Below, piece by piece: positions 1 to 64,000 of a DNA stretch of 64,000 bases (position 1 is its first letter; the number at the start of each line of letters is the position of its first letter). Under the pieces are notes generated by a model. That model made no database searches and was not told the DNA's origin. It worked only from the letters and a program-made list of their open reading frames with translations. Source of the DNA: a virus; the IMG/VR virus record IMGVR_UViG_3300041411_000178, positions 124,001 through 188,000 of that record; one strand, given 5' to 3'. The position numbers and the translations under genes are program-made.

Positions 1-1598
1 GAAACAGCTTCGCCCGGTACGTACAAGCAACGCACACCTTGTTTACGGAAGATACGGGATAGGAAGATCTTGTTGACCTCTTCATCCAGCGTGATACTGA
101 CGCTGTTACCCTTGTCGCTATAAACAGAAGAGATGAACTGACGAACAATGCTCTTCTCAGCCATGTCCGCGAACTCAGACATATCGAAGTCACAAGGGTT
201 ACCCGACTGCACAGCCCGCAAGGAAGAGATCAGCGAGTTCTCGCTACCCATCTTGTTCTTGTTGGCGATGCTGTCCTTGTTCTTCTTCAGGGACTGGTAG
301 AACTCTGGGTCATCAGTGTTCTTGAGGAACGCACCGGTCTCTGGGTCCAGCAGAATGATGTAGTCATCGATCTTGCCGTTACTGCCGTTGAAGTGAATCG
401 GGAAGATCGCTTCGGAAGGGATGTGCCAGCTCAGACCACGACCGTAAGGCGCCACGCTCAGCGAGTCATTCGACTTGATGAACTGCAACGACTGAGAACG
501 AATGTTGCGCGACTTGAATACCGAAGCATTCAGGTTGTTCAACTGTTCCTCATTCAGGTTCATGGTGGTGGCTTGTTCAGGCTTGTCCTTGCCAGCCTTA
601 GCTGCCTTCTTAGGTTTTCCGTCCTTACCCGCGTTCTTCTCATCTTCTTCCTGCTGCTTAGCCAGGTCGGCGTCCCGTTCCTTCTGGGACTTCATAGCCG
701 AGGAGATGATGTTGTCAAAGCTTTCTGCACCCATCACCGACTTGATGTCACGATCGCGCTTAGCCTCCTGGAACTTCTGGAGGTACAGTACGGCCGGGTT
801 GTCGGTGATGGTGATCCCCCATTCGTTCTCGGTGTCTACTGCTGGGTCAAAGATAGGGAACTCTTCTTCGACGAAATCAGACCCGGTGGTGAACAATGCT
901 TCCAAACCACTGACCGCACCGGCATTAGGTGTTTTCGGAGCATGAGGGTTACGAACAAAGCGACCCTTGTTCTTGACCTTGGTCTTACCATCAGCGAAAA
1001 CGAACTCGGCATCCAGCTCGCTTTTGGCCTTGTTGAACTCTTCGTTACCAGTCCGTTTGGATGGGTCAACTTCGGAGCCGTTGATCAAGTAATCCAGGCC
1101 AGGACGACTCAGGTTAAAGATCGCGTAGGAGCCCGTATTCCACATGATATCGTCGAGCATCTTCTTCAGAAGCGACTCGATCTTATAGTCATTGGTGTAA
1201 TAATCGTCCCAGATGGCCAGCAGGCTGGTGTGCAGAGCCGCGTTTTTAATTTTTGTGCTCTGGGTATCGTAGGTCAACATTTTGTCCTGTTTCCCGTTAG
1301 GGTACAGGATGATCGTGTTCCAGATCAAGTTGGCCTTATCAATCATCGGTGTAATGGCCCGCAGGTCATATGCCGAGTTGATGTTATTACTGATAATGTT
1401 GCTCAAGCGATTAAGCTTATATTCGTTGATGGTTTTTGTACCACCAACCTCCTCACGATCAGGAGCGACCCCATTTTTAGGCGTTGCATTACGCAAGGTA
1501 GCTGCAATCGCTGGCGACACATTCTTGATGTTTTCACGAATCTTGGTGTAGTCGACTGACCGGTTACCACGAGTCGCGGTGCGCGTTTCGAACCCCAT
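1..1598 (-). CDS. Virion structural protein, possibly portal-like (3' end outside window)
   Basis: At least 532 residues are visible; the C-terminus lies beyond base 1. Translation starts at the ATG reading MGFETRTATRG, preceded by a GTGAGGT ribosome site. The N-terminal half is a mixed globular region. A K/E/D-rich segment near residues 300-340 (KDGKPKKAAKAGKDKPEQ) is probably an exposed linker. After it come a short domain with IHFNGSNGKIDDYIILLDP, near residues 395-413, and VRCLYVPGEAV at the window edge. The 'IxF..S..xIDDYIxLxDPxTG' and 'YVPGEAV' pieces recall portal or connector proteins of large myoviruses, but this is a weak resemblance from memory. It diverges from the 758-residue gene with only 21 bases between the start codons. 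It is certainly coding; the portal assignment is tentative. Confidence 0.55.
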   Translation of the reverse strand, partial: MGFETRTATRGNRSVDYTKIRENIKNVSPAIAATLRNATPKNGVAPDREEVGGTKTINEYKLNRLSNIISNNINSAYDLRAITPMIDKANLIWNTIILYPNGKQDKMLTYDTQSTKIKNAALHTSLLAIWDDYYTNDYKIESLLKKMLDDIMWNTGSYAIFNLSRPGLDYLINGSEVDPSKRTGNEEFNKAKSELDAEFVFADGKTKVKNKGRFVRNPHAPKTPNAGAVSGLEALFTTGSDFVEEEFPIFDPAVDTENEWGITITDNPAVLYLQKFQEAKRDRDIKSVMGAESFDNIISSAMKSQKERDADLAKQQEEDEKNAGKDGKPKKAAKAGKDKPEQATTMNLNEEQLNNLNASVFKSRNIRSQSLQFIKSNDSLSVAPYGRGLSWHIPSEAIFPIHFNGSNGKIDDYIILLDPETGAFLKNTDDPEFYQSLKKNKDSIANKNKMGSENSLISSLRAVQSGNPCDFDMSEFADMAEKSIVRQFISSVYSDKGNSVSITLDEEVNKIFLSRIFRKQGVRCLYVPGEAV

Positions 1599-1619
1599 AT
1601 GAACCTCACGAGTTAAACT

Positions 1620-3896
1620 ATGAATAGTGTCGATCTGGATAAGTATCACTCGGACACTTTCAGCCTAGTTCGCACCATGGTTATCAAAATCGAGGCCTTG
1701 GCCGAACGAGATAACCTAGTGTTGACACAAGCTGGGGAATCCGTCTCTTCGGACAAAACGACATGGCGTTATTACATGAACCTCAATGGGGATTACCACC
1801 CTACTGATGAAGTAATGTGGATCAACTCCATTGATACTGGTGAACGGATTATCTTTAACAAGGATAATCTGAAGTTGCACCTCGCGACAAATCGAGAGTA
1901 CAGCAAAGGCGGGTATTGGTTTAACCGTCTTGCCGACGTATACCCAGGGCAGACTGCCTTGATTAACGGCATACTTGCACCGATCCCGTACTCTGAAACC
2001 ATCGCGGCCAAAGACTATAAGATTCTCCGCTATAACAAGAGTCTGGTGCTTTGGAACGAGGAGCAGCTGATCCCGAAATTGCAGGCGTACGTTAACACCG
2101 ATCTAAGGCAATCGATCAAGAATGATTATGTCACGACTGACGACCTGTTCCTGCCTTGGATGATCGAAAAGCTTTATGCTTTCCTCATCGGTGCTATCGA
2201 AGTCATTCGCCTGGATGACTGCTACACGCGTTACACGCATGACTTCTTTATTTGGAGCCACATCGATTCCTTCGGTAACTTCTCGCAGTACAAGAGAAGC
2301 CTGAGTAAAGAACAAACCATGTGGTTGTTTCGTAACATTGCGTGGATCCGCAATAACCCAGGCCAGCAGTACACGTTTGACAAGTTGATGAAGAACCTGT
2401 TGTCGAAGGCCGGTATTCCGTTGGCCCGCTATGACATGGTGAACTCGACTGAAACGCAGTTGGAAGATCTGACGCCAACTCCGTTGTACCGTCGTATGCA
2501 AATGAACCTGGTGGATGTCTACGGACGCACCGCTTCGTTCATTGACACCCCAGCGATGATCAACAAGCAACAGGTCATGGCGAAGGATAACTACGACCAG
2601 ACGGATTTCTATCTGGACGATGCCCTGGTTAAGGGTAAGTACAGTTTGCACTCGGAGCTGCCCACCAAGGCGCTTGAATCGTCCATGATGGACTACACCA
2701 ACCGACACATCGATACATTGATGAAAGTGGTGTACAACGAGTGGATTTATCTGGCGGGTAACACGATCTTCAACGGCAAGGTGATCACGGTAGACCCCAA
2801 GAGCGGCAAGCAGTACCGCTTCCCTGTGGGAGACGCCTATTACATCTGGAAGTACCTGGTAGAATACGCTAAGGGTCAAAACCCCCTGGTGATCGAACCG
2901 GCGTATTACCAGAACGTTCTGAAGCTCAAGCCGCCAACCATCGAAGAGATCATTGAGATCGGTGGTCCCGATTTCATTCGTCCTTATGTTGCTGCCGACA
3001 TCCAAAAACTGTGGTTCCCTGTAGCGCCTTTCCTGGCCCCGGATTATTTGATCCAGTACGCCACAGACGTCTACAGCACCATGTGGAAACACAAGAAGCT
3101 CTACAGTCAGTTCTACGATCTGAACAAAAGAGCCCGGGTGAAGAACAGTTGCAAACTAATGTACGATTCAGGTATCGTGAATCTGAGCAGTTATGGTGAC
3201 TACGATTCGTTGCTGAAAGCCTACGAGTTGGACTTCAGCGGTTACACTGCTGAAGAGGCACGGAACTTCTCCTGGGATATCTTTAAACGGGTAACCGGGT
3301 GGGATACCAACCAGACACCGTCGACACGGGTTAAACAGAGCGATCTGATTGACATCATGTCCGAGTTGTCGTCCTACACGATCCATATCGTTAAGGACAT
3401 CAATGACGGTACGGACCAGACGGAACTGATCAACGAAACCTTTATCGGTGATTCTCGTTGGGTCGGTGTGGGCAACGGTAGTTATGGCGACTTCACCAAC
3501 GTCATGATCACCCAGCATTCCAACATGGACACCATCCATGCGCTGGAAGCCAACATCCCGATCATCAGTAATCCGGATCCGGTGCTGGTAGCGGATAGCG
3601 AGATGAAGATTGATATCATCACGCACGATATCTTCAAGCCAGTTAACCTGACGAACAGTCTGACGGCGAATGCGTTGAAGCTGTATGACAACAGCTATTT
3701 CCGTATCCTCCCAGAAGGCGCTCTGAACCCGCTGGTGATTCCGCCTACCTACTACGGTGAACTGGAGCCGGAAGACGGCTACACGATCCCTGGGACTTAC
3801 TACGGCCTGCTACAGCCCGAAGAAGATCCGGTGATTCCGCCGAAGGTTATCCCTCGCACCTATTACGGTGAGCTTAAGCCTAACGGCGATCTCTGA
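1620..3896 (+). CDS. Large virion structural protein with C-terminal TYYG repeats
   Basis: This 758-residue protein has no family I recognise. It is rich in aromatic residues and asparagine, as phage structural proteins often are, and has no membrane segment or signal peptide. The last 50 residues carry three imperfect repeats of the form IPxTYYG(E/L)LxPxxx, near residues 706-720, 723-737 and 744-758. The start ATG lies 21 bases from the divergent upstream gene and has only a weak ribosome site; an alternative ATG at 1678 would remove 19 residues. It heads a + operon of structural-type genes running to 7147. Baseplate, neck or head-vertex roles are all possible. The same terminal motif recurs once at the end of the 198-residue product at 55356. 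Confidence 0.75.
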   Translation: MNSVDLDKYHSDTFSLVRTMVIKIEALAERDNLVLTQAGESVSSDKTTWRYYMNLNGDYHPTDEVMWINSIDTGERIIFNKDNLKLHLATNREYSKGGYWFNRLADVYPGQTALINGILAPIPYSETIAAKDYKILRYNKSLVLWNEEQLIPKLQAYVNTDLRQSIKNDYVTTDDLFLPWMIEKLYAFLIGAIEVIRLDDCYTRYTHDFFIWSHIDSFGNFSQYKRSLSKEQTMWLFRNIAWIRNNPGQQYTFDKLMKNLLSKAGIPLARYDMVNSTETQLEDLTPTPLYRRMQMNLVDVYGRTASFIDTPAMINKQQVMAKDNYDQTDFYLDDALVKGKYSLHSELPTKALESSMMDYTNRHIDTLMKVVYNEWIYLAGNTIFNGKVITVDPKSGKQYRFPVGDAYYIWKYLVEYAKGQNPLVIEPAYYQNVLKLKPPTIEEIIEIGGPDFIRPYVAADIQKLWFPVAPFLAPDYLIQYATDVYSTMWKHKKLYSQFYDLNKRARVKNSCKLMYDSGIVNLSSYGDYDSLLKAYELDFSGYTAEEARNFSWDIFKRVTGWDTNQTPSTRVKQSDLIDIMSELSSYTIHIVKDINDGTDQTELINETFIGDSRWVGVGNGSYGDFTNVMITQHSNMDTIHALEANIPIISNPDPVLVADSEMKIDIITHDIFKPVNLTNSLTANALKLYDNSYFRILPEGALNPLVIPPTYYGELEPEDGYTIPGTYYGLLQPEEDPVIPPKVIPRTYYGELKPNGDL

Positions 3897-3906
3897 GGAC
3901 AGCACC

Positions 3907-4308
3907 TTGAACAGAAAAGTCTTGGCGTTGGTTAAACAGCGCTACTGTGAGGACAACAGGATCAAGGACCGCGATTCGGTTAGCCTGAGCTTTGCCCAGG
4001 TACAGCCCAATGGCGACCCCGTGTTCTATGTTGAAGACGGCAAGGCTGGTCAGGTGTATGTCTATCCACGCACGGACATGAGTGGGCTCACTGCTCACCG
4101 TGCGTTGGACATCCCCAAAGAGTACCGGCTACAGCTCGAAAGTAACCCCAGCAAAGATTTCATTGCCAGCTGGGTGTATCGTTTTACCGGCCATCGTCTC
4201 CTGGCTCTCGACATTCGTTATTTAACTCTGGAAAGAAGTGCAGTGGTGGTGACGTTAGCCCCAGATTCTATGCGCTTTAAGAACAGTTTCCGCATAACCC
4301 GACTATAG
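3907..4308 (+). CDS. Small structural-operon protein, TTG start
   Basis: This 133-residue protein is unrecognised. I chose the TTG at 3907 because GAGGA at 3895-3899 is seven bases upstream; an in-frame GTG at 3868 has no ribosome site and would overlap the previous gene by 29 bases. The N-terminal part is helical and basic (NRKVLALVKQRYCEDNRIKDRD), followed by a beta-rich body ending RFKNSFRITRL. It sits between two virion genes, so a minor virion or assembly role is inferred from position only. Confidence 0.7.
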   Translation: MNRKVLALVKQRYCEDNRIKDRDSVSLSFAQVQPNGDPVFYVEDGKAGQVYVYPRTDMSGLTAHRALDIPKEYRLQLESNPSKDFIASWVYRFTGHRLLALDIRYLTLERSAVVVTLAPDSMRFKNSFRITRL

Positions 4309-4320
4309 GGATTTTTGATT

Positions 4321-5250
4321 ATGGCTCTTTCTGCAACCGAACTTCAAGACCAGAACCGTTCTGAGGTTCCTACTCAGTCGGTGACCAACACAGCCTGGGG
4401 TGGGCTGATTGCAAAGTGTTCCAACACCAAACAGAACTTCACCTTGCCGCAGTGGACCACCCTCAACGAGTTCCACGGCATCCTGGCAGAAGAGTCGATC
4501 GGCCTGAAGAACGGTAACGACTTCACGCTGAAGTATTTCGGTATCGGTATCCGTGGCTCTGATGCCATCGGTAAGACCCCGCTGGGTACGACCCTGTTGA
4601 AGGTCAACCAGCACCAACCGAAAGACGGTAACCTGTTCGTACCGATCCCATTCATCTGCCGTCCAGTTGAATCGGACCTCAACAACATCAACCGTGCGAA
4701 GTACCGCATGCGGACTGTTGAAGACATCAACGGTGTTGCGTACGCCTTCTACTGGTTGAAAGTGATTAACTTCGCCAGCTACAACCCACAAGTGGTTGTG
4801 ATCACCCGTGACGAAGACAACAACGAAACGCCTGTGCCGTACATCCCAGTGAAGGACGACCTGTTCAATCCACAACCTGTGGACTTCACCAGTACCGGTT
4901 CGGTGCCAATTAGCAACCAGTACATGAACAACTCGGCTATCCTGGACTGCTCGTTGGATCAAACCGACCTGCGCGAAATGGAAAACGCCTGCCGCGTCAA
5001 GTACGGTGATGCCAGTCTGGCTGCTCCAAACGAAGTCGGCGTTGCTTACGGTATCGACACCAAGACCGATGGTTCTATTGGTCAGGGTGCCACCATTCGT
5101 TACGATGAAGTACTGAGCGCTGTTTACGCTCACTACATCACCGAGCGCGATGCCCGTGCCGCACTGAACAACGTGCGCATCCAGTACGCCTTCGACCACG
5201 GTGCCAGCGAACCAATGCTGCTGCACACTAACGCCACCGCCGGCGTTTAA
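4321..5250 (+). CDS. Putative virion structural protein, 309 aa
   Basis: Translation starts at the ATG preceded by TATAGGGA, eight to nine bases upstream. The protein is soluble-looking and beta-rich, with strong C/G-ending codon bias that suggests a well-expressed product. It contains WGGLIAKC near the start, EFHGILAEESIGLKNG and a C-terminal FDHGASEPMLLHTNATAGV. I recognise no family. It lies seven bases before a strong AAGGAGG site that serves the next gene. The operon context (758-residue virion protein upstream, small structural-type genes downstream) makes a tail, baseplate or neck component likely. Confidence 0.7.
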   Translation: MALSATELQDQNRSEVPTQSVTNTAWGGLIAKCSNTKQNFTLPQWTTLNEFHGILAEESIGLKNGNDFTLKYFGIGIRGSDAIGKTPLGTTLLKVNQHQPKDGNLFVPIPFICRPVESDLNNINRAKYRMRTVEDINGVAYAFYWLKVINFASYNPQVVVITRDEDNNETPVPYIPVKDDLFNPQPVDFTSTGSVPISNQYMNNSAILDCSLDQTDLREMENACRVKYGDASLAAPNEVGVAYGIDTKTDGSIGQGATIRYDEVLSAVYAHYITERDARAALNNVRIQYAFDHGASEPMLLHTNATAGV

Positions 5251-5259
5251 GGAGGCTTC

Positions 5260-5877
5260 ATGGAGTTTCCTGATTTCCTGAAAGGTGCCCACGTTCCATT
5301 GACACCTGACATGACCAGTGACGGGGCAATTACACTGGCGAACGGATTCTATCAGACCACTCTGGACCCTGCTCTCTTCAAGAAGACACAAGCCTTCTGG
5401 AATGCTGAGTCGATGCTCCAGATCGATTTGATCGAACGTACTTCGCGAGACGTGGTCGCCTCATTCGTCAACAAGACCTCCCAGGTTGTCTCTACTCCGG
5501 TAGAACCCCTGCTCGAACTGAGCAACCCTTTGCTGGGTGAGGTTGAAGTTGCAGAGTTGCTGGGTCCTGTCATTGTACTGGGCTCCGCGGTAGAACTGGA
5601 ATTCCTGGATGCGGTAGGTGTGGGTGCAACCTACCCTACCACGGGAACCGACAACAATGCGGCCTTTGATCTGAAGACCCTGCTCAATGCGTATCAATTC
5701 CTGGGTGGCTGGGTTTCCGGCACACTGGGTGCGAACTGCACGGGTGGGTTCCGACTGGTGTACAAAGGTCCAAGCGAAGACGCGCCAGCAGAGTTCCCGA
5801 TGGATCCGTCACCGATGGTGGCTGTTATCGAGATTCTGCACGGCGAACAAAAAGGATTCATATGCCTGAGGACGTAA
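5260..5877 (+). CDS. Putative virion or baseplate protein, 205 aa
   Basis: It begins with the ATG after an AAGGAGG ribosome site. The product (MEFPDFLKGAHVPLTPDM...) is acidic, with beta-strand patterns such as EVAELLGPVIVLGSAVELEF, and has no membrane segment. I recognise no family. Its last 16 bases overlap the next gene out of frame, which suggests translational coupling. Part of the structural operon 1620-7147. Confidence 0.65.
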   Translation: MEFPDFLKGAHVPLTPDMTSDGAITLANGFYQTTLDPALFKKTQAFWNAESMLQIDLIERTSRDVVASFVNKTSQVVSTPVEPLLELSNPLLGEVEVAELLGPVIVLGSAVELEFLDAVGVGATYPTTGTDNNAAFDLKTLLNAYQFLGGWVSGTLGANCTGGFRLVYKGPSEDAPAEFPMDPSPMVAVIEILHGEQKGFICLRT

Positions 5878-6449
5878 AGTCCCCCGATGTGATACGGGTC
5901 CAAGGAAACGACCCGTCCACTACGAACATGGGGGCGTTTATCGTAGATGTCAATATCGCCAAACCTGCCCCTTTTAAGTTGCAGTATGCGAACACGATCT
6001 ATGGTGACAAAGTCATCTACGATATTCCCGTGCAATACGACGACACTGCTGGTACGAGTGTCTTGGCGCGCAGCTATGGATTGGCGCGCGCTAACAATAC
6101 CCTGATCGACATCTTCCAACCAGACACGGCTATCTGCGAAGATAACTTCCTGGGTATGTCGGCGTTAACCTTCAAACAGTTGATTCAGTTTGTGGGCTTG
6201 TTAACCGGTGGCTATATTGAGCGAGGCATCCATGTCAGCATGGTACTGCCTAACTTGGCCAAAGGTGTTGTGGGTGCCAACTTCAAGGGTACCCAAAAGG
6301 AAGACGTCCGCAAAGGGTTGCTGGAATTCCCTCTGCTGGACTGGAACGGCATTGATCTTACCTTAGCGGATGAGCACACCGTCGATGCTGGTGCAGTTAC
6401 CCTCTACCGTGCGATCCAGATTGCCAAGAACTTTGGAGTGTGGAAATGA
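5862..6449 (+). CDS. Putative virion or baseplate protein, 195 aa
   Basis: Starts at an ATG inside the end of the preceding gene and ends in an ATGA overlap with the following one. It is a compact globular protein (MPEDVKSPDVIRVQGNDP...) with a hydrophobic stretch FKQLIQFVGLLTGGYIERG that is too interrupted to be a clear membrane helix. The ending WNGIDLTLADEHTVDAGAVT looks like the beta-strand edge of a structural protein. The family is unknown; the call rests on operon position. Confidence 0.65.
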   Translation: MPEDVKSPDVIRVQGNDPSTTNMGAFIVDVNIAKPAPFKLQYANTIYGDKVIYDIPVQYDDTAGTSVLARSYGLARANNTLIDIFQPDTAICEDNFLGMSALTFKQLIQFVGLLTGGYIERGIHVSMVLPNLAKGVVGANFKGTQKEDVRKGLLEFPLLDWNGIDLTLADEHTVDAGAVTLYRAIQIAKNFGVWK

Positions 6450-7147
6450 GCACTGAAAATCCTGTAATACCAGAGGAGGGTGTACAGGCACAACCGGCGC
6501 CCTCCTTTGAGGAACGAGTAGAACAACGCCTGACGAATGTTACTGACCTGGTGAACGAGTTAATCGATCGCCTTGACGTGGCTACTGGTCAGGCGCGTTC
6601 ATCTGTTACCAAGACTGTGACTGAAGAAACCTCCGCTGCTGTGGAAGCTTCTGATGACAAAGGTGCCCTGGGAGCAGTCTTCGATGAACAAACGGCTGGG
6701 ACAGGTGTTGTAGAGGCTCAGGCGGCTACTACCAAGACAGTTACGCGTACAGTCACTCCAGTAGGGATTGAACGAGAAGTCTTTGGTATGTGGTCGGTGA
6801 TGCTGCGCAACGCTGGTGGTATCGCAGCCGCTATGACAACCTGCATCATCGCTCTTGTAAACGCGTACACCACTTACATGTCGGTAACGGCTGGGACTGG
6901 TTGGCCTTCCGAGACCACTCTGTTCATCACCAACATCGGCCCTATCGTGGTGGCGTGGACATTCATGAACTCCAGTAAGACAATCTCTACTATCATGCAA
7001 GTGCGTGGTGTGCAAGATCGTCTGAAGAACGCCATGTCCGGGTTTGTTGCTAATCCAGAAGAAAGTAGAAATCGTCGTGCTACCGATCAAAGACCGGAGA
7101 CTCCACCCGTTGCACCTCCTGCCGGTCCAGTACCACCGCAATACTGA
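6446..7147 (+). CDS. Two-TM membrane protein, candidate holin
   Basis: The start is the ATG inside ATGA (6446-6449), with GGAG seven bases upstream. An in-frame GTG at 6440 has poorer spacing. The 233 residues comprise an acidic, T/E-rich cytosolic N-terminus of about 110 residues with coiled-coil character (FEERVEQRLTNVTDLVNELI). Two hydrophobic segments follow, near residues 125-150 (AAAMTTCIIALVNAYTTYMS) and 160-180 (TLFITNIGPIVVAWTFM). The tail is charged and then proline-rich (PPVAPPAGPVPPQY). It converges on the spanin pair across a shared terminator, so a lysis role such as holin is a reasonable inference. Its size is above that of typical holins and there is no sequence proof. Confidence 0.6.
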   Translation: MSTENPVIPEEGVQAQPAPSFEERVEQRLTNVTDLVNELIDRLDVATGQARSSVTKTVTEETSAAVEASDDKGALGAVFDEQTAGTGVVEAQAATTKTVTRTVTPVGIEREVFGMWSVMLRNAGGIAAAMTTCIIALVNAYTTYMSVTAGTGWPSETTLFITNIGPIVVAWTFMNSSKTISTIMQVRGVQDRLKNAMSGFVANPEESRNRRATDQRPETPPVAPPAGPVPPQY

Positions 7148-7162
7148 TAAAGCAACCATATA

Positions 7163-7196
7163 CCTAACCAGGAGCCCCTAAAGGCTCCTGGTTAGG
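7163..7196. terminator. Bidirectional hairpin between convergent genes
   Basis: A 14-bp perfect stem CCTAACCAGGAGCC / GGCTCCTGGTTAGG with a six-base loop lies between the convergent candidate holin (+) and outer spanin (-) genes. There is no long T-run on either side. Confidence 0.7.
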
Positions 7197-7204
7197 CTAT
7201 TACG

Positions 7205-7237
7205 CATTACATCCCATTACTACCCATTACTTCCATT
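7205..7237. repeat. Phased CATTAC repeat
   Basis: CATTAC occurs at 7205, 7215 and 7225, exactly 10 bases apart, and a fourth partial copy (CATTG) starts at 7233. The repeats lie between the convergent terminator and the outer-spanin stop codon. The 10-bp phase would place the copies on one helical face, but chance or a replication-slippage origin cannot be excluded. Confidence 0.45.
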
Positions 7238-7246
7238 GTTGCTGCG

Positions 7247-7777
7247 TTACTGCGGTGGCGTATCCGGAGAGGGTCCCTGGATAGGAGGTGGCGTTGACGG
7301 CGTGATCGCTTTCTGAATAGCAGCCTTTACCCCAGCGGGCGTCAGGGAGTCACTCTTTTTCTCCAACCCGGAGATAATAAAGTTGATATTCGAAACCAAT
7401 TGCGCAATCGTTTGTTTGGCAGCCCAGTTATCAAGGTTCTGTTGATCCAGCTTCTGTGTGGTCACAATGAGTTGGGTCACCGTCATCTGGTAACAATACT
7501 TCTTGTCAGTTGCCTTCAGACAATCATTGTCTTCCAGAAACGCTGCCAGAGGAGCCGCAAGGCTAATGGGCGGGTTCGGATCCACTTGCTGGAACTGAGG
7601 GAGCACTGCCGTTAGCTCCGCCTTGGTTCTTTGTAGCTGGCTCCTGTAGCTGTCGATTTCCACTTGTACGGCCTGAGCCTGTAGATACGTCGACGCTTCG
7701 TTTACCGTCGTCTGGTGAGAGCACCCCGACGTTAATAATAGTGGAAGCAGGAGCCCGATCAGGATAACCAGCCGCAT
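7247..7777 (-). CDS. Outer-membrane spanin lipoprotein (o-spanin)
   Basis: The 176-residue product begins MRLVILIGLLLPLLLTSGCS, a signal peptide with lipobox LTSGC (Cys19), so it should be lipidated and anchored in the outer membrane. The mature part has a predicted coiled-coil (EIDSYRSQLQRTKAELTAVL) and a proline-rich C-terminus (PSTPPPIQGPSPDTPPQ). The first 215 bases lie inside the inner-spanin gene in another frame, the classic Rz/Rz1 overlapping layout. Together the two proteins bridge the periplasm and fuse the two membranes at lysis. It is longer than lambda Rz1. The start is the ATG directly before the signal peptide. Confidence 0.85.
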   Translation of the reverse strand: MRLVILIGLLLPLLLTSGCSHQTTVNEASTYLQAQAVQVEIDSYRSQLQRTKAELTAVLPQFQQVDPNPPISLAAPLAAFLEDNDCLKATDKKYCYQMTVTQLIVTTQKLDQQNLDNWAAKQTIAQLVSNINFIISGLEKKSDSLTPAGVKAAIQKAITPSTPPPIQGPSPDTPPQ

Positions 7778-8111
7778 TGGGATCCATTTTGGTGGGGTCC
7801 AACCCGTAGCGCTGGAGCATTTTGACGTAAACATCATCACGTTCACCTTTTTGCATATCGAGTGTTTGCGACAGGGTTTCCCTGAGCTTCGACGACTCGA
7901 TTGCCTGTTTTTCGAAATTGTCGGCCGCACTTTTAAGCTGCGTGACGACTTCCTGAAGAGTGGTAAGCGACTTATCATCCAGCTTGCTGGAGGTCTGGCG
8001 AGGGAATGCCCAGCTACCTGCAATCAGGATGAGTATGATCAGCATAAACAACGTGGTGACTATGCCGCGTAACTTATCCGTGAAGAACATATCTTTGATC
8101 TCCGCACCCAT
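7563..8111 (-). CDS. Inner-membrane spanin (i-spanin)
   Basis: The 182-residue product has one N-terminal membrane helix (GIVTTLFMLIILILIAGSWAF, about residues 16-36), then a periplasmic coiled-coil region (residues 45-100, KLDDKSLTTLQEVVTQLKSA). The C-terminus is low-complexity G/S/P (SGNRQLQEPATKNQGG). This N-in, C-out topology with a coiled coil fits Rz-type inner spanins. Its 3' part encodes the lipoprotein partner in a different frame. It starts six bases after the stop of the 412-residue gene, so the two are probably co-transcribed. Confidence 0.82.
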   Translation of the reverse strand: MGAEIKDMFFTDKLRGIVTTLFMLIILILIAGSWAFPRQTSSKLDDKSLTTLQEVVTQLKSAADNFEKQAIESSKLRETLSQTLDMQKGERDDVYVKMLQRYGLDPTKMDPNAAGYPDRAPASTIINVGVLSPDDGKRSVDVSTGSGRTSGNRQLQEPATKNQGGANGSAPSVPASGSEPAH

Positions 8112-8116
8112 GTGGT

Positions 8117-9355
8117 TTAGTCCTCTTGAATCAGACCACGTATATGAAGGAAATACCCTGTGTGGAGAGTACTTGGCTTGTAGCGATTGGTGTACCCGTG
8201 GAAGACATGGCCTTCGTTATAGGTACCGGTGGTTTCGTTGAGGTATTTCCGTTGAGGCCCGATGTTTATGTCGAGTAGTCTCCTGTTGATGATCTTGCGC
8301 GTGAAGTACTTAGGAAGGAGACCACCACCGGTAATGAAAGGAAGCGGACGGGTTTCTTCTGTGTGGTACGTGAAGGGATACTGGTAAACAACCAGCGGTT
8401 TAATCTCTGTGTAGAGATGAGGGTTGTCCAACACAATCAAGAAACTTGAAGGGTCAGTCAGAAGCAGGGTGAAGAACTCCTCAGTACTGAAGAAGTCCTC
8501 GGGCACAACCTGACGATCTGGCTTGATGATACCGTCCAGATTAATCCAGTCCTTGGAGTCGAAGATACGGGAGAACCAATCGACCATTTCGGTATTCACC
8601 GCCATGGAGTTCTCACCACGTACCTGCAAGACATCATTGAGGTAGAGACGTCCACCAATCGAAGCCCACACTGTCTTTCCTTTAAGGGAGACAGGTGAGG
8701 TGATGTGCAGGAAGTTATACGTGTCATGCCCTTCGAACTGAATCATCTCTGGCGTGATCGGATACGTTGCCAGTTCAGAGACCGTGTTGAAATTCAGGTT
8801 GGTGACGTGGGTGTTGTCGTTGATGTTGAAGTGCTTGCCTGCATTTAGCAGATAGACGCAGTCAGTTCCTTCGACCGCACGCACCAGGTGGTTGTTAACC
8901 GTCCACAGTGTGCGCTTCACGAGCTTGTCGTACTCAACCTCAGTGCCATCGGTTTTGGTAACCCGAATGTCCGGCGCGTTGCTGGTCGTCAACAGATCTT
9001 GGTGTCCGTCACCGCGGCTGGCATCGCCCGGCAGCAAAGAGAACCACTTGTACTGGATGTCATGGCAGGTAACGAAACGGTACTCGGAACCTGGCAGGGT
9101 ATTCGAGGTGATCAGTGGGACACTGGCGTTAGCGGTCAACCAATCCTGAATCACCCCGGTAAAGGAAGTGAGTTGATTCTGATAGTACGAGCTATCCAGA
9201 GCTACGTCCTGAAAGGCCAGTTCATCAGTAATCACAATGATCAGATTTTCAAACTTGGTGAAAAGGTCCTTGGTTTGAATAGCGCTGATGTCTAAAAGTT
9301 CTTCTCCTTTGGGATTCTGTCGGTTGATCCCGACCGCCCGTTTATACGTATACAT
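8117..9355 (-). CDS. Unrecognised 412-aa protein, probable virion component
   Basis: The ATG follows TAAGGAG with good spacing. The protein is soluble, beta-rich and aromatic (YKWFSLLPGDASRGDGHQDL, PLVVYQYPFTYHTEETRPLP, NIGPQRKYLNETTG) and has no signal peptide. No family is recognised. It diverges from the fibre operon and lies immediately upstream of the spanin genes. A minor tail or baseplate role is inferred from position only. Confidence 0.65.
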   Translation of the reverse strand: MYTYKRAVGINRQNPKGEELLDISAIQTKDLFTKFENLIIVITDELAFQDVALDSSYYQNQLTSFTGVIQDWLTANASVPLITSNTLPGSEYRFVTCHDIQYKWFSLLPGDASRGDGHQDLLTTSNAPDIRVTKTDGTEVEYDKLVKRTLWTVNNHLVRAVEGTDCVYLLNAGKHFNINDNTHVTNLNFNTVSELATYPITPEMIQFEGHDTYNFLHITSPVSLKGKTVWASIGGRLYLNDVLQVRGENSMAVNTEMVDWFSRIFDSKDWINLDGIIKPDRQVVPEDFFSTEEFFTLLLTDPSSFLIVLDNPHLYTEIKPLVVYQYPFTYHTEETRPLPFITGGGLLPKYFTRKIINRRLLDINIGPQRKYLNETTGTYNEGHVFHGYTNRYKPSTLHTGYFLHIRGLIQED

Positions 9356-9390
9356 GGGGGTAGACTCCTTACGATTCTATGAAAAAACTA

Positions 9391-9414
9391 GCCCCTACAG
9401 GCTACTGTAGAGGC
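9391..9414. other. Hairpin in the divergent intergenic region
   Basis: A 10-bp stem with one mismatch (GCCCCTACAG / CTGTAGAGGC, loop GCTA) sits between the divergent 412-residue and 260-residue genes. Both genes point away from it, so it is not a normal terminator. It may be an RNA processing or 5'-leader structure for the fibre operon. Promoters for both directions must lie in 9356-9475; no TAYATTAY motif is present. Confidence 0.4.
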
Positions 9415-9475
9415 CGGTATCACTATGTGGGGCAGGTCATAAGATGCCCTTTTTATTGCACCTTGGAGCTTTGAA

Positions 9476-10258
9476 ATGGCCAACATTGTTTACCAATGGA
9501 ACCCCTTCCAACAAAACCTCAATAACCGCATCACCACAGAGACCATCAAGACCGCTGATTTCGAAACCGGTCGGGTGGAATTTGTTCCCCGTGCTGCGCC
9601 ATTCTTCAGCCGTAAGTTCGAACTCTACCGTCAGGGTAGCGTTGAACCATTGATCCTGGGTTACGACTACTGCTTCGGCCACGCCTTCGATCGTTTCATT
9701 GGTGGCTACATTCAGGAAAACGGTGCCGCAGTCCCAGGTTACAACCGTAACGTGTTCGGCTCCATCATCATGCTGCGCCCTATGGCCGGTGATGTGCTGA
9801 TGCCGAAGTACGACACCATCGGTGGTCCGTTCACGCTGGACGAAGTGGCCTTTGCCGAACTGGTAGCCAACATCGTCAATTCGCCTCGTGTGGCTGACTG
9901 GGCGGACCTCGATCCGGTAACCATCCCGGTGTCCTTCCCGCCTGATCCGCATGACCACCCTGCTGACCAGACCTACGACTACTACGAGATGATGACTCAG
10001 CTGAAGAGTCTGATCCTGGCAGTCACTGACAACAGCCAAAGCGTGACACTGAAGTCGCTGCTGGAAGAACACATCGCTCTGCCGCTGATCGAAGCTCACT
10101 TGGCACAGAAGTCCGACATCGGCCTACCACTGACGCCAAACATGGCCCCTGCTGAGAAAGCAGACCTTTCCGGCAACAGTGCCAACCTCATCGTTACAGT
10201 GGATGTCTTGAAGGAAGCGTTCCGTCAGCTGGCTCAAGGCACCCTGAACCTCAACTAA
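9476..10258 (+). CDS. Short fibre-family protein (N-terminal module only)
   Basis: This 260-residue protein heads the fibre operon. It shares with the next two proteins an N-terminal module: APFF (residues 41-44), a G-x-DY turn (LGYDY), and an FPPDPHDH histidine motif at 154-161 followed by a helical segment (YYEMMTQLKSLIL). The long beta-rich distal part of its neighbours is absent. It ends VLKEAFRQLAQGTLNLN, a helical tail. It could be an adaptor that forms the base on which the longer fibres assemble. The start is supported by GGAG eight bases upstream. Confidence 0.72.
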   Translation: MANIVYQWNPFQQNLNNRITTETIKTADFETGRVEFVPRAAPFFSRKFELYRQGSVEPLILGYDYCFGHAFDRFIGGYIQENGAAVPGYNRNVFGSIIMLRPMAGDVLMPKYDTIGGPFTLDEVAFAELVANIVNSPRVADWADLDPVTIPVSFPPDPHDHPADQTYDYYEMMTQLKSLILAVTDNSQSVTLKSLLEEHIALPLIEAHLAQKSDIGLPLTPNMAPAEKADLSGNSANLIVTVDVLKEAFRQLAQGTLNLN

Positions 10259-10268
10259 GGAACTGGAT

Positions 10269-13200
10269 ATGCATTTCCCTATTCTCCGTGAATATCAAGA
10301 GGACCTTGAAGGGCGTAATCCGGAAAACAAAATTACGGACGAGCCTAAGTCCACTCCAGCTGGTATCTGGACGCGGATCATTGTTCCTGACCATGCACCA
10401 TTCTTCACCAAGTCGTTGACGGTCAAAGCACCCAACGGCCAGCCTCTTGACCTGGGTGTGCATTACCAGATCTTCAGCATCATGCCACGTCTCACTGACC
10501 TGGCGGCTCAACCAGTGGCGTGTTTCATTGAGTTGCTGGATGAGAACATCACCGATGTACTGCTCGACTACCACGTTGTGGGTGAGTACTCGTTGATTGA
10601 CAACCGCATGCTGCAAATGATCTTTTCGGCTGTCAATGACGATCGTCCAGTGTTCTGGGAAAACCTCAAGAACAAACCGGTTGTCTTCCCACCGGACCTG
10701 CACAGCCATAGTCTGATCCGTACCACGATCTGCTGGCAGGACACGCTGGAAGTCATGGACCTCTACCTGGCCATGAAAGAGGCTAACGGTCGCGAGCCTA
10801 CCCAGATTCGTATCGACCACTTCTTCGACCTCCTGACGCACTACATCAACGTCTACAGCGATATGTTGACTGAGTTCTTGACCCGCCACATGCGGACCAA
10901 TAACGAACACGGTTTGACGGCAGCTCAGGTGCAGTTGGAAAAGGTGGACAACTTCGAAACCGCTAACAGTGGTAACGTGTTGCAGGCGCGTAGCGATATG
11001 CACCTGACCCCTCAAGGGTTGGAAACCATTATCGAGACCTTTGGTTTCGACAGCTCGCAATACCTGAAGACCGGTCTGTTGCCGATCTCGCGGTTTGGTA
11101 ACACCAACTTCATCCCTGCCAACATCGACGGTTCGTTTGAAGGCTTCGGTGGGTTCAGTGAGACAGCGGCTATCACGCTGGAGTCTGATGGTTCGATGGC
11201 GTACTTGTGGAACCGTTTCGATGGCCGTACCACGGGACTGTACTACTCAGTGCTGACGGATTCTGAAGACCAGGCCAACGGCAAGCTGTTGTACACGGGC
11301 TACAAGTACGTCCACCCTCGTATCGCTATCGATGGCGCTAACGTTAACCTGATTGCTCAAGGCAGCGGTGAAGATGTTATCCTGGTCGGTGACAACCAGA
11401 AAGAACTGTACTACATCGGGGTAACCAACGGGTCTCTGGACCCAGCGAAACACGTGTACTCGCCGATCAACTTGCGAGCTCTTGTTAGTGCCATCTACAA
11501 CAACCCCGGGCCAAGAGCGGTGAGCTTACTGTTCCCGTTCATCAACATTGCGTTGATTGGCCCGTGGATCTACATCTTCCACACGGCCTCTACGGGTACC
11601 CCTGTTGACTTCCCGCAACTTGGGATGGACATGCGGTTTAAGTTCTTCTACCGTGTAGCGTTGGCGGATGTAAAAGCACAGATCCCCGTTACGGCAACTC
11701 GTCAAAACATTACATTCCAGGATGCTGAAGGAGTGCAGTGGAATAACTCCCCGTACTTCCGCTGGTGTGATCGTGTAGTTAACGGTAGTGGTGATGTGGT
11801 TAAGTGCTTGTTCCCGTTTGTTCAGCCTCCTAACGGCCTGGTCAGTTTCTATCGGTCGGCAGTTACGTTGGTAGCAGAAAACCCATCGGTTCCGGGTCAG
11901 TATGCCATGAAGTTCTTGGGAGCGTTCTACGCTGCCTTGACAGGGGCTACGCTTAACCAGCAGTTCGACTACGTTCCGGAGTTGAATTACAACTTCAACC
12001 CGAACACGGGTGTCCTGTCGCTGACTTCCAAGACGAACATCTTCGCGGTTGACTTTTCCAAAAGCAACCCAAAGGCTGGCTACGAGCAGAACGGGATGAT
12101 GTACGCCTCGGTCTTCTCGTATGCTGGACAGGGTGGCAACGTCTTGGCGGATGGTCGCTACGCAGCATCTGGTTCGCCAGGTTACGCCGGTTTCCCACGA
12201 TTGGGCGTCGTGTCTGTTCCTCCGGGTTCTCACGACCGGCATACGACAATCTCCAGGTTGTGGGGTGTGGCCAAGGACTTCACCTCGAAAACTTGGTACG
12301 AGACCCTCACAAGTCCATTGGCGTCGTCGGTTAACCCACGCGCAGTTGCATACGTTCCTGCGGGTGAGTTCTTCGTAGCAGGCGGTCGTGACCAGCAGCT
12401 CTACTCGAAGCTGTTCTACAAGAACATCGCAGGTCGATTTGCGGTAAGGCCTGAGGTAACCAACCTCAACGTTGGGCAGGTGGTATCGCGTCCGTTGACC
12501 GGTGATATCCGCCCGGTGAATGCCTTGACGGGCATGGGATTGGCTACGGTGGTGTTCGCTACACCATATCTGAACCAGTTTGGAGTCGATGTAGGCGATG
12601 GGGCGTTCTGTATGAGCTCCCAAACCAAAAACTTCGACCGCACCAAAGTGGGAACGGCATGGCCAGCTAACACCAACAACCCGAACGATGTGATCCTGAT
12701 CGCCACCCACAACAATCGCATTGAACCGGATGGCACTGTGACCATTGTCCCCACTCTGGAGTTGTTGTATCCAGAGGCAATAGTCAATGCATTGTTCGCT
12801 CAGATCCAGTTCCCTGGAATGGCGACGCGATTCAAGATCATTTCGATCTGCGACCCAACCTACTCAGCCATGTCTGCTCGAGCGGGTTGGCTGCCAGTGT
12901 GTGTGTCGATTCAGTACGCACCTAACGGCGGCAGTGACATCAACACGCTTTACTCGACGTTCATGACTATCCAGCCGACTTATGCTGCCGTTAACGGTCG
13001 CTATCAGGTCACTGGGTTTACCGTGCTCGACATTGTTCACGGTGTGGGTCCGGGTACGGCTGTCTACGACCAGCAACGGATCTACGGCAGCACGGTGAAC
13101 TACGAGACGGCCTCGTCGATGCACTGTCCTATGCGGGTGAACTACCATCTAAATGGTAATAACCTTCAGGTCTACATGGGTTCGGGGATCATGGGCAACA

Positions 13201-13817
13201 CAGCGGGTGATGCCTTCTGTCTGGATTGGTTGTTCAGCTACAACGATCGTAACACTCGTCGTTGGAGTGGGAACACGATGCAACAAACCAGTACGTCGAC
13301 ACCTACCATCTGCAACACCCCTGATAACGGCATTAGTCGTTCCTTCGGGTGGGCTGACTCTACAGGGGGTGCGGCGCTGATTCAGCAAGGGCCGGTTAAC
13401 AATGCCGTCATCGGGTCGGTTTATCCGCAGACGGGTTGGGTGATCTTCTTCAAAACCGATATCAACGTGATCTTCAATGGTCGACCGTTTGTATTGCCGG
13501 CGGGTTCCATTGACTTGCGTGATATCGATCCGGCTCCACAGTTCAAAACGTTCTACATTTATGCGTTCTTGCGAGACGGTGTGGCGCAGTATGAGGTCAC
13601 CACTCTCAAGCGGCTGGAAAGTCAGTACCAGTTGTGGGTCGGTCGGGTTACCACGAATGCCAGTCAGATTCTTACTATTGACCGGTACAACGTGATCGCC
13701 ATGAACGGCCACCGCATCAGTGAGCTTAAACGCGGTAACTCCATTCCAGCTTCGTCTGGTCTGGTCAATGAGGAAGGACAAATCCCTTGGTTCTACCAGA
13801 GTGAAATCCTTCCTTAA
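10269..13817 (+). CDS. Tail fibre / receptor-binding-like protein 1, 1182 aa
   Basis: N-terminal module: APFF at residues 43-46 and FPPDLHSH at 140-147. A helical stretch follows, then a segment FIPANIDGSFEGFGGFSE that is clearly homologous to FLPPNISGSFEGMGQQTE of the next protein. The rest is beta-rich with many G, N, T and Y residues. The C-terminal domain has NGRPFVLPAGSIDLRDIDPA, then KTFYIYAFLRDG, and ends with IPASSGLVNEEGQIPWFYQS. This layout (attachment module, shaft, distal domain) fits phage fibres. phiKZ relatives carry comparable runs of paralogous tail-fibre genes near virion genes. Ribosome site AAGGA precedes the ATG. Confidence 0.75.
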   Translation: MHFPILREYQEDLEGRNPENKITDEPKSTPAGIWTRIIVPDHAPFFTKSLTVKAPNGQPLDLGVHYQIFSIMPRLTDLAAQPVACFIELLDENITDVLLDYHVVGEYSLIDNRMLQMIFSAVNDDRPVFWENLKNKPVVFPPDLHSHSLIRTTICWQDTLEVMDLYLAMKEANGREPTQIRIDHFFDLLTHYINVYSDMLTEFLTRHMRTNNEHGLTAAQVQLEKVDNFETANSGNVLQARSDMHLTPQGLETIIETFGFDSSQYLKTGLLPISRFGNTNFIPANIDGSFEGFGGFSETAAITLESDGSMAYLWNRFDGRTTGLYYSVLTDSEDQANGKLLYTGYKYVHPRIAIDGANVNLIAQGSGEDVILVGDNQKELYYIGVTNGSLDPAKHVYSPINLRALVSAIYNNPGPRAVSLLFPFINIALIGPWIYIFHTASTGTPVDFPQLGMDMRFKFFYRVALADVKAQIPVTATRQNITFQDAEGVQWNNSPYFRWCDRVVNGSGDVVKCLFPFVQPPNGLVSFYRSAVTLVAENPSVPGQYAMKFLGAFYAALTGATLNQQFDYVPELNYNFNPNTGVLSLTSKTNIFAVDFSKSNPKAGYEQNGMMYASVFSYAGQGGNVLADGRYAASGSPGYAGFPRLGVVSVPPGSHDRHTTISRLWGVAKDFTSKTWYETLTSPLASSVNPRAVAYVPAGEFFVAGGRDQQLYSKLFYKNIAGRFAVRPEVTNLNVGQVVSRPLTGDIRPVNALTGMGLATVVFATPYLNQFGVDVGDGAFCMSSQTKNFDRTKVGTAWPANTNNPNDVILIATHNNRIEPDGTVTIVPTLELLYPEAIVNALFAQIQFPGMATRFKIISICDPTYSAMSARAGWLPVCVSIQYAPNGGSDINTLYSTFMTIQPTYAAVNGRYQVTGFTVLDIVHGVGPGTAVYDQQRIYGSTVNYETASSMHCPMRVNYHLNGNNLQVYMGSGIMGNTAGDAFCLDWLFSYNDRNTRRWSGNTMQQTSTSTPTICNTPDNGISRSFGWADSTGGAALIQQGPVNNAVIGSVYPQTGWVIFFKTDINVIFNGRPFVLPAGSIDLRDIDPAPQFKTFYIYAFLRDGVAQYEVTTLKRLESQYQLWVGRVTTNASQILTIDRYNVIAMNGHRISELKRGNSIPASSGLVNEEGQIPWFYQSEILP

Positions 13818-13833
13818 CACTTAGGTCCGGATA

Positions 13834-13868
13834 GCCGGGGAGTATTCCTCCCTGGCGTCCTTTCTTTT
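13834..13868 (+). terminator. Possible intrinsic terminator or attenuator between fibre genes
   Basis: A 9-bp stem GCCGGGGAG / CTCCCTGGC (one G-T pair, loop TATTC) is followed by GTCCTTTCTTTTG. It lies between fibre genes 1 and 2, just before the ribosome site of gene 2, and could tune relative expression. Confidence 0.5.
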
Positions 13869-13884
13869 GAATAAGGTTAAAGTG

Positions 13885-16800
13885 ATGGATTCCATTCCGC
13901 TCTTAGTGTTTGACATCCGTGGTCTCAATCCTGTCAACACCATCCCCGGCGAAAAGATCCCACTCAAGGATAAGACCTTGAACTGGCTGATCCCTAACGG
14001 GGCCCCTTTCTTTAACGAACCCGGTCTGCTGGTGGTTCGTAACCAAGCGGGTGGTATTCTCACCCGTGACCGTGACTACTACGTTGAAGGTGAGTTCGTT
14101 CCTTTCTGCGAGATCACTGGTCGTTCCATTTGTACTTTTATCCGTGTCTCCGACGCCATCCTGGCTGCCAACGAATTTGTTACCGTTGACTACCAGAGTA
14201 TCGGTGCCTGGTTTGTACCCCGCAACAACCTCCAAGACTGGTTGGACCAGATGCACCGCGGCAAGACTCCGATTCCGTGGAGCAAGGTGTTCTTTGTTCC
14301 ACCAACCCTGCCGCCAGAGTACCACACTCACAACATCAAAACCGAAATCATGGACTGGTATGATTTCACCTACTTCTTCGCTCAGCTGGAAGGTATCCGC
14401 AGTACTCGGGATCCTGACTTCGATGACAAGTTGACTGCGGCAGTAGAAGACGCCTACAACAAGTTGTATGCAGCACGGGATACTCAACTCGGTATTCTGC
14501 AAGCACACGACAAGAACTACAACAACCCTCATGGTGCCGACAAGTTCGACATTGTGATGGGTAACCACGATAACTACCCTACCGCTACCCTTGCACAGGA
14601 CCTGGCAGGCGATAGGAGCGATCTTCTCAGTACACCCCATGGCGTCGTAGCCCTGGCGAAGAGTTACGTCCCAGACACCGATAAGGCGATGCTGGCGGGT
14701 ATCTTCCCCATCAGTTCGTACAGCGGTGAATCCTTTCTGCCACCGAACATTAGTGGTTCGTTTGAAGGGATGGGTCAACAGACCGAGTGTTCAGGCATCT
14801 GCCTGGAACCAAGCGGCTTGATGATGGTGCTGTCTAACCACAACGACGGCCGTACACGTGGTTTGTACTTCTCTGTTATTGAGAACTACAACCGAGACAA
14901 CATCCGGGTTACCTACAGCAACTACAAATATCGACCACCGGCTTTGACAGCGATCGGTATCGACGTAGACCGCATTATTGCGGGCAGCGGTAACAAGGTC
15001 ATCATGACGGGCGTGAACGGGACCAACGATTGGTTCATCTGTTTGACCAACGGTTCGTTTGATCCAGGTGGTCATGCTTACGTTCGCTGCAACATGAGTG
15101 CTATCACGGCGTTCTTTGGTTCGCCTTACGGCAACGCTCCAGTGTTTGGTCGCAATGACCAGGCCACTATTCACCACATGGGCACGTACCTCGTACTGGT
15201 GCAGGCTTATGTGGACAACGGTATTCCGAAGAGCCGGTTCTACCGCGTTCGTACCGCTGATGTCGTTAACGGCTTGGGCGTTACGTGGGAAGCTGTTCCG
15301 CTTACCTACCAGGACTGGGACGGCACTCAGTACAGCGGTGTGCTGGATTTTCAAGCACAAGCTGTCTTCAAGGATGGCAACAACAAGATCACTCGGTTTG
15401 GCCGGTTTACCTGCCAGCAGCCAATTGATTGGGTATCTATCCTGCGCCGCGATTTGAACTTGTCCTGGCCAGTGACAGGAGGAGGTGGCAACTACTACTT
15501 CCACACGCTTCAGTACTTCCACATGGTCTATTACGACCGCCCTGTGGATCCGCTGTTTGTTCACATCTTGCCAGGGATTACAGAGATGTACTATCTCTTC
15601 AATCCGGCTAACGGTGCAATGGCAAGGCAGGGCAAGTCACCGGCGATTACGCTCGATTTCTTGAACATGACCCCGGCCAATGAAGAATTGGGTATTCGTC
15701 AATATCGCCACGTCTATAACCAATTGGTCGCGTATCAACAACCGTCGACGGTGTTGCTCTCAACCGGTGAACTAGTGTCGACGTGTGTGTTTGAAGGTGT
15801 AGCGGAGTTCCCTTGCCGTATCAATACGCTCAAGATGCAAGGAATCACCAACGCTGAGCAGTGGATGTCCAGGATGATGGACAGCGACACCACAGCAGTG
15901 GCGCGTAATGTGCTTCACGTTCCGTCGGTGCAACCAGCGACAAGGAACGGTGTGTACACGTCCAGCATGTCGTTCGAAGCTGACGGTGAAGTGTTTGCTG
16001 CTGCTGACATGTCAACACCTGATCTGTTGCGTAAGGTGTTCTTCCGCAAGGTAAGCGGCGGGTATGCAATCCGAGATGGCGTTAACAACCTGACCCTGGG
16101 CCCGAACATGTACTCTCGCCCACTGACTACCGAGATCTATTCAACCAACTTAACCCGTGTCGACGGTATGTTGGGGATCACTGGTACGGGTGCAGAACTG
16201 GCAGCGGCTGGGGTGGATCAGGGTAGTGGTTCGGCTAGCTTCTGTGGTTACTCCAGTCTTTACCCAGCAAGCCAGCATTTACCACAGTGCCCAGAGCTGC
16301 GTGCACCGGCCGGCGGTAACGTTTTGGTCTCTTTCCCACGGACGTACACCAAGTCGCTGGATACGATCAACAAGGTGGCAACCTACTCGGCAACCAGCTT
16401 CTATGGTTTCCGTCAGAACGTCATCGACCAGATCAGAGCGTTAACCGGTAATGCCAGCAAGTGGTCATTCACGGTTAACCATCTGGGTGCGGAGAACGGT
16501 GGGATGTTCCGTGGTTTAAATCACTCGGTGGTCATGGTCAACTGGATTGTTGAGGGTACTGGGCGTTTCCGTTCTCGGGTGTTGATCGGCACTCCTGCTG
16601 TTGAGGCGCCGAATGCAAACCATCCGGGTGTGTACCTCATCACGGCCTTTAACTGGGTGTCTGCGCCTGCTGATGTCTCCACTTGCCCTTGGGCAGTGCT
16701 GCAAGGCTACGAGCAGTGGCAGAAATTGGACACCATCTACGTGGCTAAGCCGTTGTTGACAGCGTATCGCGATGGTAACTACATCAAGATCCTGATCACG

Positions 16801-17487
16801 TCCGGCTATGAGCATGTGGTGGCAACGTCTCGTCAAGTACCAGTCTGTCTCTTTGACCTGAACCTGGGTAACAGCCAGATTGAAAACCTGGCAGTAGGTT
16901 CGGTTGCTCGAGATCGAGGGGACCCAGCTGTTATGTGGCCGGGTGTGGGTATGACGGATCTCAGTGTCACAAACCAGGATGGTTTCGACGGCAAGTTGAT
17001 CACGCAGACGTTGTTCCCATACACCTACACGGGTGGTGGCGCGGCGATTCACCTGAAGACAGGGGTCGGTTACATTATCCCTACGTCGGTGTATCCGGAA
17101 ATTGGCTGGCTGCTGTTTATCCAGGACAACATCCGGATGATGATCAACGGGACGGCTTACTCTATCCAGGGTGGCACCATCGACCTGCGGGACATCGATC
17201 CAGCGCCTCAGAACAAAACGTTTTACATGTACGCAACAATCGAGGATGAAACTCCTAAGTATCTGTTGTCGTCAGTACAGCTGCGTAAGAGCGGTTCTCT
17301 GCTGCGGGTAGCGACCATCGTTACCAACGATAAACAGATCTTGACCATCACTCGTGAACAACCGTTTATGGTGGGCGATCTGCTGCTGAGCTATACCCGT
17401 GAAGGTGGGACGATTCCTATGTCCGCGGGCTACCCTCAGGATGAAGGCTTGTTTGTATTCCTTCATCAAGGTGAGTTGTTACCTTAA
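13885..17487 (+). CDS. Tail fibre / receptor-binding-like protein 2, 1200 aa
   Basis: A paralogue of the preceding 1182-residue protein. APFF is at residues 40-43 and the histidine motif (PPEYHTHN) near 144-150. The GSFEG segment and the C-terminal TIDLRDIDPAPQNKTFYMY domain also match, and the end IPMSAGYPQDEGLFVF corresponds to IPASSGLVNEEG. The start is the ATG at 13885 because AAGGT is eight bases upstream; the in-frame TTG at 13867 lies in the terminator T-run. Distal sequence has diverged strongly between the paralogues, as expected if they bind different receptors. Confidence 0.75.
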   Translation: MDSIPLLVFDIRGLNPVNTIPGEKIPLKDKTLNWLIPNGAPFFNEPGLLVVRNQAGGILTRDRDYYVEGEFVPFCEITGRSICTFIRVSDAILAANEFVTVDYQSIGAWFVPRNNLQDWLDQMHRGKTPIPWSKVFFVPPTLPPEYHTHNIKTEIMDWYDFTYFFAQLEGIRSTRDPDFDDKLTAAVEDAYNKLYAARDTQLGILQAHDKNYNNPHGADKFDIVMGNHDNYPTATLAQDLAGDRSDLLSTPHGVVALAKSYVPDTDKAMLAGIFPISSYSGESFLPPNISGSFEGMGQQTECSGICLEPSGLMMVLSNHNDGRTRGLYFSVIENYNRDNIRVTYSNYKYRPPALTAIGIDVDRIIAGSGNKVIMTGVNGTNDWFICLTNGSFDPGGHAYVRCNMSAITAFFGSPYGNAPVFGRNDQATIHHMGTYLVLVQAYVDNGIPKSRFYRVRTADVVNGLGVTWEAVPLTYQDWDGTQYSGVLDFQAQAVFKDGNNKITRFGRFTCQQPIDWVSILRRDLNLSWPVTGGGGNYYFHTLQYFHMVYYDRPVDPLFVHILPGITEMYYLFNPANGAMARQGKSPAITLDFLNMTPANEELGIRQYRHVYNQLVAYQQPSTVLLSTGELVSTCVFEGVAEFPCRINTLKMQGITNAEQWMSRMMDSDTTAVARNVLHVPSVQPATRNGVYTSSMSFEADGEVFAAADMSTPDLLRKVFFRKVSGGYAIRDGVNNLTLGPNMYSRPLTTEIYSTNLTRVDGMLGITGTGAELAAAGVDQGSGSASFCGYSSLYPASQHLPQCPELRAPAGGNVLVSFPRTYTKSLDTINKVATYSATSFYGFRQNVIDQIRALTGNASKWSFTVNHLGAENGGMFRGLNHSVVMVNWIVEGTGRFRSRVLIGTPAVEAPNANHPGVYLITAFNWVSAPADVSTCPWAVLQGYEQWQKLDTIYVAKPLLTAYRDGNYIKILITSGYEHVVATSRQVPVCLFDLNLGNSQIENLAVGSVARDRGDPAVMWPGVGMTDLSVTNQDGFDGKLITQTLFPYTYTGGGAAIHLKTGVGYIIPTSVYPEIGWLLFIQDNIRMMINGTAYSIQGGTIDLRDIDPAPQNKTFYMYATIEDETPKYLLSSVQLRKSGSLLRVATIVTNDKQILTITREQPFMVGDLLLSYTREGGTIPMSAGYPQDEGLFVFLHQGELLP

Positions 17488-17495
17488 CACATCCG

Positions 17496-17513
17496 GGGGG
17501 ACTTCGGTCCCCC
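17496..17513 (+). other. UUCG-loop hairpin before third fibre gene
   Basis: A 7-bp GGGGGAC-TTCG-GTCCCCC hairpin lies between fibre genes 2 and 3. There is no T-run, so it is more likely an mRNA stability or processing element, or a weak terminator, than an intrinsic terminator. Confidence 0.5.
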
Positions 17514-17531
17514 TACTTACGGAGAGTGGCT

Positions 17532-20414
17532 ATGATTATTTTGGGTGGGGAACCGCCATTCATCGAAAACCCGGCACCTCGGTTTGGTGAGGTGATCAAG
17601 AAGTTCAACAAACTCACCTACGCCATTCAACTGGCCACCGAAGAATTCAACCGCAACAACGCCGAAAAGCTGGAATCCATCGGTCAGGGTGTGGAAGTGT
17701 TTGTTAACACTGTCTCCATCCCGATTGATGCCCACTTGAACTCCCGTGGTGCGCAACACGGTGAAACCCGGGCGTCGATTGGCCTGAGCAAGAAGGATAA
17801 CTTCCGAACGGCTACCAAGGCCGAACAGATTGCTCTGGCACCGGTGCAAGCCTTCGTGACTCCCGAAGGCGCCAAGGCCTCTCTGGTGGCTAACAACGCG
17901 TCGTTTGTGTTGGCTGACTACCAGTTGAACGACCTGTATCAGTTTGCGTCGTTCTTCTACCCTGACCAGTACCCTATTCCTACGCCTACTCGGGTAGAGC
18001 CGGTGCGCTACTTCGGCGCTAGCAAGAAAACAGGGATGCTGATCAACACGGACCGACTGATCTTCTCGCCGTACTCTGATCCAGCCCAGTATCAGAACCA
18101 GTCGATCTTCAACAGTATGCCGCTGGGTGGTTCCAAGGGGGCAAGGCTGGGAGAGATCACAGGTCTCAGTTCCAACTACCTGACTTCTGCTTGGAACACG
18201 GTAGGTTGCAATGCGTCGGATGGTTCTGCGGTGTTCTTTAAGCCATTGGCTGACAAGAAGATCTACCAGTACAAGAACTCGTTGGGTATGCCGGGTAGCA
18301 ACTTCAACTACCTGATGTATAACCTGTTTGCGGCGACCACTTACAAAGGCTTGGCAGTTTCCAGTTCGTTTGCTGGCACTGTGTTGACGCTGAACCACAA
18401 GTTCTTCTACGTGGCTAACTCGACAACAGACCCAACGTTGGTGGATATCGTAAACAGCTCGTACTTGGCGTTGTTCGATCGCATGGACACGGCGGCGTAT
18501 ACCGCCCCAGCAAACGGCAGTCATTCGATTGACTTGGCTAAGTACGTGAACCTGCCTGCGGGCACTGTCATGACCCTGGCCGGTGGCAGTCACGGTGTTG
18601 TGACCACGCTGTTCTGGAACGTGAAAGACGCTGAGATGTACTTGCACACGGCGGTATCGGTGCAAGTAACGAACGGCTCTGTTTCCCGTAACCTCGTGTT
18701 CAGTTTCATGCAGTCGGTTATTCCAGGCAGTCTGGGTGCTGGCGGTACGGCAACCTTCCGTCAACTCGGTACTCGTACCAAGGACACGTTGGGTGCTGAT
18801 CTGTTGCCAGTGGGCCAATCCAACTGGTTCAAAGACGGTAACCGTTATGACCTGTTGAACCTGGTGCAATATCCAGGCGCTATGTTGTCCTCGGGTGAAA
18901 TGGTGAAAGCCTGCTCTACCAAGAACGGCATGCGGGTTAAGCGTTTCGCCACCACGTACAAAGGCATCAAGGACTTCCTGCTGGCTAACCGCCCTACGGT
19001 AGACCCTAAGCTGGCCGTGCCTGAGATCTATGCACCAAGTCGTCATGCCTGCTTTGGTCTGTTGCCTGAGCGTATTCTGCCGTTTACCAACGGTGGTGGG
19101 CAATCGTCATTCCTGGTGTACGGGGCTAACGCTCGGACCGGTCGTTTCGGCTGGCAAGAATTCGGCTGGGTAGCGGATAGCATTGTCAGCACGCAGAGTG
19201 GGGATGGTACCTTCGGGATCCGTTTGCCTGACTCGATCGACGATAACGAGAACATGGCGGATATGCCTTCTGGTATGTCGGCTTACGTTAACCAGAACAA
19301 CACTGGTGTAGCTACCTCGGCGTTGGTGTTCAACGAAAACAACCACTTTGTCGGTAAGAGCTCTTTCCAGTTCTCTAACCACATCTTGACTGTGGGTGCT
19401 AACGTTGCGCTGGCAATTGGCAGTGTCATGGCAATCAAGGCGGCGAGTGGTAGTGTGATGGCACGTGCTGCTATTGCTAATCCCTTGCAGGATCCTTCGT
19501 ACCGAGCACCGCAGATCCAGGTCTTCGGTTTGACACCGGGTCGTGCGCTGCTGGTGATCAGTGATGGTCTCTGCTATGCCGAAGCGGCTGTGGTGGGTCT
19601 GACAGTTAACGGCTCCACGGCTACCCTGAGCTTTACTCAGACGGGTGGTCTTAAGCTGTATCAGGTGACTGACGGTAATCAACCAGCCATGACGGGCAAC
19701 CGTACTTCGGCATCGGGTGATGACGTCTGGCTGACCTACTCGGACCTGTTGGCAGTGCAAGTAAACGCCAATATCTTCCAGGTAGTGGTAACCCGGGCTT
19801 TTGGTAACGTGTACGGCGACCTCAGCTTTACGGTCAACGACTTTACCACGGCAACGCCTTCGTTTGTTAAAGGCACTGTCAACAAAGCACGGCTGTACCA
19901 ACGAACGGATGCCTTCGACTGTGTTGAGGAAATCTATCCGCCTCTGCTTATTGCAGGTAAAGGTGTTTACCAACATCTCCCAGGCAACGGTCGTTTCGCA
20001 ACATTGATGACTGAAGTAGGTGGGGGTTCTGGTAAGGTCGATCCTTTCAATATCAACGAAGCCGGTTGGGTGCGTTTGCCAGCGGGTGTGCGTGTGGTGT
20101 TGAACGGTCGTACCACGATCCTGGATCGCGACTACGCAGTTAAGGTAGGGACCACCGGTACTTACTACTGCTACCTGCAACGTCTCGGTACTACGCTGAT
20201 TGCGGTGGCTTCCACAGTCGTCCGTCAACCAGCCAACAACGAGGTCCTGTTTGGCATCGTCACAAACGGTATCCTGGTGCTGCAAAAGAACTACATCGTG
20301 ATGGACAGTAAATCCATCAGCGCAACACGACATGGTTCTGCGATTCCTTACTTCGCCGATAACGGTGGACAAGGTGTCAACCAGTTCTTTACCCGTCGAG
20401 ATGTAAAAGCGTAA
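17532..20414 (+). CDS. Tail fibre / receptor-binding-like protein 3, 960 aa
   Basis: The start is the ATG at 17532, seven bases after GGAG; the in-frame GTG at 17526 is too close to the ribosome site. The N-terminus differs from the other two: it has a coiled-coil-like start (GEVIKKFNKLTYAIQLATEEFNRNNAEK) and a long region lacking the APFF/HxH module. The C-terminal domain is related, with GWVRLPAGVRVVLNGRTTILD and an ending HGSAIPYFADNGGQ that corresponds to the SIP..G ends of its neighbours. Last gene of the fibre operon, followed by a strong hairpin. Confidence 0.72.
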   Translation: MIILGGEPPFIENPAPRFGEVIKKFNKLTYAIQLATEEFNRNNAEKLESIGQGVEVFVNTVSIPIDAHLNSRGAQHGETRASIGLSKKDNFRTATKAEQIALAPVQAFVTPEGAKASLVANNASFVLADYQLNDLYQFASFFYPDQYPIPTPTRVEPVRYFGASKKTGMLINTDRLIFSPYSDPAQYQNQSIFNSMPLGGSKGARLGEITGLSSNYLTSAWNTVGCNASDGSAVFFKPLADKKIYQYKNSLGMPGSNFNYLMYNLFAATTYKGLAVSSSFAGTVLTLNHKFFYVANSTTDPTLVDIVNSSYLALFDRMDTAAYTAPANGSHSIDLAKYVNLPAGTVMTLAGGSHGVVTTLFWNVKDAEMYLHTAVSVQVTNGSVSRNLVFSFMQSVIPGSLGAGGTATFRQLGTRTKDTLGADLLPVGQSNWFKDGNRYDLLNLVQYPGAMLSSGEMVKACSTKNGMRVKRFATTYKGIKDFLLANRPTVDPKLAVPEIYAPSRHACFGLLPERILPFTNGGGQSSFLVYGANARTGRFGWQEFGWVADSIVSTQSGDGTFGIRLPDSIDDNENMADMPSGMSAYVNQNNTGVATSALVFNENNHFVGKSSFQFSNHILTVGANVALAIGSVMAIKAASGSVMARAAIANPLQDPSYRAPQIQVFGLTPGRALLVISDGLCYAEAAVVGLTVNGSTATLSFTQTGGLKLYQVTDGNQPAMTGNRTSASGDDVWLTYSDLLAVQVNANIFQVVVTRAFGNVYGDLSFTVNDFTTATPSFVKGTVNKARLYQRTDAFDCVEEIYPPLLIAGKGVYQHLPGNGRFATLMTEVGGGSGKVDPFNINEAGWVRLPAGVRVVLNGRTTILDRDYAVKVGTTGTYYCYLQRLGTTLIAVASTVVRQPANNEVLFGIVTNGILVLQKNYIVMDSKSISATRHGSAIPYFADNGGQGVNQFFTRRDVKA

Positions 20415-20421
20415 ATAACCC

Positions 20422-20455
20422 CTACCCCTAGAGCCTTGCGGGGCTCTAGGGGTAG
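20422..20455. terminator. Bidirectional terminator at convergent junction
   Basis: A 14-bp perfect stem (CTACCCCTAGAGCC / GGCTCTAGGGGTAG, loop TTGCGG) lies between the convergent fibre (+) and spike-like (-) genes. The loop sequence recurs in the terminators at 32634 and 63425. Confidence 0.75.
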
Positions 20456-20463
20456 TAAGGTTG

Positions 20464-21465
20464 CTAACCGCCGCCAACTGGTGGTCCTGTAACGCCGTCG
20501 CCGTTCTCAACGCCAATGTGGCCGTGGATATTAAGACTAACGGTTGCAGTCTGTACATCGGTCAAGCCACGCACAATACCGGAAGAGGTAGAGTTACCCG
20601 TCCGCATGGTGTCGCCCGTCTGGATGTAATCGCCCACTTGAACGAACTCACCTGTCTGGTCGTAGTCGCCAACTTGTGTGGTGTTGCCCGTGTGTTCCCA
20701 GTCGCCTTTCCAGCGAGTCAGTTTAACGTCAGCGTCAAACCGTTCAGCCTGCAACTGAAGCAACTCCGTCTTGATGTTAATCCCTTTAGTCGCAAAGAGA
20801 TTAATCAATTCCGGCATAACCGCAGTGAGGGTCTTCTTGTCAATCTTGAAGATCGCCCCATCTGCGTTGCTGTAGGTAAAAGAGTGGTTGAGTTCATCCC
20901 AAACGATGAAGCCGTTCTCACTACCCCCGAAATGCATCACCCCATCCATCGCATTGATCTGGATGTCAAACGCTACCTTCTCCCCGTTAGCTTGTGACGT
21001 ACGCAACGCCATCAAACCATCACGGGTGGAGATCTTCATCTGATAGCTGTTGTTGATGTCACCTGGTGTGTTCTCGGTAACCTCAGGCGAAGCACTCCAA
21101 TTGTAGAACACCGTCTCCAGACGCATGGTTTCGATGTTAACGCCGTCCAACGTCCAGTACAGCTTGTTCTGACCGGGTACCTGATAGATAGCAACCTTGG
21201 AACCTTCACGCACGTCAGGCGAGCTGGTACGGTTGCTGTCGGTCATGTTCTTCCAGTAAGCCGGCAACACGTTACTGTGCAGCAAGTTACTCTTGACCTG
21301 CTCTCCCTGGGCGTTCACGCTGGTGCGTTCAACCTGTTTTGGGTTAGCACTGATACGACCATCGGCGTTCGGGAACAGACTGGGAATATAAACCAGGATC
21401 TGATCGGTATTGGTATCTTTGGTCGCAGCGACCACACCGATACCAATGCAGTGCATTATGTTCAT
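20464..21465 (-). CDS. Baseplate spike-like protein (gpV/gp5-type C-terminus)
   Basis: 333 residues. The N-terminal part (MNIMHCIGIGVVAATKDTNTD, then QILVYIPSLFPNADGRIS) looks like the small OB-type domain seen at the start of baseplate spikes. The C-terminal 90 residues contain short G/T/D/Q repeats (GDYDQTGEFVQVGDYIQTGD) typical of a triple-stranded beta-helix needle. The end HGHIGVENGDGVTGPPVGG resembles the His-rich, TGxP-ended tip region of gpV/gp5-type spikes. No lysozyme domain is visible. It is probably the membrane-piercing spike or a related baseplate protein. It diverges from the Rad50-like gene with 53 bases between the starts. Confidence 0.65.
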   Translation of the reverse strand: MNIMHCIGIGVVAATKDTNTDQILVYIPSLFPNADGRISANPKQVERTSVNAQGEQVKSNLLHSNVLPAYWKNMTDSNRTSSPDVREGSKVAIYQVPGQNKLYWTLDGVNIETMRLETVFYNWSASPEVTENTPGDINNSYQMKISTRDGLMALRTSQANGEKVAFDIQINAMDGVMHFGGSENGFIVWDELNHSFTYSNADGAIFKIDKKTLTAVMPELINLFATKGINIKTELLQLQAERFDADVKLTRWKGDWEHTGNTTQVGDYDQTGEFVQVGDYIQTGDTMRTGNSTSSGIVRGLTDVQTATVSLNIHGHIGVENGDGVTGPPVGGG

Positions 21466-21518
21466 ACTTGATGTCCTATTCTGTAGACCCTTTCAATTTT
21501 CTTAAAAAGAATTCTGTT

Positions 21519-23984
21519 ATGCTACTTAAATTAATTCTAGAGAACTATGTTCCGCTCTTGAGTAGCAATATTCATAAAGTGGAACTTGATACCGAACATA
21601 TGATCAACCTCTTCATCTCCCTGAACGGTGTAGGTAAGAGTTCGATCCTCAAGGAAATGAATCCACTTCCTCCAGAAAACGGCAACTACAAAAACGGCCG
21701 TAAGTATGTGCAGTGGCGAGTGGGTAGCAAAGTGTACACCATGGACTCGTATACCGGTATTGGTAACGGCCACAGTTTCAAGATCAACGACGGGGACGAA
21801 CTCAACACCAACGGTACGTTCAGCGTACAGAAAGAGTTGTGTGACACTCACTTCGGTTTGGACAACGGGTTGGTTAAAGTCATCAGCGGTATTCGTATTG
21901 CAGATCGACTGTCGGCTATGTCTGCTACACGTCGTAAAGATGTGTTGATGCAGATCTACCCGAACAACACCGATTACGCGTTGGGTGTGTACGGTCGTTT
22001 GAAAACTGCTCGCAATGAATTGAAGGCAGCGATCAAGAACCAGATCGGTCGTTACACCGAAGAGAACCGTAAACTCTCTTACATCAACGAGTGTGGTGTA
22101 GAAGAGTTGGAGCGTCGGGTTAAAGGCGTTGAGGAGGAACTGAAACAGTCGCTCCTACTGCGGGGTAGTCTGGAGTCGGTTAAACTCGATCCGCGCGTGC
22201 AGGCGAAGAAGCTGGAACTTGATCAGCTTTTGGATCAGCTGCTTGCGAATAAGCTCAGTGGCGTGTGGCAGAGCAAACGGGAATACATCGACACCATTGA
22301 ACAGTCTCGTCGTATTCTCGAAGGTTATCGTGATCAGGCCAATGTGTTGCAAGGTGTGATCAGCGAGCACGCGGGTATGTTGGAAGGCTTGGAAGAATTC
22401 CTCAAAGACCCCGATGCCTTCAAGATGCAAACCAAGCACGTTAAGGGAGACATTGCCGAGACATTGATCAAGCTGGAAGTAATCGAACAGGGCTTAAAGC
22501 AATACCCTATCTTTGACGACCCAGAGAGCCCGCTAGAGGGCTTGCCGCAGATCATCCCGGCACTGATGCAGTTTCTTAACCGCGTCACTCCTGCGAGCAC
22601 CAAGGAGCTTACAGGCAACCAGTACAAAGCTTACCAAGTCCGTATGGAGAAGGTGGGTGTTGAACTGAAGAGCTTTACCAATGACCTGTCCAACATGCAG
22701 CATCAATTGTCGCATTATGAGCAGGCTGAAACGGTTGAGTGTCCTGACTGTGCGCATGAGTTCAAGTTGGGGATGACCCCTCAGAAACTGGCGAACCTTA
22801 AATCCAACATTGAGTACTCGATCAAGAAGATTGAGACGTTGGAAAAGGAACGAGATGAACTCCAGGATAAATTGGACAACGACTCGGAATGGTTTGTTTC
22901 GATGAATCAGTTGTTCACCTTTGTCCGTGAGAACAGTCACGTCAGAATCCTGCCTGAGCTGATCAAGCAGTTCGAAGTGGGTCGTTGGGCTACTCACCGT
23001 CTCCAGAACGCTTTGGAGCTCGTAGCACGCAAGTGGGAACTCCAGGGCTACCGTGACACCCTGGCAGAAGAAGAAAAGCTCCTGGATGCACGTATCGCGC
23101 TCCTGGACCGTAATAAGGTGTTGGACGTGGCTATCTACGTTAGCACCACTGAAAAAGAGCTCGTGGAGGTTAACAACAAGATCCTCTTTTACCGAGCCAA
23201 AATTGACGCCCTCAGTAATACCTTGCGGGGCATTCAAACCTATGGGGAAGACTTAAAGCGATTGGAGCAATTGCGGTTCGAGATCTTGCAAGGATTGGAG
23301 TGCGAGGGGAAGGTAAGTTTGCGGGGTGCGGTGGACCATCGCATCAGTGAATTGACCTCGGACAAAGAACACTACATGACCTCGATCATCAAGAGCAAAT
23401 CCCTGACAGCTGTCGTGCAATCCATCTCGGCTGACATCGATCGCTTGAAGCGTCGGTTGACTATCGTTGAAGTGCACATGGACGGTCTGTGCCCTAACAA
23501 GGGTTTGATCGGCAAGTTAATGAGTGACTTCATTACTGCTATCTGTGGCAACATGAATGCGGTGGTTAACAAAATCTGGAATACCCCACTGTACATCAAA
23601 CCGTGCAGCAAAGAGAACGGTGATCTGACGTATCGCTTTCCTGTGGTCAAGGGTGAGAAAGACCCTACGCCGGACGTGTCGGATTGCAGTGGCGGCGAAA
23701 CTGATATTTTAGATTGGGCATTTCGCTTTGTGTTACTGGGGTACCTCAAGTTTCCACTTCCTTTGATTATGGATGAAGTGGGCCCATTCCTGGATGAAAT
23801 CAAACGCGGTAGGTTCTTTAACTTTGTGGAGGAATACACACAGAGCAACGATGCCCGCCAACTGTTCTTGGTGTCCCATTACTTCAATCAACTCGGGGTC
23901 TTCAGAGATCCTAACATTATCGCCTTGCGTTACGAAGGCCTTACCCTGCCGGGCGAGGTTAACCAGCACTCAATAGTAATTTAA
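21519..23984 (+). CDS. Rad50/SbcC-like zinc-hook ATPase (recombination endonuclease subunit)
   Basis: 821 residues from the ATG beginning MLLKLILENYVPLLS. An upstream ATG at 21471 would add 16 residues not typical of the family. Walker A is SLNGVGKSS at residues 34-42, followed by long heptad-rich coiled coils. The zinc hook CPDC is at 408-411 in the middle of the coil, the ABC signature is DCSGGE at 722-727, and Walker B is LIMDE with Asp752-Glu753. All catalytic elements are present, so it should be an active ATPase that tethers and processes DNA ends with an Mre11/SbcD nuclease. That partner is not in the window. The ribosome site is weak (AAAAAGA). Confidence 0.9.
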   Translation: MLLKLILENYVPLLSSNIHKVELDTEHMINLFISLNGVGKSSILKEMNPLPPENGNYKNGRKYVQWRVGSKVYTMDSYTGIGNGHSFKINDGDELNTNGTFSVQKELCDTHFGLDNGLVKVISGIRIADRLSAMSATRRKDVLMQIYPNNTDYALGVYGRLKTARNELKAAIKNQIGRYTEENRKLSYINECGVEELERRVKGVEEELKQSLLLRGSLESVKLDPRVQAKKLELDQLLDQLLANKLSGVWQSKREYIDTIEQSRRILEGYRDQANVLQGVISEHAGMLEGLEEFLKDPDAFKMQTKHVKGDIAETLIKLEVIEQGLKQYPIFDDPESPLEGLPQIIPALMQFLNRVTPASTKELTGNQYKAYQVRMEKVGVELKSFTNDLSNMQHQLSHYEQAETVECPDCAHEFKLGMTPQKLANLKSNIEYSIKKIETLEKERDELQDKLDNDSEWFVSMNQLFTFVRENSHVRILPELIKQFEVGRWATHRLQNALELVARKWELQGYRDTLAEEEKLLDARIALLDRNKVLDVAIYVSTTEKELVEVNNKILFYRAKIDALSNTLRGIQTYGEDLKRLEQLRFEILQGLECEGKVSLRGAVDHRISELTSDKEHYMTSIIKSKSLTAVVQSISADIDRLKRRLTIVEVHMDGLCPNKGLIGKLMSDFITAICGNMNAVVNKIWNTPLYIKPCSKENGDLTYRFPVVKGEKDPTPDVSDCSGGETDILDWAFRFVLLGYLKFPLPLIMDEVGPFLDEIKRGRFFNFVEEYTQSNDARQLFLVSHYFNQLGVFRDPNIIALRYEGLTLPGEVNQHSIVI

Positions 23985-24001
23985 ACCTATATTACTAAGT
24001 G
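23976..24001 (+). promoter_or_regulatory. Early-type promoter, TATATTAC core
   Basis: The core TATATTAC is at 23988-23995 in the context ATTTAAACC-core-TAAGTGG. It is one of eight intergenic copies that fit TTTxANRYC-TAYATTAY-NNNGTG. It stands directly after the Rad50-like stop codon and upstream of the 93-residue gene. Confidence 0.7.
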
Positions 24002-24003
24002 GT

Positions 24004-24029
24004 AGAGATAACGACTTGTTATCTCTTTT
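24004..24029 (+). promoter_or_regulatory. Leader hairpin that mimics the downstream ribosome site
   Basis: A perfect 9-bp stem AGAGATAAC / GTTATCTCT (loop GACTT) is followed by TTTA. The 5' arm is repeated exactly at 24081-24089, where it forms the ribosome-binding region of the next gene. The 3' arm could therefore pair with either copy. It could act as attenuator or translational switch. Confidence 0.5.
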
Positions 24030-24093
24030 AGTTGTATTCGTACTGCAAGGTCCTGTTTATGACAGCCTATTACTTCTGGAAGAGATAACGATC

Positions 24094-24375
24094 ATGCAAA
24101 GCGCACAGATCCCAATTGTACAAAACCTCGACGGTTCCTACACACCCAGCGATCAAGGCATGGGTTTTGCGGTAGTGACCTACAACTACGACATCAGCGG
24201 CAAGACTGCTATCATCAACTTCGCCGGTGTCAACCAGGCGGTCGTCACGTTCGATGAAACCGGCACCATGGTGGTGTCCTACCACATGCTGAACATGATG
24301 GCGTCGGCACAAGACATGGCATCGGTGGAAAACATCTCCCGGTACCTGGCAACCGCTTCTGCTACTCTGCACTGA
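24094..24375 (+). CDS. Small protein of unknown function, 93 aa
   Basis: Starts at the ATG after AGAGATAACGATC; longer in-frame extension into the leader is unlikely because it would cross the promoter and hairpin. The product is MQSAQIPIVQNLDGSYTPSD..., with beta-strand pattern (TAIINFAGVNQAVVTFD) and an amphipathic C-terminal helix. First gene after the 23988 promoter. No family is recognised. Confidence 0.65.
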   Translation: MQSAQIPIVQNLDGSYTPSDQGMGFAVVTYNYDISGKTAIINFAGVNQAVVTFDETGTMVVSYHMLNMMASAQDMASVENISRYLATASATLH

Positions 24376-24382
24376 GTTCCTT

Positions 24383-24853
24383 ATGAATGTATTGAGGTTC
24401 TTCAGTGCGAACCCTGATCAGTTCACGGAACCTTTTGAACCAGTAGTGGCGCGCTTTGCGTTGGCTGGGCAAAAGGTTCTGGTAGAATTGGGGCTCGTTA
24501 AGGATAACGACAGGCTGTACTTCTCGATCGGGAAACGATTGACCAGCGATGGACCGCTAATAATTCTGGACCGGGTGCCTGTGTCATCCGTGTCACAACA
24601 GACGTTTACGGCTCGCCCTGAACGCTGGAATGAAAGTAAGTTGTACGGGCGTGAGTTCTTGCGACATGCCTTTGAACACTTTATTTTGAATTCGCCATTC
24701 TCTGGCTTTATAAGAAAAAATGTGAATCCACTGGATATCACGCTGTTGTTTGCCAACCTAAGGAACATCAGTTCCGACTTAATCAACTTTCAATTGGGTA
24801 TAGGTCATGAAAAAGGACGACGTGATTGTACAGTACAAAGCGTTGGTTCGTGA
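24383..24853 (+). CDS. Unknown protein, 156 aa
   Basis: The product (MNVLRFFSANPDQFTEPFEP...) is basic and mixed alpha/beta, with no motif I recognise. It starts seven bases after the 93-residue gene and its last 47 bases overlap the following gene in another frame. The real C-terminus (LGIGHEKGRRDC...) is therefore encoded by bases that also encode the start of the nucleotidyltransferase-like protein. Expected to be translated from the 23988 promoter transcript. Confidence 0.6.
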   Translation: MNVLRFFSANPDQFTEPFEPVVARFALAGQKVLVELGLVKDNDRLYFSIGKRLTSDGPLIILDRVPVSSVSQQTFTARPERWNESKLYGREFLRHAFEHFILNSPFSGFIRKNVNPLDITLLFANLRNISSDLINFQLGIGHEKGRRDCTVQSVGS

Positions 24854-25244
24854 GCTTGGAGAGAACGCCCACAACGTAGTACTGAGCGCAGGGGCTGCCG
24901 CTGTCATGATGGGCATCCGTGAAGAAACAAATGATTTAGATGTAGACGTGCTGTCCGGTGTATTCAAGTGGGCGGCTACGACCAAAACAGTTTTGAAAGA
25001 AGAAGGGGTCAGCGATCGGGTGCTTTACGCCGAAAGTATTGATCTGCACGTACTGGACGAAGATCGGGGAAGGGTCTGCGTCGAGGGTGTGTGGATCTAT
25101 AGTCCTCGTGAATTGATCCTGCAAAAACGTGCAATGTCCAAGTTCCCTGGTCGTCCTATCGGCAAGTTGGTCCAAGACCAGGTCGAGATCGCCCAGCTGG
25201 AAGCCATGGGAAACTCAACGAAATTCACTGCTAAAGTTGTCTAG
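24807..25244 (+). CDS. Nucleotidyltransferase-like protein A (acidic triad kept)
   Basis: 145 residues. VVLSAGAAAVMMGIREETN followed by DLDVDV (Asp43, Asp45, Asp47) matches the pattern hG[GS]...Dh[DE]h of the nucleotidyltransferase fold; the acidic residues are intact, but the glycine motif reads AGA rather than GS or GG. The following half (SIDLHVLDEDRGRVCVEGVWIYSPRELILQKRAMSK) resembles the part of MNT/AbiEii-type proteins after the active site. It is a paralogue of the next gene. Activity and target are unknown. A DNA-repair, tRNA-modifying or toxin/antitoxin-like role are all possible. Confidence 0.6.
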   Translation: MKKDDVIVQYKALVRELGENAHNVVLSAGAAAVMMGIREETNDLDVDVLSGVFKWAATTKTVLKEEGVSDRVLYAESIDLHVLDEDRGRVCVEGVWIYSPRELILQKRAMSKFPGRPIGKLVQDQVEIAQLEAMGNSTKFTAKVV

Positions 25245-25253
25245 GGAAACACC

Positions 25254-25718
25254 ATGTTTAAACTTGAAGTAGAAGTCTGGCAGGAATCGGAAAATCGCAT
25301 CCTGAAACAACTGGCCGCTCTGAACAGTCTAGGAGTTCCCGCAGATCAAATGTGCGTGGGCGGTAGTTCTGCAATGGTACTGATGCAACTGCGTAACGAC
25401 GCCGGTGATCTGAATGTCTGGGTAGACTCGCCGTATTTCGAGCGTCTGGCCGAAGATTACCAGGTTCTGGTACACCCACTGCGCGATTCAGTGGTTCGTA
25501 TCCCTGACACCAACCTGTGTGTCCGTCGTCGTAACCGTTATTTCAAGAGTCATGCCTTGGAGAACGGCGTGGAAGTGTTCGATGAACTGACGCTCCTGTT
25601 GCAGAAGCGCACCAGCTACATCGATCCAGAAAGACCCATGGCTCAGCGTAAGGATGACTTCCTCGACATCCGCATCCTGAACAACCGGTTGGCCGAACGT
25701 AACAAAGTTGCATCCTGA
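25254..25718 (+). CDS. Nucleotidyltransferase-like protein B (glycine motif kept, acidic motif lost)
   Basis: 154 residues, ten bases after protein A. Residues 34-45 (CVGGSSAMVLMQ) keep the GG-S glycine motif, but the acidic motif reads DLNVWVD, so the second aspartate is replaced by Asn54. The C-terminal half (GVEVFDELTLLLQKRTSYIDPERP) aligns with protein A's SPRELILQKRAMSKFPGRP. This is probably a catalytically dead paralogue or a partner that completes a heterodimeric site. The unit ends in a hairpin terminator. Confidence 0.6.
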   Translation: MFKLEVEVWQESENRILKQLAALNSLGVPADQMCVGGSSAMVLMQLRNDAGDLNVWVDSPYFERLAEDYQVLVHPLRDSVVRIPDTNLCVRRRNRYFKSHALENGVEVFDELTLLLQKRTSYIDPERPMAQRKDDFLDIRILNNRLAERNKVAS

Positions 25719-25720
25719 CT

Positions 25721-25757
25721 GATTAGGCATTGGTGGGTAACTCCCCAGTGCCTAGTC
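25721..25757 (+). terminator. Hairpin terminator
   Basis: A 13-bp stem GATTAGGCATTGG / CCAGTGCCTAGTC (two G-T pairs) is followed by TTATAGCGCATTTTGATTTTT. It ends the 24094-25718 unit. Confidence 0.65.
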
Positions 25758-25791
25758 TTATAGCGCATTTTGATTTTTAAGGATTACAAAT

Positions 25792-26046
25792 ATGTGGGTT
25801 ATTTGGACTGTCTTGGGCTGCATTGCCATCGTCATTGTGAATAACTGGACGTTCATCAACGTTATGATTCATCGTTACCGGTTCCCTGACTTGGGTCCTC
25901 AGGCAACGGTAGACAAGTTGTTAAAAGAAGTCAACGGCTATTTAGCCAGTGACGACGACCTTGTTTATTGCCGTGACTGCGACGGTAAAGTGCCAGGAAC
26001 GAAGGCTGCCATGATCACAGCGATTGTCAAACAAGAAGGATTATAA
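25792..26046 (+). CDS. Small membrane-anchored CxxC protein, 84 aa
   Basis: The N-terminus is a membrane helix (VIWTVLGCIAIVIVNNWTFI), followed by a soluble part with YCRDCDG, a CxxC pair. Ribosome site AAGGA. It is followed after two bases by a second membrane/CxxC protein of similar design, so the two may form a complex with zinc or a disulfide. Family unknown. Confidence 0.65.
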   Translation: MWVIWTVLGCIAIVIVNNWTFINVMIHRYRFPDLGPQATVDKLLKEVNGYLASDDDLVYCRDCDGKVPGTKAAMITAIVKQEGL

Positions 26047-26048
26047 AC

Positions 26049-26342
26049 ATGCCAGAAATTGTGGCCATGCTTCTGGGCTTAGGTTGCTTTTTCTTTTTCC
26101 TTGAGATGACAACAGGTCCGTGGAAGTGGCTGGATCGTTTAACCGGTTGGGATGATCATCCTGACGAGAAAGAAATCAACGCGATCTGCTTGCGCCTATT
26201 ACTGGAGCAAGAGGATCTTAGTATCAACATTCAGAACCGTGTCGTCTGTAACGAATGTAAACGCGAGAGCTGTGGGTTTTGTACCAACGGCCGTGTTATT
26301 CGTCAGGCACAGGAACTGCTCGATAAGAGGAGCGAGTTATGA
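26049..26342 (+). CDS. Small membrane-anchored Cys-rich protein, 97 aa
   Basis: The N-terminal hydrophobic helix (IVAMLLGLGCFFFFLEM) precedes a charged soluble part with CNECKRESCGFC, a C-x2-C-x4-C-x2-C array that could bind zinc. It has the same plan as its upstream neighbour. The stop overlaps the ligase start (ATGA), so ligase translation is likely coupled to it. Confidence 0.65.
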   Translation: MPEIVAMLLGLGCFFFFLEMTTGPWKWLDRLTGWDDHPDEKEINAICLRLLLEQEDLSINIQNRVVCNECKRESCGFCTNGRVIRQAQELLDKRSEL

Positions 26343-28282
26343 AAGTCCCCAGTATCTTTGAGGAGATGAGAACTCTCCAAGAGGAGATCACTCGCCTCAA
26401 CACCGAGTTCCACCAGAACGACAAGGAATTGATCCCCAACGCTGAGTTCGATCAAAAGCAGTTGCGGTTTGATGAACTGTGCGAACTCTACCCTGACATT
26501 GCCAGGAGCCTGGTTACCGACAACGCCCCTGTCCCCATGGCTGCTCCTACTGCCGGGCTGGACCTGGTGGAATTCAAGGAACCCATGCTCAGCCTCAAAA
26601 AGGCCACGAGTATTGAGGCCCTGGACAAATGGCTGGCCAAACTCCCAGCGGACGTCACAGTTATCTGGGAGTTAAAGCTGGATGGCTTGGCGTTGGACTT
26701 GTTGTATGAGTTCCGTCAATTGGTACGGATGTGTACACGTCGGGATGGGTTGTTTGGTGAAGATGTAACTCACTCGATTAACCTGTTCAACAACATACCC
26801 CTGACGCTGCCTCCAGGCTACCCTGACGAGTTTTCTATTCGGGGTGAGGGGATATTGCCGTTTGTTGCATTCGAGGCCTACAACGAGGCTGTAGAGAAGC
26901 CTATGGTGACTCCTCGTAATGCGGCGAGTGGTTGGGTGCGTACCAGTCGGGGTAATCAGAACCCAGAAGCTGTGGGTAAGCTGCGCTTTATTGCATACGG
27001 CTCCAGTGAACGGTTTGATGCCAAGACCTACATGGACCAGCGGAAGATGTTTCGGGAAGCTGGGTTTGAAGTATCACCCGTGCTTTCGTTAGAACAGCTC
27101 AAGAGCGGTGAACGCGACGACGTCTTACCAACTGACGGTGTAGTGGGTAAGGTCAACAACTTCGAAACCCAGGAAGAGTTGGGTGCAACCAACAAGTTTC
27201 CTAACTGGGGGATTGCCTACAAGTATCCGGACGAAGAAGTCGAAGCGGTCTACGACAGAACCATCTGGAAAACGGGCAAGACCGGTCGGGTTAACCCAAC
27301 GATCCTCTACCATCCGGTTAAAGTAGGTGGTGTGACCTGTAGTCGAGCCAGCATCGACAACTATCACCAATTCATGGAGCTGGGGCTGCGTGAGGACTGC
27401 ACCCTGGCGGTTCGTCGTAACAACGATGTTATCCCACGGGTTCACCGCGTTATTGAGCCTGGCACGGGTGAGCGGGTTAAGGCCCCAGAAGAATGCCCAA
27501 GCTGTGGAAGCGTGCTTCGACTCAAGACCAGTGATGCAAGCGCCTTTCTATATTGCGACAACGTTACTGGTTGCAAGAGTCAGTTGTTGAATCGCTGCTT
27601 GGCTTTTGTTAGTCGTGGGGCGCTGGACATCGACGGGTTGGGCCCGGTGGTATTGGCCGAGCTTATTGATGACGGCACCATCGAATACCCGGCCGATATC
27701 CTCTACTTGAATCCTGCGGAAATCTCACCTAGGACCTGGGCGAACATCATGGAGGTTACCTCGGTTCCGTTGCATAAAGCAATCATGGCCATGGGGTTAC
27801 CTGGTGTTGACGTTATCCGCGCTAAGAAGTTGGCCGTGGCTGTTAATGAAGCGGGCGTCAAGATCTGGCCGCCAGAACTGACACATTGGTTGGGTAACAA
27901 AGACAACCTGAAAAAGATCAGGGGTATCGGCGACAAGCTAGCGACGCCTATCGCTAAAGCGCTGGAAACCTCGGCTATCCAGCTTAACGCTAACCGACTG
28001 TTTAAACAGGTTCAACCGTTCTACAGGGAGGATAAAACTGAACGGAAGATCTGTATCACCGGTGACGTGGGACTTCCACGCGAAAGCTTAAAGGAACTCC
28101 TGGAATTGGCGGGTATTGAATTGGCGGATAGTTTCACCAAAGACTGCCAGTTACTTCTCGTGGGGGAGAAACCAGGTGAAAAGAAACTGTTAAAAGCAAC
28201 CGAGCTGGACATACCTATGGTAACTATCGCCAGGGTTTCCAGTATTGAAGAGTTGATCGATCAGATCAACAACCATAACTAA
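26339..28282 (+). CDS. ligA: NAD+-dependent DNA ligase
   Basis: 647 residues, close to bacterial LigA length. The adenylation motif is ELKLDGLALD with nucleophile Lys113. Motif III is IRGEG (167-171), NAASG is at 194-198, motif IV is DGVVGK (266-271), and motif V is AYKYP. An OB-fold follows (RASIDNYHQF), then a four-cysteine zinc finger (C386, C389, C406, C412), helix-hairpin-helix repeats (RGIGDKLATPIAKAL), and a short degenerate BRCT-like end (KICITGDVGLPRESLKELLE). It seals nicks using NAD+, probably in phage replication and repair. The N-terminal Ia domain is shortened and divergent, so NAD+ binding should be checked. It starts in an ATGA overlap. Confidence 0.95.
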   Translation: MKVPSIFEEMRTLQEEITRLNTEFHQNDKELIPNAEFDQKQLRFDELCELYPDIARSLVTDNAPVPMAAPTAGLDLVEFKEPMLSLKKATSIEALDKWLAKLPADVTVIWELKLDGLALDLLYEFRQLVRMCTRRDGLFGEDVTHSINLFNNIPLTLPPGYPDEFSIRGEGILPFVAFEAYNEAVEKPMVTPRNAASGWVRTSRGNQNPEAVGKLRFIAYGSSERFDAKTYMDQRKMFREAGFEVSPVLSLEQLKSGERDDVLPTDGVVGKVNNFETQEELGATNKFPNWGIAYKYPDEEVEAVYDRTIWKTGKTGRVNPTILYHPVKVGGVTCSRASIDNYHQFMELGLREDCTLAVRRNNDVIPRVHRVIEPGTGERVKAPEECPSCGSVLRLKTSDASAFLYCDNVTGCKSQLLNRCLAFVSRGALDIDGLGPVVLAELIDDGTIEYPADILYLNPAEISPRTWANIMEVTSVPLHKAIMAMGLPGVDVIRAKKLAVAVNEAGVKIWPPELTHWLGNKDNLKKIRGIGDKLATPIAKALETSAIQLNANRLFKQVQPFYREDKTERKICITGDVGLPRESLKELLELAGIELADSFTKDCQLLLVGEKPGEKKLLKATELDIPMVTIARVSSIEELIDQINNHN

Positions 28283-28295
28283 GGGACGCAACCTC

Positions 28296-29762
28296 ATGAC
28301 CACCGCTACTGAAAAGAAAGCAAATGCAACCGAACAACAAGCTGCTCTGTCCAAACTTCCCATCCCGCACGTCAATCCAAAGCAAGTGGAAAAAGCGGCT
28401 AAAACGCTTGAGAAAGTTGCCAACAAAGGTCAAGCGGTTTCTACTGATCAGCCTAAATCGGTAAAGGTTGTTAATAGCAGTGTGTCGGGTACCAACGGCA
28501 CTCGTGCAAAGCCGAAGGTCGAAACCGTCGCGCAGGCCGTCGACCGCATGAAAGGTGCGGAGGGTGCTGATAGCTTCAACGATACCTGGGTACCGGGTGG
28601 TGGTATTGCTATCAAGTACTACACCAAGGAAGAGCTGGCCCAGATCAAAACGCCTTGGGTCATGGTCAAGGGCGTCCTGCTGGAGCCAAAACAAGTCGGC
28701 ATCAAGGGCGCTGGTCGCATTACCACCGAATCCGGCCACACCTTCTGGCTGAACTCGTTCATGTCCCCTCGCCGCAAAGATGTCGAGACCGTCTTCTCGC
28801 ATTACATCGTTGAATGCGACGGCGTCACCGTGCACATGCTGTTGGATGAGAAGTCCTCGGCTCAGGTTAACAGCTTCGACGCGCATCGCGGTGGCATGGG
28901 TGGCCAGGAAGTCAGCCGTCACATGGTAAACCAGGCTATCCTCATCAACACCGATAGCACGCATGACACCTACTTGGGTGAAGTGCACCTGGAAAACCAA
29001 TCGACCCACAGCTGCGTTTTCAACCAGGCGACTGTCAACTCCAACCCTCGTTACGAAGATCGTTACAAAGCGCCGTGGTTGGTTCAACAGTCCCGCGATA
29101 ACCCACGCCGTGAACTGCGTTACTCGACGCTCACCCGTTCGTCGGTGTTCAACTCCACGATCACCGATACGATCCAGCTGCTGGACACCACCCTCGACGA
29201 AGCCAACATCAAAACCAACGAAGGTTTTGTAGCGGTCAGCTCGTCGGTGAAGGAATGCACCATCAAGGGTATCCGTGCGAAGCTGAAGTTTGCTCGCCTG
29301 GAAAAGACCTACATTCCGTCGAACGGTCACGTGCTGATCGTCAACACCAACATGAAGGACGAGTCTCTGGGTGACAAGCCTGTCTACATCCCGAACAAGT
29401 TCTGCACGCTGAAAGTTGACCTGCCGCATGATCATCTGTCCATGCGCCGCGAGAACGCGACCAAGGTCGGTATTACCATCGGCTACCGCACTGCTGTTGA
29501 CCTCGACATCGATGCCCCGATGGACGTGATCGACGCCAAGGTGCGCGAAGTGCTGCGTGACTCCAGTTACCACAACCCGCTCGATCCGGACATGAAGGAC
29601 CCGGTCGTGGCAAACCTGATCCATTATGTAGTGCAGAACATTCGTTCGCGTCTGCGCGTTATCAAGATGCTGGACAGTGTTGTGCGCACCTCTCGCGTTG
29701 TGACCGGTGAAGTTTACCGCGAAGACGAAGAGATGCACGGCTTCTACCCGCAGCGTTTCTAA
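28296..29762 (+). CDS. Unknown 488-aa protein, probably abundant
   Basis: The protein has a low-complexity A/K/Q/N-rich N-terminus of about 80 residues. The globular remainder has a central part (STLTRSSVFNSTITDTIQLL, then ANIKTNEGFVAVSSSVKECT) with the regular short-strand N/S/T pattern of a beta-solenoid. Codons end mainly in C and G, unlike the neighbouring small genes, suggesting high expression. It lies between ligase and RNase HI and ends in a strong terminator. It could be a DNA-associated or structural protein of infection; I do not recognise it. It is not clearly chimallin-like. Confidence 0.6.
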   Translation: MTTATEKKANATEQQAALSKLPIPHVNPKQVEKAAKTLEKVANKGQAVSTDQPKSVKVVNSSVSGTNGTRAKPKVETVAQAVDRMKGAEGADSFNDTWVPGGGIAIKYYTKEELAQIKTPWVMVKGVLLEPKQVGIKGAGRITTESGHTFWLNSFMSPRRKDVETVFSHYIVECDGVTVHMLLDEKSSAQVNSFDAHRGGMGGQEVSRHMVNQAILINTDSTHDTYLGEVHLENQSTHSCVFNQATVNSNPRYEDRYKAPWLVQQSRDNPRRELRYSTLTRSSVFNSTITDTIQLLDTTLDEANIKTNEGFVAVSSSVKECTIKGIRAKLKFARLEKTYIPSNGHVLIVNTNMKDESLGDKPVYIPNKFCTLKVDLPHDHLSMRRENATKVGITIGYRTAVDLDIDAPMDVIDAKVREVLRDSSYHNPLDPDMKDPVVANLIHYVVQNIRSRLRVIKMLDSVVRTSRVVTGEVYREDEEMHGFYPQRF

Positions 29763-29774
29763 TCCTTAGCTAAC

Positions 29775-29806
29775 AATCCGCCCTACTCACACTAGGGCGG
29801 ATTTAA
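29775..29806 (+). terminator. Hairpin terminator
   Basis: An 11-bp perfect stem AATCCGCCCTA / TAGGGCGGATT with a seven-base loop (CTCACAC) is followed by TAAAG. It separates the 488-residue gene from RNase HI. Confidence 0.75.
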
Positions 29807-29816
29807 AGAGAATGCC

Positions 29817-30299
29817 ATGAGCAAAAAAGAACCCCCTATTACCTACAAGGTGCACACGGACGGCAGTGCTCTGGGTAACCCAGGCCCTGGAGGTTACGGG
29901 ATTGTAGCGAGATGCGGAGACGAGGTTGTCACACTCTCGAAAGGCTTTTTCCGGACCACCAACAACCGTATGGAGTTGCTTGCGGTAATCGTTGCGCTGG
30001 AGGAGTTTGCTAAACCGGGTACTGTCTTTGAAATCACGACAGACTCCATGTACGTGATCAACTCGGCCACCAAGTGGTTGAACGGTTGGGCGCGTAGCAA
30101 TTGGATTGCCTGGAAGACGCAGGAGCCTATTAAGAACCAAGACCTGTGGAAACGTCTTCAGCCGCTGCTGAAAGCCAACAAGGTTAAGTTCTTTTGGGTT
30201 CGTGGCCATACGGGTGTTGTGGATAACGAAATGGCGGATAAGCTGGCAGTAGCGGCGGCTAACAATCCGACTGACACTGATGAAGGTTTCCTGGGGTAA
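29817..30299 (+). CDS. rnhA: Ribonuclease HI
   Basis: 160 residues, the usual RNase HI length. The metal-binding and catalytic set is complete: Asp15 (HTDGS), Glu53 (NRMEL), Asp76 (TTDSMYV) and Asp141, plus His131 in the flexible loop (RGHTGVVDNEMAD). The W-rich handle region (WLNGWARSNWIAWK) is present. It cleaves RNA in RNA-DNA hybrids, for example primers and R-loops. It is the first gene of the unit 29817-32626, which contains three predicted phosphodiesterases or nucleases. Confidence 0.95.
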   Translation: MSKKEPPITYKVHTDGSALGNPGPGGYGIVARCGDEVVTLSKGFFRTTNNRMELLAVIVALEEFAKPGTVFEITTDSMYVINSATKWLNGWARSNWIAWKTQEPIKNQDLWKRLQPLLKANKVKFFWVRGHTGVVDNEMADKLAVAAANNPTDTDEGFLG

Positions 30300-30304
30300 A
30301 ACTC

Positions 30305-30523
30305 ATGCAGTCACTAACGTCTATTTACAAGATTGAGCCCGGGACTGTACTGCCGGTGTTTCTGCTAAAGATTCTTCGATCTTCCAGGGTTGAGCCAGCA
30401 TTTATGGCAGCAAAGGTAATTGGACTGGGTACTGAGCGCGATGCGATCGAAAGGATCCATCACCGCATGCAGCGAAACCATATCCAGAGTGTTCAGGTCT
30501 ATCGATTCATGGTGGTCAAATGA
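30305..30523 (+). CDS. Small basic protein, 72 aa
   Basis: The product (MQSLTSIYKIEPGTVLPVFL...) has an amphipathic middle and a C-terminus rich in H, R and Q (RIHHRMQRNHIQSVQVY). It overlaps the next gene by ATGA. Nucleic-acid binding is possible from charge alone; no family is recognised. Confidence 0.55.
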   Translation: MQSLTSIYKIEPGTVLPVFLLKILRSSRVEPAFMAAKVIGLGTERDAIERIHHRMQRNHIQSVQVYRFMVVK

Positions 30524-30747
30524 GCAACGAATGTTACATCTGCAAGAAAATGCTGGACGATGATGAGGGTGAGGAGTTCTTCCCTTATGAACTTCCCCAC
30601 CTACCGAACGAGAACCTGATGGTGTGTTCGGTCTGTGAAGATTCTGACGAGCACAAAAGTAACTTGGATTCTGATCGTTGCAATCGAGCGGCAGAAGAAA
30701 GCTACCAGGAATGGTGTGCTGACAACAACAACGATGACGATGACTAA
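30520..30747 (+). CDS. Small zinc-ribbon-like acidic protein, 75 aa
   Basis: CYICKK near the N-terminus and CSVCED 32 residues later form a two-CxxC zinc-ribbon pattern. The C-terminus is strongly acidic (ADNNNDDDD). Starts in an ATGA overlap with the basic upstream protein. The opposite charges of the two products would allow them to interact, but this is speculation. Confidence 0.6.
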   Translation: MSNECYICKKMLDDDEGEEFFPYELPHLPNENLMVCSVCEDSDEHKSNLDSDRCNRAAEESYQEWCADNNNDDDD

Positions 30748-30773
30748 CACAACTTATTAGGGGAATCGGGGCA

Positions 30774-31697
30774 ATGGAATCTAAGGGCATGGAGAACAAA
30801 CCAGTCTTGTGTATTTACCACAAAGACTGTCTGGACGGTATTGGCGCTGCATGGGTGGTGTGGCGCCACTTCAATAACCTCGGTATTGACATCGAGTTGG
30901 TGGCCGCCGCCTACAACGACAAGATGCCAGACGTTACCGGGAAGATGGTTTACGTGGTGGATTTCAGTTATTCACGTGAGCTCATGGTGTCGATGCTGGA
31001 GCGTGCGCATGATGTGGTGGTACTGGATCACCACACCTCTGCGAAGAAAAACCTCGAAGGTCTCTTTGTTGTAGACGAGAGTCACTCGGGGGCAATGCTG
31101 GCGTGGAAGTATTTCAACAGTGATATTCCACCACCAGAAGGTTTGCTGTATGTTGAAGACCGCGATCTGTGGCAGTTCAAATACCCGAACACCAATTACT
31201 GGGTAACCGCGGCTTTCTCCTATCCGTTCAACGTGCAGCAGTTCGATGCACTGATGAACTCCGATCCACTGGACCTCATCGCTGAAGGTCGTATCCTGTT
31301 GCGTAAGCATGAACAGGACACCACTCGCGTCTCGATGAATGCCCGCATGATGAAGTGCCTGGGCTACGACGTTCCTGTGGTCAACGCCAACATCTTCTTT
31401 GCGTCTGACCTGGGTGACATGCTCTCCAAGGACTATCCGTTCGCACTGGTGTACATGGACCTACCTAAAGGCCGCAAGTATTCCATTCGCTGCCAGAAAG
31501 GCCGTATGGACGTTTCCAAGATCGCTGAGTACTTCGGTGGTGGCGGTCATGCCGATGCGTCGGGTTTCACGATCCGTTACGACGACAAGCGTTTCAAGCG
31601 TTGCCATGAAGTACTCGACTATTCACTACGTGACAAGGTCATGGCTTTCGCAATGCATCCGGTCATGGCTCTGAAGATGCTGCTAGGGAAGAAGTAA
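30774..31697 (+). CDS. DHH/DHHA1-family phosphoesterase
   Basis: 307 residues. DHH domain motifs: YHKDCLDGIGAA (residues 15-26), VDFSYS with Asp63, and VLDHHTSA with Asp85-His86-His87. The C-terminal DHHA1 motif GGGGHADASG is at 255-264. These Mn2+-binding motifs are typical of NrnA/RecJ-type enzymes that hydrolyse short linear oligonucleotides or (p)Ap(A)-type substrates. The protein is too short for RecJ and nearer NrnA in size. The start ATG at 30774 follows GGGG; an inner ATG at 30789 lacks spacing. Its place three genes upstream of a 2H phosphoesterase suggests a shared nucleotide-signal or RNA-turnover role. Confidence 0.85.
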   Translation: MESKGMENKPVLCIYHKDCLDGIGAAWVVWRHFNNLGIDIELVAAAYNDKMPDVTGKMVYVVDFSYSRELMVSMLERAHDVVVLDHHTSAKKNLEGLFVVDESHSGAMLAWKYFNSDIPPPEGLLYVEDRDLWQFKYPNTNYWVTAAFSYPFNVQQFDALMNSDPLDLIAEGRILLRKHEQDTTRVSMNARMMKCLGYDVPVVNANIFFASDLGDMLSKDYPFALVYMDLPKGRKYSIRCQKGRMDVSKIAEYFGGGGHADASGFTIRYDDKRFKRCHEVLDYSLRDKVMAFAMHPVMALKMLLGKK

Positions 31698-31991
31698 ATG
31701 AAAAACAAGGCCGTTAAGTTCTTTCGCCATGCAAACGTGTGGCGTTATAAAGAGATCGGCAAAGACGTTGCGGATAAGGTAGATACACATGCCCTGGAAA
31801 ACATCCTGGGGGTCATGGGTGGTCCGCTGGTATATGTCTGCCGAGAAACCGGTAAGCCAGAACTTACCAAACTGCGCATTGAGTTGCGTAACGGGTTTAT
31901 CATCCGGGCTTCCGAAGCCGAGAGTGATGACGTTCCTTTTGCAGAAGGCACTGAGGTGGAAGAGTTCTTTATCCGCCCTTTGATGAATTAA
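31698..31991 (+). CDS. Unknown protein, 97 aa
   Basis: Starts directly after the stop of the DHH gene. The product (MKNKAVKFFRHANVWRYKEIG...) is a small alpha/beta protein with an acidic C-terminus (ASEAESDDVPFAEGTEVEEF). No family is recognised. It lies within the RNase H-DHH-2H unit. Confidence 0.65.
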   Translation: MKNKAVKFFRHANVWRYKEIGKDVADKVDTHALENILGVMGGPLVYVCRETGKPELTKLRIELRNGFIIRASEAESDDVPFAEGTEVEEFFIRPLMN

Positions 31992-32003
31992 GAGATGACA
32001 CTC

Positions 32004-32171
32004 ATGGAAAGCGAATTCCTGTTCCACGTATACGCTGACGGTTATGGCTTCGGTACACCGTTTCATCCTGAACAGTATCTCATTCAGGAGCAAGCCTGCC
32101 ATCGTTTGAGGGCGCGCATTAAATCGGGTAATACCCTGGTGCGTGTGGAAGTCAAACGCAAGCAGGACTAA
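32004..32171 (+). CDS. Small protein, 55 aa
   Basis: The product begins MESEFLFHVYADGYGFGTPF and ends in a basic tail (VRVEVKRKQD). The ATG at 32004 is favoured over 31995 because AGAG at 31991-31994 is nine bases upstream. It fills the gap between neighbours with only five bases to the 2H gene. Too short for a family call. Confidence 0.55.
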   Translation: MESEFLFHVYADGYGFGTPFHPEQYLIQEQACHRLRARIKSGNTLVRVEVKRKQD

Positions 32172-32176
32172 CCGCG

Positions 32177-32626
32177 ATGGAATTGGACTACAGTTATGTC
32201 AGCGTGCAGCTCAAACAAGAGTTTCAGGCTGAGATCATTTCGAAGTTGATTCTGGCAGGTATTGCACCAGAGTCGAAACACGAACTGCATTGCACCATGG
32301 TTTATGATGAGCGGGATATCGCCGCTCCGTTGTGTAACTTGGTCCCAGCGTCTCAGGAATTCAGGGCGAACATTATTTCTCTGGATACCTTGGGCGATGG
32401 TCTGGTGTTCCACTTTACCAGTACCGACATGCTGGAAGAGTTCCGGCGTTTGAAGGAAGGCGGTTACGTCCACTCCTTTGGAACGCCGTTGTTCCACATG
32501 TCGTTGAAGTATGACTTCGACAAGTATGAAGTCCTGGCTCTGAACAATCTGTTCGGTGATTGGGGTGGACGTACGTTGGTCTTCCATAACGAGCAGTTCG
32601 GCGTTAAGAAACCCAAGAAGAAATGA
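32177..32626 (+). CDS. 2H phosphoesterase, candidate Acb1-like anti-CBASS enzyme
   Basis: 149 residues with the two histidine motifs of the 2H (LigT-like) superfamily: HCT at residues 38-40 (ELHCTMVYDE) and HMS at 107-109 (LFHMSLKYDF). The spacing between histidines is 69 residues, the same as I recall for T4 Acb1 (H44 and H113, about 150 residues). Acb1 opens 3',5'-linked cyclic oligonucleotides that CBASS uses as alarm signals. Overall similarity beyond the motifs cannot be judged by eye. Other 2H roles (RNA ligase-like, cyclic phosphodiesterase on tRNA ends) are possible. Last gene of its unit, ahead of a strong terminator. Confidence 0.72.
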   Translation: MELDYSYVSVQLKQEFQAEIISKLILAGIAPESKHELHCTMVYDERDIAAPLCNLVPASQEFRANIISLDTLGDGLVFHFTSTDMLEEFRRLKEGGYVHSFGTPLFHMSLKYDFDKYEVLALNNLFGDWGGRTLVFHNEQFGVKKPKKK

Positions 32627-32633
32627 TCGGGTA

Positions 32634-32684
32634 CTACTCCTACTCCCTTTGCGGGGAGTAGGAGTAGGTTACCTTTATTTTTTT
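32634..32684 (+). terminator. Strong intrinsic terminator
   Basis: A 14-bp perfect stem CTACTCCTACTCCC / GGGAGTAGGAGTAG with loop TTTGCG is followed by GTTACCTTTATTTTTTT. Confidence 0.85.
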
Positions 32685-32704
32685 GCATTTTGAGTTACAG
32701 TCGA

Positions 32705-32728
32705 TTTCAGGCCTACATCATTCGTGTG
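32705..32728 (+). promoter_or_regulatory. Early-type promoter, TACATCAT core
   Basis: TTTCAGGCC-TACATCAT-TCGTGTG; core at 32714-32721, 41 bases before the 46-residue gene. It fits the shared consensus except for C in place of T at core position 6. Confidence 0.65.
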
Positions 32729-32761
32729 TATAAACAACATACTTCTTTTAGGAGATTCCTT

Positions 32762-32902
32762 ATGAAAGCTACAATCGTGCTGGTGGGCCTCTTCAGTGTT
32801 ATTGCGTCCTGCTGTATGGTTGTTGCGCATATGGAACCTTCTGATGGAGGTAACAGTGCCCAATACATTAGCCGGGGCATTTTGAACGCCACGAAACACT
32901 AA
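32762..32902 (+). CDS. Small membrane or lipoprotein, 46 aa
   Basis: The product MKATIVLVGLFSVIASCCMV is an N-terminal hydrophobic signal with a lipobox-like IASC; a polar tail of about 24 residues follows (EPSDGGNSAQYISRGIL). AGGAG gives good spacing. It is the only gene between two early-type promoters, so it has its own strong transcription. A role at the envelope early in infection, for example superinfection exclusion, is possible but unproven. Confidence 0.65.
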   Translation: MKATIVLVGLFSVIASCCMVVAHMEPSDGGNSAQYISRGILNATKH

Positions 32903-32922
32903 CACAAGAATTTAAGATACAG

Positions 32923-32950
32923 ATGTTTTTGCGTCTATATTACTTGTGTG
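32923..32950 (+). promoter_or_regulatory. Early-type promoter, TATATTAC core
   Basis: GTTTTTGCGTC-TATATTAC-TTGTGTG; core at 32936-32943, 74 bases upstream of the 378-residue glycine-zipper gene. It matches the phiKZ-type TATATTAC core exactly. Confidence 0.72.
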
Positions 32951-33016
32951 ATTAATTCAATAAAGATTATTCGCTATGACGATTAATCTAACCTCACTTG
33001 ATAGGAGAGTACCGCT

Positions 33017-34153
33017 ATGAACACCAAGAACGAACAAGTTGCTAACACCGCTTCGATGATGGTGAGCGTTGTTACCAAACTTCGTACTGAAGGTGCGCCG
33101 GAACCCGTACAACTGGCCTATGCCAAAACGGTGATGCTGGATCAGGATCAAGTCGCTACTCGCGATCGGCAACCTGTACTGAACCTGGTGAACAACCAGC
33201 TCGGCACCAAATGGTCCTTCAACCAAATCAAGAAGGCCGGCGACTTCAACCCTGAGCCAGCCCCAGTCCGGGTAACCGAACTGAACGGCACCGCCCAGGT
33301 CAATGTTGCAGGCCAGCCGAATGAAGCAACCTTCGTAGAGAAGAATGCGAACTCGGCTGGCGACCACGCTCACGCTGAACCGGTCAGCCAGTCGACCACC
33401 ACTGCTCCTGACCACAACGGTCAAACCTCCTCCAACGCAAACGAAAAGGACACCAACAACATGAACACTCAAGCCAACAACGCTGCTGACATGAACAAAT
33501 CCGTACAGGGTTTCGAAGTCGCCATGATCGCCGTCGGCCGCACCACTCCAGAACAGCGCGCTGCTGCCTGGATCGCTTTCCTGGCTACCGCTCCGGAGCT
33601 GTCGGCCAAGTGGGATGCATTCCTCCTGGCTGCTGAACAGGGCAAGACCTTCGACGAGAACTTCGTGGTCTTCAGCGAAGGCCTGGGTGAAGAAGAAGGC
33701 GGTACTGCTATCCACGGCTTCATGCGCTGGTGTGCTGCCAACCAACCGAAAGACGACGGCCACTACGCTGACAAGTCCCGTTTCAGCCTGATGGGTGAAC
33801 GTGACGAAGGCATCCGCACCAGCTGGATTGCAGCCGGTAGCGCAGTGATCGGCGGCGGTATGGAAATGGTTGCTCGTGGCGGCCTGACCACTGGTTCGGC
33901 AATCGGCACTGTAGTCGGCGGCATCGGCGCGTTCTTCGCCGGTGAGCAAGTTGACGATCACGTCGAAAGCCAATTCGGTCGTTACGTGGTCGGTGGCATG
34001 ATCGGTCTGGCTCTGGGCGCCGGTGGTTCTGCTCTGGGTCGCAACCTGATGCCTGGCAGCAACCTGGTATCCCTGGGTGGCGGCGAGCAAACGCCTGTGG
34101 AAGTTCTGCCAGCTCCAGTGCATCACGTACCGGCCGGTATGTTCGGCATGTAA
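33017..34153 (+). CDS. Glycine-zipper membrane protein, 378 aa, probably highly expressed
   Basis: The N-terminal 75 residues are helical. A disordered linker rich in N, T, H and A follows (residues 76-150). A soluble helical domain around 155-265 includes CxANQPKDDG. The C-terminus has glycine-zipper hydrophobic segments, WIAAGSAVIGGGMEMVARGG, GSAIGTVVGGIGAFFAG and VVGGMIGLALGAGGSALG, the pattern of membrane-inserting or pore-like proteins. C-ending codons dominate. It sits behind an exact TATATTAC promoter. An internal ATG at residue 149 with AAAAGGA upstream could give a shorter product. Possible roles include inner-membrane modification early in infection. Confidence 0.7.
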   Translation: MNTKNEQVANTASMMVSVVTKLRTEGAPEPVQLAYAKTVMLDQDQVATRDRQPVLNLVNNQLGTKWSFNQIKKAGDFNPEPAPVRVTELNGTAQVNVAGQPNEATFVEKNANSAGDHAHAEPVSQSTTTAPDHNGQTSSNANEKDTNNMNTQANNAADMNKSVQGFEVAMIAVGRTTPEQRAAAWIAFLATAPELSAKWDAFLLAAEQGKTFDENFVVFSEGLGEEEGGTAIHGFMRWCAANQPKDDGHYADKSRFSLMGERDEGIRTSWIAAGSAVIGGGMEMVARGGLTTGSAIGTVVGGIGAFFAGEQVDDHVESQFGRYVVGGMIGLALGAGGSALGRNLMPGSNLVSLGGGEQTPVEVLPAPVHHVPAGMFGM

Positions 34154-34169
34154 TTCGGCCGTAGCTGTA

Positions 34170-34200
34170 AGGGGGATCTTCGGGTCCCCTTATTTCTTAT
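34170..34200 (+). terminator. Terminator with UUCG loop
   Basis: AGGGGGATC-TTCG-GGTCCCCT with one G-T pair, followed by TATTTCTTAT. Ends the glycine-zipper gene unit. Confidence 0.75.
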
Positions 34201-34208
34201 CTGTATAA

Positions 34209-34228
34209 ACCTTTTTGTATTACAACCT
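34209..34228 (+). promoter_or_regulatory. Weak early-type promoter candidate
   Basis: ACCTTTT-TGTATTAC-AACC; TGTATTAC at 34216-34223 differs from TAYATTAY at position 2 and lacks the GTG tail. It lies 30 bases before the 105-residue gene. Confidence 0.35.
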
Positions 34229-34253
34229 AACTAACCTATTTTGAGGGAACAAA

Positions 34254-34571
34254 ATGAAGAACAAGTTTCAAGTCCACGATAAAGTAATTGTGGCAAGCGA
34301 AGACAGTCCTAACGCCAACCGTCTGGTTGAGCTGGTAGCGTTTGTACAAGCTGGTAACACCGTGTTCCACTATGACAGCTACTTCACTGCCCGTGATGAA
34401 GCTGGTTGGATCGTGACTGCTCAAGACCTGATCCACAAGACTAACTTCCGTGGTGAAATCATCAGCGACTTCGCATTCGTGAAGGCGTCTGATATCCGCG
34501 AACTGGCTGATGAGGAGATGGTCTTTCTCCCAAAGCCTAAAGTGAACAACCGCTACATGGCCGCAGCTTAA
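34254..34571 (+). CDS. Small beta-rich protein, 105 aa (paralogue of the 35105 product)
   Basis: The product contains HDKVIVASEDSPNANRLVE, AGNTVFHYDSYFTAR and EAGWIVTAQDL. These elements align with GDLCLIVSCDPN, SYNGRLYST and EDGWIVSGDDL in the 108-residue protein at 35105. Many phages carry small proteins of the plan 'gd-hhIv-x-N-GR-V-hxxh...-W-hV-GdDL'; function is not known to me. Promoter support is weak. It has its own terminator-flanked unit. Confidence 0.65.
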   Translation: MKNKFQVHDKVIVASEDSPNANRLVELVAFVQAGNTVFHYDSYFTARDEAGWIVTAQDLIHKTNFRGEIISDFAFVKASDIRELADEEMVFLPKPKVNNRYMAAA

Positions 34572-34584
34572 CATTGTTTTACTG

Positions 34585-34605
34585 CTGAGCCAATATTATC
34601 CCTTA
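34585..34605 (+). promoter_or_regulatory. Weak early-type promoter candidate
   Basis: GAGCCAATATTATCCCTTA; AATATTAT at 34592-34599 matches seven of eight core positions. It is placed 29 bases before the GTG-start gene at 34629. Confidence 0.35.
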
Positions 34606-34628
34606 CCCGCAATAAAAGGATTTTACCC

Positions 34629-34772
34629 GTGGTCGGAAAACGTCGTCATGCCAATCCCCTCCCTGCTAGCATGTATTCCTCTAACGGGAGTGCAGACTAT
34701 CAACGCTACATCAAAGGGATTGCGCCGAAAGAAAGTCTATTGAAAGGGATCCTGAAATGGATCTGGGGATAG
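34629..34772 (+). CDS. Small basic protein with GTG start, 47 aa
   Basis: AAAAGGA at 34614-34620 is eight bases from the GTG. The product reads MVGKRRHANPLPASMYSSNG and ends ESLLKGILKWIWG, an amphipathic, tryptophan-rich C-terminal helix. It could bind membrane or protein. The short length makes the call uncertain, but the ribosome site, upstream promoter-like motif and tight downstream terminator support it. Confidence 0.5.
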   Translation: MVGKRRHANPLPASMYSSNGSADYQRYIKGIAPKESLLKGILKWIWG

Positions 34773-34832
34773 CGGTAACTACTTCCTAGGCATGCCTAGG
34801 AAGTAGTACCGTTCACATTACTTTAATTTTTT
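34773..34832 (+). terminator. Long near-perfect inverted repeat terminator
   Basis: ACTACTTCCTAGG-CATG-CCTAGGAAGTAGT extended by CGGT/ACCG past one bulge, followed by TTCACATTACTTTAATTTTTT. Confidence 0.75.
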
Positions 34833-34854
34833 ACAAACCTACATTATCAGGGTG
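34829..34854 (+). promoter_or_regulatory. Early-type promoter with very short leader, TACATTAT core
   Basis: TTTTTACAAACC-TACATTAT-CAGGGTG; core at 34840-34847. The next start codon is only 12 bases after the core, against 41-99 bases at the other sites. Confidence 0.65.
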
Positions 34855-34858
34855 ATGT

Positions 34859-35095
34859 ATGACAAACGTATTGCCCTTTATCACCAAGAAAGAAAAAGAA
34901 AGAATTACCCGCGATTTGTTTCTCCTTGGCTATTTGCAGCGGTACGTCAAGGATCATGAAATTGTGAGCATGGCACGTATGCTGAAAGGCAACTATACGT
35001 TCAACTATACTCGCACAGCTGTAATGGTAACGTTCAGTGAAGAAAACCTACCGCTCGTCTACGACGAACTAAAACGTCGTAACCTGACTATCTAG
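34859..35095 (+). CDS. Small protein, 78 aa
   Basis: The product (MTNVLPFITKKEKERITRDL...) is highly charged, with a helical N-terminus and a short beta/helix end (AVMVTFSEENLPLVYDELKRR). The start is close behind the promoter core, so the mRNA leader may be only a few bases and the start nearly leaderless. Family unknown. It heads a long unit to 38444. Confidence 0.6.
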   Translation: MTNVLPFITKKEKERITRDLFLLGYLQRYVKDHEIVSMARMLKGNYTFNYTRTAVMVTFSEENLPLVYDELKRRNLTI

Positions 35096-35104
35096 GAGAT
35101 ACAC

Positions 35105-35431
35105 ATGGATAAACAGAACCTGAAAGAAGGGGATCTTTGTCTGATTGTAAGTTGCGACCCCAATATTGAAATCAACAACATGGGGCGAGCTGTAACGCTT
35201 GAGAAGTTTGTTACTGCTGGATCACCGCATCCGTCGTACAACGGCAGACTGTACAGTACTATCGCTGAAGATGGGTGGATCGTAAGCGGTGACGATCTTT
35301 GGTGCTGGACGCTACAGAAAGGTTACTTCAAAAGCACAGAAACTGGTGTATATGCTCATCGCCTGAGAAAGATCGGCGATCAAGATGGCTTTAACGTTAA
35401 ATCAACTGAAAAGGAAAAAGAACATGCGTGA
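35105..35431 (+). CDS. Small beta-rich protein, 108 aa (paralogue of the 34254 product)
   Basis: It contains EGDLCLIVSCDPNIEINNMG followed by RAVTLEKFVTAG and later EDGWIVSGDDLWCW, the same plan as the 105-residue protein 0.5 kb upstream. The C-terminus is lysine/glutamate-rich (STEKEKEHA). The end overlaps the start of the next gene by eight bases. Confidence 0.65.
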   Translation: MDKQNLKEGDLCLIVSCDPNIEINNMGRAVTLEKFVTAGSPHPSYNGRLYSTIAEDGWIVSGDDLWCWTLQKGYFKSTETGVYAHRLRKIGDQDGFNVKSTEKEKEHA

Positions 35432-36113
35432 CTACAACGGCCGTAAAGATTTCGCGATGCTCTCTGACTATGACCTGTCTCAGCAATTGAACCAGTTGAT
35501 CGACTGGGCCAATCTGTCGGAGAATGCCAGACAGATGTTGGGAACGGTAAGCCGCCGTATGGAGTTCGCTGACCATATTGCTCCTTTGACCCCCTACACC
35601 GAAGGCAAGATCTGGTCCCACACTTTTGAAGTGGATCAGGACCGGCCTTTCATGCATTCGTTGGAAGGAGCGGTGGATGATCTGTTTCGCGACCGTGTTC
35701 GCAGAGACGCCACTGTTAGTAATTTCGTTAACCAGATCTGTCGTCTGGTGAATGGTAATAAGAACCTCGACTTCAGCCACAAAGGACCTTACTGCGTAAA
35801 CTATGGTATCCTTGTAGATTATGCGTTGGTTCAACACACCGAAGACTTCAGTGACTTCCGCGTGGTGTGCTTTAGCAAGGTAGACCACGGTCGAGCATCC
35901 GCGATCATGATCAACCGGGGTGATACTTATCCGTTCAGCATCCTCTTCGACGGTGAGCCTCGTAAGCTGACCCAGGACGACCTCCTCTTCTGGAAGTATA
36001 ACGACGTCTATCGTCAGGTCATTATCGATACCGTCCATAACACCATCACCAGCGAAGTGCACATGTACAGCGCTGGCAAAACTGTACAATACCTTCACGA
36101 AATCAAGGCGTAA
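35424..36113 (+). CDS. Unknown protein, 229 aa
   Basis: Start at the ATG preceded by AAGGAAAAAG; a longer in-frame version would lie entirely in the previous gene. The product (MRDYNGRKDFAMLSDYDLSQ...) is soluble alpha/beta with no recognised motif. Second half is beta-rich (SDFRVVCFSKVDHGRASAIM, GDTYPFSILFDGEPRKL). Ends five bases before the next start. Confidence 0.65.
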   Translation: MRDYNGRKDFAMLSDYDLSQQLNQLIDWANLSENARQMLGTVSRRMEFADHIAPLTPYTEGKIWSHTFEVDQDRPFMHSLEGAVDDLFRDRVRRDATVSNFVNQICRLVNGNKNLDFSHKGPYCVNYGILVDYALVQHTEDFSDFRVVCFSKVDHGRASAIMINRGDTYPFSILFDGEPRKLTQDDLLFWKYNDVYRQVIIDTVHNTITSEVHMYSAGKTVQYLHEIKA

Positions 36114-36118
36114 CCAAC

Positions 36119-37264
36119 ATGATCAAATTGAACCTGCGTGAATTCCTCAATAACGACGGCAACAACATCAACCTCCACAGCATCCGGAATAGCCTTGTAG
36201 CAAAAGGCTATTCGCTTCTCGATCTGGTCGACGACATGGAGATCCTCGAGGCCACCCTCGGCGATGCGACCAATCCTGAATGCGGTATGCAGGCAATCGT
36301 GACCCGTCTGCGTGAAGGCTACGAGATCGATCTGATCTTCGGCCATCAGAAGGGTGTAGATCCATCGATCGAAGACACCGAGGCCTACACCAGCTGCTGG
36401 GCCAATAGTCGGTTCTACATTGCGTTTGCAGCGCCTCGGCAGAAACGACCCGACCAACAAGGGCTTACCGCGATCGATACCCTGCGTGCGGTTGTCGATG
36501 CCGAATTGGGTGAAGGCACACTGTTCAACATGCTGCCGTGGCTCAATCCAGAAAACGACCGGTTGGCAATCAGCAAGTGGGTCGATAACAAGGTTAAGTC
36601 CGAACTGGCCGAATGCAAGGTTCCTCGTAAAGACCTCAAAGATGTTGATCGTCTGGATGGTCATTATGCTGCCTGGCTGGATACCTTTGTTTCGCATCAC
36701 CTCGCCAACGTTCTTCCGCACCTTAAAGCGGATGCAATCACCGCGCGTATGTTGGAAGCAATCACGGGCGTTAGTCACCGCGTCCGTTGGTTGAGTGAGC
36801 GACTGACTGCCTACGAGCGAGTGTTTGGTTGTGAAGACCTCTCCTTGGAAGAACTCCAGGGTCGTAAACGTCATCCTGTTTCTGATGATGGCGTGGGTAA
36901 CCGCAGTAAGGCTCAGTTCGATGAGCCCGATGAACCATCGTTGTTTAAAGAAGGAGAAACCGAAGAACTCAACCCACTGTGGGTGCTGTACACCACCAAC
37001 TATCACCGTGGCCTCCTGACTCAGGAACAAGTGGTGAACGTCGGCAACAACCTGCTCAAGCAAATCCAGCAGTGCTCTCCTGAGCGTCTGCAAGAGATTG
37101 GCCCTCGCGGTATTCCCAATGTGCTCACCAAGTTCGGTCATGTGTCTATGGCCTGGGTAATGCACTTCAAGAATGCTCATCAACCAGATCTCAACTTCGG
37201 TCAAATTACCCGTCTGGGTCACACCGTAGCTGAACAAGTAAAGGCGTACAAACCTCGTGGATAA
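36119..37264 (+). CDS. Unknown protein, 381 aa
   Basis: The product (MIKLNLREFLNNDGNNINLH...) is helical and acidic, with no membrane segment. It contains WLDTFVSHHLANVLPHL and a charged linker (SDDGVGNRSKAQFDEPDEPS). Codon bias toward C/G is moderate. Its stop overlaps the GTG start of the next gene by eight bases, so the two are probably coupled and may act together. Confidence 0.65.
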   Translation: MIKLNLREFLNNDGNNINLHSIRNSLVAKGYSLLDLVDDMEILEATLGDATNPECGMQAIVTRLREGYEIDLIFGHQKGVDPSIEDTEAYTSCWANSRFYIAFAAPRQKRPDQQGLTAIDTLRAVVDAELGEGTLFNMLPWLNPENDRLAISKWVDNKVKSELAECKVPRKDLKDVDRLDGHYAAWLDTFVSHHLANVLPHLKADAITARMLEAITGVSHRVRWLSERLTAYERVFGCEDLSLEELQGRKRHPVSDDGVGNRSKAQFDEPDEPSLFKEGETEELNPLWVLYTTNYHRGLLTQEQVVNVGNNLLKQIQQCSPERLQEIGPRGIPNVLTKFGHVSMAWVMHFKNAHQPDLNFGQITRLGHTVAEQVKAYKPRG

Positions 37265-38444
37265 AGTCAAGATCATCGATCTCAAAACATACTTCACCCA
37301 ACCGTCCCTGTATCCGTCGCAGAGCCGTAAGTTCTGGCAGGAAAACCAAGCGTCGATTCTCGAGTTCATTGGCAGTCTTGAGGACAAGGGCTCGTTCTTA
37401 AACATGCATGCCTTCATGGCCAGGGTTGACACCGCCATGTCCAACCCGCGTATACCTGGGTCGCGCGAGACTTACTTGATCCTGGGTAAGCCACTTGATA
37501 TCTCGGCTCATGATTACGGCGATGCCGAGCTTCAAAAACTGGTAACCGACGAAGTGCTCGCTTCTGTTGACCGGGAATTGTTGTTTGTGGTTGTAAGCGT
37601 TCCGAAGGCGGATGATAAGGCCCAAGGGAGCTACTACAGCGAGCATAGACGCGAATACTCTGATCCGTGGGGGCACGTTACTAACGACATGCTCGCGCAT
37701 CTCCTGAGTCATTTCTCGTTGACGCAGATCCATCCGTTCCAACCCCATGGGCAGCGTGTCCAGGTACCGTCTGGTCTTGAGCTGGTGGAACTGATCCAGT
37801 CGCGTCTTATGCCGCCGGACTATCGTGGCGGTCAGCCGTTTGCTGCATTCAACCAGTTCTTCGATCCACGCTTCAGTGGCGGGTTCCGTCCGTTCCCGCG
37901 GTGGTGTAATGGCGGTAATGCAGCCATGAACGGCATGAACATGATGTTCAATGAGATGAATGGGCCACAGGCCAGTAATGGTGCTTATGCACGGCATGCA
38001 TTCACTGGTGCTTGGACCTGGTATCCACACACTGGTGTTTATGCAAACATCATTCTGGATCACAAGGGGGACGACCAAAAACTCACGCTGCAAACTCTGC
38101 TCAATGAAATCTACAAATTTGTAGCCCGTTACGGCGTAGAGTATGAACCGCACATCACCCGCTTGGTTAAGGAGGTCTGTGTTACGTTCGAACATGACCC
38201 TAAAGCAATGGAACTCCTCAAAGGTTCCAGTGTTACGCTGTTTATCGGCGAGCGCGGTCATATTCAGCCGGTTGTGCGTGAGCGCACTGACAATGCATTC
38301 ACCAACTGGGCGTTGGCGGATGGAGCGTGGGTTCCAGGCAAGGAATACAAGCCGACCAAGGTAATCAACGTTATCGATGGTGTGGCCAAATACATTCCTG
38401 GCTACGGTAATGAAGGTTTCGGCGGTCGTCCAGGCTGCTGGTAA
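37257..38444 (+). CDS. Unknown protein, 395 aa, GTG start
   Basis: GTG start inside the end of the previous gene. N- and C-terminal globular parts are separated by a Gly/Asn/Met/Phe-rich low-complexity stretch near residues 205-245 (SGGFRPFPRWCNGGNAAM). The C-terminal part includes VTLFIGERGHIQPVVRERTD. No family is recognised. Last gene before a strong terminator. Confidence 0.65.
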   Translation: MDKVKIIDLKTYFTQPSLYPSQSRKFWQENQASILEFIGSLEDKGSFLNMHAFMARVDTAMSNPRIPGSRETYLILGKPLDISAHDYGDAELQKLVTDEVLASVDRELLFVVVSVPKADDKAQGSYYSEHRREYSDPWGHVTNDMLAHLLSHFSLTQIHPFQPHGQRVQVPSGLELVELIQSRLMPPDYRGGQPFAAFNQFFDPRFSGGFRPFPRWCNGGNAAMNGMNMMFNEMNGPQASNGAYARHAFTGAWTWYPHTGVYANIILDHKGDDQKLTLQTLLNEIYKFVARYGVEYEPHITRLVKEVCVTFEHDPKAMELLKGSSVTLFIGERGHIQPVVRERTDNAFTNWALADGAWVPGKEYKPTKVINVIDGVAKYIPGYGNEGFGGRPGCW

Positions 38445-38452
38445 CTAGTACA

Positions 38453-38486
38453 CGGGTTGTGGGGTAATTCCTGCAACCCGCTTTTT
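38453..38486 (+). terminator. Intrinsic terminator
   Basis: CGGGTTG / CAACCCG stem with partly paired loop, followed by CTTTTTATTTATTT. Confidence 0.8.
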
Positions 38487-38506
38487 ATTTATTTAAGGAA
38501 GTAATC

Positions 38507-39001
38507 ATGGACCCTATTGAAATCGAAGCAGCTTTGTCTCCAATCGAGCAAGAAAACCAGGTGTTGGCCTATTTCAAAAATAACTTCACCACCAATCCTA
38601 AGAAGCTGTGCAAAATGGCTACTCGGATCTGGAACGACCAACCTGCTTTCATCCAGAAAGGTTTGTTGCAGAACATCCTGGATGCTAAAGACCCGGTCAA
38701 CATGCTGCGTGACTTTTTCCAGATGATGGATGAGTGGAAGCAGGTTGTACCTGCTCTGATAGCTGACGGCGCTCACGGTATGATCGTGGACAAGAAGAAT
38801 ACCATCTTCGGCGTTGAGATCAAAGCCAACGAGAAGTGGTTGCGTGCAAACGATTTGTGGAACCCCGACCAGGAAGCCGATATCCAGGACGAGGTCATGA
38901 AACAATGGATGGCTGATCAAGGGTTGAAACATTTCCATGGCAAGATTGTCCTTTTTGACAACTTTGGCTTTAGCGGCATGTGCCGCGAAATATTCCTCTG
39001 A
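38507..39001 (+). CDS. Paralogous family X, member 1, 164 aa
   Basis: Shares with the next gene and the 42601 product the pattern (N/D)N(F/W)xxNxKKLxxM, GxHGM(I/L), KWLxxxDxW..(E)xxI, a Trp-Met helix, and LFxxFGFSG near the C-terminus. Here these appear as NNFTTNPKKLCKM, GAHGMIVDKK, NEKWLRANDLWN and LFDNFGFSGMCRE. Soluble, no catalytic motif evident. The family is not known to me. Three copies within 4.6 kb suggest duplication and diversification. Confidence 0.68.
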   Translation: MDPIEIEAALSPIEQENQVLAYFKNNFTTNPKKLCKMATRIWNDQPAFIQKGLLQNILDAKDPVNMLRDFFQMMDEWKQVVPALIADGAHGMIVDKKNTIFGVEIKANEKWLRANDLWNPDQEADIQDEVMKQWMADQGLKHFHGKIVLFDNFGFSGMCREIFL

Positions 39002-39011
39002 GGCAGACAGC

Positions 39012-39623
39012 ATGGAATACGAATTTGATGAAAGCCTGTCGCCGTTCCGACAGGAGTTGCATGTACTGGATTGGTTCCAACGCAATTTTACAACCAATCC
39101 CAAGAAACTGAAGAAGATGAACGAACGGGTTCGTCCGAAGCTGCCAGACTGGATCCAGAAGAGCCTGTGTGACACCCTGGCGCGTTCTAGCGACCCGGTT
39201 GGGTTCATGCGTCACGCTTTCCGCGATCTCGCCGCCTACCCGGCTATCATGGAGCGTCTGATTGCCGAGGGTAACCACGGCATGATCATGATGGGTCCTC
39301 AAGTGTTCGGTTTCAGTCTCGATACTAACGAGAAGTGGCTGAATGCTGACAAGACCGGCAAGTGGCACAAAGATGATGAAAGCGACATCATCGACAAGGC
39401 TCTCCAACACTGGATGATCAAAGAACGTCGCCGTAAGGTCACGTGTCGCATTACTTTGTTCGCTGAGTTCGGTTTCTCTGGTATCCCGTTCCAAACTACG
39501 CACAGTCTCAGTGACCGTCTGTGGAATGAACTGCTTCCGCACTGGAAGAAAGAAGACGAGGCTCTGGCTAACCTGGAACTTCAGTACCTGCTAAACCCCG
39601 AGTTAAAGGAACAAGAGCAATGA
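39012..39623 (+). CDS. Paralogous family X, member 2, 203 aa
   Basis: Start at ATG 39012 with GAGG upstream; an in-frame extension would lie inside member 1. It has RNFTTNPKKLKKMNERV, GNHGMIMMGPQVFGFSLDTN, EKWLNADKTGKW and LFAEFGFSGIPFQ, plus a unique helical C-terminal extension of about 40 residues (WNELLPHWKKEDEALANLEL). Stop overlaps the next start by ATGA. Confidence 0.68.
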   Translation: MEYEFDESLSPFRQELHVLDWFQRNFTTNPKKLKKMNERVRPKLPDWIQKSLCDTLARSSDPVGFMRHAFRDLAAYPAIMERLIAEGNHGMIMMGPQVFGFSLDTNEKWLNADKTGKWHKDDESDIIDKALQHWMIKERRRKVTCRITLFAEFGFSGIPFQTTHSLSDRLWNELLPHWKKEDEALANLELQYLLNPELKEQEQ

Positions 39624-39976
39624 CTGATAAGCCACGTTTTGATTATGCAACTGCCGACATCGTAGGCGAGCGTTTGGGTGCTATCTTTAACGGACTCGAC
39701 AAAGAGCACGCCATGGCTGCTGTTGAAGAGTTCATTGATGACTACACCAACAGCATCTTTGGGCTGAGCGTGATCGATGCCTTGCGTAAGGTTAAGATGC
39801 CTGAGCAGGGTCGTTCGCAATGCATTCAGACATTGGCTAAAGGTCGTGCTGTATTGGTGTCTGCATACGGCTTTAATGTCAAGACAGACACCAAGTGCAA
39901 GTGTGGGCGGGCTTTCATTGTTCTGGATGAAATGACTCGTGAAGACCGCGATAAAGAAATGGAAAGTCTGGGGTAA
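39620..39976 (+). CDS. Unknown protein with C-terminal CxC, 118 aa
   Basis: Helical N-terminus (ADIVGERLGAIFNGLDKEHA) and a C-terminal TDTKCKCGRAFIVLDEMTRE, where CKCG could be half of a metal site. Coupled by ATGA to family X member 2. Not recognised. Confidence 0.62.
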   Translation: MTDKPRFDYATADIVGERLGAIFNGLDKEHAMAAVEEFIDDYTNSIFGLSVIDALRKVKMPEQGRSQCIQTLAKGRAVLVSAYGFNVKTDTKCKCGRAFIVLDEMTREDRDKEMESLG

Positions 39977-39981
39977 TAACC

Positions 39982-40209
39982 ATGTCCGGTGCAAAGGTTC
40001 TTAATCGGGTATGTCTTCCGATCGACTACACCAAGATTGATCCTGACGCGTTAAGCGATAACTTCCAGGACATAGAGAAACGCATGATCCGGGAGTTTAT
40101 CAAAGCACACCCTGAAATGGGGCCTATGGAACTCCAGAAGGCTCTTCTTGAAGCTAAGGGCTACGAGGTATCACACCAGGTCATCCGCGTACAACGCGAG
40201 AAGGACTGA
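39982..40209 (+). CDS. Small helical protein, 75 aa, possible DNA-binding fold
   Basis: The product has a charged helical core, EKRMIREFIKAHPEMGPMEL followed by QKALLEAKGYEVSHQVIRVQ. The helix-turn-helix-like spacing of GPMELQKALLEAKGYEVSHQ suggests a winged-helix or HTH regulator, as in 'take a step, then recognise' repeats of small phage regulators. This is pattern-based only. Confidence 0.55.
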   Translation: MSGAKVLNRVCLPIDYTKIDPDALSDNFQDIEKRMIREFIKAHPEMGPMELQKALLEAKGYEVSHQVIRVQREKD

Positions 40210-40229
40210 ACAAACAACCGAGGTGTCCA

Positions 40230-40583
40230 ATGAAAAAATCTCTTGAAGAATGCTTTAACGAAGAAATCACCCTTCAGCTTGATTCGGGCAAAACGTATTC
40301 TGTAACGCCCGTGCCGGTAGCGTCTCCTGATGGGGCTGTGTTTCTGAGCGTCAAGGATCCTGAGGACAAACACCACAGCACGCTGACGACTGTGGTTGTA
40401 CGGATGGAAGAAGGCGGGCTCGAGATGGTCATGGGTAACTTTGAACCGTCCGATGTTAAATATGACATTCCAAAGAACCGTTTTGTTCATTGGACCAATC
40501 CATTTGCTACCCGGGAAGTCCGTAAAGAACTCCTGGGCAAGCTGGCAGACAGCATTAATAAGGAAGACACTGATGAAGCCTGA
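40230..40583 (+). CDS. Unknown protein, 117 aa
   Basis: The product (MKKSLEECFNEEITLQLDSG...) is beta-rich in the first two thirds and helical at the end (EVRKELLGKLADSINKED). Soluble, acidic. Its 3' end overlaps the next start by 11 bases. No family is recognised. Confidence 0.62.
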   Translation: MKKSLEECFNEEITLQLDSGKTYSVTPVPVASPDGAVFLSVKDPEDKHHSTLTTVVVRMEEGGLEMVMGNFEPSDVKYDIPKNRFVHWTNPFATREVRKELLGKLADSINKEDTDEA

Positions 40584-41343
40584 AGAACAACCGTTTTACA
40601 TTCCTGACGAAGATGAACCCAGTGTCTTTGGTTCTTGTGTAAACGTCAGCACCATGGCTAATGGGCATCTGGCTAGCGGAAGCTTCGACCAGGAGCATTG
40701 GTATTGGCCGACCTGGCTTAAGGCAAAGAAACGTCGTCAACACCTCGAACGCTGGCGTTCCGCTAATCCTGATGCGCCGGCCCTTCACTACCCGCCGTTC
40801 TTTGATGCGGACAGTTACGAATCCATCGGTCTTAATTTGATCGTGCGGTTACGTACTGAGCTGAAGGAACCCGATTACCCAGTGTTCGCACCCACTCCTA
40901 CCATGTTCATTGGTGATACTCGCAAGATCAGTCTGCGTTGGGTGCTGCAATATGCGCGGGATAACCAGATGGATCCCAACGAAGCTGTGCTTGTTGCTGA
41001 GCATGAGCGTGATCTGGGTGGGCTAACGCTTAATAGTCAGCCTGCATGGAAGGGCCAGTGGTGGAAAGAAATCATGGAGCTGCCGGGTATCGGCTACCCT
41101 ATCTGGCGCTACAAGGATGGTCACGAAAACGTAGCCATTCCTTACCTACTCATGCCAGGTCCTTTGAGTGAATCGATCGTTATTGTTCGCGTTCACGAGA
41201 AGAACCCCAACATCTCCTACAAGCTGGTCACCATCAGACAGAAGGGTGGTGAAGTGGTCGGTGAGTTCACCGGTTACGAGGGTTTCGATCGGGTAGAGCT
41301 GGATGGTCTCCTTAAATCTTTCAGGGCGGGATTCTGGTCATGA
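40573..41343 (+). CDS. Unknown protein, 256 aa
   Basis: The ATG at 40573 has AAGGA nine bases upstream; a longer frame would overlap the previous gene by 190 bases. The product contains a tryptophan-rich region (WYWPTWLKAKKRRQHLERWR) and a body with WKGQWWKEIMELPGIGYPIW. It ends in an ATGA overlap with a small gene. Function unknown. Confidence 0.65.
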   Translation: MKPEEQPFYIPDEDEPSVFGSCVNVSTMANGHLASGSFDQEHWYWPTWLKAKKRRQHLERWRSANPDAPALHYPPFFDADSYESIGLNLIVRLRTELKEPDYPVFAPTPTMFIGDTRKISLRWVLQYARDNQMDPNEAVLVAEHERDLGGLTLNSQPAWKGQWWKEIMELPGIGYPIWRYKDGHENVAIPYLLMPGPLSESIVIVRVHEKNPNISYKLVTIRQKGGEVVGEFTGYEGFDRVELDGLLKSFRAGFWS

Positions 41344-41495
41344 AAGGTGATGAGGAAAAACTTTCGGACCAACAGACTCAATTGGCTGGCGCGGTCAAGA
41401 AGATCCGATCCAGTTTGCCGGTAGATCTAATTGAATTCTTGAATAAAGGAAAACGTTTCCATGAAAAAGAAAAGAACGTTCGGGGTAAGTCCTAA
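41340..41495 (+). CDS. Small overlapping protein, 51 aa
   Basis: Starts in an ATGA overlap and runs 35 bases into the next gene in another frame. The product (MKGDEEKLSDQQTQLAGAVK...) is helical with a basic end (KEKNVRGKS). Supported by coupling and codon content; the extended overlap reduces certainty. Confidence 0.45.
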   Translation: MKGDEEKLSDQQTQLAGAVKKIRSSLPVDLIEFLNKGKRFHEKEKNVRGKS

Positions 41496-42594
41496 GGGTG
41501 CACTCGTTCTTCGTGCCCGTGAAGAAGAGCGTCGTCGCAATCTTCCTCGGGTTCAAGCGACTCCAGAAGGTGGTTTGAAGCGCGTACAGCAAAATCCACT
41601 GCTGGAACTGATGGCGGAGTTTCCAATGCTCCCTCCGATCGACATCGATGTTGTTATCGATCCGAGCGTACACGCTGCGCTCGATCTCGCACTGCTGACC
41701 GTACGTGGTGGTGCGGTTGCTCGTAATAAGCTGCCGTGGAACCAGCCGTTCACTGGTAAGCATTACATTACCCATCCTGAAAACACAGATCTCCTGAAGC
41801 AAGTGACAGACCATTTGGTCAGTCCATTAAAGGTCTTTGACCCGCAGTGGGAAGGTAAGGTAATCAACGCTCCTGGAGGTGCTCCGGATAAAACGTTCCT
41901 CCTGGATCCGGGTATTACGCTTAACAGCAAGTTCAGTTGTGAACTTATTGAAAGCGATAACCAGCCGGTCAGTAATTGGTTGAACACCTGGTATCCCGGC
42001 GGCGTTTTGGCTGAACCGTTCGAGCAGCCACCGATATCACCTGCGGCGGCTCACCGTTGGAAATTGAGAATGGCCAATGCGCACGCTGAAGTAGGTCCCG
42101 ATGATAACAACTATCGGGACTACCTCGACACGATCCGTTCGTGGTATGCCGGGGATGCACCGCCCCATGAACACCGGATCTACACATCTGAAGCAAAGAT
42201 GTGCGAGAATCTGGAGAAGCTTCGGGTGTACTTCCACGACTTCAAAGAGCGTGTCGGTGTTCGCTTGCGTGGCCTTGATATCAAAATCGGTTTCGAAGTT
42301 GACGACCGGTTTAAGTTGATGGTCACGGAAGTGTTTTACCATGACCAGGCGATGCTGCTGTTGGAGGTTGTTACTACGCTCCCCAATATGCGTCCAATGG
42401 GGTTCGTGCGGTACTTCAAAGATCCTGGCACACTGAAAGCACGTAACGACTCCGAGCATGATATCTCGTGGACGTTTAATACGTTCTTCAGTGACTTCAA
42501 CGTGTTCGGTCGTGATCAGTTGGATCAGTTCCTGGACATCGTTGTGTATTGCCTTGATAAAGGCGTTCGTGAAGACATTGCGTATTTCGGGTAG
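41461..42594 (+). CDS. Unknown protein, 377 aa
   Basis: A very basic N-terminus (MKKKRTFGVSPKGALVLRAR, EEERRRNLPRV) is followed by a globular acidic body with no recognised motif. AAAGGA provides the ribosome site. The basic tail suggests nucleic-acid contact. Ends six bases before family X member 3. Confidence 0.65.
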   Translation: MKKKRTFGVSPKGALVLRAREEERRRNLPRVQATPEGGLKRVQQNPLLELMAEFPMLPPIDIDVVIDPSVHAALDLALLTVRGGAVARNKLPWNQPFTGKHYITHPENTDLLKQVTDHLVSPLKVFDPQWEGKVINAPGGAPDKTFLLDPGITLNSKFSCELIESDNQPVSNWLNTWYPGGVLAEPFEQPPISPAAAHRWKLRMANAHAEVGPDDNNYRDYLDTIRSWYAGDAPPHEHRIYTSEAKMCENLEKLRVYFHDFKERVGVRLRGLDIKIGFEVDDRFKLMVTEVFYHDQAMLLLEVVTTLPNMRPMGFVRYFKDPGTLKARNDSEHDISWTFNTFFSDFNVFGRDQLDQFLDIVVYCLDKGVREDIAYFG

Positions 42595-42600
42595 GTAACC

Positions 42601-43104
42601 ATGCAACAAGTTCCTGAAGGGGCGTATGAAGACCCCTTTGCTGATGAAGCGGTTATTCTTCAGTACTACAAGGACAACTGGCCAAAGAACCTCAAGAAAC
42701 TGAAGTCGATGGCAGTGCAGTTGTCCAAGGTGCCGGGTCAGAAGCGTTATCTGATTGAGGGTATCCTCAATTCCATCCAGCGCTCCTCTCGGCCCGATGA
42801 GTACTTGAAGGAATGCTTTAAGCAGCACGACGATTATTCTGTTTTGATCCCTGAGTTTATCGCAGAAGGTCATCACGGTATTTTGTTTGTTAATCGTGTG
42901 CTGTATCCCGTTACGGTCGTGGCCAGTAAGAGCTGGTTGCGTAAAAGCGATAAGTGGGACTTCCAACAGGAACTCGAGATCATGGAGTCCCTGGCTACGG
43001 AGTGGATGAAAGAGAACGGTAAAGTTCGTCTGGACGGGAAGATGTTGTTGTTCCCTGTATTTGGGTTCAGCGGTCTTTATCGCAAACTAACGATGGAATT
43101 GTAG
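42601..43104 (+). CDS. Paralogous family X, member 3, 167 aa
   Basis: Contains KDNWPKNLKKLKSMAVQLSK, GHHGILFVNRVLYPVTVVAS, KSWLRKSDKWDF and LFPVFGFSGLYRK, aligning with the two copies at 38507 and 39012. The most diverged member. It lies in the same + unit but is separated from them by seven unrelated genes. Confidence 0.66.
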   Translation: MQQVPEGAYEDPFADEAVILQYYKDNWPKNLKKLKSMAVQLSKVPGQKRYLIEGILNSIQRSSRPDEYLKECFKQHDDYSVLIPEFIAEGHHGILFVNRVLYPVTVVASKSWLRKSDKWDFQQELEIMESLATEWMKENGKVRLDGKMLLFPVFGFSGLYRKLTMEL

Positions 43105-43114
43105 GAGCAAGACA

Positions 43115-43276
43115 ATGTCCGCAATCAAGAAGGATTACAGTATCCCGTTACCAACCGATCCGATGTGGTGTCTGGCGCGTAAACCACCGGGCATCCGTAC
43201 CAAACCTCGTCCGCGTTACGAAGTACCTCTGGCTGATCCTACCAAGGCTCAGGAAGAGAAGGGGTTGTACCTGTGA
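43115..43276 (+). CDS. Small proline-rich protein, 53 aa
   Basis: Starts after GTAGGAGC with good spacing. The product reads MSAIKKDYSIPLPTDPMWCL and continues with a K/R/P-rich part (RKPPGIRTKPRPRYEVPL). Likely disordered. First of a cluster of four micro-genes. Confidence 0.6.
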   Translation: MSAIKKDYSIPLPTDPMWCLARKPPGIRTKPRPRYEVPLADPTKAQEEKGLYL

Positions 43277-43491
43277 ACGAGGAACAGAAAGCCCAGTTTG
43301 AAGCGGTGGTCGAGGAAAAAGCCAAAGAAGTACTTATCGTCGGTGTCGGTATTGCGGTGGGTGCTATCAGGAACATGGTTAAAGACATTAAGTTCCGGAT
43401 GATGGACATCGAGGCTAAGGCTCAGGCTATTCCACCTCGCCATAACTCTTACACACGACGTCGTAAGAAAGGACGTAGCCAGCCTTTCTAG
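43273..43491 (+). CDS. Small protein with basic tail, 72 aa, GTG start
   Basis: GTG start overlaps the previous stop. An acidic helical N-terminus (EEQKAQFEAVVEEKAKEV) is followed by an I/V/G-rich helix (LIVGVGIAVGAIRNMVKDI) and a strongly basic end (SYTRRRKKGRSQPF). Same architecture as the next protein, ending in KKGRS. A peripheral membrane or nucleic-acid binder is possible. Confidence 0.6.
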   Translation: MNEEQKAQFEAVVEEKAKEVLIVGVGIAVGAIRNMVKDIKFRMMDIEAKAQAIPPRHNSYTRRRKKGRSQPF

Positions 43492-43501
43492 GAGGTGCAA
43501 C

Positions 43502-43729
43502 ATGAACGAGAAACTAGAGGACCTAGAGGAAATCGTCGAGTCGGTTGAATCTGCTGAGAAAATACCCCAGAAAATTCTGTTGGTAGGGACTCATCAAGGC
43601 GCCAGTTTGGTAATGGCTAACTTGGCGAAAGATATAAGGGCCTCGATCAAAGAGGTGGTTGGTAAGTTCTCCGAGCGCCCACAGCGTTCCTATCCAAAGA
43701 AGGCCAAGAAGGGGCGCAGCCGTTCATGA
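43502..43729 (+). CDS. Small protein with basic tail, 75 aa (paralogue)
   Basis: An acidic N-terminus (NEKLEDLEEIVESVESAEK), a hydrophobic core (ILLVGTHQGASLVMANLAKDI) and a basic tail ending KKAKKGRSRS. It parallels the upstream 72-residue protein in charge layout and in the KDI(R/K) and KKGRS motifs. Good AGGAGG site. Confidence 0.6.
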   Translation: MNEKLEDLEEIVESVESAEKIPQKILLVGTHQGASLVMANLAKDIRASIKEVVGKFSERPQRSYPKKAKKGRSRS

Positions 43730-43860
43730 ACACGGTATCTGATTCGTTCCCGCCACCCGATCCAAAGGGTGCCAAAAATCCCTATCCTGGGCATTGCTAC
43801 CGGTTGCCTCCGCTTCCGGCACCACGTCCGTATCCACCACAAACACGCAAAGATAAGTAA
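43726..43860 (+). CDS. Small proline-rich protein, 44 aa
   Basis: Begins in an ATGA overlap. The product contains SFPPPDPKGAKNPYPGHCYR and LPPLPAPRPYPPQ; it should be disordered and could bind SH3-like or other proline-recognising modules. It resembles the 53-residue proline-rich protein in this cluster. Confidence 0.55.
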   Translation: MNTVSDSFPPPDPKGAKNPYPGHCYRLPPLPAPRPYPPQTRKDK

Positions 43861-43869
43861 GGAGTAAGC

Positions 43870-44190
43870 GTGGAAACTAAACTACCTCCTTATGACAATG
43901 GCTTCTACGAGATCATGCGGAGTCATACAGACCACCCGTTTAAGCTTGTGAAGTGGCTACTTCAGGAAAGGGGTGTTGATGTTTACCCCAAGTTCGAAGT
44001 TGAGCATGCCTGCGGTGTGTACTACCTCCTGGGTCACTGGATTGCCGATCCTGTTAACTGGCACGCCAATGCCCACAAGGAACTCGAAGCATTTGAAGCA
44101 GCCCGTTGCGAAGAACTCAGGAAAACGGGAACACTAACCGAAAAAGACTTCGAGCATTACGTGGTCTACGACAGCAACAAACACCTTTAG
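43870..44190 (+). CDS. Unknown protein, 106 aa, GTG start
   Basis: AAGGAG precedes the GTG. The product (METKLPPYDNGFYEIMRSHT...) is helical with aromatic residues (GVYYLLGHWIADPVNWHANA). No family is recognised. Confidence 0.6.
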   Translation: METKLPPYDNGFYEIMRSHTDHPFKLVKWLLQERGVDVYPKFEVEHACGVYYLLGHWIADPVNWHANAHKELEAFEAARCEELRKTGTLTEKDFEHYVVYDSNKHL

Positions 44191-44200
44191 GGGGAACATC

Positions 44201-44497
44201 ATGTCTGAAGCCGAAAGCAAGCGCCGCGCCGAAGTTACTGCGTGGCTGGAAGGTCGTACAGCACAAGAGTTGTTGGGTCATGCTCAAGCACTCTTCTACA
44301 CCGCTGTTGAAACCCAAGGCGGTATCCAGGAAGTGATTGCGACCTATACGACCCCTGAGGGTGAGCGGTCGTCGTTTACGCTCCACGTCAAGGATCACGA
44401 TCTGGTAACGATGGAACTGTTCAGTCGGGTAGATACGTTAGTGCAAGAAGTAGAAGCACTGGCTAACCATATCGAGCAAATGACCGATAGCGATTAA
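44201..44497 (+). CDS. Unknown helical protein, 98 aa
   Basis: The product (MSEAESKRRAEVTAWLEGRT...) is acidic with a coiled-coil-like end (DTLVQEVEALANHIEQM). Last gene before the 44518 promoter; no terminator is evident in the 20 bases following it. Confidence 0.6.
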   Translation: MSEAESKRRAEVTAWLEGRTAQELLGHAQALFYTAVETQGGIQEVIATYTTPEGERSSFTLHVKDHDLVTMELFSRVDTLVQEVEALANHIEQMTDSD

Positions 44498-44504
44498 CTT
44501 GTAG

Positions 44505-44532
44505 TCCGTTTCACGTCTACATTATTAACGCG
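44505..44532 (+). promoter_or_regulatory. Early-type promoter, TACATTAT core
   Basis: CCGTTTCACGTC-TACATTAT-TAACGCG; core at 44518-44525, 52 bases upstream of the 255-residue gene. A second, weaker TACATTTT lies at 44550-44557. Confidence 0.7.
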
Positions 44533-44576
44533 TTAATAACACAACCGCTACATTTTGTTTTAATAAGGATACTTTC

Positions 44577-45344
44577 ATGTCCCAGCAACTTTTCGTCACC
44601 TTACAAGAAGCTCGTCGCGTCAATGCTGTTAAGCACAACCGTCCTCGTGAACTCACCCAGGCGGAACAAATCCTCCTGGCCGGTATCGAGCTGTCGAAGA
44701 AACCGAAGTACGACATCGAGGAACTCAAGGACCTCTGCAAGCTGATGCTCGACACCACCGGCGGTGAACGTCTGGCAGACAAGCTCAAAGAGGCTGTGAA
44801 CGACCCTGTGGCGATGAAGTCGCTGGTTGAGGTCTATCCTCACGTTGAGTTCTACGACGTCATCAAGGAAGGCCCAGACGCCTTCAATCCCTTCGAACGC
44901 CTGCACTACGCGAACCAGCCTTTCGAAGTGCTCCAGAACAAGGCCGCAACACTCGTCGGGTTCTTCGGATTGCTGGAACAGTTGCCAAAGGGTATCGATA
45001 CCTACATCTACACCCCTTGGACCAACATCCATGCACTGCGGGCCCACTGGGATGGCGACAAGAAACAAACCCGTTGCCTGGGTTATGCGTTGCCGGCAGC
45101 ATTGCAGAAAGCAATCACCAGCACTCTCCAAGGGCGCTGGCAGGAAAGCGTGGTGGGCTCCATCATTGCTGACGGCCTGTTCAACAACAAGAACCTGTGG
45201 GTTCGTGCACGCGTCAGCGAACCGAAGTCCGACTTCGTACTGTCGTACCACGAAGATCCGAAGTTCTCTACCTACGGCGATCGCGGTCGTATTGTGAAAG
45301 CCACCAACAAGAAAACAAACAGCACGTATTACTTCTGCGTGTAA
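44577..45344 (+). CDS. Unknown protein, 255 aa, well expressed
   Basis: Starts MSQQLFVTLQEARRVNAVKH. Helical N-terminal half, mixed C-terminal half (KNLWVRARVSEPKSDFVLSY). C-ending codons and its own consensus promoter suggest strong early expression. No motif is recognised. The first gene of the unit ending at the 46569 hairpin. Confidence 0.65.
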   Translation: MSQQLFVTLQEARRVNAVKHNRPRELTQAEQILLAGIELSKKPKYDIEELKDLCKLMLDTTGGERLADKLKEAVNDPVAMKSLVEVYPHVEFYDVIKEGPDAFNPFERLHYANQPFEVLQNKAATLVGFFGLLEQLPKGIDTYIYTPWTNIHALRAHWDGDKKQTRCLGYALPAALQKAITSTLQGRWQESVVGSIIADGLFNNKNLWVRARVSEPKSDFVLSYHEDPKFSTYGDRGRIVKATNKKTNSTYYFCV

Positions 45345-45360
45345 CCTAAAGGGTTCGCTC

Positions 45361-45639
45361 ATGTTCAGTCCAGGTAGGCTAGAACACATGGAGTGGCGCC
45401 GCAAGGTGCTGCTCCGTGGCGAACCTGTTCTTACGGTCAAAGGTAAACTCAATCCTGACTGGGTGGACTGGTATCGCGCTACAAACAGAGTATCAGGCAA
45501 CATCGCAATAAATGCTGGTAAGAAGTTGATCCGGGAGGCAAAGGCACTTAAACAAGAGCCAGTGGTAACAGAGCCTCCAAAAACATTTCGAAAGATTAAC
45601 CCTCACCACCAACTAATGCTTTATTTCCAAACGGAGTAA
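45361..45639 (+). CDS. Small protein with NPDWxDWY motif, 92 aa
   Basis: Contains VLTVKGKLNPDWVDWYRATN, followed by NAGKKLIREAKALKQEP. The NPDWxDWY motif and the preceding TV stretch also occur at the start of the 551-residue protein (IVTVNPDWCDWYEQV). Otherwise basic and unrecognised. Confidence 0.62.
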   Translation: MFSPGRLEHMEWRRKVLLRGEPVLTVKGKLNPDWVDWYRATNRVSGNIAINAGKKLIREAKALKQEPVVTEPPKTFRKINPHHQLMLYFQTE

Positions 45640-45643
45640 AACC

Positions 45644-46027
45644 ATGTCAACAATACAACAACTCCAGGCAAGACGTATGGAAGTCCTGGACAAGATGTTT
45701 GATCCCGACACCAAGATCGTTGCTACCCCCAATCCTGATATGGTTGTGGGTATGTCTGGTCTGGCGCTCTACCTGGGTAAGGTAGACGGGATCCTGCGCA
45801 CAGGGTACGAGCAAGTCAAGCGCAACGTAATGTTCTTGCAGCACGACCTGCCCACGCCGAACGATCACTTCGAGAGTGCACTCGATGCATTCGACAAGGA
45901 TGCAAAGTCGCTGCGCATTCGAACCATCCCTGAAAAGATGGCCTTGAAACAACTGGCTGAGCAACACGAATACCGCCATAACAGCATTATGGACCTTCAG
46001 CCGCTGACCAAGCATTACATGGGCTAA
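45644..46027 (+). CDS. Unknown helical protein, 127 aa
   Basis: CGGAG provides the ribosome site. The product (MSTIQQLQARRMEVLDKMFD...) is mainly helical, with LPTPNDHFESALDAFDKDAK in the middle. Soluble. No family is recognised. Confidence 0.62.
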   Translation: MSTIQQLQARRMEVLDKMFDPDTKIVATPNPDMVVGMSGLALYLGKVDGILRTGYEQVKRNVMFLQHDLPTPNDHFESALDAFDKDAKSLRIRTIPEKMALKQLAEQHEYRHNSIMDLQPLTKHYMG

Positions 46028-46074
46028 CGGATTTTATACATCGGTTACTCAATAATAATCAGGAGATGTACCGC

Positions 46075-46560
46075 ATGAAAGCAATAAAGCGTATTGGCTT
46101 CGTTTTGGTTTCCGTGATTGCACTGGCGTTTGTTGTAGCGCCTTTGTTCGCGTTGGCTAACAGCAACAACTCCAGCCCCACGTACAACGTCAACGACAAG
46201 GAGCAGAAGTTCGTCTGCGAAGCGTTCACTCGCAACACCATCGACGCTGATGGGAAGTTGACGGACAATGATCCGAAGTATGTCAAGACCACGGTACTGG
46301 AAAACAAAGAGGGTTTCACCATTAAAGCGGGTGAGGCCTTCAAGGAAAAGGTGGTGCTGGGTAACGGGATGATCGGTCCTGGTAGCAACATGGGTAGTAA
46401 TAGCCGGGCTATCTTGCAGAAGCGTAACGAGATCCCGGGTGCCCTCTACTTCATGATCTACACCTTCGACAACGAAAAAGATCCGAAAGACCGCGTTGAT
46501 CCTGCTGATTCGCCAATCAAAGATATGGTGGTTCTGGGGCAATGCAAACGCAAGCAGTAA
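46075..46560 (+). CDS. Exported protein with signal peptide, 161 aa
   Basis: The ATG at 46075 is nine bases after AGGAG; the ATG at 46066 is too close. Signal peptide: KAIKRIGFVLVSVIALAFVV, with a likely cut after LFALA (about residue 29). The mature part is polar, beta-rich and has only two cysteines (KFVCEAF, LGQCKRK), one near each end, which may form a disulfide. A periplasmic role during early infection is inferred. Confidence 0.7.
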   Translation: MKAIKRIGFVLVSVIALAFVVAPLFALANSNNSSPTYNVNDKEQKFVCEAFTRNTIDADGKLTDNDPKYVKTTVLENKEGFTIKAGEAFKEKVVLGNGMIGPGSNMGSNSRAILQKRNEIPGALYFMIYTFDNEKDPKDRVDPADSPIKDMVVLGQCKRKQ

Positions 46561-46568
46561 CCTGCTGA

Positions 46569-46606
46569 ATAACCCTACAGATGCCTTAGGGTGTCTGTAG
46601 GGTTAT
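46569..46606 (+). terminator. Hairpin terminator
   Basis: A 13-bp perfect stem ATAACCCTACAGA / TCTGTAGGGTTAT with a 12-base loop; a T-rich stretch follows 16 bases later. Confidence 0.65.
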
Positions 46607-46670
46607 GGCTATTAGCCACTTTTTATTAACACTGTGGTACTAATCTAATATACCGTTTGGGAGAATAACG

Positions 46671-47138
46671 ATGTCTAAAGTTGCAGAGCTGGTTATCCGC
46701 GAATATCCGATGGAAGTTATTGCCGCTGATACCATGGAAGATCTGTTGGGTCTGTTCGAACAATTGATCCGTTTCGAAGATGCACTCGTTAACCTGGACG
46801 TACACAAAGATCCTCTCGCTATGGCCACGACCATGGATGAGATCTTGCTTATGGTTGATCGTTGCGCCATGGCTTACATCGGTGATGACCCTGTAGCCTT
46901 CCTGATGATCGACAAGGGCGAACCTTACGCTATCGGTTCTCTGTTCGTGGCCGAAGAACACCGTGGCCAGGGTATCGGGGAACTGTTGGTCAACATGCTG
47001 CGCGATTACCACCCCAACAACGACCTCACCGTGAGCTGCCATAAAGGTAACACCCGTGCACTGGCCTTTTACGAGCGCCTGGGTTTCGTGTTCACCGAGA
47101 CCGACCTGATCATGAAAGGTGTGCTCAAAGCAGTTTGA
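46671..47138 (+). CDS. GNAT-family N-acetyltransferase
   Basis: 155 residues. Acetyl-CoA-binding motif A is visible as LFVAEEHRGQGIGELLVNML, with RGQGIG at residues 98-103, and motif B as NTRALAFYERLGF. These are diagnostic of the GCN5-related fold. The N-terminal 60 residues contain the substrate-specific part. The target is unknown; phage GNATs can modify host proteins, toxins or antibiotics-like molecules. A single-gene unit between a terminator and the next promoter. AT-rich upstream sequence TAATCTAATATACC could be its promoter. Confidence 0.88.
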   Translation: MSKVAELVIREYPMEVIAADTMEDLLGLFEQLIRFEDALVNLDVHKDPLAMATTMDEILLMVDRCAMAYIGDDPVAFLMIDKGEPYAIGSLFVAEEHRGQGIGELLVNMLRDYHPNNDLTVSCHKGNTRALAFYERLGFVFTETDLIMKGVLKAV

Positions 47139-47146
47139 TTTACAGG

Positions 47147-47173
47147 GTTTTTCACATCTACATTATTAGTGTG
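47147..47173 (+). promoter_or_regulatory. Early-type promoter, TACATTAT core
   Basis: GTTTTTCACATC-TACATTAT-TAGTGTG; core at 47159-47166, 42 bases before the 551-residue gene. Close to the consensus of all sites. Confidence 0.72.
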
Positions 47174-47207
47174 AATTACAATCACTGTTCTTAATGGGAG
47201 AACGACA

Positions 47208-48863
47208 ATGACTTTGAAATCGACTGGGTACGTACCTCCAATGCCTACACTGGCGATGCTCGCTGATAACGGCGGCATTGTAACTGTCAACCCGGACTGG
47301 TGTGACTGGTACGAACAAGTGTTTAACGAACCTGCTGGCGCCGGCTATGTCAAAGGGCGCGAGATCATGAACCAGGTTGATCAGTCGTACTCCGAACTGC
47401 TCAGCATCCGTAGCGAGGCCATGAAGAGTGCGATCCACTCGATGATCTCCAATGATCCAAACCGTCCTACCGTGCGCTTCAAAAGCATTGCAGAGGCCGA
47501 GAAGTCGTTCAAACTCTCCGGCAAGCACGCAATGGACTTCGACAAAGAAGAACAAGTGTTCACGTTTGACGGCTACTTCAGCGTCAGTGACATGGAAGCC
47601 ATCCTGTTCATCCGTCGTGCGGAAGAACTGATTGACAAAGCCAAGGAACGCTTTCCGGGTTTCTCCGACTGCGCTACTGGGAGCTACAAAGAGCTGGACA
47701 TCAATCAGTTGATGCAGGTCATGCAGCCATCTTTGTCGAGAACGGACATTGATTCCGAGATTTTCGCTACTCCTGTAGCCGAATCGCCAAATCGCGCGTA
47801 CATGTTCCCTGACGCCAAAGCCAAAGCTTCTCCGATGGCCGAGCAGTTCAACTCTGTTGTTGAAGCACACGCAACGCTGGCGGAATCCGGTATCCTGCGT
47901 CAGAACGTGATCCGCACGCCCGGCGTAAACAATCTGGTACTAGACGGGTACTTCACCCCGAAAGATCTGGAAGCGCTGCTGTACCTGTACCGCAACAACG
48001 ATCCGATGGTGTTCCCTGAAAAGGATGCCAACGGTCTGCCAAAGGACAGTCCCGCGGGTGATAAGCTGAACCGCAAGACCTTCATGGAACTGCTGGGTGT
48101 TACGCCTGAAACCAGCAGCGACGAAGTTGCGGAGAAACTCCGTGCAGCACGCCTTGTTCTGGAAGCAAATCTTACCGGACCTGTTGCAGGCCAATATTTA
48201 GACGGCCTGGGTAAGTTGTACGACGATGCTCTGGAACACCCAAGTTCGGCTAAAGCTCTTCTTCGTCCTACCGGCGATGATTTTGAGAAGAAGCTGCATG
48301 CGGAGATTGTTGGCGGTAGTCTGCGAGAGATCCCCGACGAACTGCCTACCGGTAACGCTGTCCTCAACCGGTTGATAACGGAAGGCGGCGGTCTGCGTCG
48401 TGGTGAATGGGCGGGTGAAGCTGCTGCCCGTACTGATATCAACCGCACGTCTATCGTGGGCGGTACTCGTATTCACTGCTTCGAAGAGGGTGACGATGAC
48501 TTCCCAATGATGACCGCTCTGATCAAGAAGATTGAAACCTTCGAAGAGCAGTTCGGTGGGTTGTCTTTGGCTGACTTCCGCGCGCAAGTAGACGCACCAT
48601 GGGCTGAAGGCGGTGTTGCCTACTTCAAGAAGGAAGACGGTCACTTCAGCCTGGTGTTCGAAAAGAACGAGGTGGTCGTCTCGCTGTTCTCGTTCAAAGT
48701 GGCTGAACACTCCAACCCTCCGGGTCAGATTGTCTTGTGCGAACACGCGCCAAGCCTGGTCAACTACACCACTATCTCCAGCTTCTTTGATCTGTTCATC
48801 AGCATCACGCCTGAGCAGGTAAAGGAAGCTAAAGACCGAGCTATCGAGAAACACGGTCAGTAA
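47208..48863 (+). CDS. Unknown 551-aa protein with internal duplication
   Basis: It begins with an NPDWxDWY segment (residues 28-35) shared with the 92-residue protein at 45361. Two related blocks follow: VFTFDGYFSVSDMEAILFIR near residues 117-136 and LVLDGYFTPKDLEALLYLYR near 243-262, each preceded by a helical segment and followed by a helix-rich piece. The C-terminal third (TRIHCFEEGDDDFPMMTALI...) is a separate domain. No catalytic motif is seen. It has its own promoter and terminator, so it is a single-gene unit. Confidence 0.68.
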   Translation: MTLKSTGYVPPMPTLAMLADNGGIVTVNPDWCDWYEQVFNEPAGAGYVKGREIMNQVDQSYSELLSIRSEAMKSAIHSMISNDPNRPTVRFKSIAEAEKSFKLSGKHAMDFDKEEQVFTFDGYFSVSDMEAILFIRRAEELIDKAKERFPGFSDCATGSYKELDINQLMQVMQPSLSRTDIDSEIFATPVAESPNRAYMFPDAKAKASPMAEQFNSVVEAHATLAESGILRQNVIRTPGVNNLVLDGYFTPKDLEALLYLYRNNDPMVFPEKDANGLPKDSPAGDKLNRKTFMELLGVTPETSSDEVAEKLRAARLVLEANLTGPVAGQYLDGLGKLYDDALEHPSSAKALLRPTGDDFEKKLHAEIVGGSLREIPDELPTGNAVLNRLITEGGGLRRGEWAGEAAARTDINRTSIVGGTRIHCFEEGDDDFPMMTALIKKIETFEEQFGGLSLADFRAQVDAPWAEGGVAYFKKEDGHFSLVFEKNEVVVSLFSFKVAEHSNPPGQIVLCEHAPSLVNYTTISSFFDLFISITPEQVKEAKDRAIEKHGQ

Positions 48864-48879
48864 TACCAGCAACACAACT

Positions 48880-48904
48880 GGGTGGAGAATTCTCCACCCT
48901 TTCT
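48880..48904 (+). terminator. Hairpin terminator
   Basis: The 20-base palindrome GGGTGGAGAATTCTCCACCC (8-bp stem, AATT loop) is followed by TTTCTTAA. Confidence 0.7.
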
Positions 48905-48964
48905 TAACGCAATACCCACTTAACAGAATCCACTCTGGTTTCTGAAACTATTGGAGCAATAAGC

Positions 48965-49534
48965 ATGGCTAGTCTTTTCCGTAACCGTACTTTGCTGGAC
49001 TCTTTCCCTAACCGCAACGTGGTAGGTGAAAGCACTGGTATTCATACCAATGACGGCAACCTTGTTTTCCGCGTGGGTATCGACTTCGGTATCCAAGGCA
49101 AGCTTACTCGCTACATGACTGTTAAAGCCCTGGGCAATGAGCTGGTAGAAGTCAGCCGGGCGATCAGTGAGTACGAAAGTTCCATCCTGGAGATCATTGA
49201 CATCCTGGAGGAAATGCAGCGCTGGGTCCTGGACATTGATTTTGTTCCGGGTGCAATCAGTCCTGTTCGTCACCGTGGTGATCTGGTATTCAACCGCGTG
49301 TTGTGCGAAGAGAACCCACTGATGGTTCACGCAGCGTGGTTCAACAAGAGCATTACCTGCTCGTTGTTCGGCAAAGGTCTGTACGACCTGGAGATCCGCA
49401 TTCCAGCGGGTGGTGAACACAATCACCGCATCTTCCAGCTGAAGATCATGTCGATGATCAACGTGTTCCGTGAACATCTGCGTGATGTTGAGAAGCTGCC
49501 GGTTCAACAACTGCTGAAGAAGGGTGCCAACTAA
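48965..49534 (+). CDS. Unknown protein, 189 aa
   Basis: GGAG eight bases before the ATG. The product (MASLFRNRTLLDSFPNRNVV...) contains a helical middle (ISEYESSILEIIDILEEMQRW) and beta-rich ends. No family is recognised. It overlaps the following start by one base (TAATG), so the two are coupled. Confidence 0.64.
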   Translation: MASLFRNRTLLDSFPNRNVVGESTGIHTNDGNLVFRVGIDFGIQGKLTRYMTVKALGNELVEVSRAISEYESSILEIIDILEEMQRWVLDIDFVPGAISPVRHRGDLVFNRVLCEENPLMVHAAWFNKSITCSLFGKGLYDLEIRIPAGGEHNHRIFQLKIMSMINVFREHLRDVEKLPVQQLLKKGAN

Positions 49535-49989
49535 TGCGCTCTGTACTCTTCGCTCTGCTGCTGTTGGTAGGTTCTGCTCAGGCAGATGAAACTCTGATGT
49601 GTGGTCAATATGGCTACACAGACAAGAGTGAAGACTTCCACCAAATGAACCTCCTCCCGTTGATCAGCATTTTTGAGATCGATAAGGAGGAGGCTCGGTT
49701 TGGTAACGAGGTCTTCAAGAAGTTCGATGCTAGCCGCGTCGAGATGGACGGATTGGCTAAGACGTACTTCCAGCCAGAAACTAACAAGTTGCTCTATGTC
49801 TACACGAATGAGCAGGGTACTCAGGAAGTTGGTATCAGCCTATTGAAGGAGGATACTGACGACCTGTTTGCTGATAAGTCTGTTTTTACTGGCTGCAAGG
49901 CAAAGACGGTTGGGCACGAAGAGGTAGTGGCATCTAAAACCTCTCTTCGTCGCCCACTCGATCCCAACCAACCGCTTTATACCTTCTGA
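49534..49989 (+). CDS. Exported protein with signal peptide, 151 aa
   Basis: Signal peptide MRSVLFALLLLVGSAQA, cut before DETLMCGQYGY. The mature protein has two cysteines (MCGQYG, FTGCKAK), a possible disulfide, and an even alpha/beta composition. Predicted periplasmic. Second secreted product of the early region besides that at 46075. Confidence 0.7.
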   Translation: MRSVLFALLLLVGSAQADETLMCGQYGYTDKSEDFHQMNLLPLISIFEIDKEEARFGNEVFKKFDASRVEMDGLAKTYFQPETNKLLYVYTNEQGTQEVGISLLKEDTDDLFADKSVFTGCKAKTVGHEEVVASKTSLRRPLDPNQPLYTF

Positions 49990-49999
49990 GGGGAAAGCA

Positions 50000-50386
50000 A
50001 TGGCTAACGGTATTTTCCTGGCTACGGCTATGTTTAATGGCGAACCCACGTTCTTCCAGTACACGATGCGAGAAAATGATCCGGTTGTTATCGTGGAGCT
50101 CTACAAGCCGCCCAAAGACGATCTGATCCCTAACGCGGTGATGACTACCGAGATCAAGAAAATCAACCCACTGGACTATCCAGAGCCTCTGCGTCAGCAT
50201 CTCCTGAGCACCCCTCATCTTGAGCGATCTCTGGCGGATTCCATATCGAAAGAGGTTTCTAGAATCGGTCAAGAACAATGGGGCAAGATGCTTGCTGACC
50301 ATGAAGTGAACAAAATTCCTACTCAGGAGGAATGGAACACCAGTGTTAAACGCATCATTAATAACGTGAGGGGGTCGGATGCTTAG
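50000..50386 (+). CDS. Unknown protein, 128 aa
   Basis: TGAGGGG precedes the ATG. The product (MANGIFLATAMFNGEPTFFQ...) has a beta-rich first half and a helical second half (LADSISKEVSRIGQEQWGKM). Overlaps the next gene by eight bases. Confidence 0.62.
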   Translation: MANGIFLATAMFNGEPTFFQYTMRENDPVVIVELYKPPKDDLIPNAVMTTEIKKINPLDYPEPLRQHLLSTPHLERSLADSISKEVSRIGQEQWGKMLADHEVNKIPTQEEWNTSVKRIINNVRGSDA

Positions 50387-51032
50387 TCGTAATAAAGATT
50401 GGTTCGTCCAGTCTAGCTACTGGCGTAACGTCAGTCGCGTGTTGCAACGCATGGGAGGGCCATTCGAAGAACAACTCGAGGTGTCGGTCTCCCCCATCAA
50501 CTCGGATGACCATTCATGGCTGACCCTGGGTGAAGTCCGCATTCGCCGTCACGTTACTTACAGTGCGGCAGATGTATTCACCCATCACTTTCCAGAGTAC
50601 CTGGAAAATGAGCTGAAAGGGCGGCTGGGTAAAAGTATCGCCGATGCCCTGCTGCACGTTAATCTCCTGAGTGAGATTGACCCGGTTAAAGTCCGGGAAG
50701 TAGGCCGCCATTGGGTATGGGGAGGTGGTATCCCGTTTGTATTGATTGCACGAGACCCTCACAAGTTTCCTGCGTTGATTCAATTCTGGATCGATCACCC
50801 TGCCACTACCAATCAACAGCTGCTGTTTCTTCCGCTTATTCGTGAGCATGAAGAACTGTTGAAGCGTCCCGTGCTGGATAGAGTCCCTCGTTCTTGGATG
50901 GACCACTACCTACAACTGATGACCAATATGCAACCTGGCGATCCCAGAACTGCTGAGGTCAAACAATTTCTGGAAGACAATCCGGTTGAGACCATTTGTT
51001 TTCCACAGGTGCCGCATTCTAACAAGGAATAA
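50379..51032 (+). CDS. Unknown protein, 217 aa
   Basis: The product (MLSRNKDWFVQSSYWRNVSR...) is soluble and mixed alpha/beta, with VGRHWVWGGGIPFVLIARDP in the middle. No recognised motif. Two bases separate it from the Cys-rich acidic gene. Confidence 0.63.
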   Translation: MLSRNKDWFVQSSYWRNVSRVLQRMGGPFEEQLEVSVSPINSDDHSWLTLGEVRIRRHVTYSAADVFTHHFPEYLENELKGRLGKSIADALLHVNLLSEIDPVKVREVGRHWVWGGGIPFVLIARDPHKFPALIQFWIDHPATTNQQLLFLPLIREHEELLKRPVLDRVPRSWMDHYLQLMTNMQPGDPRTAEVKQFLEDNPVETICFPQVPHSNKE

Positions 51033-51034
51033 AC

Positions 51035-51622
51035 ATGAACTGGTATGTGCACGGGAAGACTTCCCGCTGTGTTGGATTTATCCAGGATGGGGGTGTCTGT
51101 GAAGGCGGTAACTGTGAGCACCTGGAAGATGGGGACCAGGCACACGGTTATTGCGGCGAGGCTGATAGCTTCGGCGAAGAACATCACCTGATGTGCCAAC
51201 CGTGCTACGAGGTGTTTCTCGAAGAACGGAAGACAGAGCCCGTGGACTGCGAAGACTGCGGGATGGATCACCCCAGAAACGAGGGAATCAGTTACATCCC
51301 TTATTTCTGCGACGAGTTGCCACGAGAGCGTAACCGCATTTTCGTGTGTAATACCTGTAAGGAACTTCCTGCACACAAGTACCGTCTTGAGCGGGATGAA
51401 CGTGACATGGAAGCCGCTAAACTGGAGGCTGAAATGAACGACGATAAAGCGCACGTCTCGCATGAAGACGGAGTACCGGAACCCCTCGACGATGATGACA
51501 TCGACGTCTATCCGGACCCAATCTTCGAACCGCGGGAGCCTGAGGAAGGCGAAGAGCCCGAGGAGCTGGAACTCGAGGAAGAAGACCACGACATTCCGTT
51601 CCCGGACGAGGAGCGTCATTAA
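51035..51622 (+). CDS. Cys-rich zinc-binding-like protein with acidic tail, 195 aa
   Basis: The first 110 residues contain about a dozen Cys/His in pairs: CVGF, CEGGNCEH, CGE, CQPC, CEDC and CNTC, consistent with two or three zinc-ribbon modules. The last 70 residues are overwhelmingly D/E (DDDDIDVYPDP, EEGEEPEELELEEEDHD), which may mimic DNA or RNA. The design repeats that of the 75-residue protein at 30520. DNA-mimic inhibitors of host enzymes are a known phage theme, but this assignment is inference. Overlaps the next start by one base. Confidence 0.65.
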   Translation: MNWYVHGKTSRCVGFIQDGGVCEGGNCEHLEDGDQAHGYCGEADSFGEEHHLMCQPCYEVFLEERKTEPVDCEDCGMDHPRNEGISYIPYFCDELPRERNRIFVCNTCKELPAHKYRLERDERDMEAAKLEAEMNDDKAHVSHEDGVPEPLDDDDIDVYPDPIFEPREPEEGEEPEELELEEEDHDIPFPDEERH

Positions 51623-51822
51623 TGTGGCTTACCCTCCTGCTGATCGTAGCCGTTGGTATTGCCTTGGCAGGAACCTATATTCCCTGGAGTAGCATCCAGG
51701 GAATGTCGGATATTCCTCGTAGGGCGGCCTGTGCCATTTATATTGCTAGCTGGATTGTACTGGCTGGTTTTGGCTTCGCGGGTATCGATTTGTTTTATTC
51801 TTACAAGGAAGCACTGCGATGA
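51622..51822 (+). CDS. Two-TM small membrane protein, 66 aa
   Basis: Helix 1 is LTLLLIVAVGIALAGTYI and helix 2 ACAIYIASWIVLAGFGFAGI, with a short polar loop (PWSSIQGMSDIPRR). Typical hairpin membrane protein. Overlaps both neighbours (TAATG, ATGA). Role unknown. Confidence 0.68.
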   Translation: MWLTLLLIVAVGIALAGTYIPWSSIQGMSDIPRRAACAIYIASWIVLAGFGFAGIDLFYSYKEALR

Positions 51823-52277
51823 GCAATAAACCTTTTCTCTTTACACCTGGCAGCATGGACAAGCTCCAGCACACTGACGTTGCTCAATCCGTCGAAGTGG
51901 ATGAAGCGCGCAGTGACCGTATCAGAAACAAGTACGAAAAGCTGGTAGAAAACGGTCTGTACGAGAACAACGATCTGCGTTCGTTCTCTAACACCCTGTG
52001 GAATGCGATCGTCCACTTCGACGATAAGACACTCTACGTGTTTACGTATCCAATCATCTCCTCTTCTCCGGCCTGCTACATCAAGACCTGCTCCTGCGGC
52101 ACGGTAGTCTTCAAAGAACTGCTGGATGACGTCGACTTCAAAGGCGTTCTCGATCTCGAGGACGTTCTCGACGCCATACAACTAACACTGGACTTCGTCG
52201 GTGACGAGGTTGGTGCCGATCTACCCAAAATCCCGTTCAATCCCCCTTACCTAAAACAAACGAAGGAAGCCGATTAA
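51819..52277 (+). CDS. Unknown acidic protein, 152 aa
   Basis: Start in an ATGA overlap. The product has a helical N-terminal half (DEARSDRIRNKYEKLVENGL) and SSSPACYIKTCSCGTVVFKE in the middle, with three cysteines. Second half is acidic (LLDDVDFKGVLDLEDVLDAI). Not recognised. Confidence 0.63.
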   Translation: MSNKPFLFTPGSMDKLQHTDVAQSVEVDEARSDRIRNKYEKLVENGLYENNDLRSFSNTLWNAIVHFDDKTLYVFTYPIISSSPACYIKTCSCGTVVFKELLDDVDFKGVLDLEDVLDAIQLTLDFVGDEVGADLPKIPFNPPYLKQTKEAD

Positions 52278-52556
52278 ATGGCAACGGTAAAGATTCAACA
52301 AAAGCTCGGTATGGACCTGTTCAAAAAGCTCAGCGCTCAAATGAAAGAAACCGGGCTGCATCTGGTCCGTAGCGACGGCGAAGACAAGCCTGACCGCAAG
52401 ATCACGCAAGAGAACGTGATCTGCAAAGTCAAGCAAGTGTTCAACCTGGGCAAGAAGATGGAAGCCGTAGTGGATGGCGATGTTGTGCTGTCTGGCTATG
52501 AGTTGCGCTTCCAGCAGTTCGAGAACGTTTTCTATCTGGTGCGTAAAGGCATCTGA
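52278..52556 (+). CDS. Unknown small protein, 92 aa
   Basis: Follows the previous stop directly. The product (MATVKIQQKLGMDLFKKLSA...) ends in a beta-rich part (VVDGDVVLSGYELRFQQFEN) that could be an SH3-like barrel. Last gene before a strong terminator. Confidence 0.6.
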   Translation: MATVKIQQKLGMDLFKKLSAQMKETGLHLVRSDGEDKPDRKITQENVICKVKQVFNLGKKMEAVVDGDVVLSGYELRFQQFENVFYLVRKGI

Positions 52557-52571
52557 TTATACGTGCAACAC

Positions 52572-52622
52572 CCTCCCTAGCGAGTCGGGCCAACAGGCTT
52601 GCTGGGGAGGTTTTATTTTTTG
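52572..52622 (+). terminator. Strong intrinsic terminator
   Basis: A 10-bp stem CCTCCCTAGC / GCTGGGGAGG with one G-T pair and a 19-base loop, followed by TTTTATTTTTT. Confidence 0.85.
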
Positions 52623-52641
52623 TTTAAATTAGGAGTTTGTA

Positions 52642-53283
52642 ATGGATAACTATAAAGACGGAACGATAGCGTTTGACCGTATTACAGTTTTGGGGAAGGA
52701 CTTTGTTGCGGGGACGTACAAGGACGACTTGGCTGTCTATCAATATGCCTTTGATGTTAAGCCGTTTGTAGCAGGCGGGAAGAAAAAGAAGAAGAACGCC
52801 CCAGAGAAGTATGACTATCAATGGGAAGGCTTTTTCAACATGATGGTCAACAATACCCGCATTCGACTGCATCCGGTTCTGAATGACTACGGGTTGTTCG
52901 AGATGGAAAGAAAGCTTGAGCTGCTCAAAGAGAAGATGCAGTTCTTTGTGAAGGAACTCAAGACACGCCGTAAGACACCTGCTAAGGGCGATCGTTACGA
53001 CAAGCAGTGGCTGAACAAACCGGATACCCCTTACTCAGGGCATGTGCACCTGACCATGCACAAGGACGGCGGTGGCAACCTTTCGGTAGCCGACTGTCAT
53101 AAGTCCATCCACTGGTGGGTGGACTGTTACTTAGATCCGAGTGGCAAACCCGTCTACGACGAGTACTACGAAAAGTCGTTGAAGTCGATTGAAGAGTTTG
53201 CACGTGGGTTAGGCAAGGCTTGCAAGGCAATCCAAGAATTGCGCAAGTTCTTTGCCCGTGAACTCGAAAGCTCTCAAGGTTAA
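52642..53283 (+). CDS. Unknown protein, 213 aa
   Basis: Start ATG after TTAGGAG. The product contains a K-rich patch (AGGKKKKKNAPEKYDYQW), a coiled-coil segment (FEMERKLELLKEKMQFFVKE) and a C-terminal helix. Codon usage is less C-biased than that of GroEL just downstream. No family is recognised. Immediately followed by the GroEL promoter. Confidence 0.63.
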   Translation: MDNYKDGTIAFDRITVLGKDFVAGTYKDDLAVYQYAFDVKPFVAGGKKKKKNAPEKYDYQWEGFFNMMVNNTRIRLHPVLNDYGLFEMERKLELLKEKMQFFVKELKTRRKTPAKGDRYDKQWLNKPDTPYSGHVHLTMHKDGGGNLSVADCHKSIHWWVDCYLDPSGKPVYDEYYEKSLKSIEEFARGLGKACKAIQELRKFFARELESSQG

Positions 53284-53286
53284 GAG

Positions 53287-53313
53287 AGTTTCAAACCTAC
53301 ATTATTACCCTGA
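53287..53313 (+). promoter_or_regulatory. Early-type promoter for the chaperonin gene, TACATTAT core
   Basis: GAGTTTCAAACC-TACATTAT-TACCCTG; core at 53298-53305, 49 bases before the GroEL start. Confidence 0.7.
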
Positions 53314-53353
53314 GATACATTGTTTATATCAACCCAGCTACGGAGATTCTTCC

Positions 53354-55024
53354 ATGTACATGCAACTCTCTAATAACCGCAGTCATGGTGATATGCAGGT
53401 CCGCACTACTCAAGATGTTGTTGAGGATGTAATGACCAACGTCCATGACGCGGTGGTTGCCACCATGGGTCCTAACGGCAAGCTTTCAGCCATTACTATC
53501 GGTACCTCGGTGAAGGTTACCAAAGACGGTGTAACAGTCGCAAAGTCGCTGAAGTTTGTTAACCCATTCGAAGAAGCTGTAAACCGCATCATTCTGGAAC
53601 CGGCAATCAAGACCGATGACGAATGCGGTGACGGTACCACCACCACCATTCTGTTGACCGGTGAACTGTACAGCCTGTACTCGCAGTTCCCTACTTACCG
53701 TGAACGCAAGTTCATCGACAAGCTGTGCAACAAAACGATCGAAGAACTCAGCCGTATGTCGATCGCTGTGAACAACGACAGTCCAGAGTTGTACAGTCTG
53801 GCCCTGACGTCCTCTAACGGCGATGAGAAGCTGGCTGACGTCATTACCGACATCTATCACCAGGCTGCCGGTAAATACCCTGAGATCGAGCTCAAGGAAG
53901 GTCTGGGCGGGCAAGACCAGGTTGTGCGTTCCAACGGTCTGCCGGTGAACCTGATCTACAGCAACCCGTCGTTCTCCAAGAACGGCAACGGTACTGCGTC
54001 GGAATTCACGCTCTTCGTCCCAATCGTTATCGATGACAACATCCGTAACGTAGATCCGCAGGTGCTGATCGGTCTGCTGAAAAAGGTAATGGACAGCGTT
54101 GGCAGCGAAGCTACCTTCCTGCTCATTGCTCGTTCGTTCGACAACCCGATCAACAGCCTGATCCTGCAACTGAACAACCAACTGAAACGTCAGGCGTTCA
54201 TCTGCGCACAGACCAACTTCGGTGGTTCGGTTGGTACGCTGTTGATGCAGGACCTCTCGATCATGCTGGGCACCAGTATGGTTAAGGTGTTCTCGGACAT
54301 CGTGACCGTCGAACCGCGTTTTTGCGTCGACAAGCTGACCATTGGTTCCACCCGGTCGGTATTCGAAGCGACTTCCCTCGAGACCACTGACCGTATTGCC
54401 GCACAGGTGAAATCGATCGAAGAAGAACTTAACAGCTACGAGCGTGGTGAGCGTTTCAGCATGCGTGCGCGTTTCAATGAGAAACGTCTGCGTGATCTGA
54501 AGGGCGAACTGATCACCATCTTCGTGGGCGGTGAAACTCAGTCCGAGATCAAGGAACGTATCGACCGTTTCGAAGACGTGTCGAAGGCTGTCAAATCAGC
54601 ACTGGTGAACGGCATCCTGCCGGGTGTAGGTACTGCACTGATCACCGCTGGTGTGTTCGCCATGCAAAGTCTGGAAGATGAAATCGATACCGATCCTGTC
54701 TACGACAAGATCATCAAGGCTTTCATCGAAGTGATCTTTGCACAGTACACCCTCCTGATGGGTCCTCTGATGTCGTTCAAGGGTACCGCCGAAGAAAAGG
54801 CTACACTCATGGAAGGTGTCTTGGACATGGACAACCCTGCACCGTTCACTGTTATGAACATGCGGGATAACACCACCGGTACTCCTCGTGACCTGGGGAT
54901 CTACGACACGGCTTACGCCTCTATCACTGCATTGCGTGGTGGCATGCAGACAGCCAAGATCCTCGCCAGCCTCGATAGCATCTTGATCGGGGACAAACTG
55001 GCTGCGGTTCATATCCAGTCTTAA
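53354..55024 (+). CDS. groEL: GroEL-type chaperonin
   Basis: 556 residues from the ATG eight bases after CGGAG; a longer in-frame extension would cross the promoter. ATP-site motifs are kept: GPNGK (39-43), TKDGVTVAK (56-64) with Asp58, CGDGTTTT (91-98) with Asp94, RFEDVSKA with Asp408 (equivalent of GroEL Asp398), and PGVGTAL for the GGGVAL motif. The intermediate and apical regions are diverged and the GGM tail is missing. No GroES-like gene is in the window. Phage EL encodes a GroEL relative that works without a co-chaperonin; this gene is probably of that type. It should help fold virion proteins. C-ending codons fit high expression. Confidence 0.93.
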   Translation: MYMQLSNNRSHGDMQVRTTQDVVEDVMTNVHDAVVATMGPNGKLSAITIGTSVKVTKDGVTVAKSLKFVNPFEEAVNRIILEPAIKTDDECGDGTTTTILLTGELYSLYSQFPTYRERKFIDKLCNKTIEELSRMSIAVNNDSPELYSLALTSSNGDEKLADVITDIYHQAAGKYPEIELKEGLGGQDQVVRSNGLPVNLIYSNPSFSKNGNGTASEFTLFVPIVIDDNIRNVDPQVLIGLLKKVMDSVGSEATFLLIARSFDNPINSLILQLNNQLKRQAFICAQTNFGGSVGTLLMQDLSIMLGTSMVKVFSDIVTVEPRFCVDKLTIGSTRSVFEATSLETTDRIAAQVKSIEEELNSYERGERFSMRARFNEKRLRDLKGELITIFVGGETQSEIKERIDRFEDVSKAVKSALVNGILPGVGTALITAGVFAMQSLEDEIDTDPVYDKIIKAFIEVIFAQYTLLMGPLMSFKGTAEEKATLMEGVLDMDNPAPFTVMNMRDNTTGTPRDLGIYDTAYASITALRGGMQTAKILASLDSILIGDKLAAVHIQS

Positions 55025-55040
55025 CGTAACACAAATAATC

Positions 55041-55065
55041 GGGGGCTTCGGCTCCCTTTTATTTT
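55041..55065 (+). terminator. Terminator with UUCG loop
   Basis: GGGGGC-TTCG-GCTCCC followed by TTTTATTTT, directly after the GroEL gene. Confidence 0.85.
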
Positions 55066-55081
55066 GCCCTGAGGAATAATA

Positions 55082-55285
55082 ATGACGCCAGAAATGCAGC
55101 AGCTCTTTACCGGATCCAACCGGACCATATTGCTTATGTGGACCATCTTGGGAGTAGCAATCGGTAGCAAAACACTTTTAGGCAGTGTGTTAGTGTTGTC
55201 GTTTTTCGTCCTGATTGTAAAGACGAATTCCCATCTGGCCTTCATCGCGTCAATTCTGATTCCATTGGTTTTCATTTGGTTCTGA
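55082..55285 (+). CDS. Two-TM small membrane protein, 67 aa
   Basis: Hydrophobic segments TILLMWTILGVAIGSKTLLG and VLVLSFFVLIVKTN, with a further hydrophobic end (LAFIASILIPLVFIW), so two or three membrane helices. CTGAGGAA gives a fair ribosome site. Unknown role. Confidence 0.62.
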   Translation: MTPEMQQLFTGSNRTILLMWTILGVAIGSKTLLGSVLVLSFFVLIVKTNSHLAFIASILIPLVFIWF

Positions 55286-55355
55286 GTAAATTTCTAGGGG
55301 ATACTATGCTGAACGTTTATACGTTTGGTTTTATTCCTTTCCCTGGAGAACCACC

Positions 55356-55952
55356 ATGGCAGCTAAGACGCACATGGCGTTGTTTGTTGAACGGTTTGTT
55401 AAGTTCAACAAGAATCGCTACGCCGGCGACGCCGATTATCTCGCGCTGTTCGAAGGCCTGAAAGAAACCGACCTCCAACTCGGCACTCCTGTCGATGCTG
55501 GTGACGGCACCTTCAACATGACCATCGCTTCGGCTGGTCGCAACTTCCGCTGTGATCCACTGCAATCGTGGACCCCGGCCGACGCTTCGAAGACTTTGGG
55601 GTTGTATACCCTGAAGAACGTTACACCGCTGGCCGACATCAACGAGCTGGAAGCGCAGACCGAAGCCGGTTTGTATTCCTACACTGATGGCGCCGACACC
55701 CTCGTTGGTGTGGTCATTGCCTCCGACATCGCCGACGGCGGTGAAGAAGCTGCAATCGAAGCGATCGTGAACGCTGGTCTGGTTTACGCCATTCCAACGA
55801 TCACCACCACCGAGGGTGACACCTTCACCCAGCTCATCGGCAGCACGTTCAAGGGTAACCTCGAATGGGTTAAAGGTGCTGTACCGGTCAAGGTGATTCC
55901 ACCTACTGACTACGGCCTCCTGACCGTTGATCAAGACGCACCCGAAGTTTAA
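55356..55952 (+). CDS. Probable virion or accessory protein with C-terminal IPPTDYG motif, 198 aa
   Basis: GGAG about eight bases before the ATG. The protein has C-ending codons like GroEL and the fibre genes, suggesting abundance. It is acidic and beta-rich, with DAGDGTFNMTIASAGRNFRC near residue 47. The end VIPPTDYGLLTVDQD matches the IPxTYYGxL repeats that end the 758-residue virion protein at 1620. This suggests that both are processed or bound by the same partner. Follows GroEL, so it could be a folding client; that is speculation. Confidence 0.65.
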   Translation: MAAKTHMALFVERFVKFNKNRYAGDADYLALFEGLKETDLQLGTPVDAGDGTFNMTIASAGRNFRCDPLQSWTPADASKTLGLYTLKNVTPLADINELEAQTEAGLYSYTDGADTLVGVVIASDIADGGEEAAIEAIVNAGLVYAIPTITTTEGDTFTQLIGSTFKGNLEWVKGAVPVKVIPPTDYGLLTVDQDAPEV

Positions 55953-55975
55953 CCCGCTGGGTTGAGCTGCTCTAG

Positions 55976-56014
55976 TAAAGCCTACCGTTGGGTCATTCCC
56001 GCGGTAGGCTTTAT
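55976..56014 (+). terminator. Hairpin terminator
   Basis: A 12-bp stem TAAAGCCTACCG / CGGTAGGCTTTA, with a 14-base loop. Confidence 0.75.
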
Positions 56015-56104
56015 GGCTGCTTTACGCCAGTTAGAATTTAATGTTACACCCACGACTATTATCTACACCCGATAAAAGGTCATTTGTATTAAGGAGTTTT
56101 ATCC

Positions 56105-56677
56105 ATGACCGCACAATTAAAAGCTGCAATTACAGCACCGGCTGTAATGGACGAAGAAGAGTACGCACTGGTATGTCGCGCACTGGAACCGTCCTTTGTT
56201 GACCATTTCCATAGCCTGGGGGTTATGAAGAATGTACTGCGTGAGATGGTGTATGGTGTTGATCACCTCACTGACATGCTCAGGATGCCAGAGTGCCCAG
56301 TTGGCAAGACGCTGGTAACCATGGATCTCGAACACTACAAACTGGAATCGTTCTTCCTGTTTGACCAGTTGTTCCGGGCCACGAACAATGACTGCTGGAA
56401 GATTTCACTGCCGACTCCAACAGTCAAGAAAGAACTCGATGAATTCTTTAACCGGAGTTACATCGAAACGTTCCATTTCATTATGGGACGCATGGGAGTG
56501 GAAGAGCTGATGTTCAAGGTCGACCATGAGAGGTACTCGATCGAGTTCAACGAGATCATACCGGACAGCAAGTTGTATATCTTCCACTTCAATAACCTGG
56601 ACACACGTCAGGGAATTAACCTGCCGTTTGCCCGCCGTCGTACGCAACATTCCTTGAAGGTCAAGCGAAATGATTGA
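56105..56677 (+). CDS. Paralogous family Y, member 1, 190 aa
   Basis: The product (MTAQLKAAITAPAVMDEEEY...) shares with the 56937 product the segment FVDHF followed by REMVYGVDHLTDMLRMP (there FVDTF and QEFVYGIDCLTEISRSS). Both continue with a Phe/Leu-rich helix (ESFFLFDQLFRA here, FNELRWLTRD there), then a second globular part ending LPFARRRT / LPFLRTRT. Upstream sequence GACTATTATCTACACCC is promoter-like but poor. Unknown function. Confidence 0.65.
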   Translation: MTAQLKAAITAPAVMDEEEYALVCRALEPSFVDHFHSLGVMKNVLREMVYGVDHLTDMLRMPECPVGKTLVTMDLEHYKLESFFLFDQLFRATNNDCWKISLPTPTVKKELDEFFNRSYIETFHFIMGRMGVEELMFKVDHERYSIEFNEIIPDSKLYIFHFNNLDTRQGINLPFARRRTQHSLKVKRND

Positions 56678-56840
56678 TCCAAAAGATTTGCTCGACAAAG
56701 ACGATGATTGGGTCGCTAGTATGGTGGCAGACCCTATCCGTAAACAACAGCTTAAACGTCGCCGTAGGTTCTACACTGTGCTTGGCATTTCTTGCATTAT
56801 TGCCGTGTTTATTGGCGCAGTGATTGGCTGGAAGGTGTAG
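56670..56840 (+). CDS. Small tail-anchored membrane protein, 56 aa
   Basis: Overlaps the upstream gene by eight bases. The product starts MIDPKDLLDKDDDWVASMVA, has a basic stretch (KQQLKRRRRF) and ends in a single C-terminal helix (TVLGISCIIAVFIGAVIGWK). The positive-inside rule places the N-terminus in the cytosol. The next promoter starts 15 bases later. Confidence 0.62.
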   Translation: MIDPKDLLDKDDDWVASMVADPIRKQQLKRRRRFYTVLGISCIIAVFIGAVIGWKV

Positions 56841-56856
56841 ATTTAAGTTAAGGAGG

Positions 56857-56882
56857 ACTTCAGACCTACATTACCTACGTGT
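56857..56882 (+). promoter_or_regulatory. Early-type promoter, TACATTAC core
   Basis: GACTTCAGACC-TACATTAC-CTACGTG; core at 56867-56874, 63 bases before family Y member 2. Confidence 0.68.
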
Positions 56883-56936
56883 AACAAAGACGTTCATTAA
56901 TTGTGGTCTTCCACGTTAAGTTAATAGGGAAACATC

Positions 56937-57500
56937 ATGAGTGAAGCACTAAGAAAGTTGGAGGCTACCGATGGACTGATAACTAATCTCGCCCAAGTTA
57001 CTGAAAGCAAACGCTTGGGTTATTTCAAGCACATCCTGAACGTAGAGTTTGTTGACACCTTCCTCAAATACATCCCCGATGTAAGGAAGCTGCAAGAGTT
57101 CGTCTACGGGATCGATTGCTTGACGGAAATTAGCAGGAGCAGTTCATTCCCATCTGGTCGATTGTTAAACAACATTGATATCAACGAGAAAGCCGCTGGC
57201 AAGTTCAACGAGCTCCGTTGGTTGACTCGCGACCAATCTTTTCTGGGCTGCCAAGTGGGTGCTGAAACCACAGAGTTGATCACCGAGTTTTTCAGTTACG
57301 AGTATCCACGGTTGTTCGGCGAGTTGTTCGATAAGTCGCGCCTGCCATTCGCGACCTTCGCACTCGACGGTGTTTGGTATCACCTGACTTTTAACCGCAG
57401 CTTCAACAAACTGAGAACGCACTCTGCGATCAAGTTGACCAGCGCGGACAGAAGCAGGGAAGTGTATTTGCCTTTCCTCAGGACTCGAACTGGGGTTTGA
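56937..57500 (+). CDS. Paralogous family Y, member 2, 187 aa
   Basis: The product (MSEALRKLEATDGLITNLAQ...) aligns with the 56105 product over FVDTFLKYIPDVRKLQEFVY, GIDCLTE, and the end LPFLRTRTGV. The extra C-terminal region (SFNKLRTHSAIKLTSADRSR) is basic. It is driven by its own promoter, whereas member 1 is not, so the two copies may be expressed differently. Confidence 0.65.
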   Translation: MSEALRKLEATDGLITNLAQVTESKRLGYFKHILNVEFVDTFLKYIPDVRKLQEFVYGIDCLTEISRSSSFPSGRLLNNIDINEKAAGKFNELRWLTRDQSFLGCQVGAETTELITEFFSYEYPRLFGELFDKSRLPFATFALDGVWYHLTFNRSFNKLRTHSAIKLTSADRSREVYLPFLRTRTGV

Positions 57501-57513
57501 CGTAAGCTCGCCG

Positions 57514-57559
57514 TAATCTCCCGGGCGTTGGTTGCCTGGGGGATTATGGTTTCTTTTTT
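57514..57559 (+). terminator. Hairpin terminator
   Basis: A 13-bp stem TAATCTCCCGGGC / GCCTGGGGGATTA with two G-T pairs is followed by TGGTTTCTTTTTTA. Confidence 0.8.
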
Positions 57560-57606
57560 ATTTGTACCGCTGTAACTTTGTAAAGACTACTAACAAGGAG
57601 TTCCAC

Positions 57607-59187
57607 ATGAATACCCCAATAAACAAAGAGGCCACTTACATGCCCGGGCCTGTTGGTAAAACCTTCACCGAAGAAGAGATGCTGAAAATAAACCCCCATG
57701 TCAGCAAGCTCGCGCCCAACCTCATGGACGGTTATGTTTTCGTTTGGAACAAAGAGCGCGACCTGTACGAGAACATCGGGACTAAGGCTTCAGTGTTGGG
57801 GAGTAACACCCCACATGAATACATTTGCCCTGTTTCTTTTACCATGAAAGGGAATTGGGAAAGTGATGACCCACTTCCTGAGGAAGACGCACAGGTCGGT
57901 GATTGCTGGATCCGGGAAAAACACTTCTGGGCAAGAACTTCCCAGAATATTTGGAAAGACTACGGGGATGTCAGTAACGTAGGTGCTATCCAGTACTGCT
58001 TCCTGGAAGACAACCCACCACCGGCACCAAAGCCTGTGATTTTCCGCAACGTTGGTAACCACGAACTTACAGCCACCATCATCGGTGATTTCGTCAACCG
58101 TGAGATCGCCGATGCACATGCTCCCAAAGTTGGCCACGCAGGGGAAGCATATATTGCCGACAACACGGTCTTTCTTTGGGATGTATTTAACGGGACAGGT
58201 TGGATAGAAAGCGGTAAAGTTGGGGAAATTTGGGAACCGCTTCCTCCGCCTACATCGGGACTTGCTGAACTTTTCAGAACCCTGCCGCGTTCCAGTATGT
58301 TAGGTCATGACCGTCACAAGGATCAACGCTCCAAAGAGCAAATCCTGCAAAGCCATTTCCATGATGATGTCAGAGCCGGGTACGGTGGGACCTTCGATCA
58401 ATGGTGCAGTCAGAACGGTGATCTTAATGCCGTTCTTCGCGAAGCGGCTGGCAAAGACCCACAAGGTCTTGAACACCTGGTAGCCGTGCACAATCTCGAA
58501 GAGCAGCGGGTGCGTATGCACCGCCGTGACCTGTTGGCAGACGCCAAGGCTCATCCATCCCTGGACGATGCTGAGAAACTGCTGGCAGGGGCTCTGGAGA
58601 CGCTTGAGGGCGAAGAAAGTGATGCTGCTTTCAAGGCTCTCGATGCGTTGAAGAAAGTCAAGAAAGATATGCGTCGTAAGCGTCGTAACTTCTGGCTTTT
58701 TGTCATCACGTTCTGGGCTATCGTGGGTACGGGTGTTTACTTCCTGGGTAAGTGGTTGTCTACCCAGGTTGTTACCGGTCGCTATACCGTTCCAAAGACG
58801 TGCTCGGCTCCATTCGGCCCCGGCGTTATTCAGGGCATGCGTTACTACGACTACAGCTACAAGTCGTTGTTCGGTGTGCACATGACACTGGAGAGTACTG
58901 TCAGGGAAAGCACGATCGTTACCACGAACGGCCAAGAGTTCTCCATCTTCGGTCTATCGCCTCGTAACGAAGAGTCTGACGTACCCGGAGAGCCGATGGC
59001 TGATCGAGTGCTGAAGGCTGCTGAGGTGGAAGTAGAAACTGCTCCTAAGCCTCCTAAGGGCAAATGGTGGCGCATGAACATCTGGACCAGCGACAAAGGC
59101 ACACAGCCAATGAAGCCAGCCGAGCTGTATTTGTTCGCGTCTGAGAAGTATACAACCATGGTCGCTTATAAGGACTTCTGTAAATGA
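57607..59187 (+). CDS. Single-pass membrane protein with W-rich repeats, 526 aa
   Basis: Start ATG after AAGGAG. The N-terminal half has two similar units: VGDCWIREKHFWARTSQNIW near residues 95-115 and AGEAYIADNTVFLWDVFNGT near 180-200, with intervening PPPAPKP. This 'GD-x-(W/Y)-I... (F/W)-W...W' pattern resembles small repeats in phage fibre and adhesin proteins. A helical middle (EEQRVRMHRRDLLADAKAHP) precedes one membrane helix, FWLFVITFWAIVGTGVYFLG. The C-terminal domain then lies in the periplasm if the basic flank (KKDMRRKRRN) stays inside. Unknown function. Confidence 0.62.
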   Translation: MNTPINKEATYMPGPVGKTFTEEEMLKINPHVSKLAPNLMDGYVFVWNKERDLYENIGTKASVLGSNTPHEYICPVSFTMKGNWESDDPLPEEDAQVGDCWIREKHFWARTSQNIWKDYGDVSNVGAIQYCFLEDNPPPAPKPVIFRNVGNHELTATIIGDFVNREIADAHAPKVGHAGEAYIADNTVFLWDVFNGTGWIESGKVGEIWEPLPPPTSGLAELFRTLPRSSMLGHDRHKDQRSKEQILQSHFHDDVRAGYGGTFDQWCSQNGDLNAVLREAAGKDPQGLEHLVAVHNLEEQRVRMHRRDLLADAKAHPSLDDAEKLLAGALETLEGEESDAAFKALDALKKVKKDMRRKRRNFWLFVITFWAIVGTGVYFLGKWLSTQVVTGRYTVPKTCSAPFGPGVIQGMRYYDYSYKSLFGVHMTLESTVRESTIVTTNGQEFSIFGLSPRNEESDVPGEPMADRVLKAAEVEVETAPKPPKGKWWRMNIWTSDKGTQPMKPAELYLFASEKYTTMVAYKDFCK

Positions 59188-59795
59188 AAAGCATCAAGCA
59201 TGTAAACGTAGGGACTGTGGGTCATGTTGACCACGGCCGCATGTTGCAGTACACCGGCAAACGTGGGTACAAAAGCATGGTGGAGAATTATCCCTCCGGC
59301 ATACCGTACCTTACGCGTCGTGTAAATCCATTCGAACCAGAGTGGATCTACTGGTGGGAAGGGTTGATCTACGTGGGCGGTCGGGTTATTCATAACCTGC
59401 GCATCTACGAAGACAAGAAACCACCTGAAGAAGGAGTGATCTGCGATTCGATCTCTCCGACTGAGGGTCGTTCAAAGGAATACGAGCAGATAAAGAAGAT
59501 GCTCGTTTCCAGGATGAACAAAGGTACCTCGGGCAAAGCAATGCCGCCTGAGATTACCTCGGCGATCGAGGACTTCCTCCGACCGACCGGGGTAAAGGTT
59601 AACCCAATACGGATCATGCACGAGTATGAGCGTGACCGTCGTACGGTTATTCCGTCACGTAAGTCGATTCAGTGGGCCATTGAAATGACTCACTGGAAAG
59701 ACAAAGATCTTTTCAAAATCCTGGGTATGGATCAACTGTCCCCAGATCAATTAGCTGACCTAAGGTGGAAACGTACAAATGGACAATCGTCTTAA
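59184..59795 (+). CDS. Protein with EF-Tu-like P-loop N-terminus lacking the catalytic lysine, 203 aa
   Basis: Residues 5-18 read KHVNVGTVGHVDHG, nearly identical to the EF-Tu G1 region (PHVNVGTIGHVDHGKTTL). The next residues are RML instead of KTT, so no GTP-binding P-loop can form. The rest is unrelated to EF-Tu: RRVNPFEPEWIYWWEGLIYV is followed by a basic helical C-terminal half. The ATG overlaps the previous stop (ATGA). It may mimic an EF-Tu peptide as bait or decoy, or the similarity may be a recombination scar. Function unknown. Confidence 0.68.
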   Translation: MKSIKHVNVGTVGHVDHGRMLQYTGKRGYKSMVENYPSGIPYLTRRVNPFEPEWIYWWEGLIYVGGRVIHNLRIYEDKKPPEEGVICDSISPTEGRSKEYEQIKKMLVSRMNKGTSGKAMPPEITSAIEDFLRPTGVKVNPIRIMHEYERDRRTVIPSRKSIQWAIEMTHWKDKDLFKILGMDQLSPDQLADLRWKRTNGQSS

Positions 59796-59967
59796 GGAAG
59801 AGATGGAACACAACATCGCCTTGTACAAGGAGAACGGCCCTAACCCAGGCGATCGCTTTGCCAAAGTGCAAGGTATCGGGTTAGTGGTAATGAAATCCAA
59901 AACACTGCCTTCGGGCTTGATCATTGAACCTTTTGAAAACGTAAGGAACGAACATGGGCCAGAGTAA
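59779..59967 (+). CDS. Small protein, 62 aa
   Basis: Overlaps the end of the previous gene by 17 bases and the next by 14. The product (MDNRLKEEMEHNIALYKENG...) is charged with beta-strands (KVQGIGLVVMKSKTLPSGLI). Unrecognised; coupled translation is likely. Confidence 0.55.
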   Translation: MDNRLKEEMEHNIALYKENGPNPGDRFAKVQGIGLVVMKSKTLPSGLIIEPFENVRNEHGPE

Positions 59968-60598
59968 TAAAACCGGCGAGCGTAACCCGAACAATCCGCC
60001 GAGCCCTAACAAAGGACGCAGCATGGTTCCGGTGAATCACAAGCTGAAGTACACCGAAGAAGATATGGTCAAGGCCATGGAATTTGCCAAGCGTAATGCG
60101 CGTGGTAACTTCATGAAAGAACTCGGTCTGACCGAATTGAACTCCGGTATCGGTAGCACGCCGTCTTCGAACTGGTTTGCTAAGGGCGAACTGGAGGAGT
60201 TCCCTGAGCTGGTTAATCGTGATCGTGCAAGCCTGTGTCTGGGTCACCTTACCGATGACGAATTGGCCAGCCTGGTCTTCATGCAGGGTGACATCGATAA
60301 AGACACCGACATGCGTTTGTCGATTGCTGCCATGCAGTCTGGACAGCAGTACTACTCGAAGATCGCGGCGGTAACGGGCGGTAAAGAACGCATCCGCTGG
60401 CTGTCACGTCACCTGGAACTGTCCCTTCAACGTCAACGTACACAACGTACCACGATTTGGAACTACATTCTGGATACGTACGGCGAGTGCGGGGGTGAAG
60501 CTTCGATTCTCGAGGCGTGTGAAAAGCTGGGGTTGTCGAAGGAGTACGCGATGGCGCGCATGCATCCAGAACAATCGGTCGTTAAGGAGGCACAATGA
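59954..60598 (+). CDS. Unknown protein, 214 aa
   Basis: A disordered N-terminus (GERNPNNPPSPNKGRSMVPV) precedes a helical globular part (LTDDELASLVFMQGDIDKDT) and a basic end. The pattern GGKERIRWLSRHLELSLQRQ followed by SILEACEKLGLSKEYAMARM could contain a helix-turn-helix. ATGA overlap with the next gene. Confidence 0.62.
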   Translation: MGQSNKTGERNPNNPPSPNKGRSMVPVNHKLKYTEEDMVKAMEFAKRNARGNFMKELGLTELNSGIGSTPSSNWFAKGELEEFPELVNRDRASLCLGHLTDDELASLVFMQGDIDKDTDMRLSIAAMQSGQQYYSKIAAVTGGKERIRWLSRHLELSLQRQRTQRTTIWNYILDTYGECGGEASILEACEKLGLSKEYAMARMHPEQSVVKEAQ

Positions 60599-60984
60599 AA
60601 CTGGAATGTTTGATGACCGTCTGGCCATCGATCAAAAGGTCTATTGAACTGGCCTTCGCGTCCGGAATGAACTCCGGCGTTGACCCTCGTGGAGGGGAGT
60701 GCCGTGAAAAGATTATTACCGATCTCAAGGCTGAGCTGTTTGGCCATGCAGAGGAAGCCCCAGCGCCACTGGCGACCAAGACAGAAGAAACTCGAGTTCT
60801 GAGCGAAACTGACAAGCAAAAAGCCAAGATCATGTTGCTCCACGGAACACCGGAGCAACAATGGGATGCGCTTACCAGCACAGGAGTTATCCCGCCCACT
60901 ACGCCAAAAACTAAGGAGAACTTAGATATGGCCGTAGGGATGGTCCGTGACTTCAAAATGATCTACCATTGCCTAGGAGGTTAA
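60595..60984 (+). CDS. Unknown protein, 129 aa
   Basis: The product (MKLECLMTVWPSIKRSIELA...) has a helical N-terminal half, an A/P/T/E-rich linker (AEEAPAPLATKTEETRVLSE) and a C-terminal helix. ATGA coupling to the previous gene. Unrecognised. Confidence 0.6.
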   Translation: MKLECLMTVWPSIKRSIELAFASGMNSGVDPRGGECREKIITDLKAELFGHAEEAPAPLATKTEETRVLSETDKQKAKIMLLHGTPEQQWDALTSTGVIPPTTPKTKENLDMAVGMVRDFKMIYHCLGG

Positions 60985-60986
60985 CA

Positions 60987-61277
60987 ATGGCCCGTAATAC
61001 AAACAACGAACTTTCAGCACTACCAGGTTTCTTTTACTACCCGCGCTGTAATGACGGGTTAGAAAAGCTTACCGACCGTGAGCGTTACACGCTTCTGCTT
61101 AACCAGGGTAACTACACCGTGGGTCTGAACATGGAAGATCCTGCTCAGTTCGGTGATCTGAACTGTGCCTGCGATAACGGTCGTATCCCAACCCACCGCC
61201 GTGAAGGGGCCGTGATTCCTGAATACGGCAACGTTCCTTTTGATCTGCGCGAAGTTATCGACCTCAAGGGGGAGTAA
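60987..61277 (+). CDS. Small protein with CxC pair, 96 aa
   Basis: Start ATG after TAGGAGG. The product (MARNTNNELSALPGFFYYPR...) has a C-A-C pair (DLNCACDNGRIPTHRREG). Not recognised. Confidence 0.6.
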   Translation: MARNTNNELSALPGFFYYPRCNDGLEKLTDRERYTLLLNQGNYTVGLNMEDPAQFGDLNCACDNGRIPTHRREGAVIPEYGNVPFDLREVIDLKGE

Positions 61278-61279
61278 CT

Positions 61280-61573
61280 GTGGACAAGGTCACTGAAATA
61301 ATCTTGTCGGTCGATAAAAAGATGCAGGAGTCTTTCGACGATGGGAGAGGCGGGCAAAGTGAATACAGACCGTTCCTCGATAAGAAATCAGAGTTTCTCG
61401 GCGGAGAGGAGTGTCTTGCTCTGAAACTGCATCGTCTCGATATGGGGCGTAAGGTGCTGAAAGCTGCTATTGCGCTGGGTAAACTATCTGAGGCTGATGT
61501 TCAAGAACTAACTGAACTCACCTTTCGCAAAGATGAGAGTGATAGGTTCATGTGCAGATTAAAGGAAAGCTAG
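61280..61573 (+). CDS. Unknown helical protein, 97 aa, GTG start
   Basis: AGGGGGAG provides the ribosome site for the GTG start. The product (MDKVTEIILSVDKKMQESFD...) is helical and charged (LHRLDMGRKVLKAAIALGKL). Not recognised. Confidence 0.6.
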   Translation: MDKVTEIILSVDKKMQESFDDGRGGQSEYRPFLDKKSEFLGGEECLALKLHRLDMGRKVLKAAIALGKLSEADVQELTELTFRKDESDRFMCRLKES

Positions 61574-61574
61574 T

Positions 61575-62108
61575 ATGAAAGTGAATAAGGATAAACATCA
61601 GGTAGTTGTGTCTCGTGAGATGTATGACGATCTGATGCGTCTGGCCGTTATCGGTGATTACGAAAGTAGCGGTAATGGTGAGACGGCGGCTAAAGTTCGT
61701 CGGCATGTGCGGAAGTACAACAAGCACATGCATGAAGAGCGCCAGGTTGAAGTGGCCAAGGACACAGCTGAGTATCGTCGTCTGCGTTCCAAGGTCATTG
61801 CACTGATCTCCACTCATGGTGGTGAAATGGTGTGGCGTAAATCCAAGACTCCACCACCTCCTGGTCTTTCAGAAGGCTACACCTTCTATCTCGGGTGTAA
61901 GGTTGTGGGTCGCTCTGAGCTGAATAAGCTTTGTGTCAAGGTGCGCAATATGGACGGTACCGGTAACAGCGACATCCACATTGACGCACTGCTCACTGAG
62001 CTGCCAGAAGGCTATGAGTTCGATCCTTCTGGTATGACCAGATTTATTGCTTACGACTCAAGGGTGATGGAGCCCCGTAAACCGTATCAAATCAAAAGGG
62101 GGAGCTGA
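61575..62108 (+). CDS. Unknown protein, 177 aa
   Basis: A helical, basic N-terminal half (ETAAKVRRHVRKYNKHMHEE) and a beta-rich C-terminal half (SEGYTFYLGCKVVGRSELNK, LCVKVRNMDGTG). TGATG overlap with the next gene. Not recognised. Confidence 0.62.
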   Translation: MKVNKDKHQVVVSREMYDDLMRLAVIGDYESSGNGETAAKVRRHVRKYNKHMHEERQVEVAKDTAEYRRLRSKVIALISTHGGEMVWRKSKTPPPPGLSEGYTFYLGCKVVGRSELNKLCVKVRNMDGTGNSDIHIDALLTELPEGYEFDPSGMTRFIAYDSRVMEPRKPYQIKRGS

Positions 62109-62695
62109 TGATTAAGAAAGGACTTTGTTTTACTGACGACTTTCCATTGCGCAATGCAGGAGAGGCTCAGTTCAGGGTGTCGCGTGAAAAGGGTGAAATC
62201 ATTACCCATTCGGTTCCTTGGCAGCGACGCCAACGCACTATCCTGGTACGTCATGGTTTTCGTGATCCGATTAAGTTCTACGCGGTAACGGAAACAGCTC
62301 ACGGTAATCTGATTGCCATGAGTGACGGTCACTACACTCGCTACTACTGGCTCAATGCCATGGGTCGTCGTGACACGTATCTGCTTCAAGGTTCCTCTGC
62401 TACCTTTGAGGAAGCGTGGGAACATCTGTTTGAAGCGCTGGTACTTGATGGACGGGCTCCGTCTATTGGGCTGTACAACCGAATCAGTTTCCTCTTCATC
62501 TGGTACTTCAATCAGATCGAGGATCAACCGGTTCGTCGTGCCACTGAAGGTTTGTGGCGTGGTGTCAAGAAAGAAGTATTGTTCGAATGGTTACCCGAGA
62601 TTGGCAAGCGCGCTGTTCGCGTAACTATTGCTGGTTCCCAACCCGTTGCAGTACCCCTGGCGGACCACCCGCTGGTAGGCTTGCTGCGCAAATAA
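62108..62695 (+). CDS. Paralogous family Z, member 1, 195 aa
   Basis: Shares with the next gene the segment TFEEAWEHLFEALVLDGRAP, then IGLYNRISFLFIWYFNQIE (there TPEEAIEQLFKELVMDDREA, INYYNLVSGFFIYYFSGDE). Both end in beta-rich parts with HPLVGLLRK / HPIVYILAK. The N-terminal 60 residues are unique and basic. No enzyme motif is visible. Confidence 0.65.
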   Translation: MIKKGLCFTDDFPLRNAGEAQFRVSREKGEIITHSVPWQRRQRTILVRHGFRDPIKFYAVTETAHGNLIAMSDGHYTRYYWLNAMGRRDTYLLQGSSATFEEAWEHLFEALVLDGRAPSIGLYNRISFLFIWYFNQIEDQPVRRATEGLWRGVKKEVLFEWLPEIGKRAVRVTIAGSQPVAVPLADHPLVGLLRK

Positions 62696-62712
62696 GTTAA
62701 GAGGCAAATGAA

Positions 62713-63168
62713 ATGACAAATGCACAACGCCAGTACCACCAACTGTTTACCCTGCGTCTCGACAATGGTCAACAACTTAAAGTGTGTTCTTACGAGCACC
62801 AGACCTCTTACATCGTGTCGGACACCCCAAACCGTGGCGGTACCATGTACCTCATCCAAAAGCCTTCTCACACGCCTGAGGAAGCTATTGAGCAGTTGTT
62901 CAAAGAACTTGTCATGGATGATCGTGAAGCAGCGATCAACTACTACAACCTGGTTAGCGGTTTCTTCATCTACTACTTCAGTGGGGATGAGGAAGGTAAA
63001 TTCAAAGCGACCCTGACCAGTCGCTGGCACAGTCTGTTCCTCCACGTGGATCTGGAACGTCGTCCTGGTCTGGATGGCTCTTTGATGTTCTTCCACATCC
63101 ATGACAAAGAAGTGATGGTGTCTCTGCAAACGCACCCGATTGTGTACATACTGGCTAAACAGCAGTAA
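62713..63168 (+). CDS. Paralogous family Z, member 2, 151 aa
   Basis: Compact version of the preceding protein; the shared blocks start at residue 57 here. C-ending codons are more frequent than in member 1. Contains LHVDLERRPGLDGSLMFFHI. Function unknown; tandem duplication followed by divergence is the simple explanation. Confidence 0.65.
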   Translation: MTNAQRQYHQLFTLRLDNGQQLKVCSYEHQTSYIVSDTPNRGGTMYLIQKPSHTPEEAIEQLFKELVMDDREAAINYYNLVSGFFIYYFSGDEEGKFKATLTSRWHSLFLHVDLERRPGLDGSLMFFHIHDKEVMVSLQTHPIVYILAKQQ

Positions 63169-63222
63169 CCACAATCTTACGCTTGAAATAAAAACGCCAG
63201 CAGCTATGTAAGGGGACAAAGC

Positions 63223-63417
63223 ATGCCAGTAGTAGAGATGACTATCGAAGAACGCATTGGCGAGATCACCCGCGAATGTACCAAGCAGTTGTTGGGTTTG
63301 GTGTTGGAGTACGACCCCACAGAGGAAATCTGGACCGGTTACTTCGACGACAGTCCTGAAATAAAGGGTACTCTCGAAGAAGTTATCGAAGGACTCGAAG
63401 CTGAGTTGAATCTCTAA
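63223..63417 (+). CDS. Small acidic protein, 64 aa
   Basis: AAGGGGAC precedes the ATG. The product (MPVVEMTIEERIGEITRECT...) is rich in E, with helix-strand-helix pattern (GTLEEVIEGLEAELNL). Last + gene before the terminator at 63425. Confidence 0.6.
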   Translation: MPVVEMTIEERIGEITRECTKQLLGLVLEYDPTEEIWTGYFDDSPEIKGTLEEVIEGLEAELNL

Positions 63418-63424
63418 GCAGCTA

Positions 63425-63486
63425 TAACTACCTCCTACCCTTTGCGGGGTAGGAGGTAGTTAGCCTGTTTCTTTATTTTTTGTTTT
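63425..63486. terminator. Strong terminator at convergent junction
   Basis: A 16-bp perfect stem TAACTACCTCCTACCC / GGGTAGGAGGTAGTTA with loop TTTGCG is followed by GCCTGTTTCTTTATTTTTTGTTTT. Lies between the + array and the minus-strand DUF1353-like gene. Its stem-loop closely resembles the terminator at 32634. Confidence 0.85.
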
Positions 63487-63497
63487 AACCAATTGCA

Positions 63498-63956
63498 TTA
63501 AGCAGCCATGGCCACTGGCTTCGGTTCGGTTGGGTTATTTACAAGTCGGTGTATTGTTACACCCGCCATGATAACCTTCTTCTTCCACGGCGTAACATTG
63601 AGCACGTCCATGGATTCTTTCAGGATGGCGTCGATCTGTTTGCGTGTTACTTTCACCTGGATAGGCTTGCCGTTTACCACCTGGATAATCTTGTAAGTCG
63701 TACAGAGCTTATCGTGCAGTGTGGTGCACTGGGTGTATTCACCGATAGGGGGAAGAAGCCACCACAACCAGCGTGGAATAGTCGCCCCATCAGTTTTGAA
63801 GTTGGTCTCCACATCTACGTAACGAGTGGAGTTCTCCTCGCCGATGTAATAACGAAACCCAGGAATGGTATCCCAGATATCCTTGTTATTAAGCACACTG
63901 GCGGTTTTATCATAACGCAGTTGTTCTTCGGCGCTGAAACGCGTGAATGTGCTCAT
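63498..63956 (-). CDS. DUF1353-family phage protein
   Basis: 152 residues. The conserved core VETNFKTDGATIPRWLWWLL, followed by PPIGEYTQCTTLHDKLC, matches the DUF1353 pattern (F-x-TDxASxPxxxWxhhPPxG-Y...hHDxhC). Members are common in phages and prophages; their biochemical role is not established to my knowledge. The start ATG is preceded by GAGAGGAT. A C-terminal 20-residue tail is P/A-rich. First minus-strand gene after the long + array, so it opens a different transcription unit leading leftward to the 63425 terminator. Confidence 0.8.
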   Translation of the reverse strand: MSTFTRFSAEEQLRYDKTASVLNNKDIWDTIPGFRYYIGEENSTRYVDVETNFKTDGATIPRWLWWLLPPIGEYTQCTTLHDKLCTTYKIIQVVNGKPIQVKVTRKQIDAILKESMDVLNVTPWKKKVIMAGVTIHRLVNNPTEPKPVAMAA

Positions 63957-64000
63957 GGAGATCCTCTCTAGAACGGCACTGGAGTATAAGGGTGAATGTA

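Follow-up and report, generated by a model that had tools for sequence, protein, structure and literature searches.

The viral DNA analysed here (the window, 64,000 nucleotides at positions 124001-188000 of a 224,004-bp virus record) carries a gene for an Acb1-family 2H phosphoesterase, which probably acts as a metal-independent phosphodiesterase destroying cyclic oligonucleotide signals, those of CBASS and possibly of related systems, in the host cytoplasm. An earlier sequence-only reading had proposed an Acb1-like 2H phosphoesterase, and Pfam, profile-to-PDB and predicted-structure searches independently agree with it on family, fold and catalytic motifs. The further proposal, an anti-CBASS role, is a candidate function, and it is weakened by changes at three of the five named positions at which T4 Acb1 contacts the nucleobase; because these are unconserved, the substrate range cannot be assumed. 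The gene product is best read as an Acb1-family 2H phosphodiesterase that degrades signals and the specificity of which has possibly shifted.

Gene, motifs and conservation

The 149-residue open reading frame, which begins 5 nt past the end of the preceding one, is a real and conserved gene with the following features.

32177..32626, + strand: Acb1-family 2H phosphoesterase gene, 149 aa (Pfam PF23474, profile against PDB, AlphaFold2/Foldseek)
32164..32167, + strand: Shine-Dalgarno-like AGGA, 9 nt 5' of the ATG, read from the sequence
32288..32296, + strand: catalytic motif 1, H38-C-T40, with H38 and T40 unchanged in all 28 aligned members, T4 Acb1 among them
32390..32392, + strand: Leu72 codon, aligned to T4 Trp74 (L-INS-i alignment of 37 proteins and pairwise BLASTP)
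32495..32503, + strand: catalytic motif 2, H107-M-S109 (Thr in T4), with H107 invariant in the 28 members
32634..32667, + strand: intrinsic-terminator-like hairpin with a 15-bp stem, then a T-rich tract (scan and fold)

The closest relatives in IMG/VR, which are 69-80% identical, start at the same residue as the window protein, and the start is MELDYSYVSVQLK or nearly so in its close relatives. Purifying selection is strong, with dN of about 0.12-0.15 against dS of about 1.0-1.4 for the four nearest relatives, so that nonsynonymous change amounts to roughly a tenth of synonymous change. Downstream, the hairpin (fold -36.1 kcal/mol, z -6.9) is terminator-like and would close the transcript 3' of the gene.

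The reading frame bears out the reported product of 149 residues with HCT at 38-40 and HMS at 107-109. The likeness to T4 Acb1 in length and histidine spacing also holds: T4 57B, identified as Acb1, is 152 aa long in its genome record, and its H44-S-T46 and H113-I-T115 are 69 residues apart, as are H38 and H107 here. The catalytic tetrad of T4 Acb1 (H44, T46, H113, T115; PMC9117128) corresponds to H38, T40, H107 and S109, with a conservative Thr to Ser replacement, and all four residues are invariant in a 17-row alignment. At position 109, the five T4-like rows of the 28-member alignment have Thr, and the 23 members that are not T4-like all have Ser. Two Hx[ST] motifs 60-80 residues apart arise in about 2% of shuffles of the window protein, so the motif pair alone is weak evidence, and the family assignment was decided by homology instead.

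Family assignment and predicted fold

The Pfam Acb1 family (PF23474) matches residues 7-120 with 28.5 bits, a narrow pass of the gathering cut-off of 27, and it is matched by 28 of the 28 members of the larger alignment. In searches of the PDB, a profile of 13 relatives without any T4-like row retrieved 9Q2G (1.7e-11) and 7T26 (3.2e-10), while the 28-row profile gave 7T26 at 3.6e-27, partly by construction since it holds five T4-like rows, followed by 9Q2G at 1.3e-14 and the LigT-like 1IUH at 0.92. Pairwise, the window protein is 18% identical to T4 Acb1 (BLASTP E 0.06). A phmmer search of the PDB with the single protein was set aside, as it returned designer PPR repeat artefacts and chance matches, and none of the repeat stretches passed by itself.

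The AlphaFold2 model, built from 28 sequences, has a mean pLDDT of 90.6 and a pTM of 0.84. The comparison with Acb1 and LigT-like folds that the sequence-only reading had proposed placed Acb1 structures at the head: Foldseek against the PDB returned three chains of the BCSR5 phosphodiesterase (best E 3.4e-7, TM 0.73), then two FBB1 Acb1 chains (2e-5 and 8e-5), and, below these Acb1-named ranks 1-5, Arabidopsis CPDase (8e-4) and E. coli LigT (1.2e-2). The structure match solely to LigT or CPDase proteins, which would have spoken against Acb1, did not arise, and neither sequence profiles nor structure gave LigT or CPDase as best match. LigT and plant CPDase share the superfamily fold and the twin Hx[ST] motifs with the window protein, but differ in their weaker structure matches (8e-4, 1e-2) and in having no significant sequence-profile match. 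The TM-scores are close (FBB1 Acb1 0.60 vs plant CPDase 0.58), and the modelled fold alone would not separate Acb1 from CPDase, a distinction that the sequence profiles do make.

The best solved-structure match, the phosphodiesterase of Burkholderia phage BCSR5 (PDB 9Q2G/9Q2Y, TM 0.73-0.74), was deposited as anti-CBASS protein Acb1, and our search found no paper on these structures. It is 18-19% identical to the window protein, from which it differs by an HxT in motif 2 and by a Trp that aligns with T4 Trp74 or lies adjacent to it; its Burkholderia-phage relatives likewise have Trp and HxT in the 37-protein alignment. In a viral structure library, the top Foldseek match was the 'Anti-CBASS protein Acb1' of phage RisingSun (TM 0.89), which is about 40% identical and lies on a nearby tree branch. 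The Acb1 names of such jumbo-phage proteins (RisingSun, Miami, JA29, pEt-SU and fHe-Yen9-04 in UniProt/BFVD) are automatic only; UniProt already names the homologues from RisingSun, Miami and JA29 in this way.

Substrate pocket

T4 Acb1 stacks on the bases through Y12, W74, F107 and W147, contacts adenine N6 through E141, and covers the ligand with a lid formed by residues 145-152 (PMC9117128). Two of these five positions are kept in the window protein, as Y7 (Y12) and F101 (F107) in an L-INS-i alignment of 37 proteins, while W74 is replaced by L72 and E141 by G142, and W147 is absent, a Lys-rich tail taking its place. We therefore do not file the window protein as a T4-type Acb1; the base-contacting residues of T4 do not define the whole of PF23474. 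The Trp74 column holds Leu or Met in all sampled members of the EL/OBP/Miami/Asteriusvirus group, Phe in the JA11/Yoloswag branch, and Trp in most T4-like proteins and in two relatives from Burkholderia and Achromobacter phages. This column shifts by one with the alignment, to Gly73 in the 28-member alignment and Leu72 in L-INS-i and BLASTP, and Leu72 is preferred because Phe occupies this column in a sister branch of the 37-protein alignment. The C-terminus aligns poorly, which makes the equivalence of E141 the least certain. In the tree, which has long deep branches and some unsafe joins, the T4-like clade is separate from the group with the window protein.

The sequence-only reading was thus right on the catalytic motifs and overlooked that the substrate grip of T4 Acb1 (Trp74, Glu141 and the Trp147 lid) is mostly altered. 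The apparently remodelled pocket is an addition to it, and suggests that the set of substrates may differ from that of T4.

Phage type and gene neighbourhood

As had been supposed, the virus is a jumbo phage, and it moreover carries a chimallin gene at 55530-57479 of the virus record (phrog_4795, 4.6e-119). This gene was missed in the window genome with phiKZ chimallin as a single-sequence query and detected with the PHROG profile. Judged by this marker, the virus is an EL-like nucleus-forming phage (Chimalliviridae). It shares with Pseudomonas phage EL the order NAD-dependent DNA ligase, hypothetical gene, RNase H, DHH phosphoesterase and Acb1, from which the window differs by a few small extra genes, and gp126 of EL, the homologue of the window protein, shares 48-49% identity with it. 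The T4 gene, in contrast, lies beside 57A/ipI. Two neighbours serve as reference.

29817..30299, + strand: RNase HI (NCBIfam RNase HI, over cut-off), in the same order in EL; a synteny anchor outside the mechanism
30774..31697, + strand: DHH-DHHA1 phosphoesterase, upstream of the Acb1 gene (phrog_4771, 4.5e-87; Pfam DHH and DHHA1)

The DHH-DHHA1 gene neighbours the Acb1 gene in EL and in most close relatives. Enzymes of the DHH type can break down nanoRNA or cyclic dinucleotides. A two-gene pathway of ring opening followed by DHH clean-up was rejected, as the DHH gene was detected in 10 of the 17 sampled records having the Acb1 gene, was undetected in the other seven, and occurs in two records lacking Acb1. 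The adjacency is lineage synteny, and the DHH enzyme a possible, not a required or proven, partner. The NAD-dependent DNA ligase and RNase H surroundings point to nucleic-acid metabolism, with no obvious anti-defence island, which counts against the proposed function.

Several other genes of the window were noted. Directly downstream, 33017-34153 encodes a protein of 378 aa that has no Pfam or PHROG match and the C-terminus of which is Gly-rich and membrane-like. Similar proteins also follow the Acb1 gene in three other records, one of which, a close relative, also keeps a zinc-ribbon-like 75-aa protein with CxxC pairs (30520-30747). An SbcC-like nuclease subunit lies at 21468-23984 and the NAD-dependent DNA ligase at 26339-28282. 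At 10269-17487, two adjacent proteins of about 1200 aa, both matching phrog_3573 (1e-140 to 1e-162), appear to be tandem copies of a large tail or virion protein.

Distribution among jumbo phages

PF23474 was found in EL, RisingSun, Vibrio phage 2 TSL-2019, Miami, JA11, ZPAH34, OBP and seven IMG/VR relatives, and was undetected in phiKZ, 201phi2-1, Goslar, PCH45, SPN3US and Noxifer. Chimallin was found in most of the phages surveyed for PF23474, and not in SPN3US or JA11, where a divergent chimallin could escape the phrog_4795 profile. By these profile matches, the Acb1-family enzyme is patchy within nucleus-forming phages, as expected of counter-defence genes. The 13 diverse members, once aligned, proved too divergent to serve in a locus scan, for which closer subsets were used; with the patterns used, no relatives were found in GTDB genome contigs, and PADLOC returned no hits.

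In four giant phages of the Asteriusvirus/Mimasvirus type, the Acb1-family gene clusters with genes for nicotinamide phosphoribosyltransferase and Sir2, and in three of the four with an annotated Nudix hydrolase, a set that looks like a counter-defence island against NAD and nucleotide signals.

Proposed function

In the function that we favour, an EL-like nucleus-forming phage would make an enzyme against cyclic oligonucleotide alarm signals in the host cytoplasm. If its chemistry is that of T4/FBB1 Acb1, the pairs H38/T40 and H107/S109 would help the ribose 2'-OH to attack the 3'-5' bond, and a 2',3'-cyclic phosphate intermediate would then be hydrolysed to a linear product with a 3'-phosphate. 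With the signal opened, the effectors would not be switched on. The phage nucleus blocks DNA-targeting defences, and not nucleotide signals in the cytoplasm. CBASS is a sensible target, since type III-C CBASS protects more than 10^5-fold against a phage that is phiKZ-like and forms a nucleus (PMC10889362). Tad1 of phiKZ likewise counters nucleotide signals in a nucleus-forming phage (PMC13282480), but is an unrelated protein that acts as a sequestering sponge and not as a degrading enzyme. A bolder proposal, tentative and in our view rather unlikely, is that a clade across nucleus-forming and other jumbo phages rebuilt the base pocket, losing Trp74, the lid and, in most members, Glu141, and cleaves signals beyond the reach of T4 Acb1, such as cA4/cA6 of type III CRISPR.

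Alternative functions

Iyer et al. (2021, PMC7824862) assigned the 2H enzymes of jumbo phages a role in RNA repair, with 2',3'-cyclic phosphates as substrates, and the window protein could accordingly be a 2',3'-cyclic phosphodiesterase acting in the healing of RNA ends, or in the hydrolysis of ADP-ribose cyclic phosphate, and not a nuclease of immune signals. Such an enzyme would have the same superfamily fold, as the place of Arabidopsis CPDase as next structural match illustrates, and the loss of the base-stacking Trp and the lid would suit a less specific ligand. The protein also matches PHROG 755 (1.8e-16), a family labelled 'RNA ligase', but the genome record of T4 57B bears the same product name although that protein is Acb1, so the label is no argument against Acb1. 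Profiles, moreover, prefer Acb1 over LigT-like proteins by many orders of magnitude. No match to RNA_ligase, RtcB, Rnl1-type ligase or PNK3P was found in the genome in searches with working positive controls (T4 for Rnl1 and PNK3P), on a contig that may be incomplete and where a ligase of high divergence could have escaped, and no tRNA genes were found in it either. As these RNA-repair and tRNA genes are undetected, the reading as an RNA-repair enzyme is weakened, and we consider it quite unlikely.

An immune-signal nuclease with its specificity moved from that of T4 Acb1 to type III CRISPR signals, which are larger cyclic oligoadenylates, or to another nucleotide signal, would account for a coherent change across the clade: all sampled members of the EL/OBP/Asteriusvirus branches have Leu or Met in place of Trp74 (Phe in JA11/Yoloswag), Glu141 has mostly been exchanged, and there is no Trp147; nucleus-forming phages are also exposed to RNA-targeting type III CRISPR (PMC13282480). 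Against this stand the kept equivalents of Tyr12 and Phe107 and the small pocket of the known Acb1, with T4 Acb1 accepting only di- and trinucleotides (PMC9117128), and such a shift seems unlikely. That the gene encodes a pseudoenzyme, or a structural or virion protein that merely retains the fold, is highly improbable: several homologues are annotated 'putative structural protein', and an Acb1-like 2H domain is apparently fused to the Pam3 portal (PDB 8HDS, C-terminal part, 3.9e-9), but the catalytic H/T/H are invariant across 28 members and the gene is under purifying selection. The signal-degrading Acb1-family phosphodiesterase is the reading that we retain as the most likely.

Prior knowledge and significance

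Acb1 was discovered in 2022, together with 281 BLASTP relatives, and nine further proteins proved active on testing; the branch of the window protein probably lies outside this set, since its pairwise BLAST to T4 reaches only E 0.06. Iyer et al. (2021, PMC7824862) had already pointed to 2H and DHH phosphoesterases of jumbo phages as enzymes of counter-signalling or repair. A 2026 review names Tad1 as the sole anti-defence protein so far described in jumbo phages (PMC13282480), although large Schizotequatroviruses have an annotated Acb1, which was detected in their virions (PMC12028318). In the literature surveyed, which covered few subscription papers, we found no functional test of Acb1 from a nucleus-forming phage or of the branch of the window protein.

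The window gene is a good anti-CBASS candidate. If the enzyme is active, EL-like, RisingSun, OBP and Miami phages would have an enzymatic answer to CBASS that phiKZ apparently does not, and this would help to predict which phages succeed on strains carrying CBASS. The remodelled pocket would, in addition, inform the evolution of Acb1 specificity.
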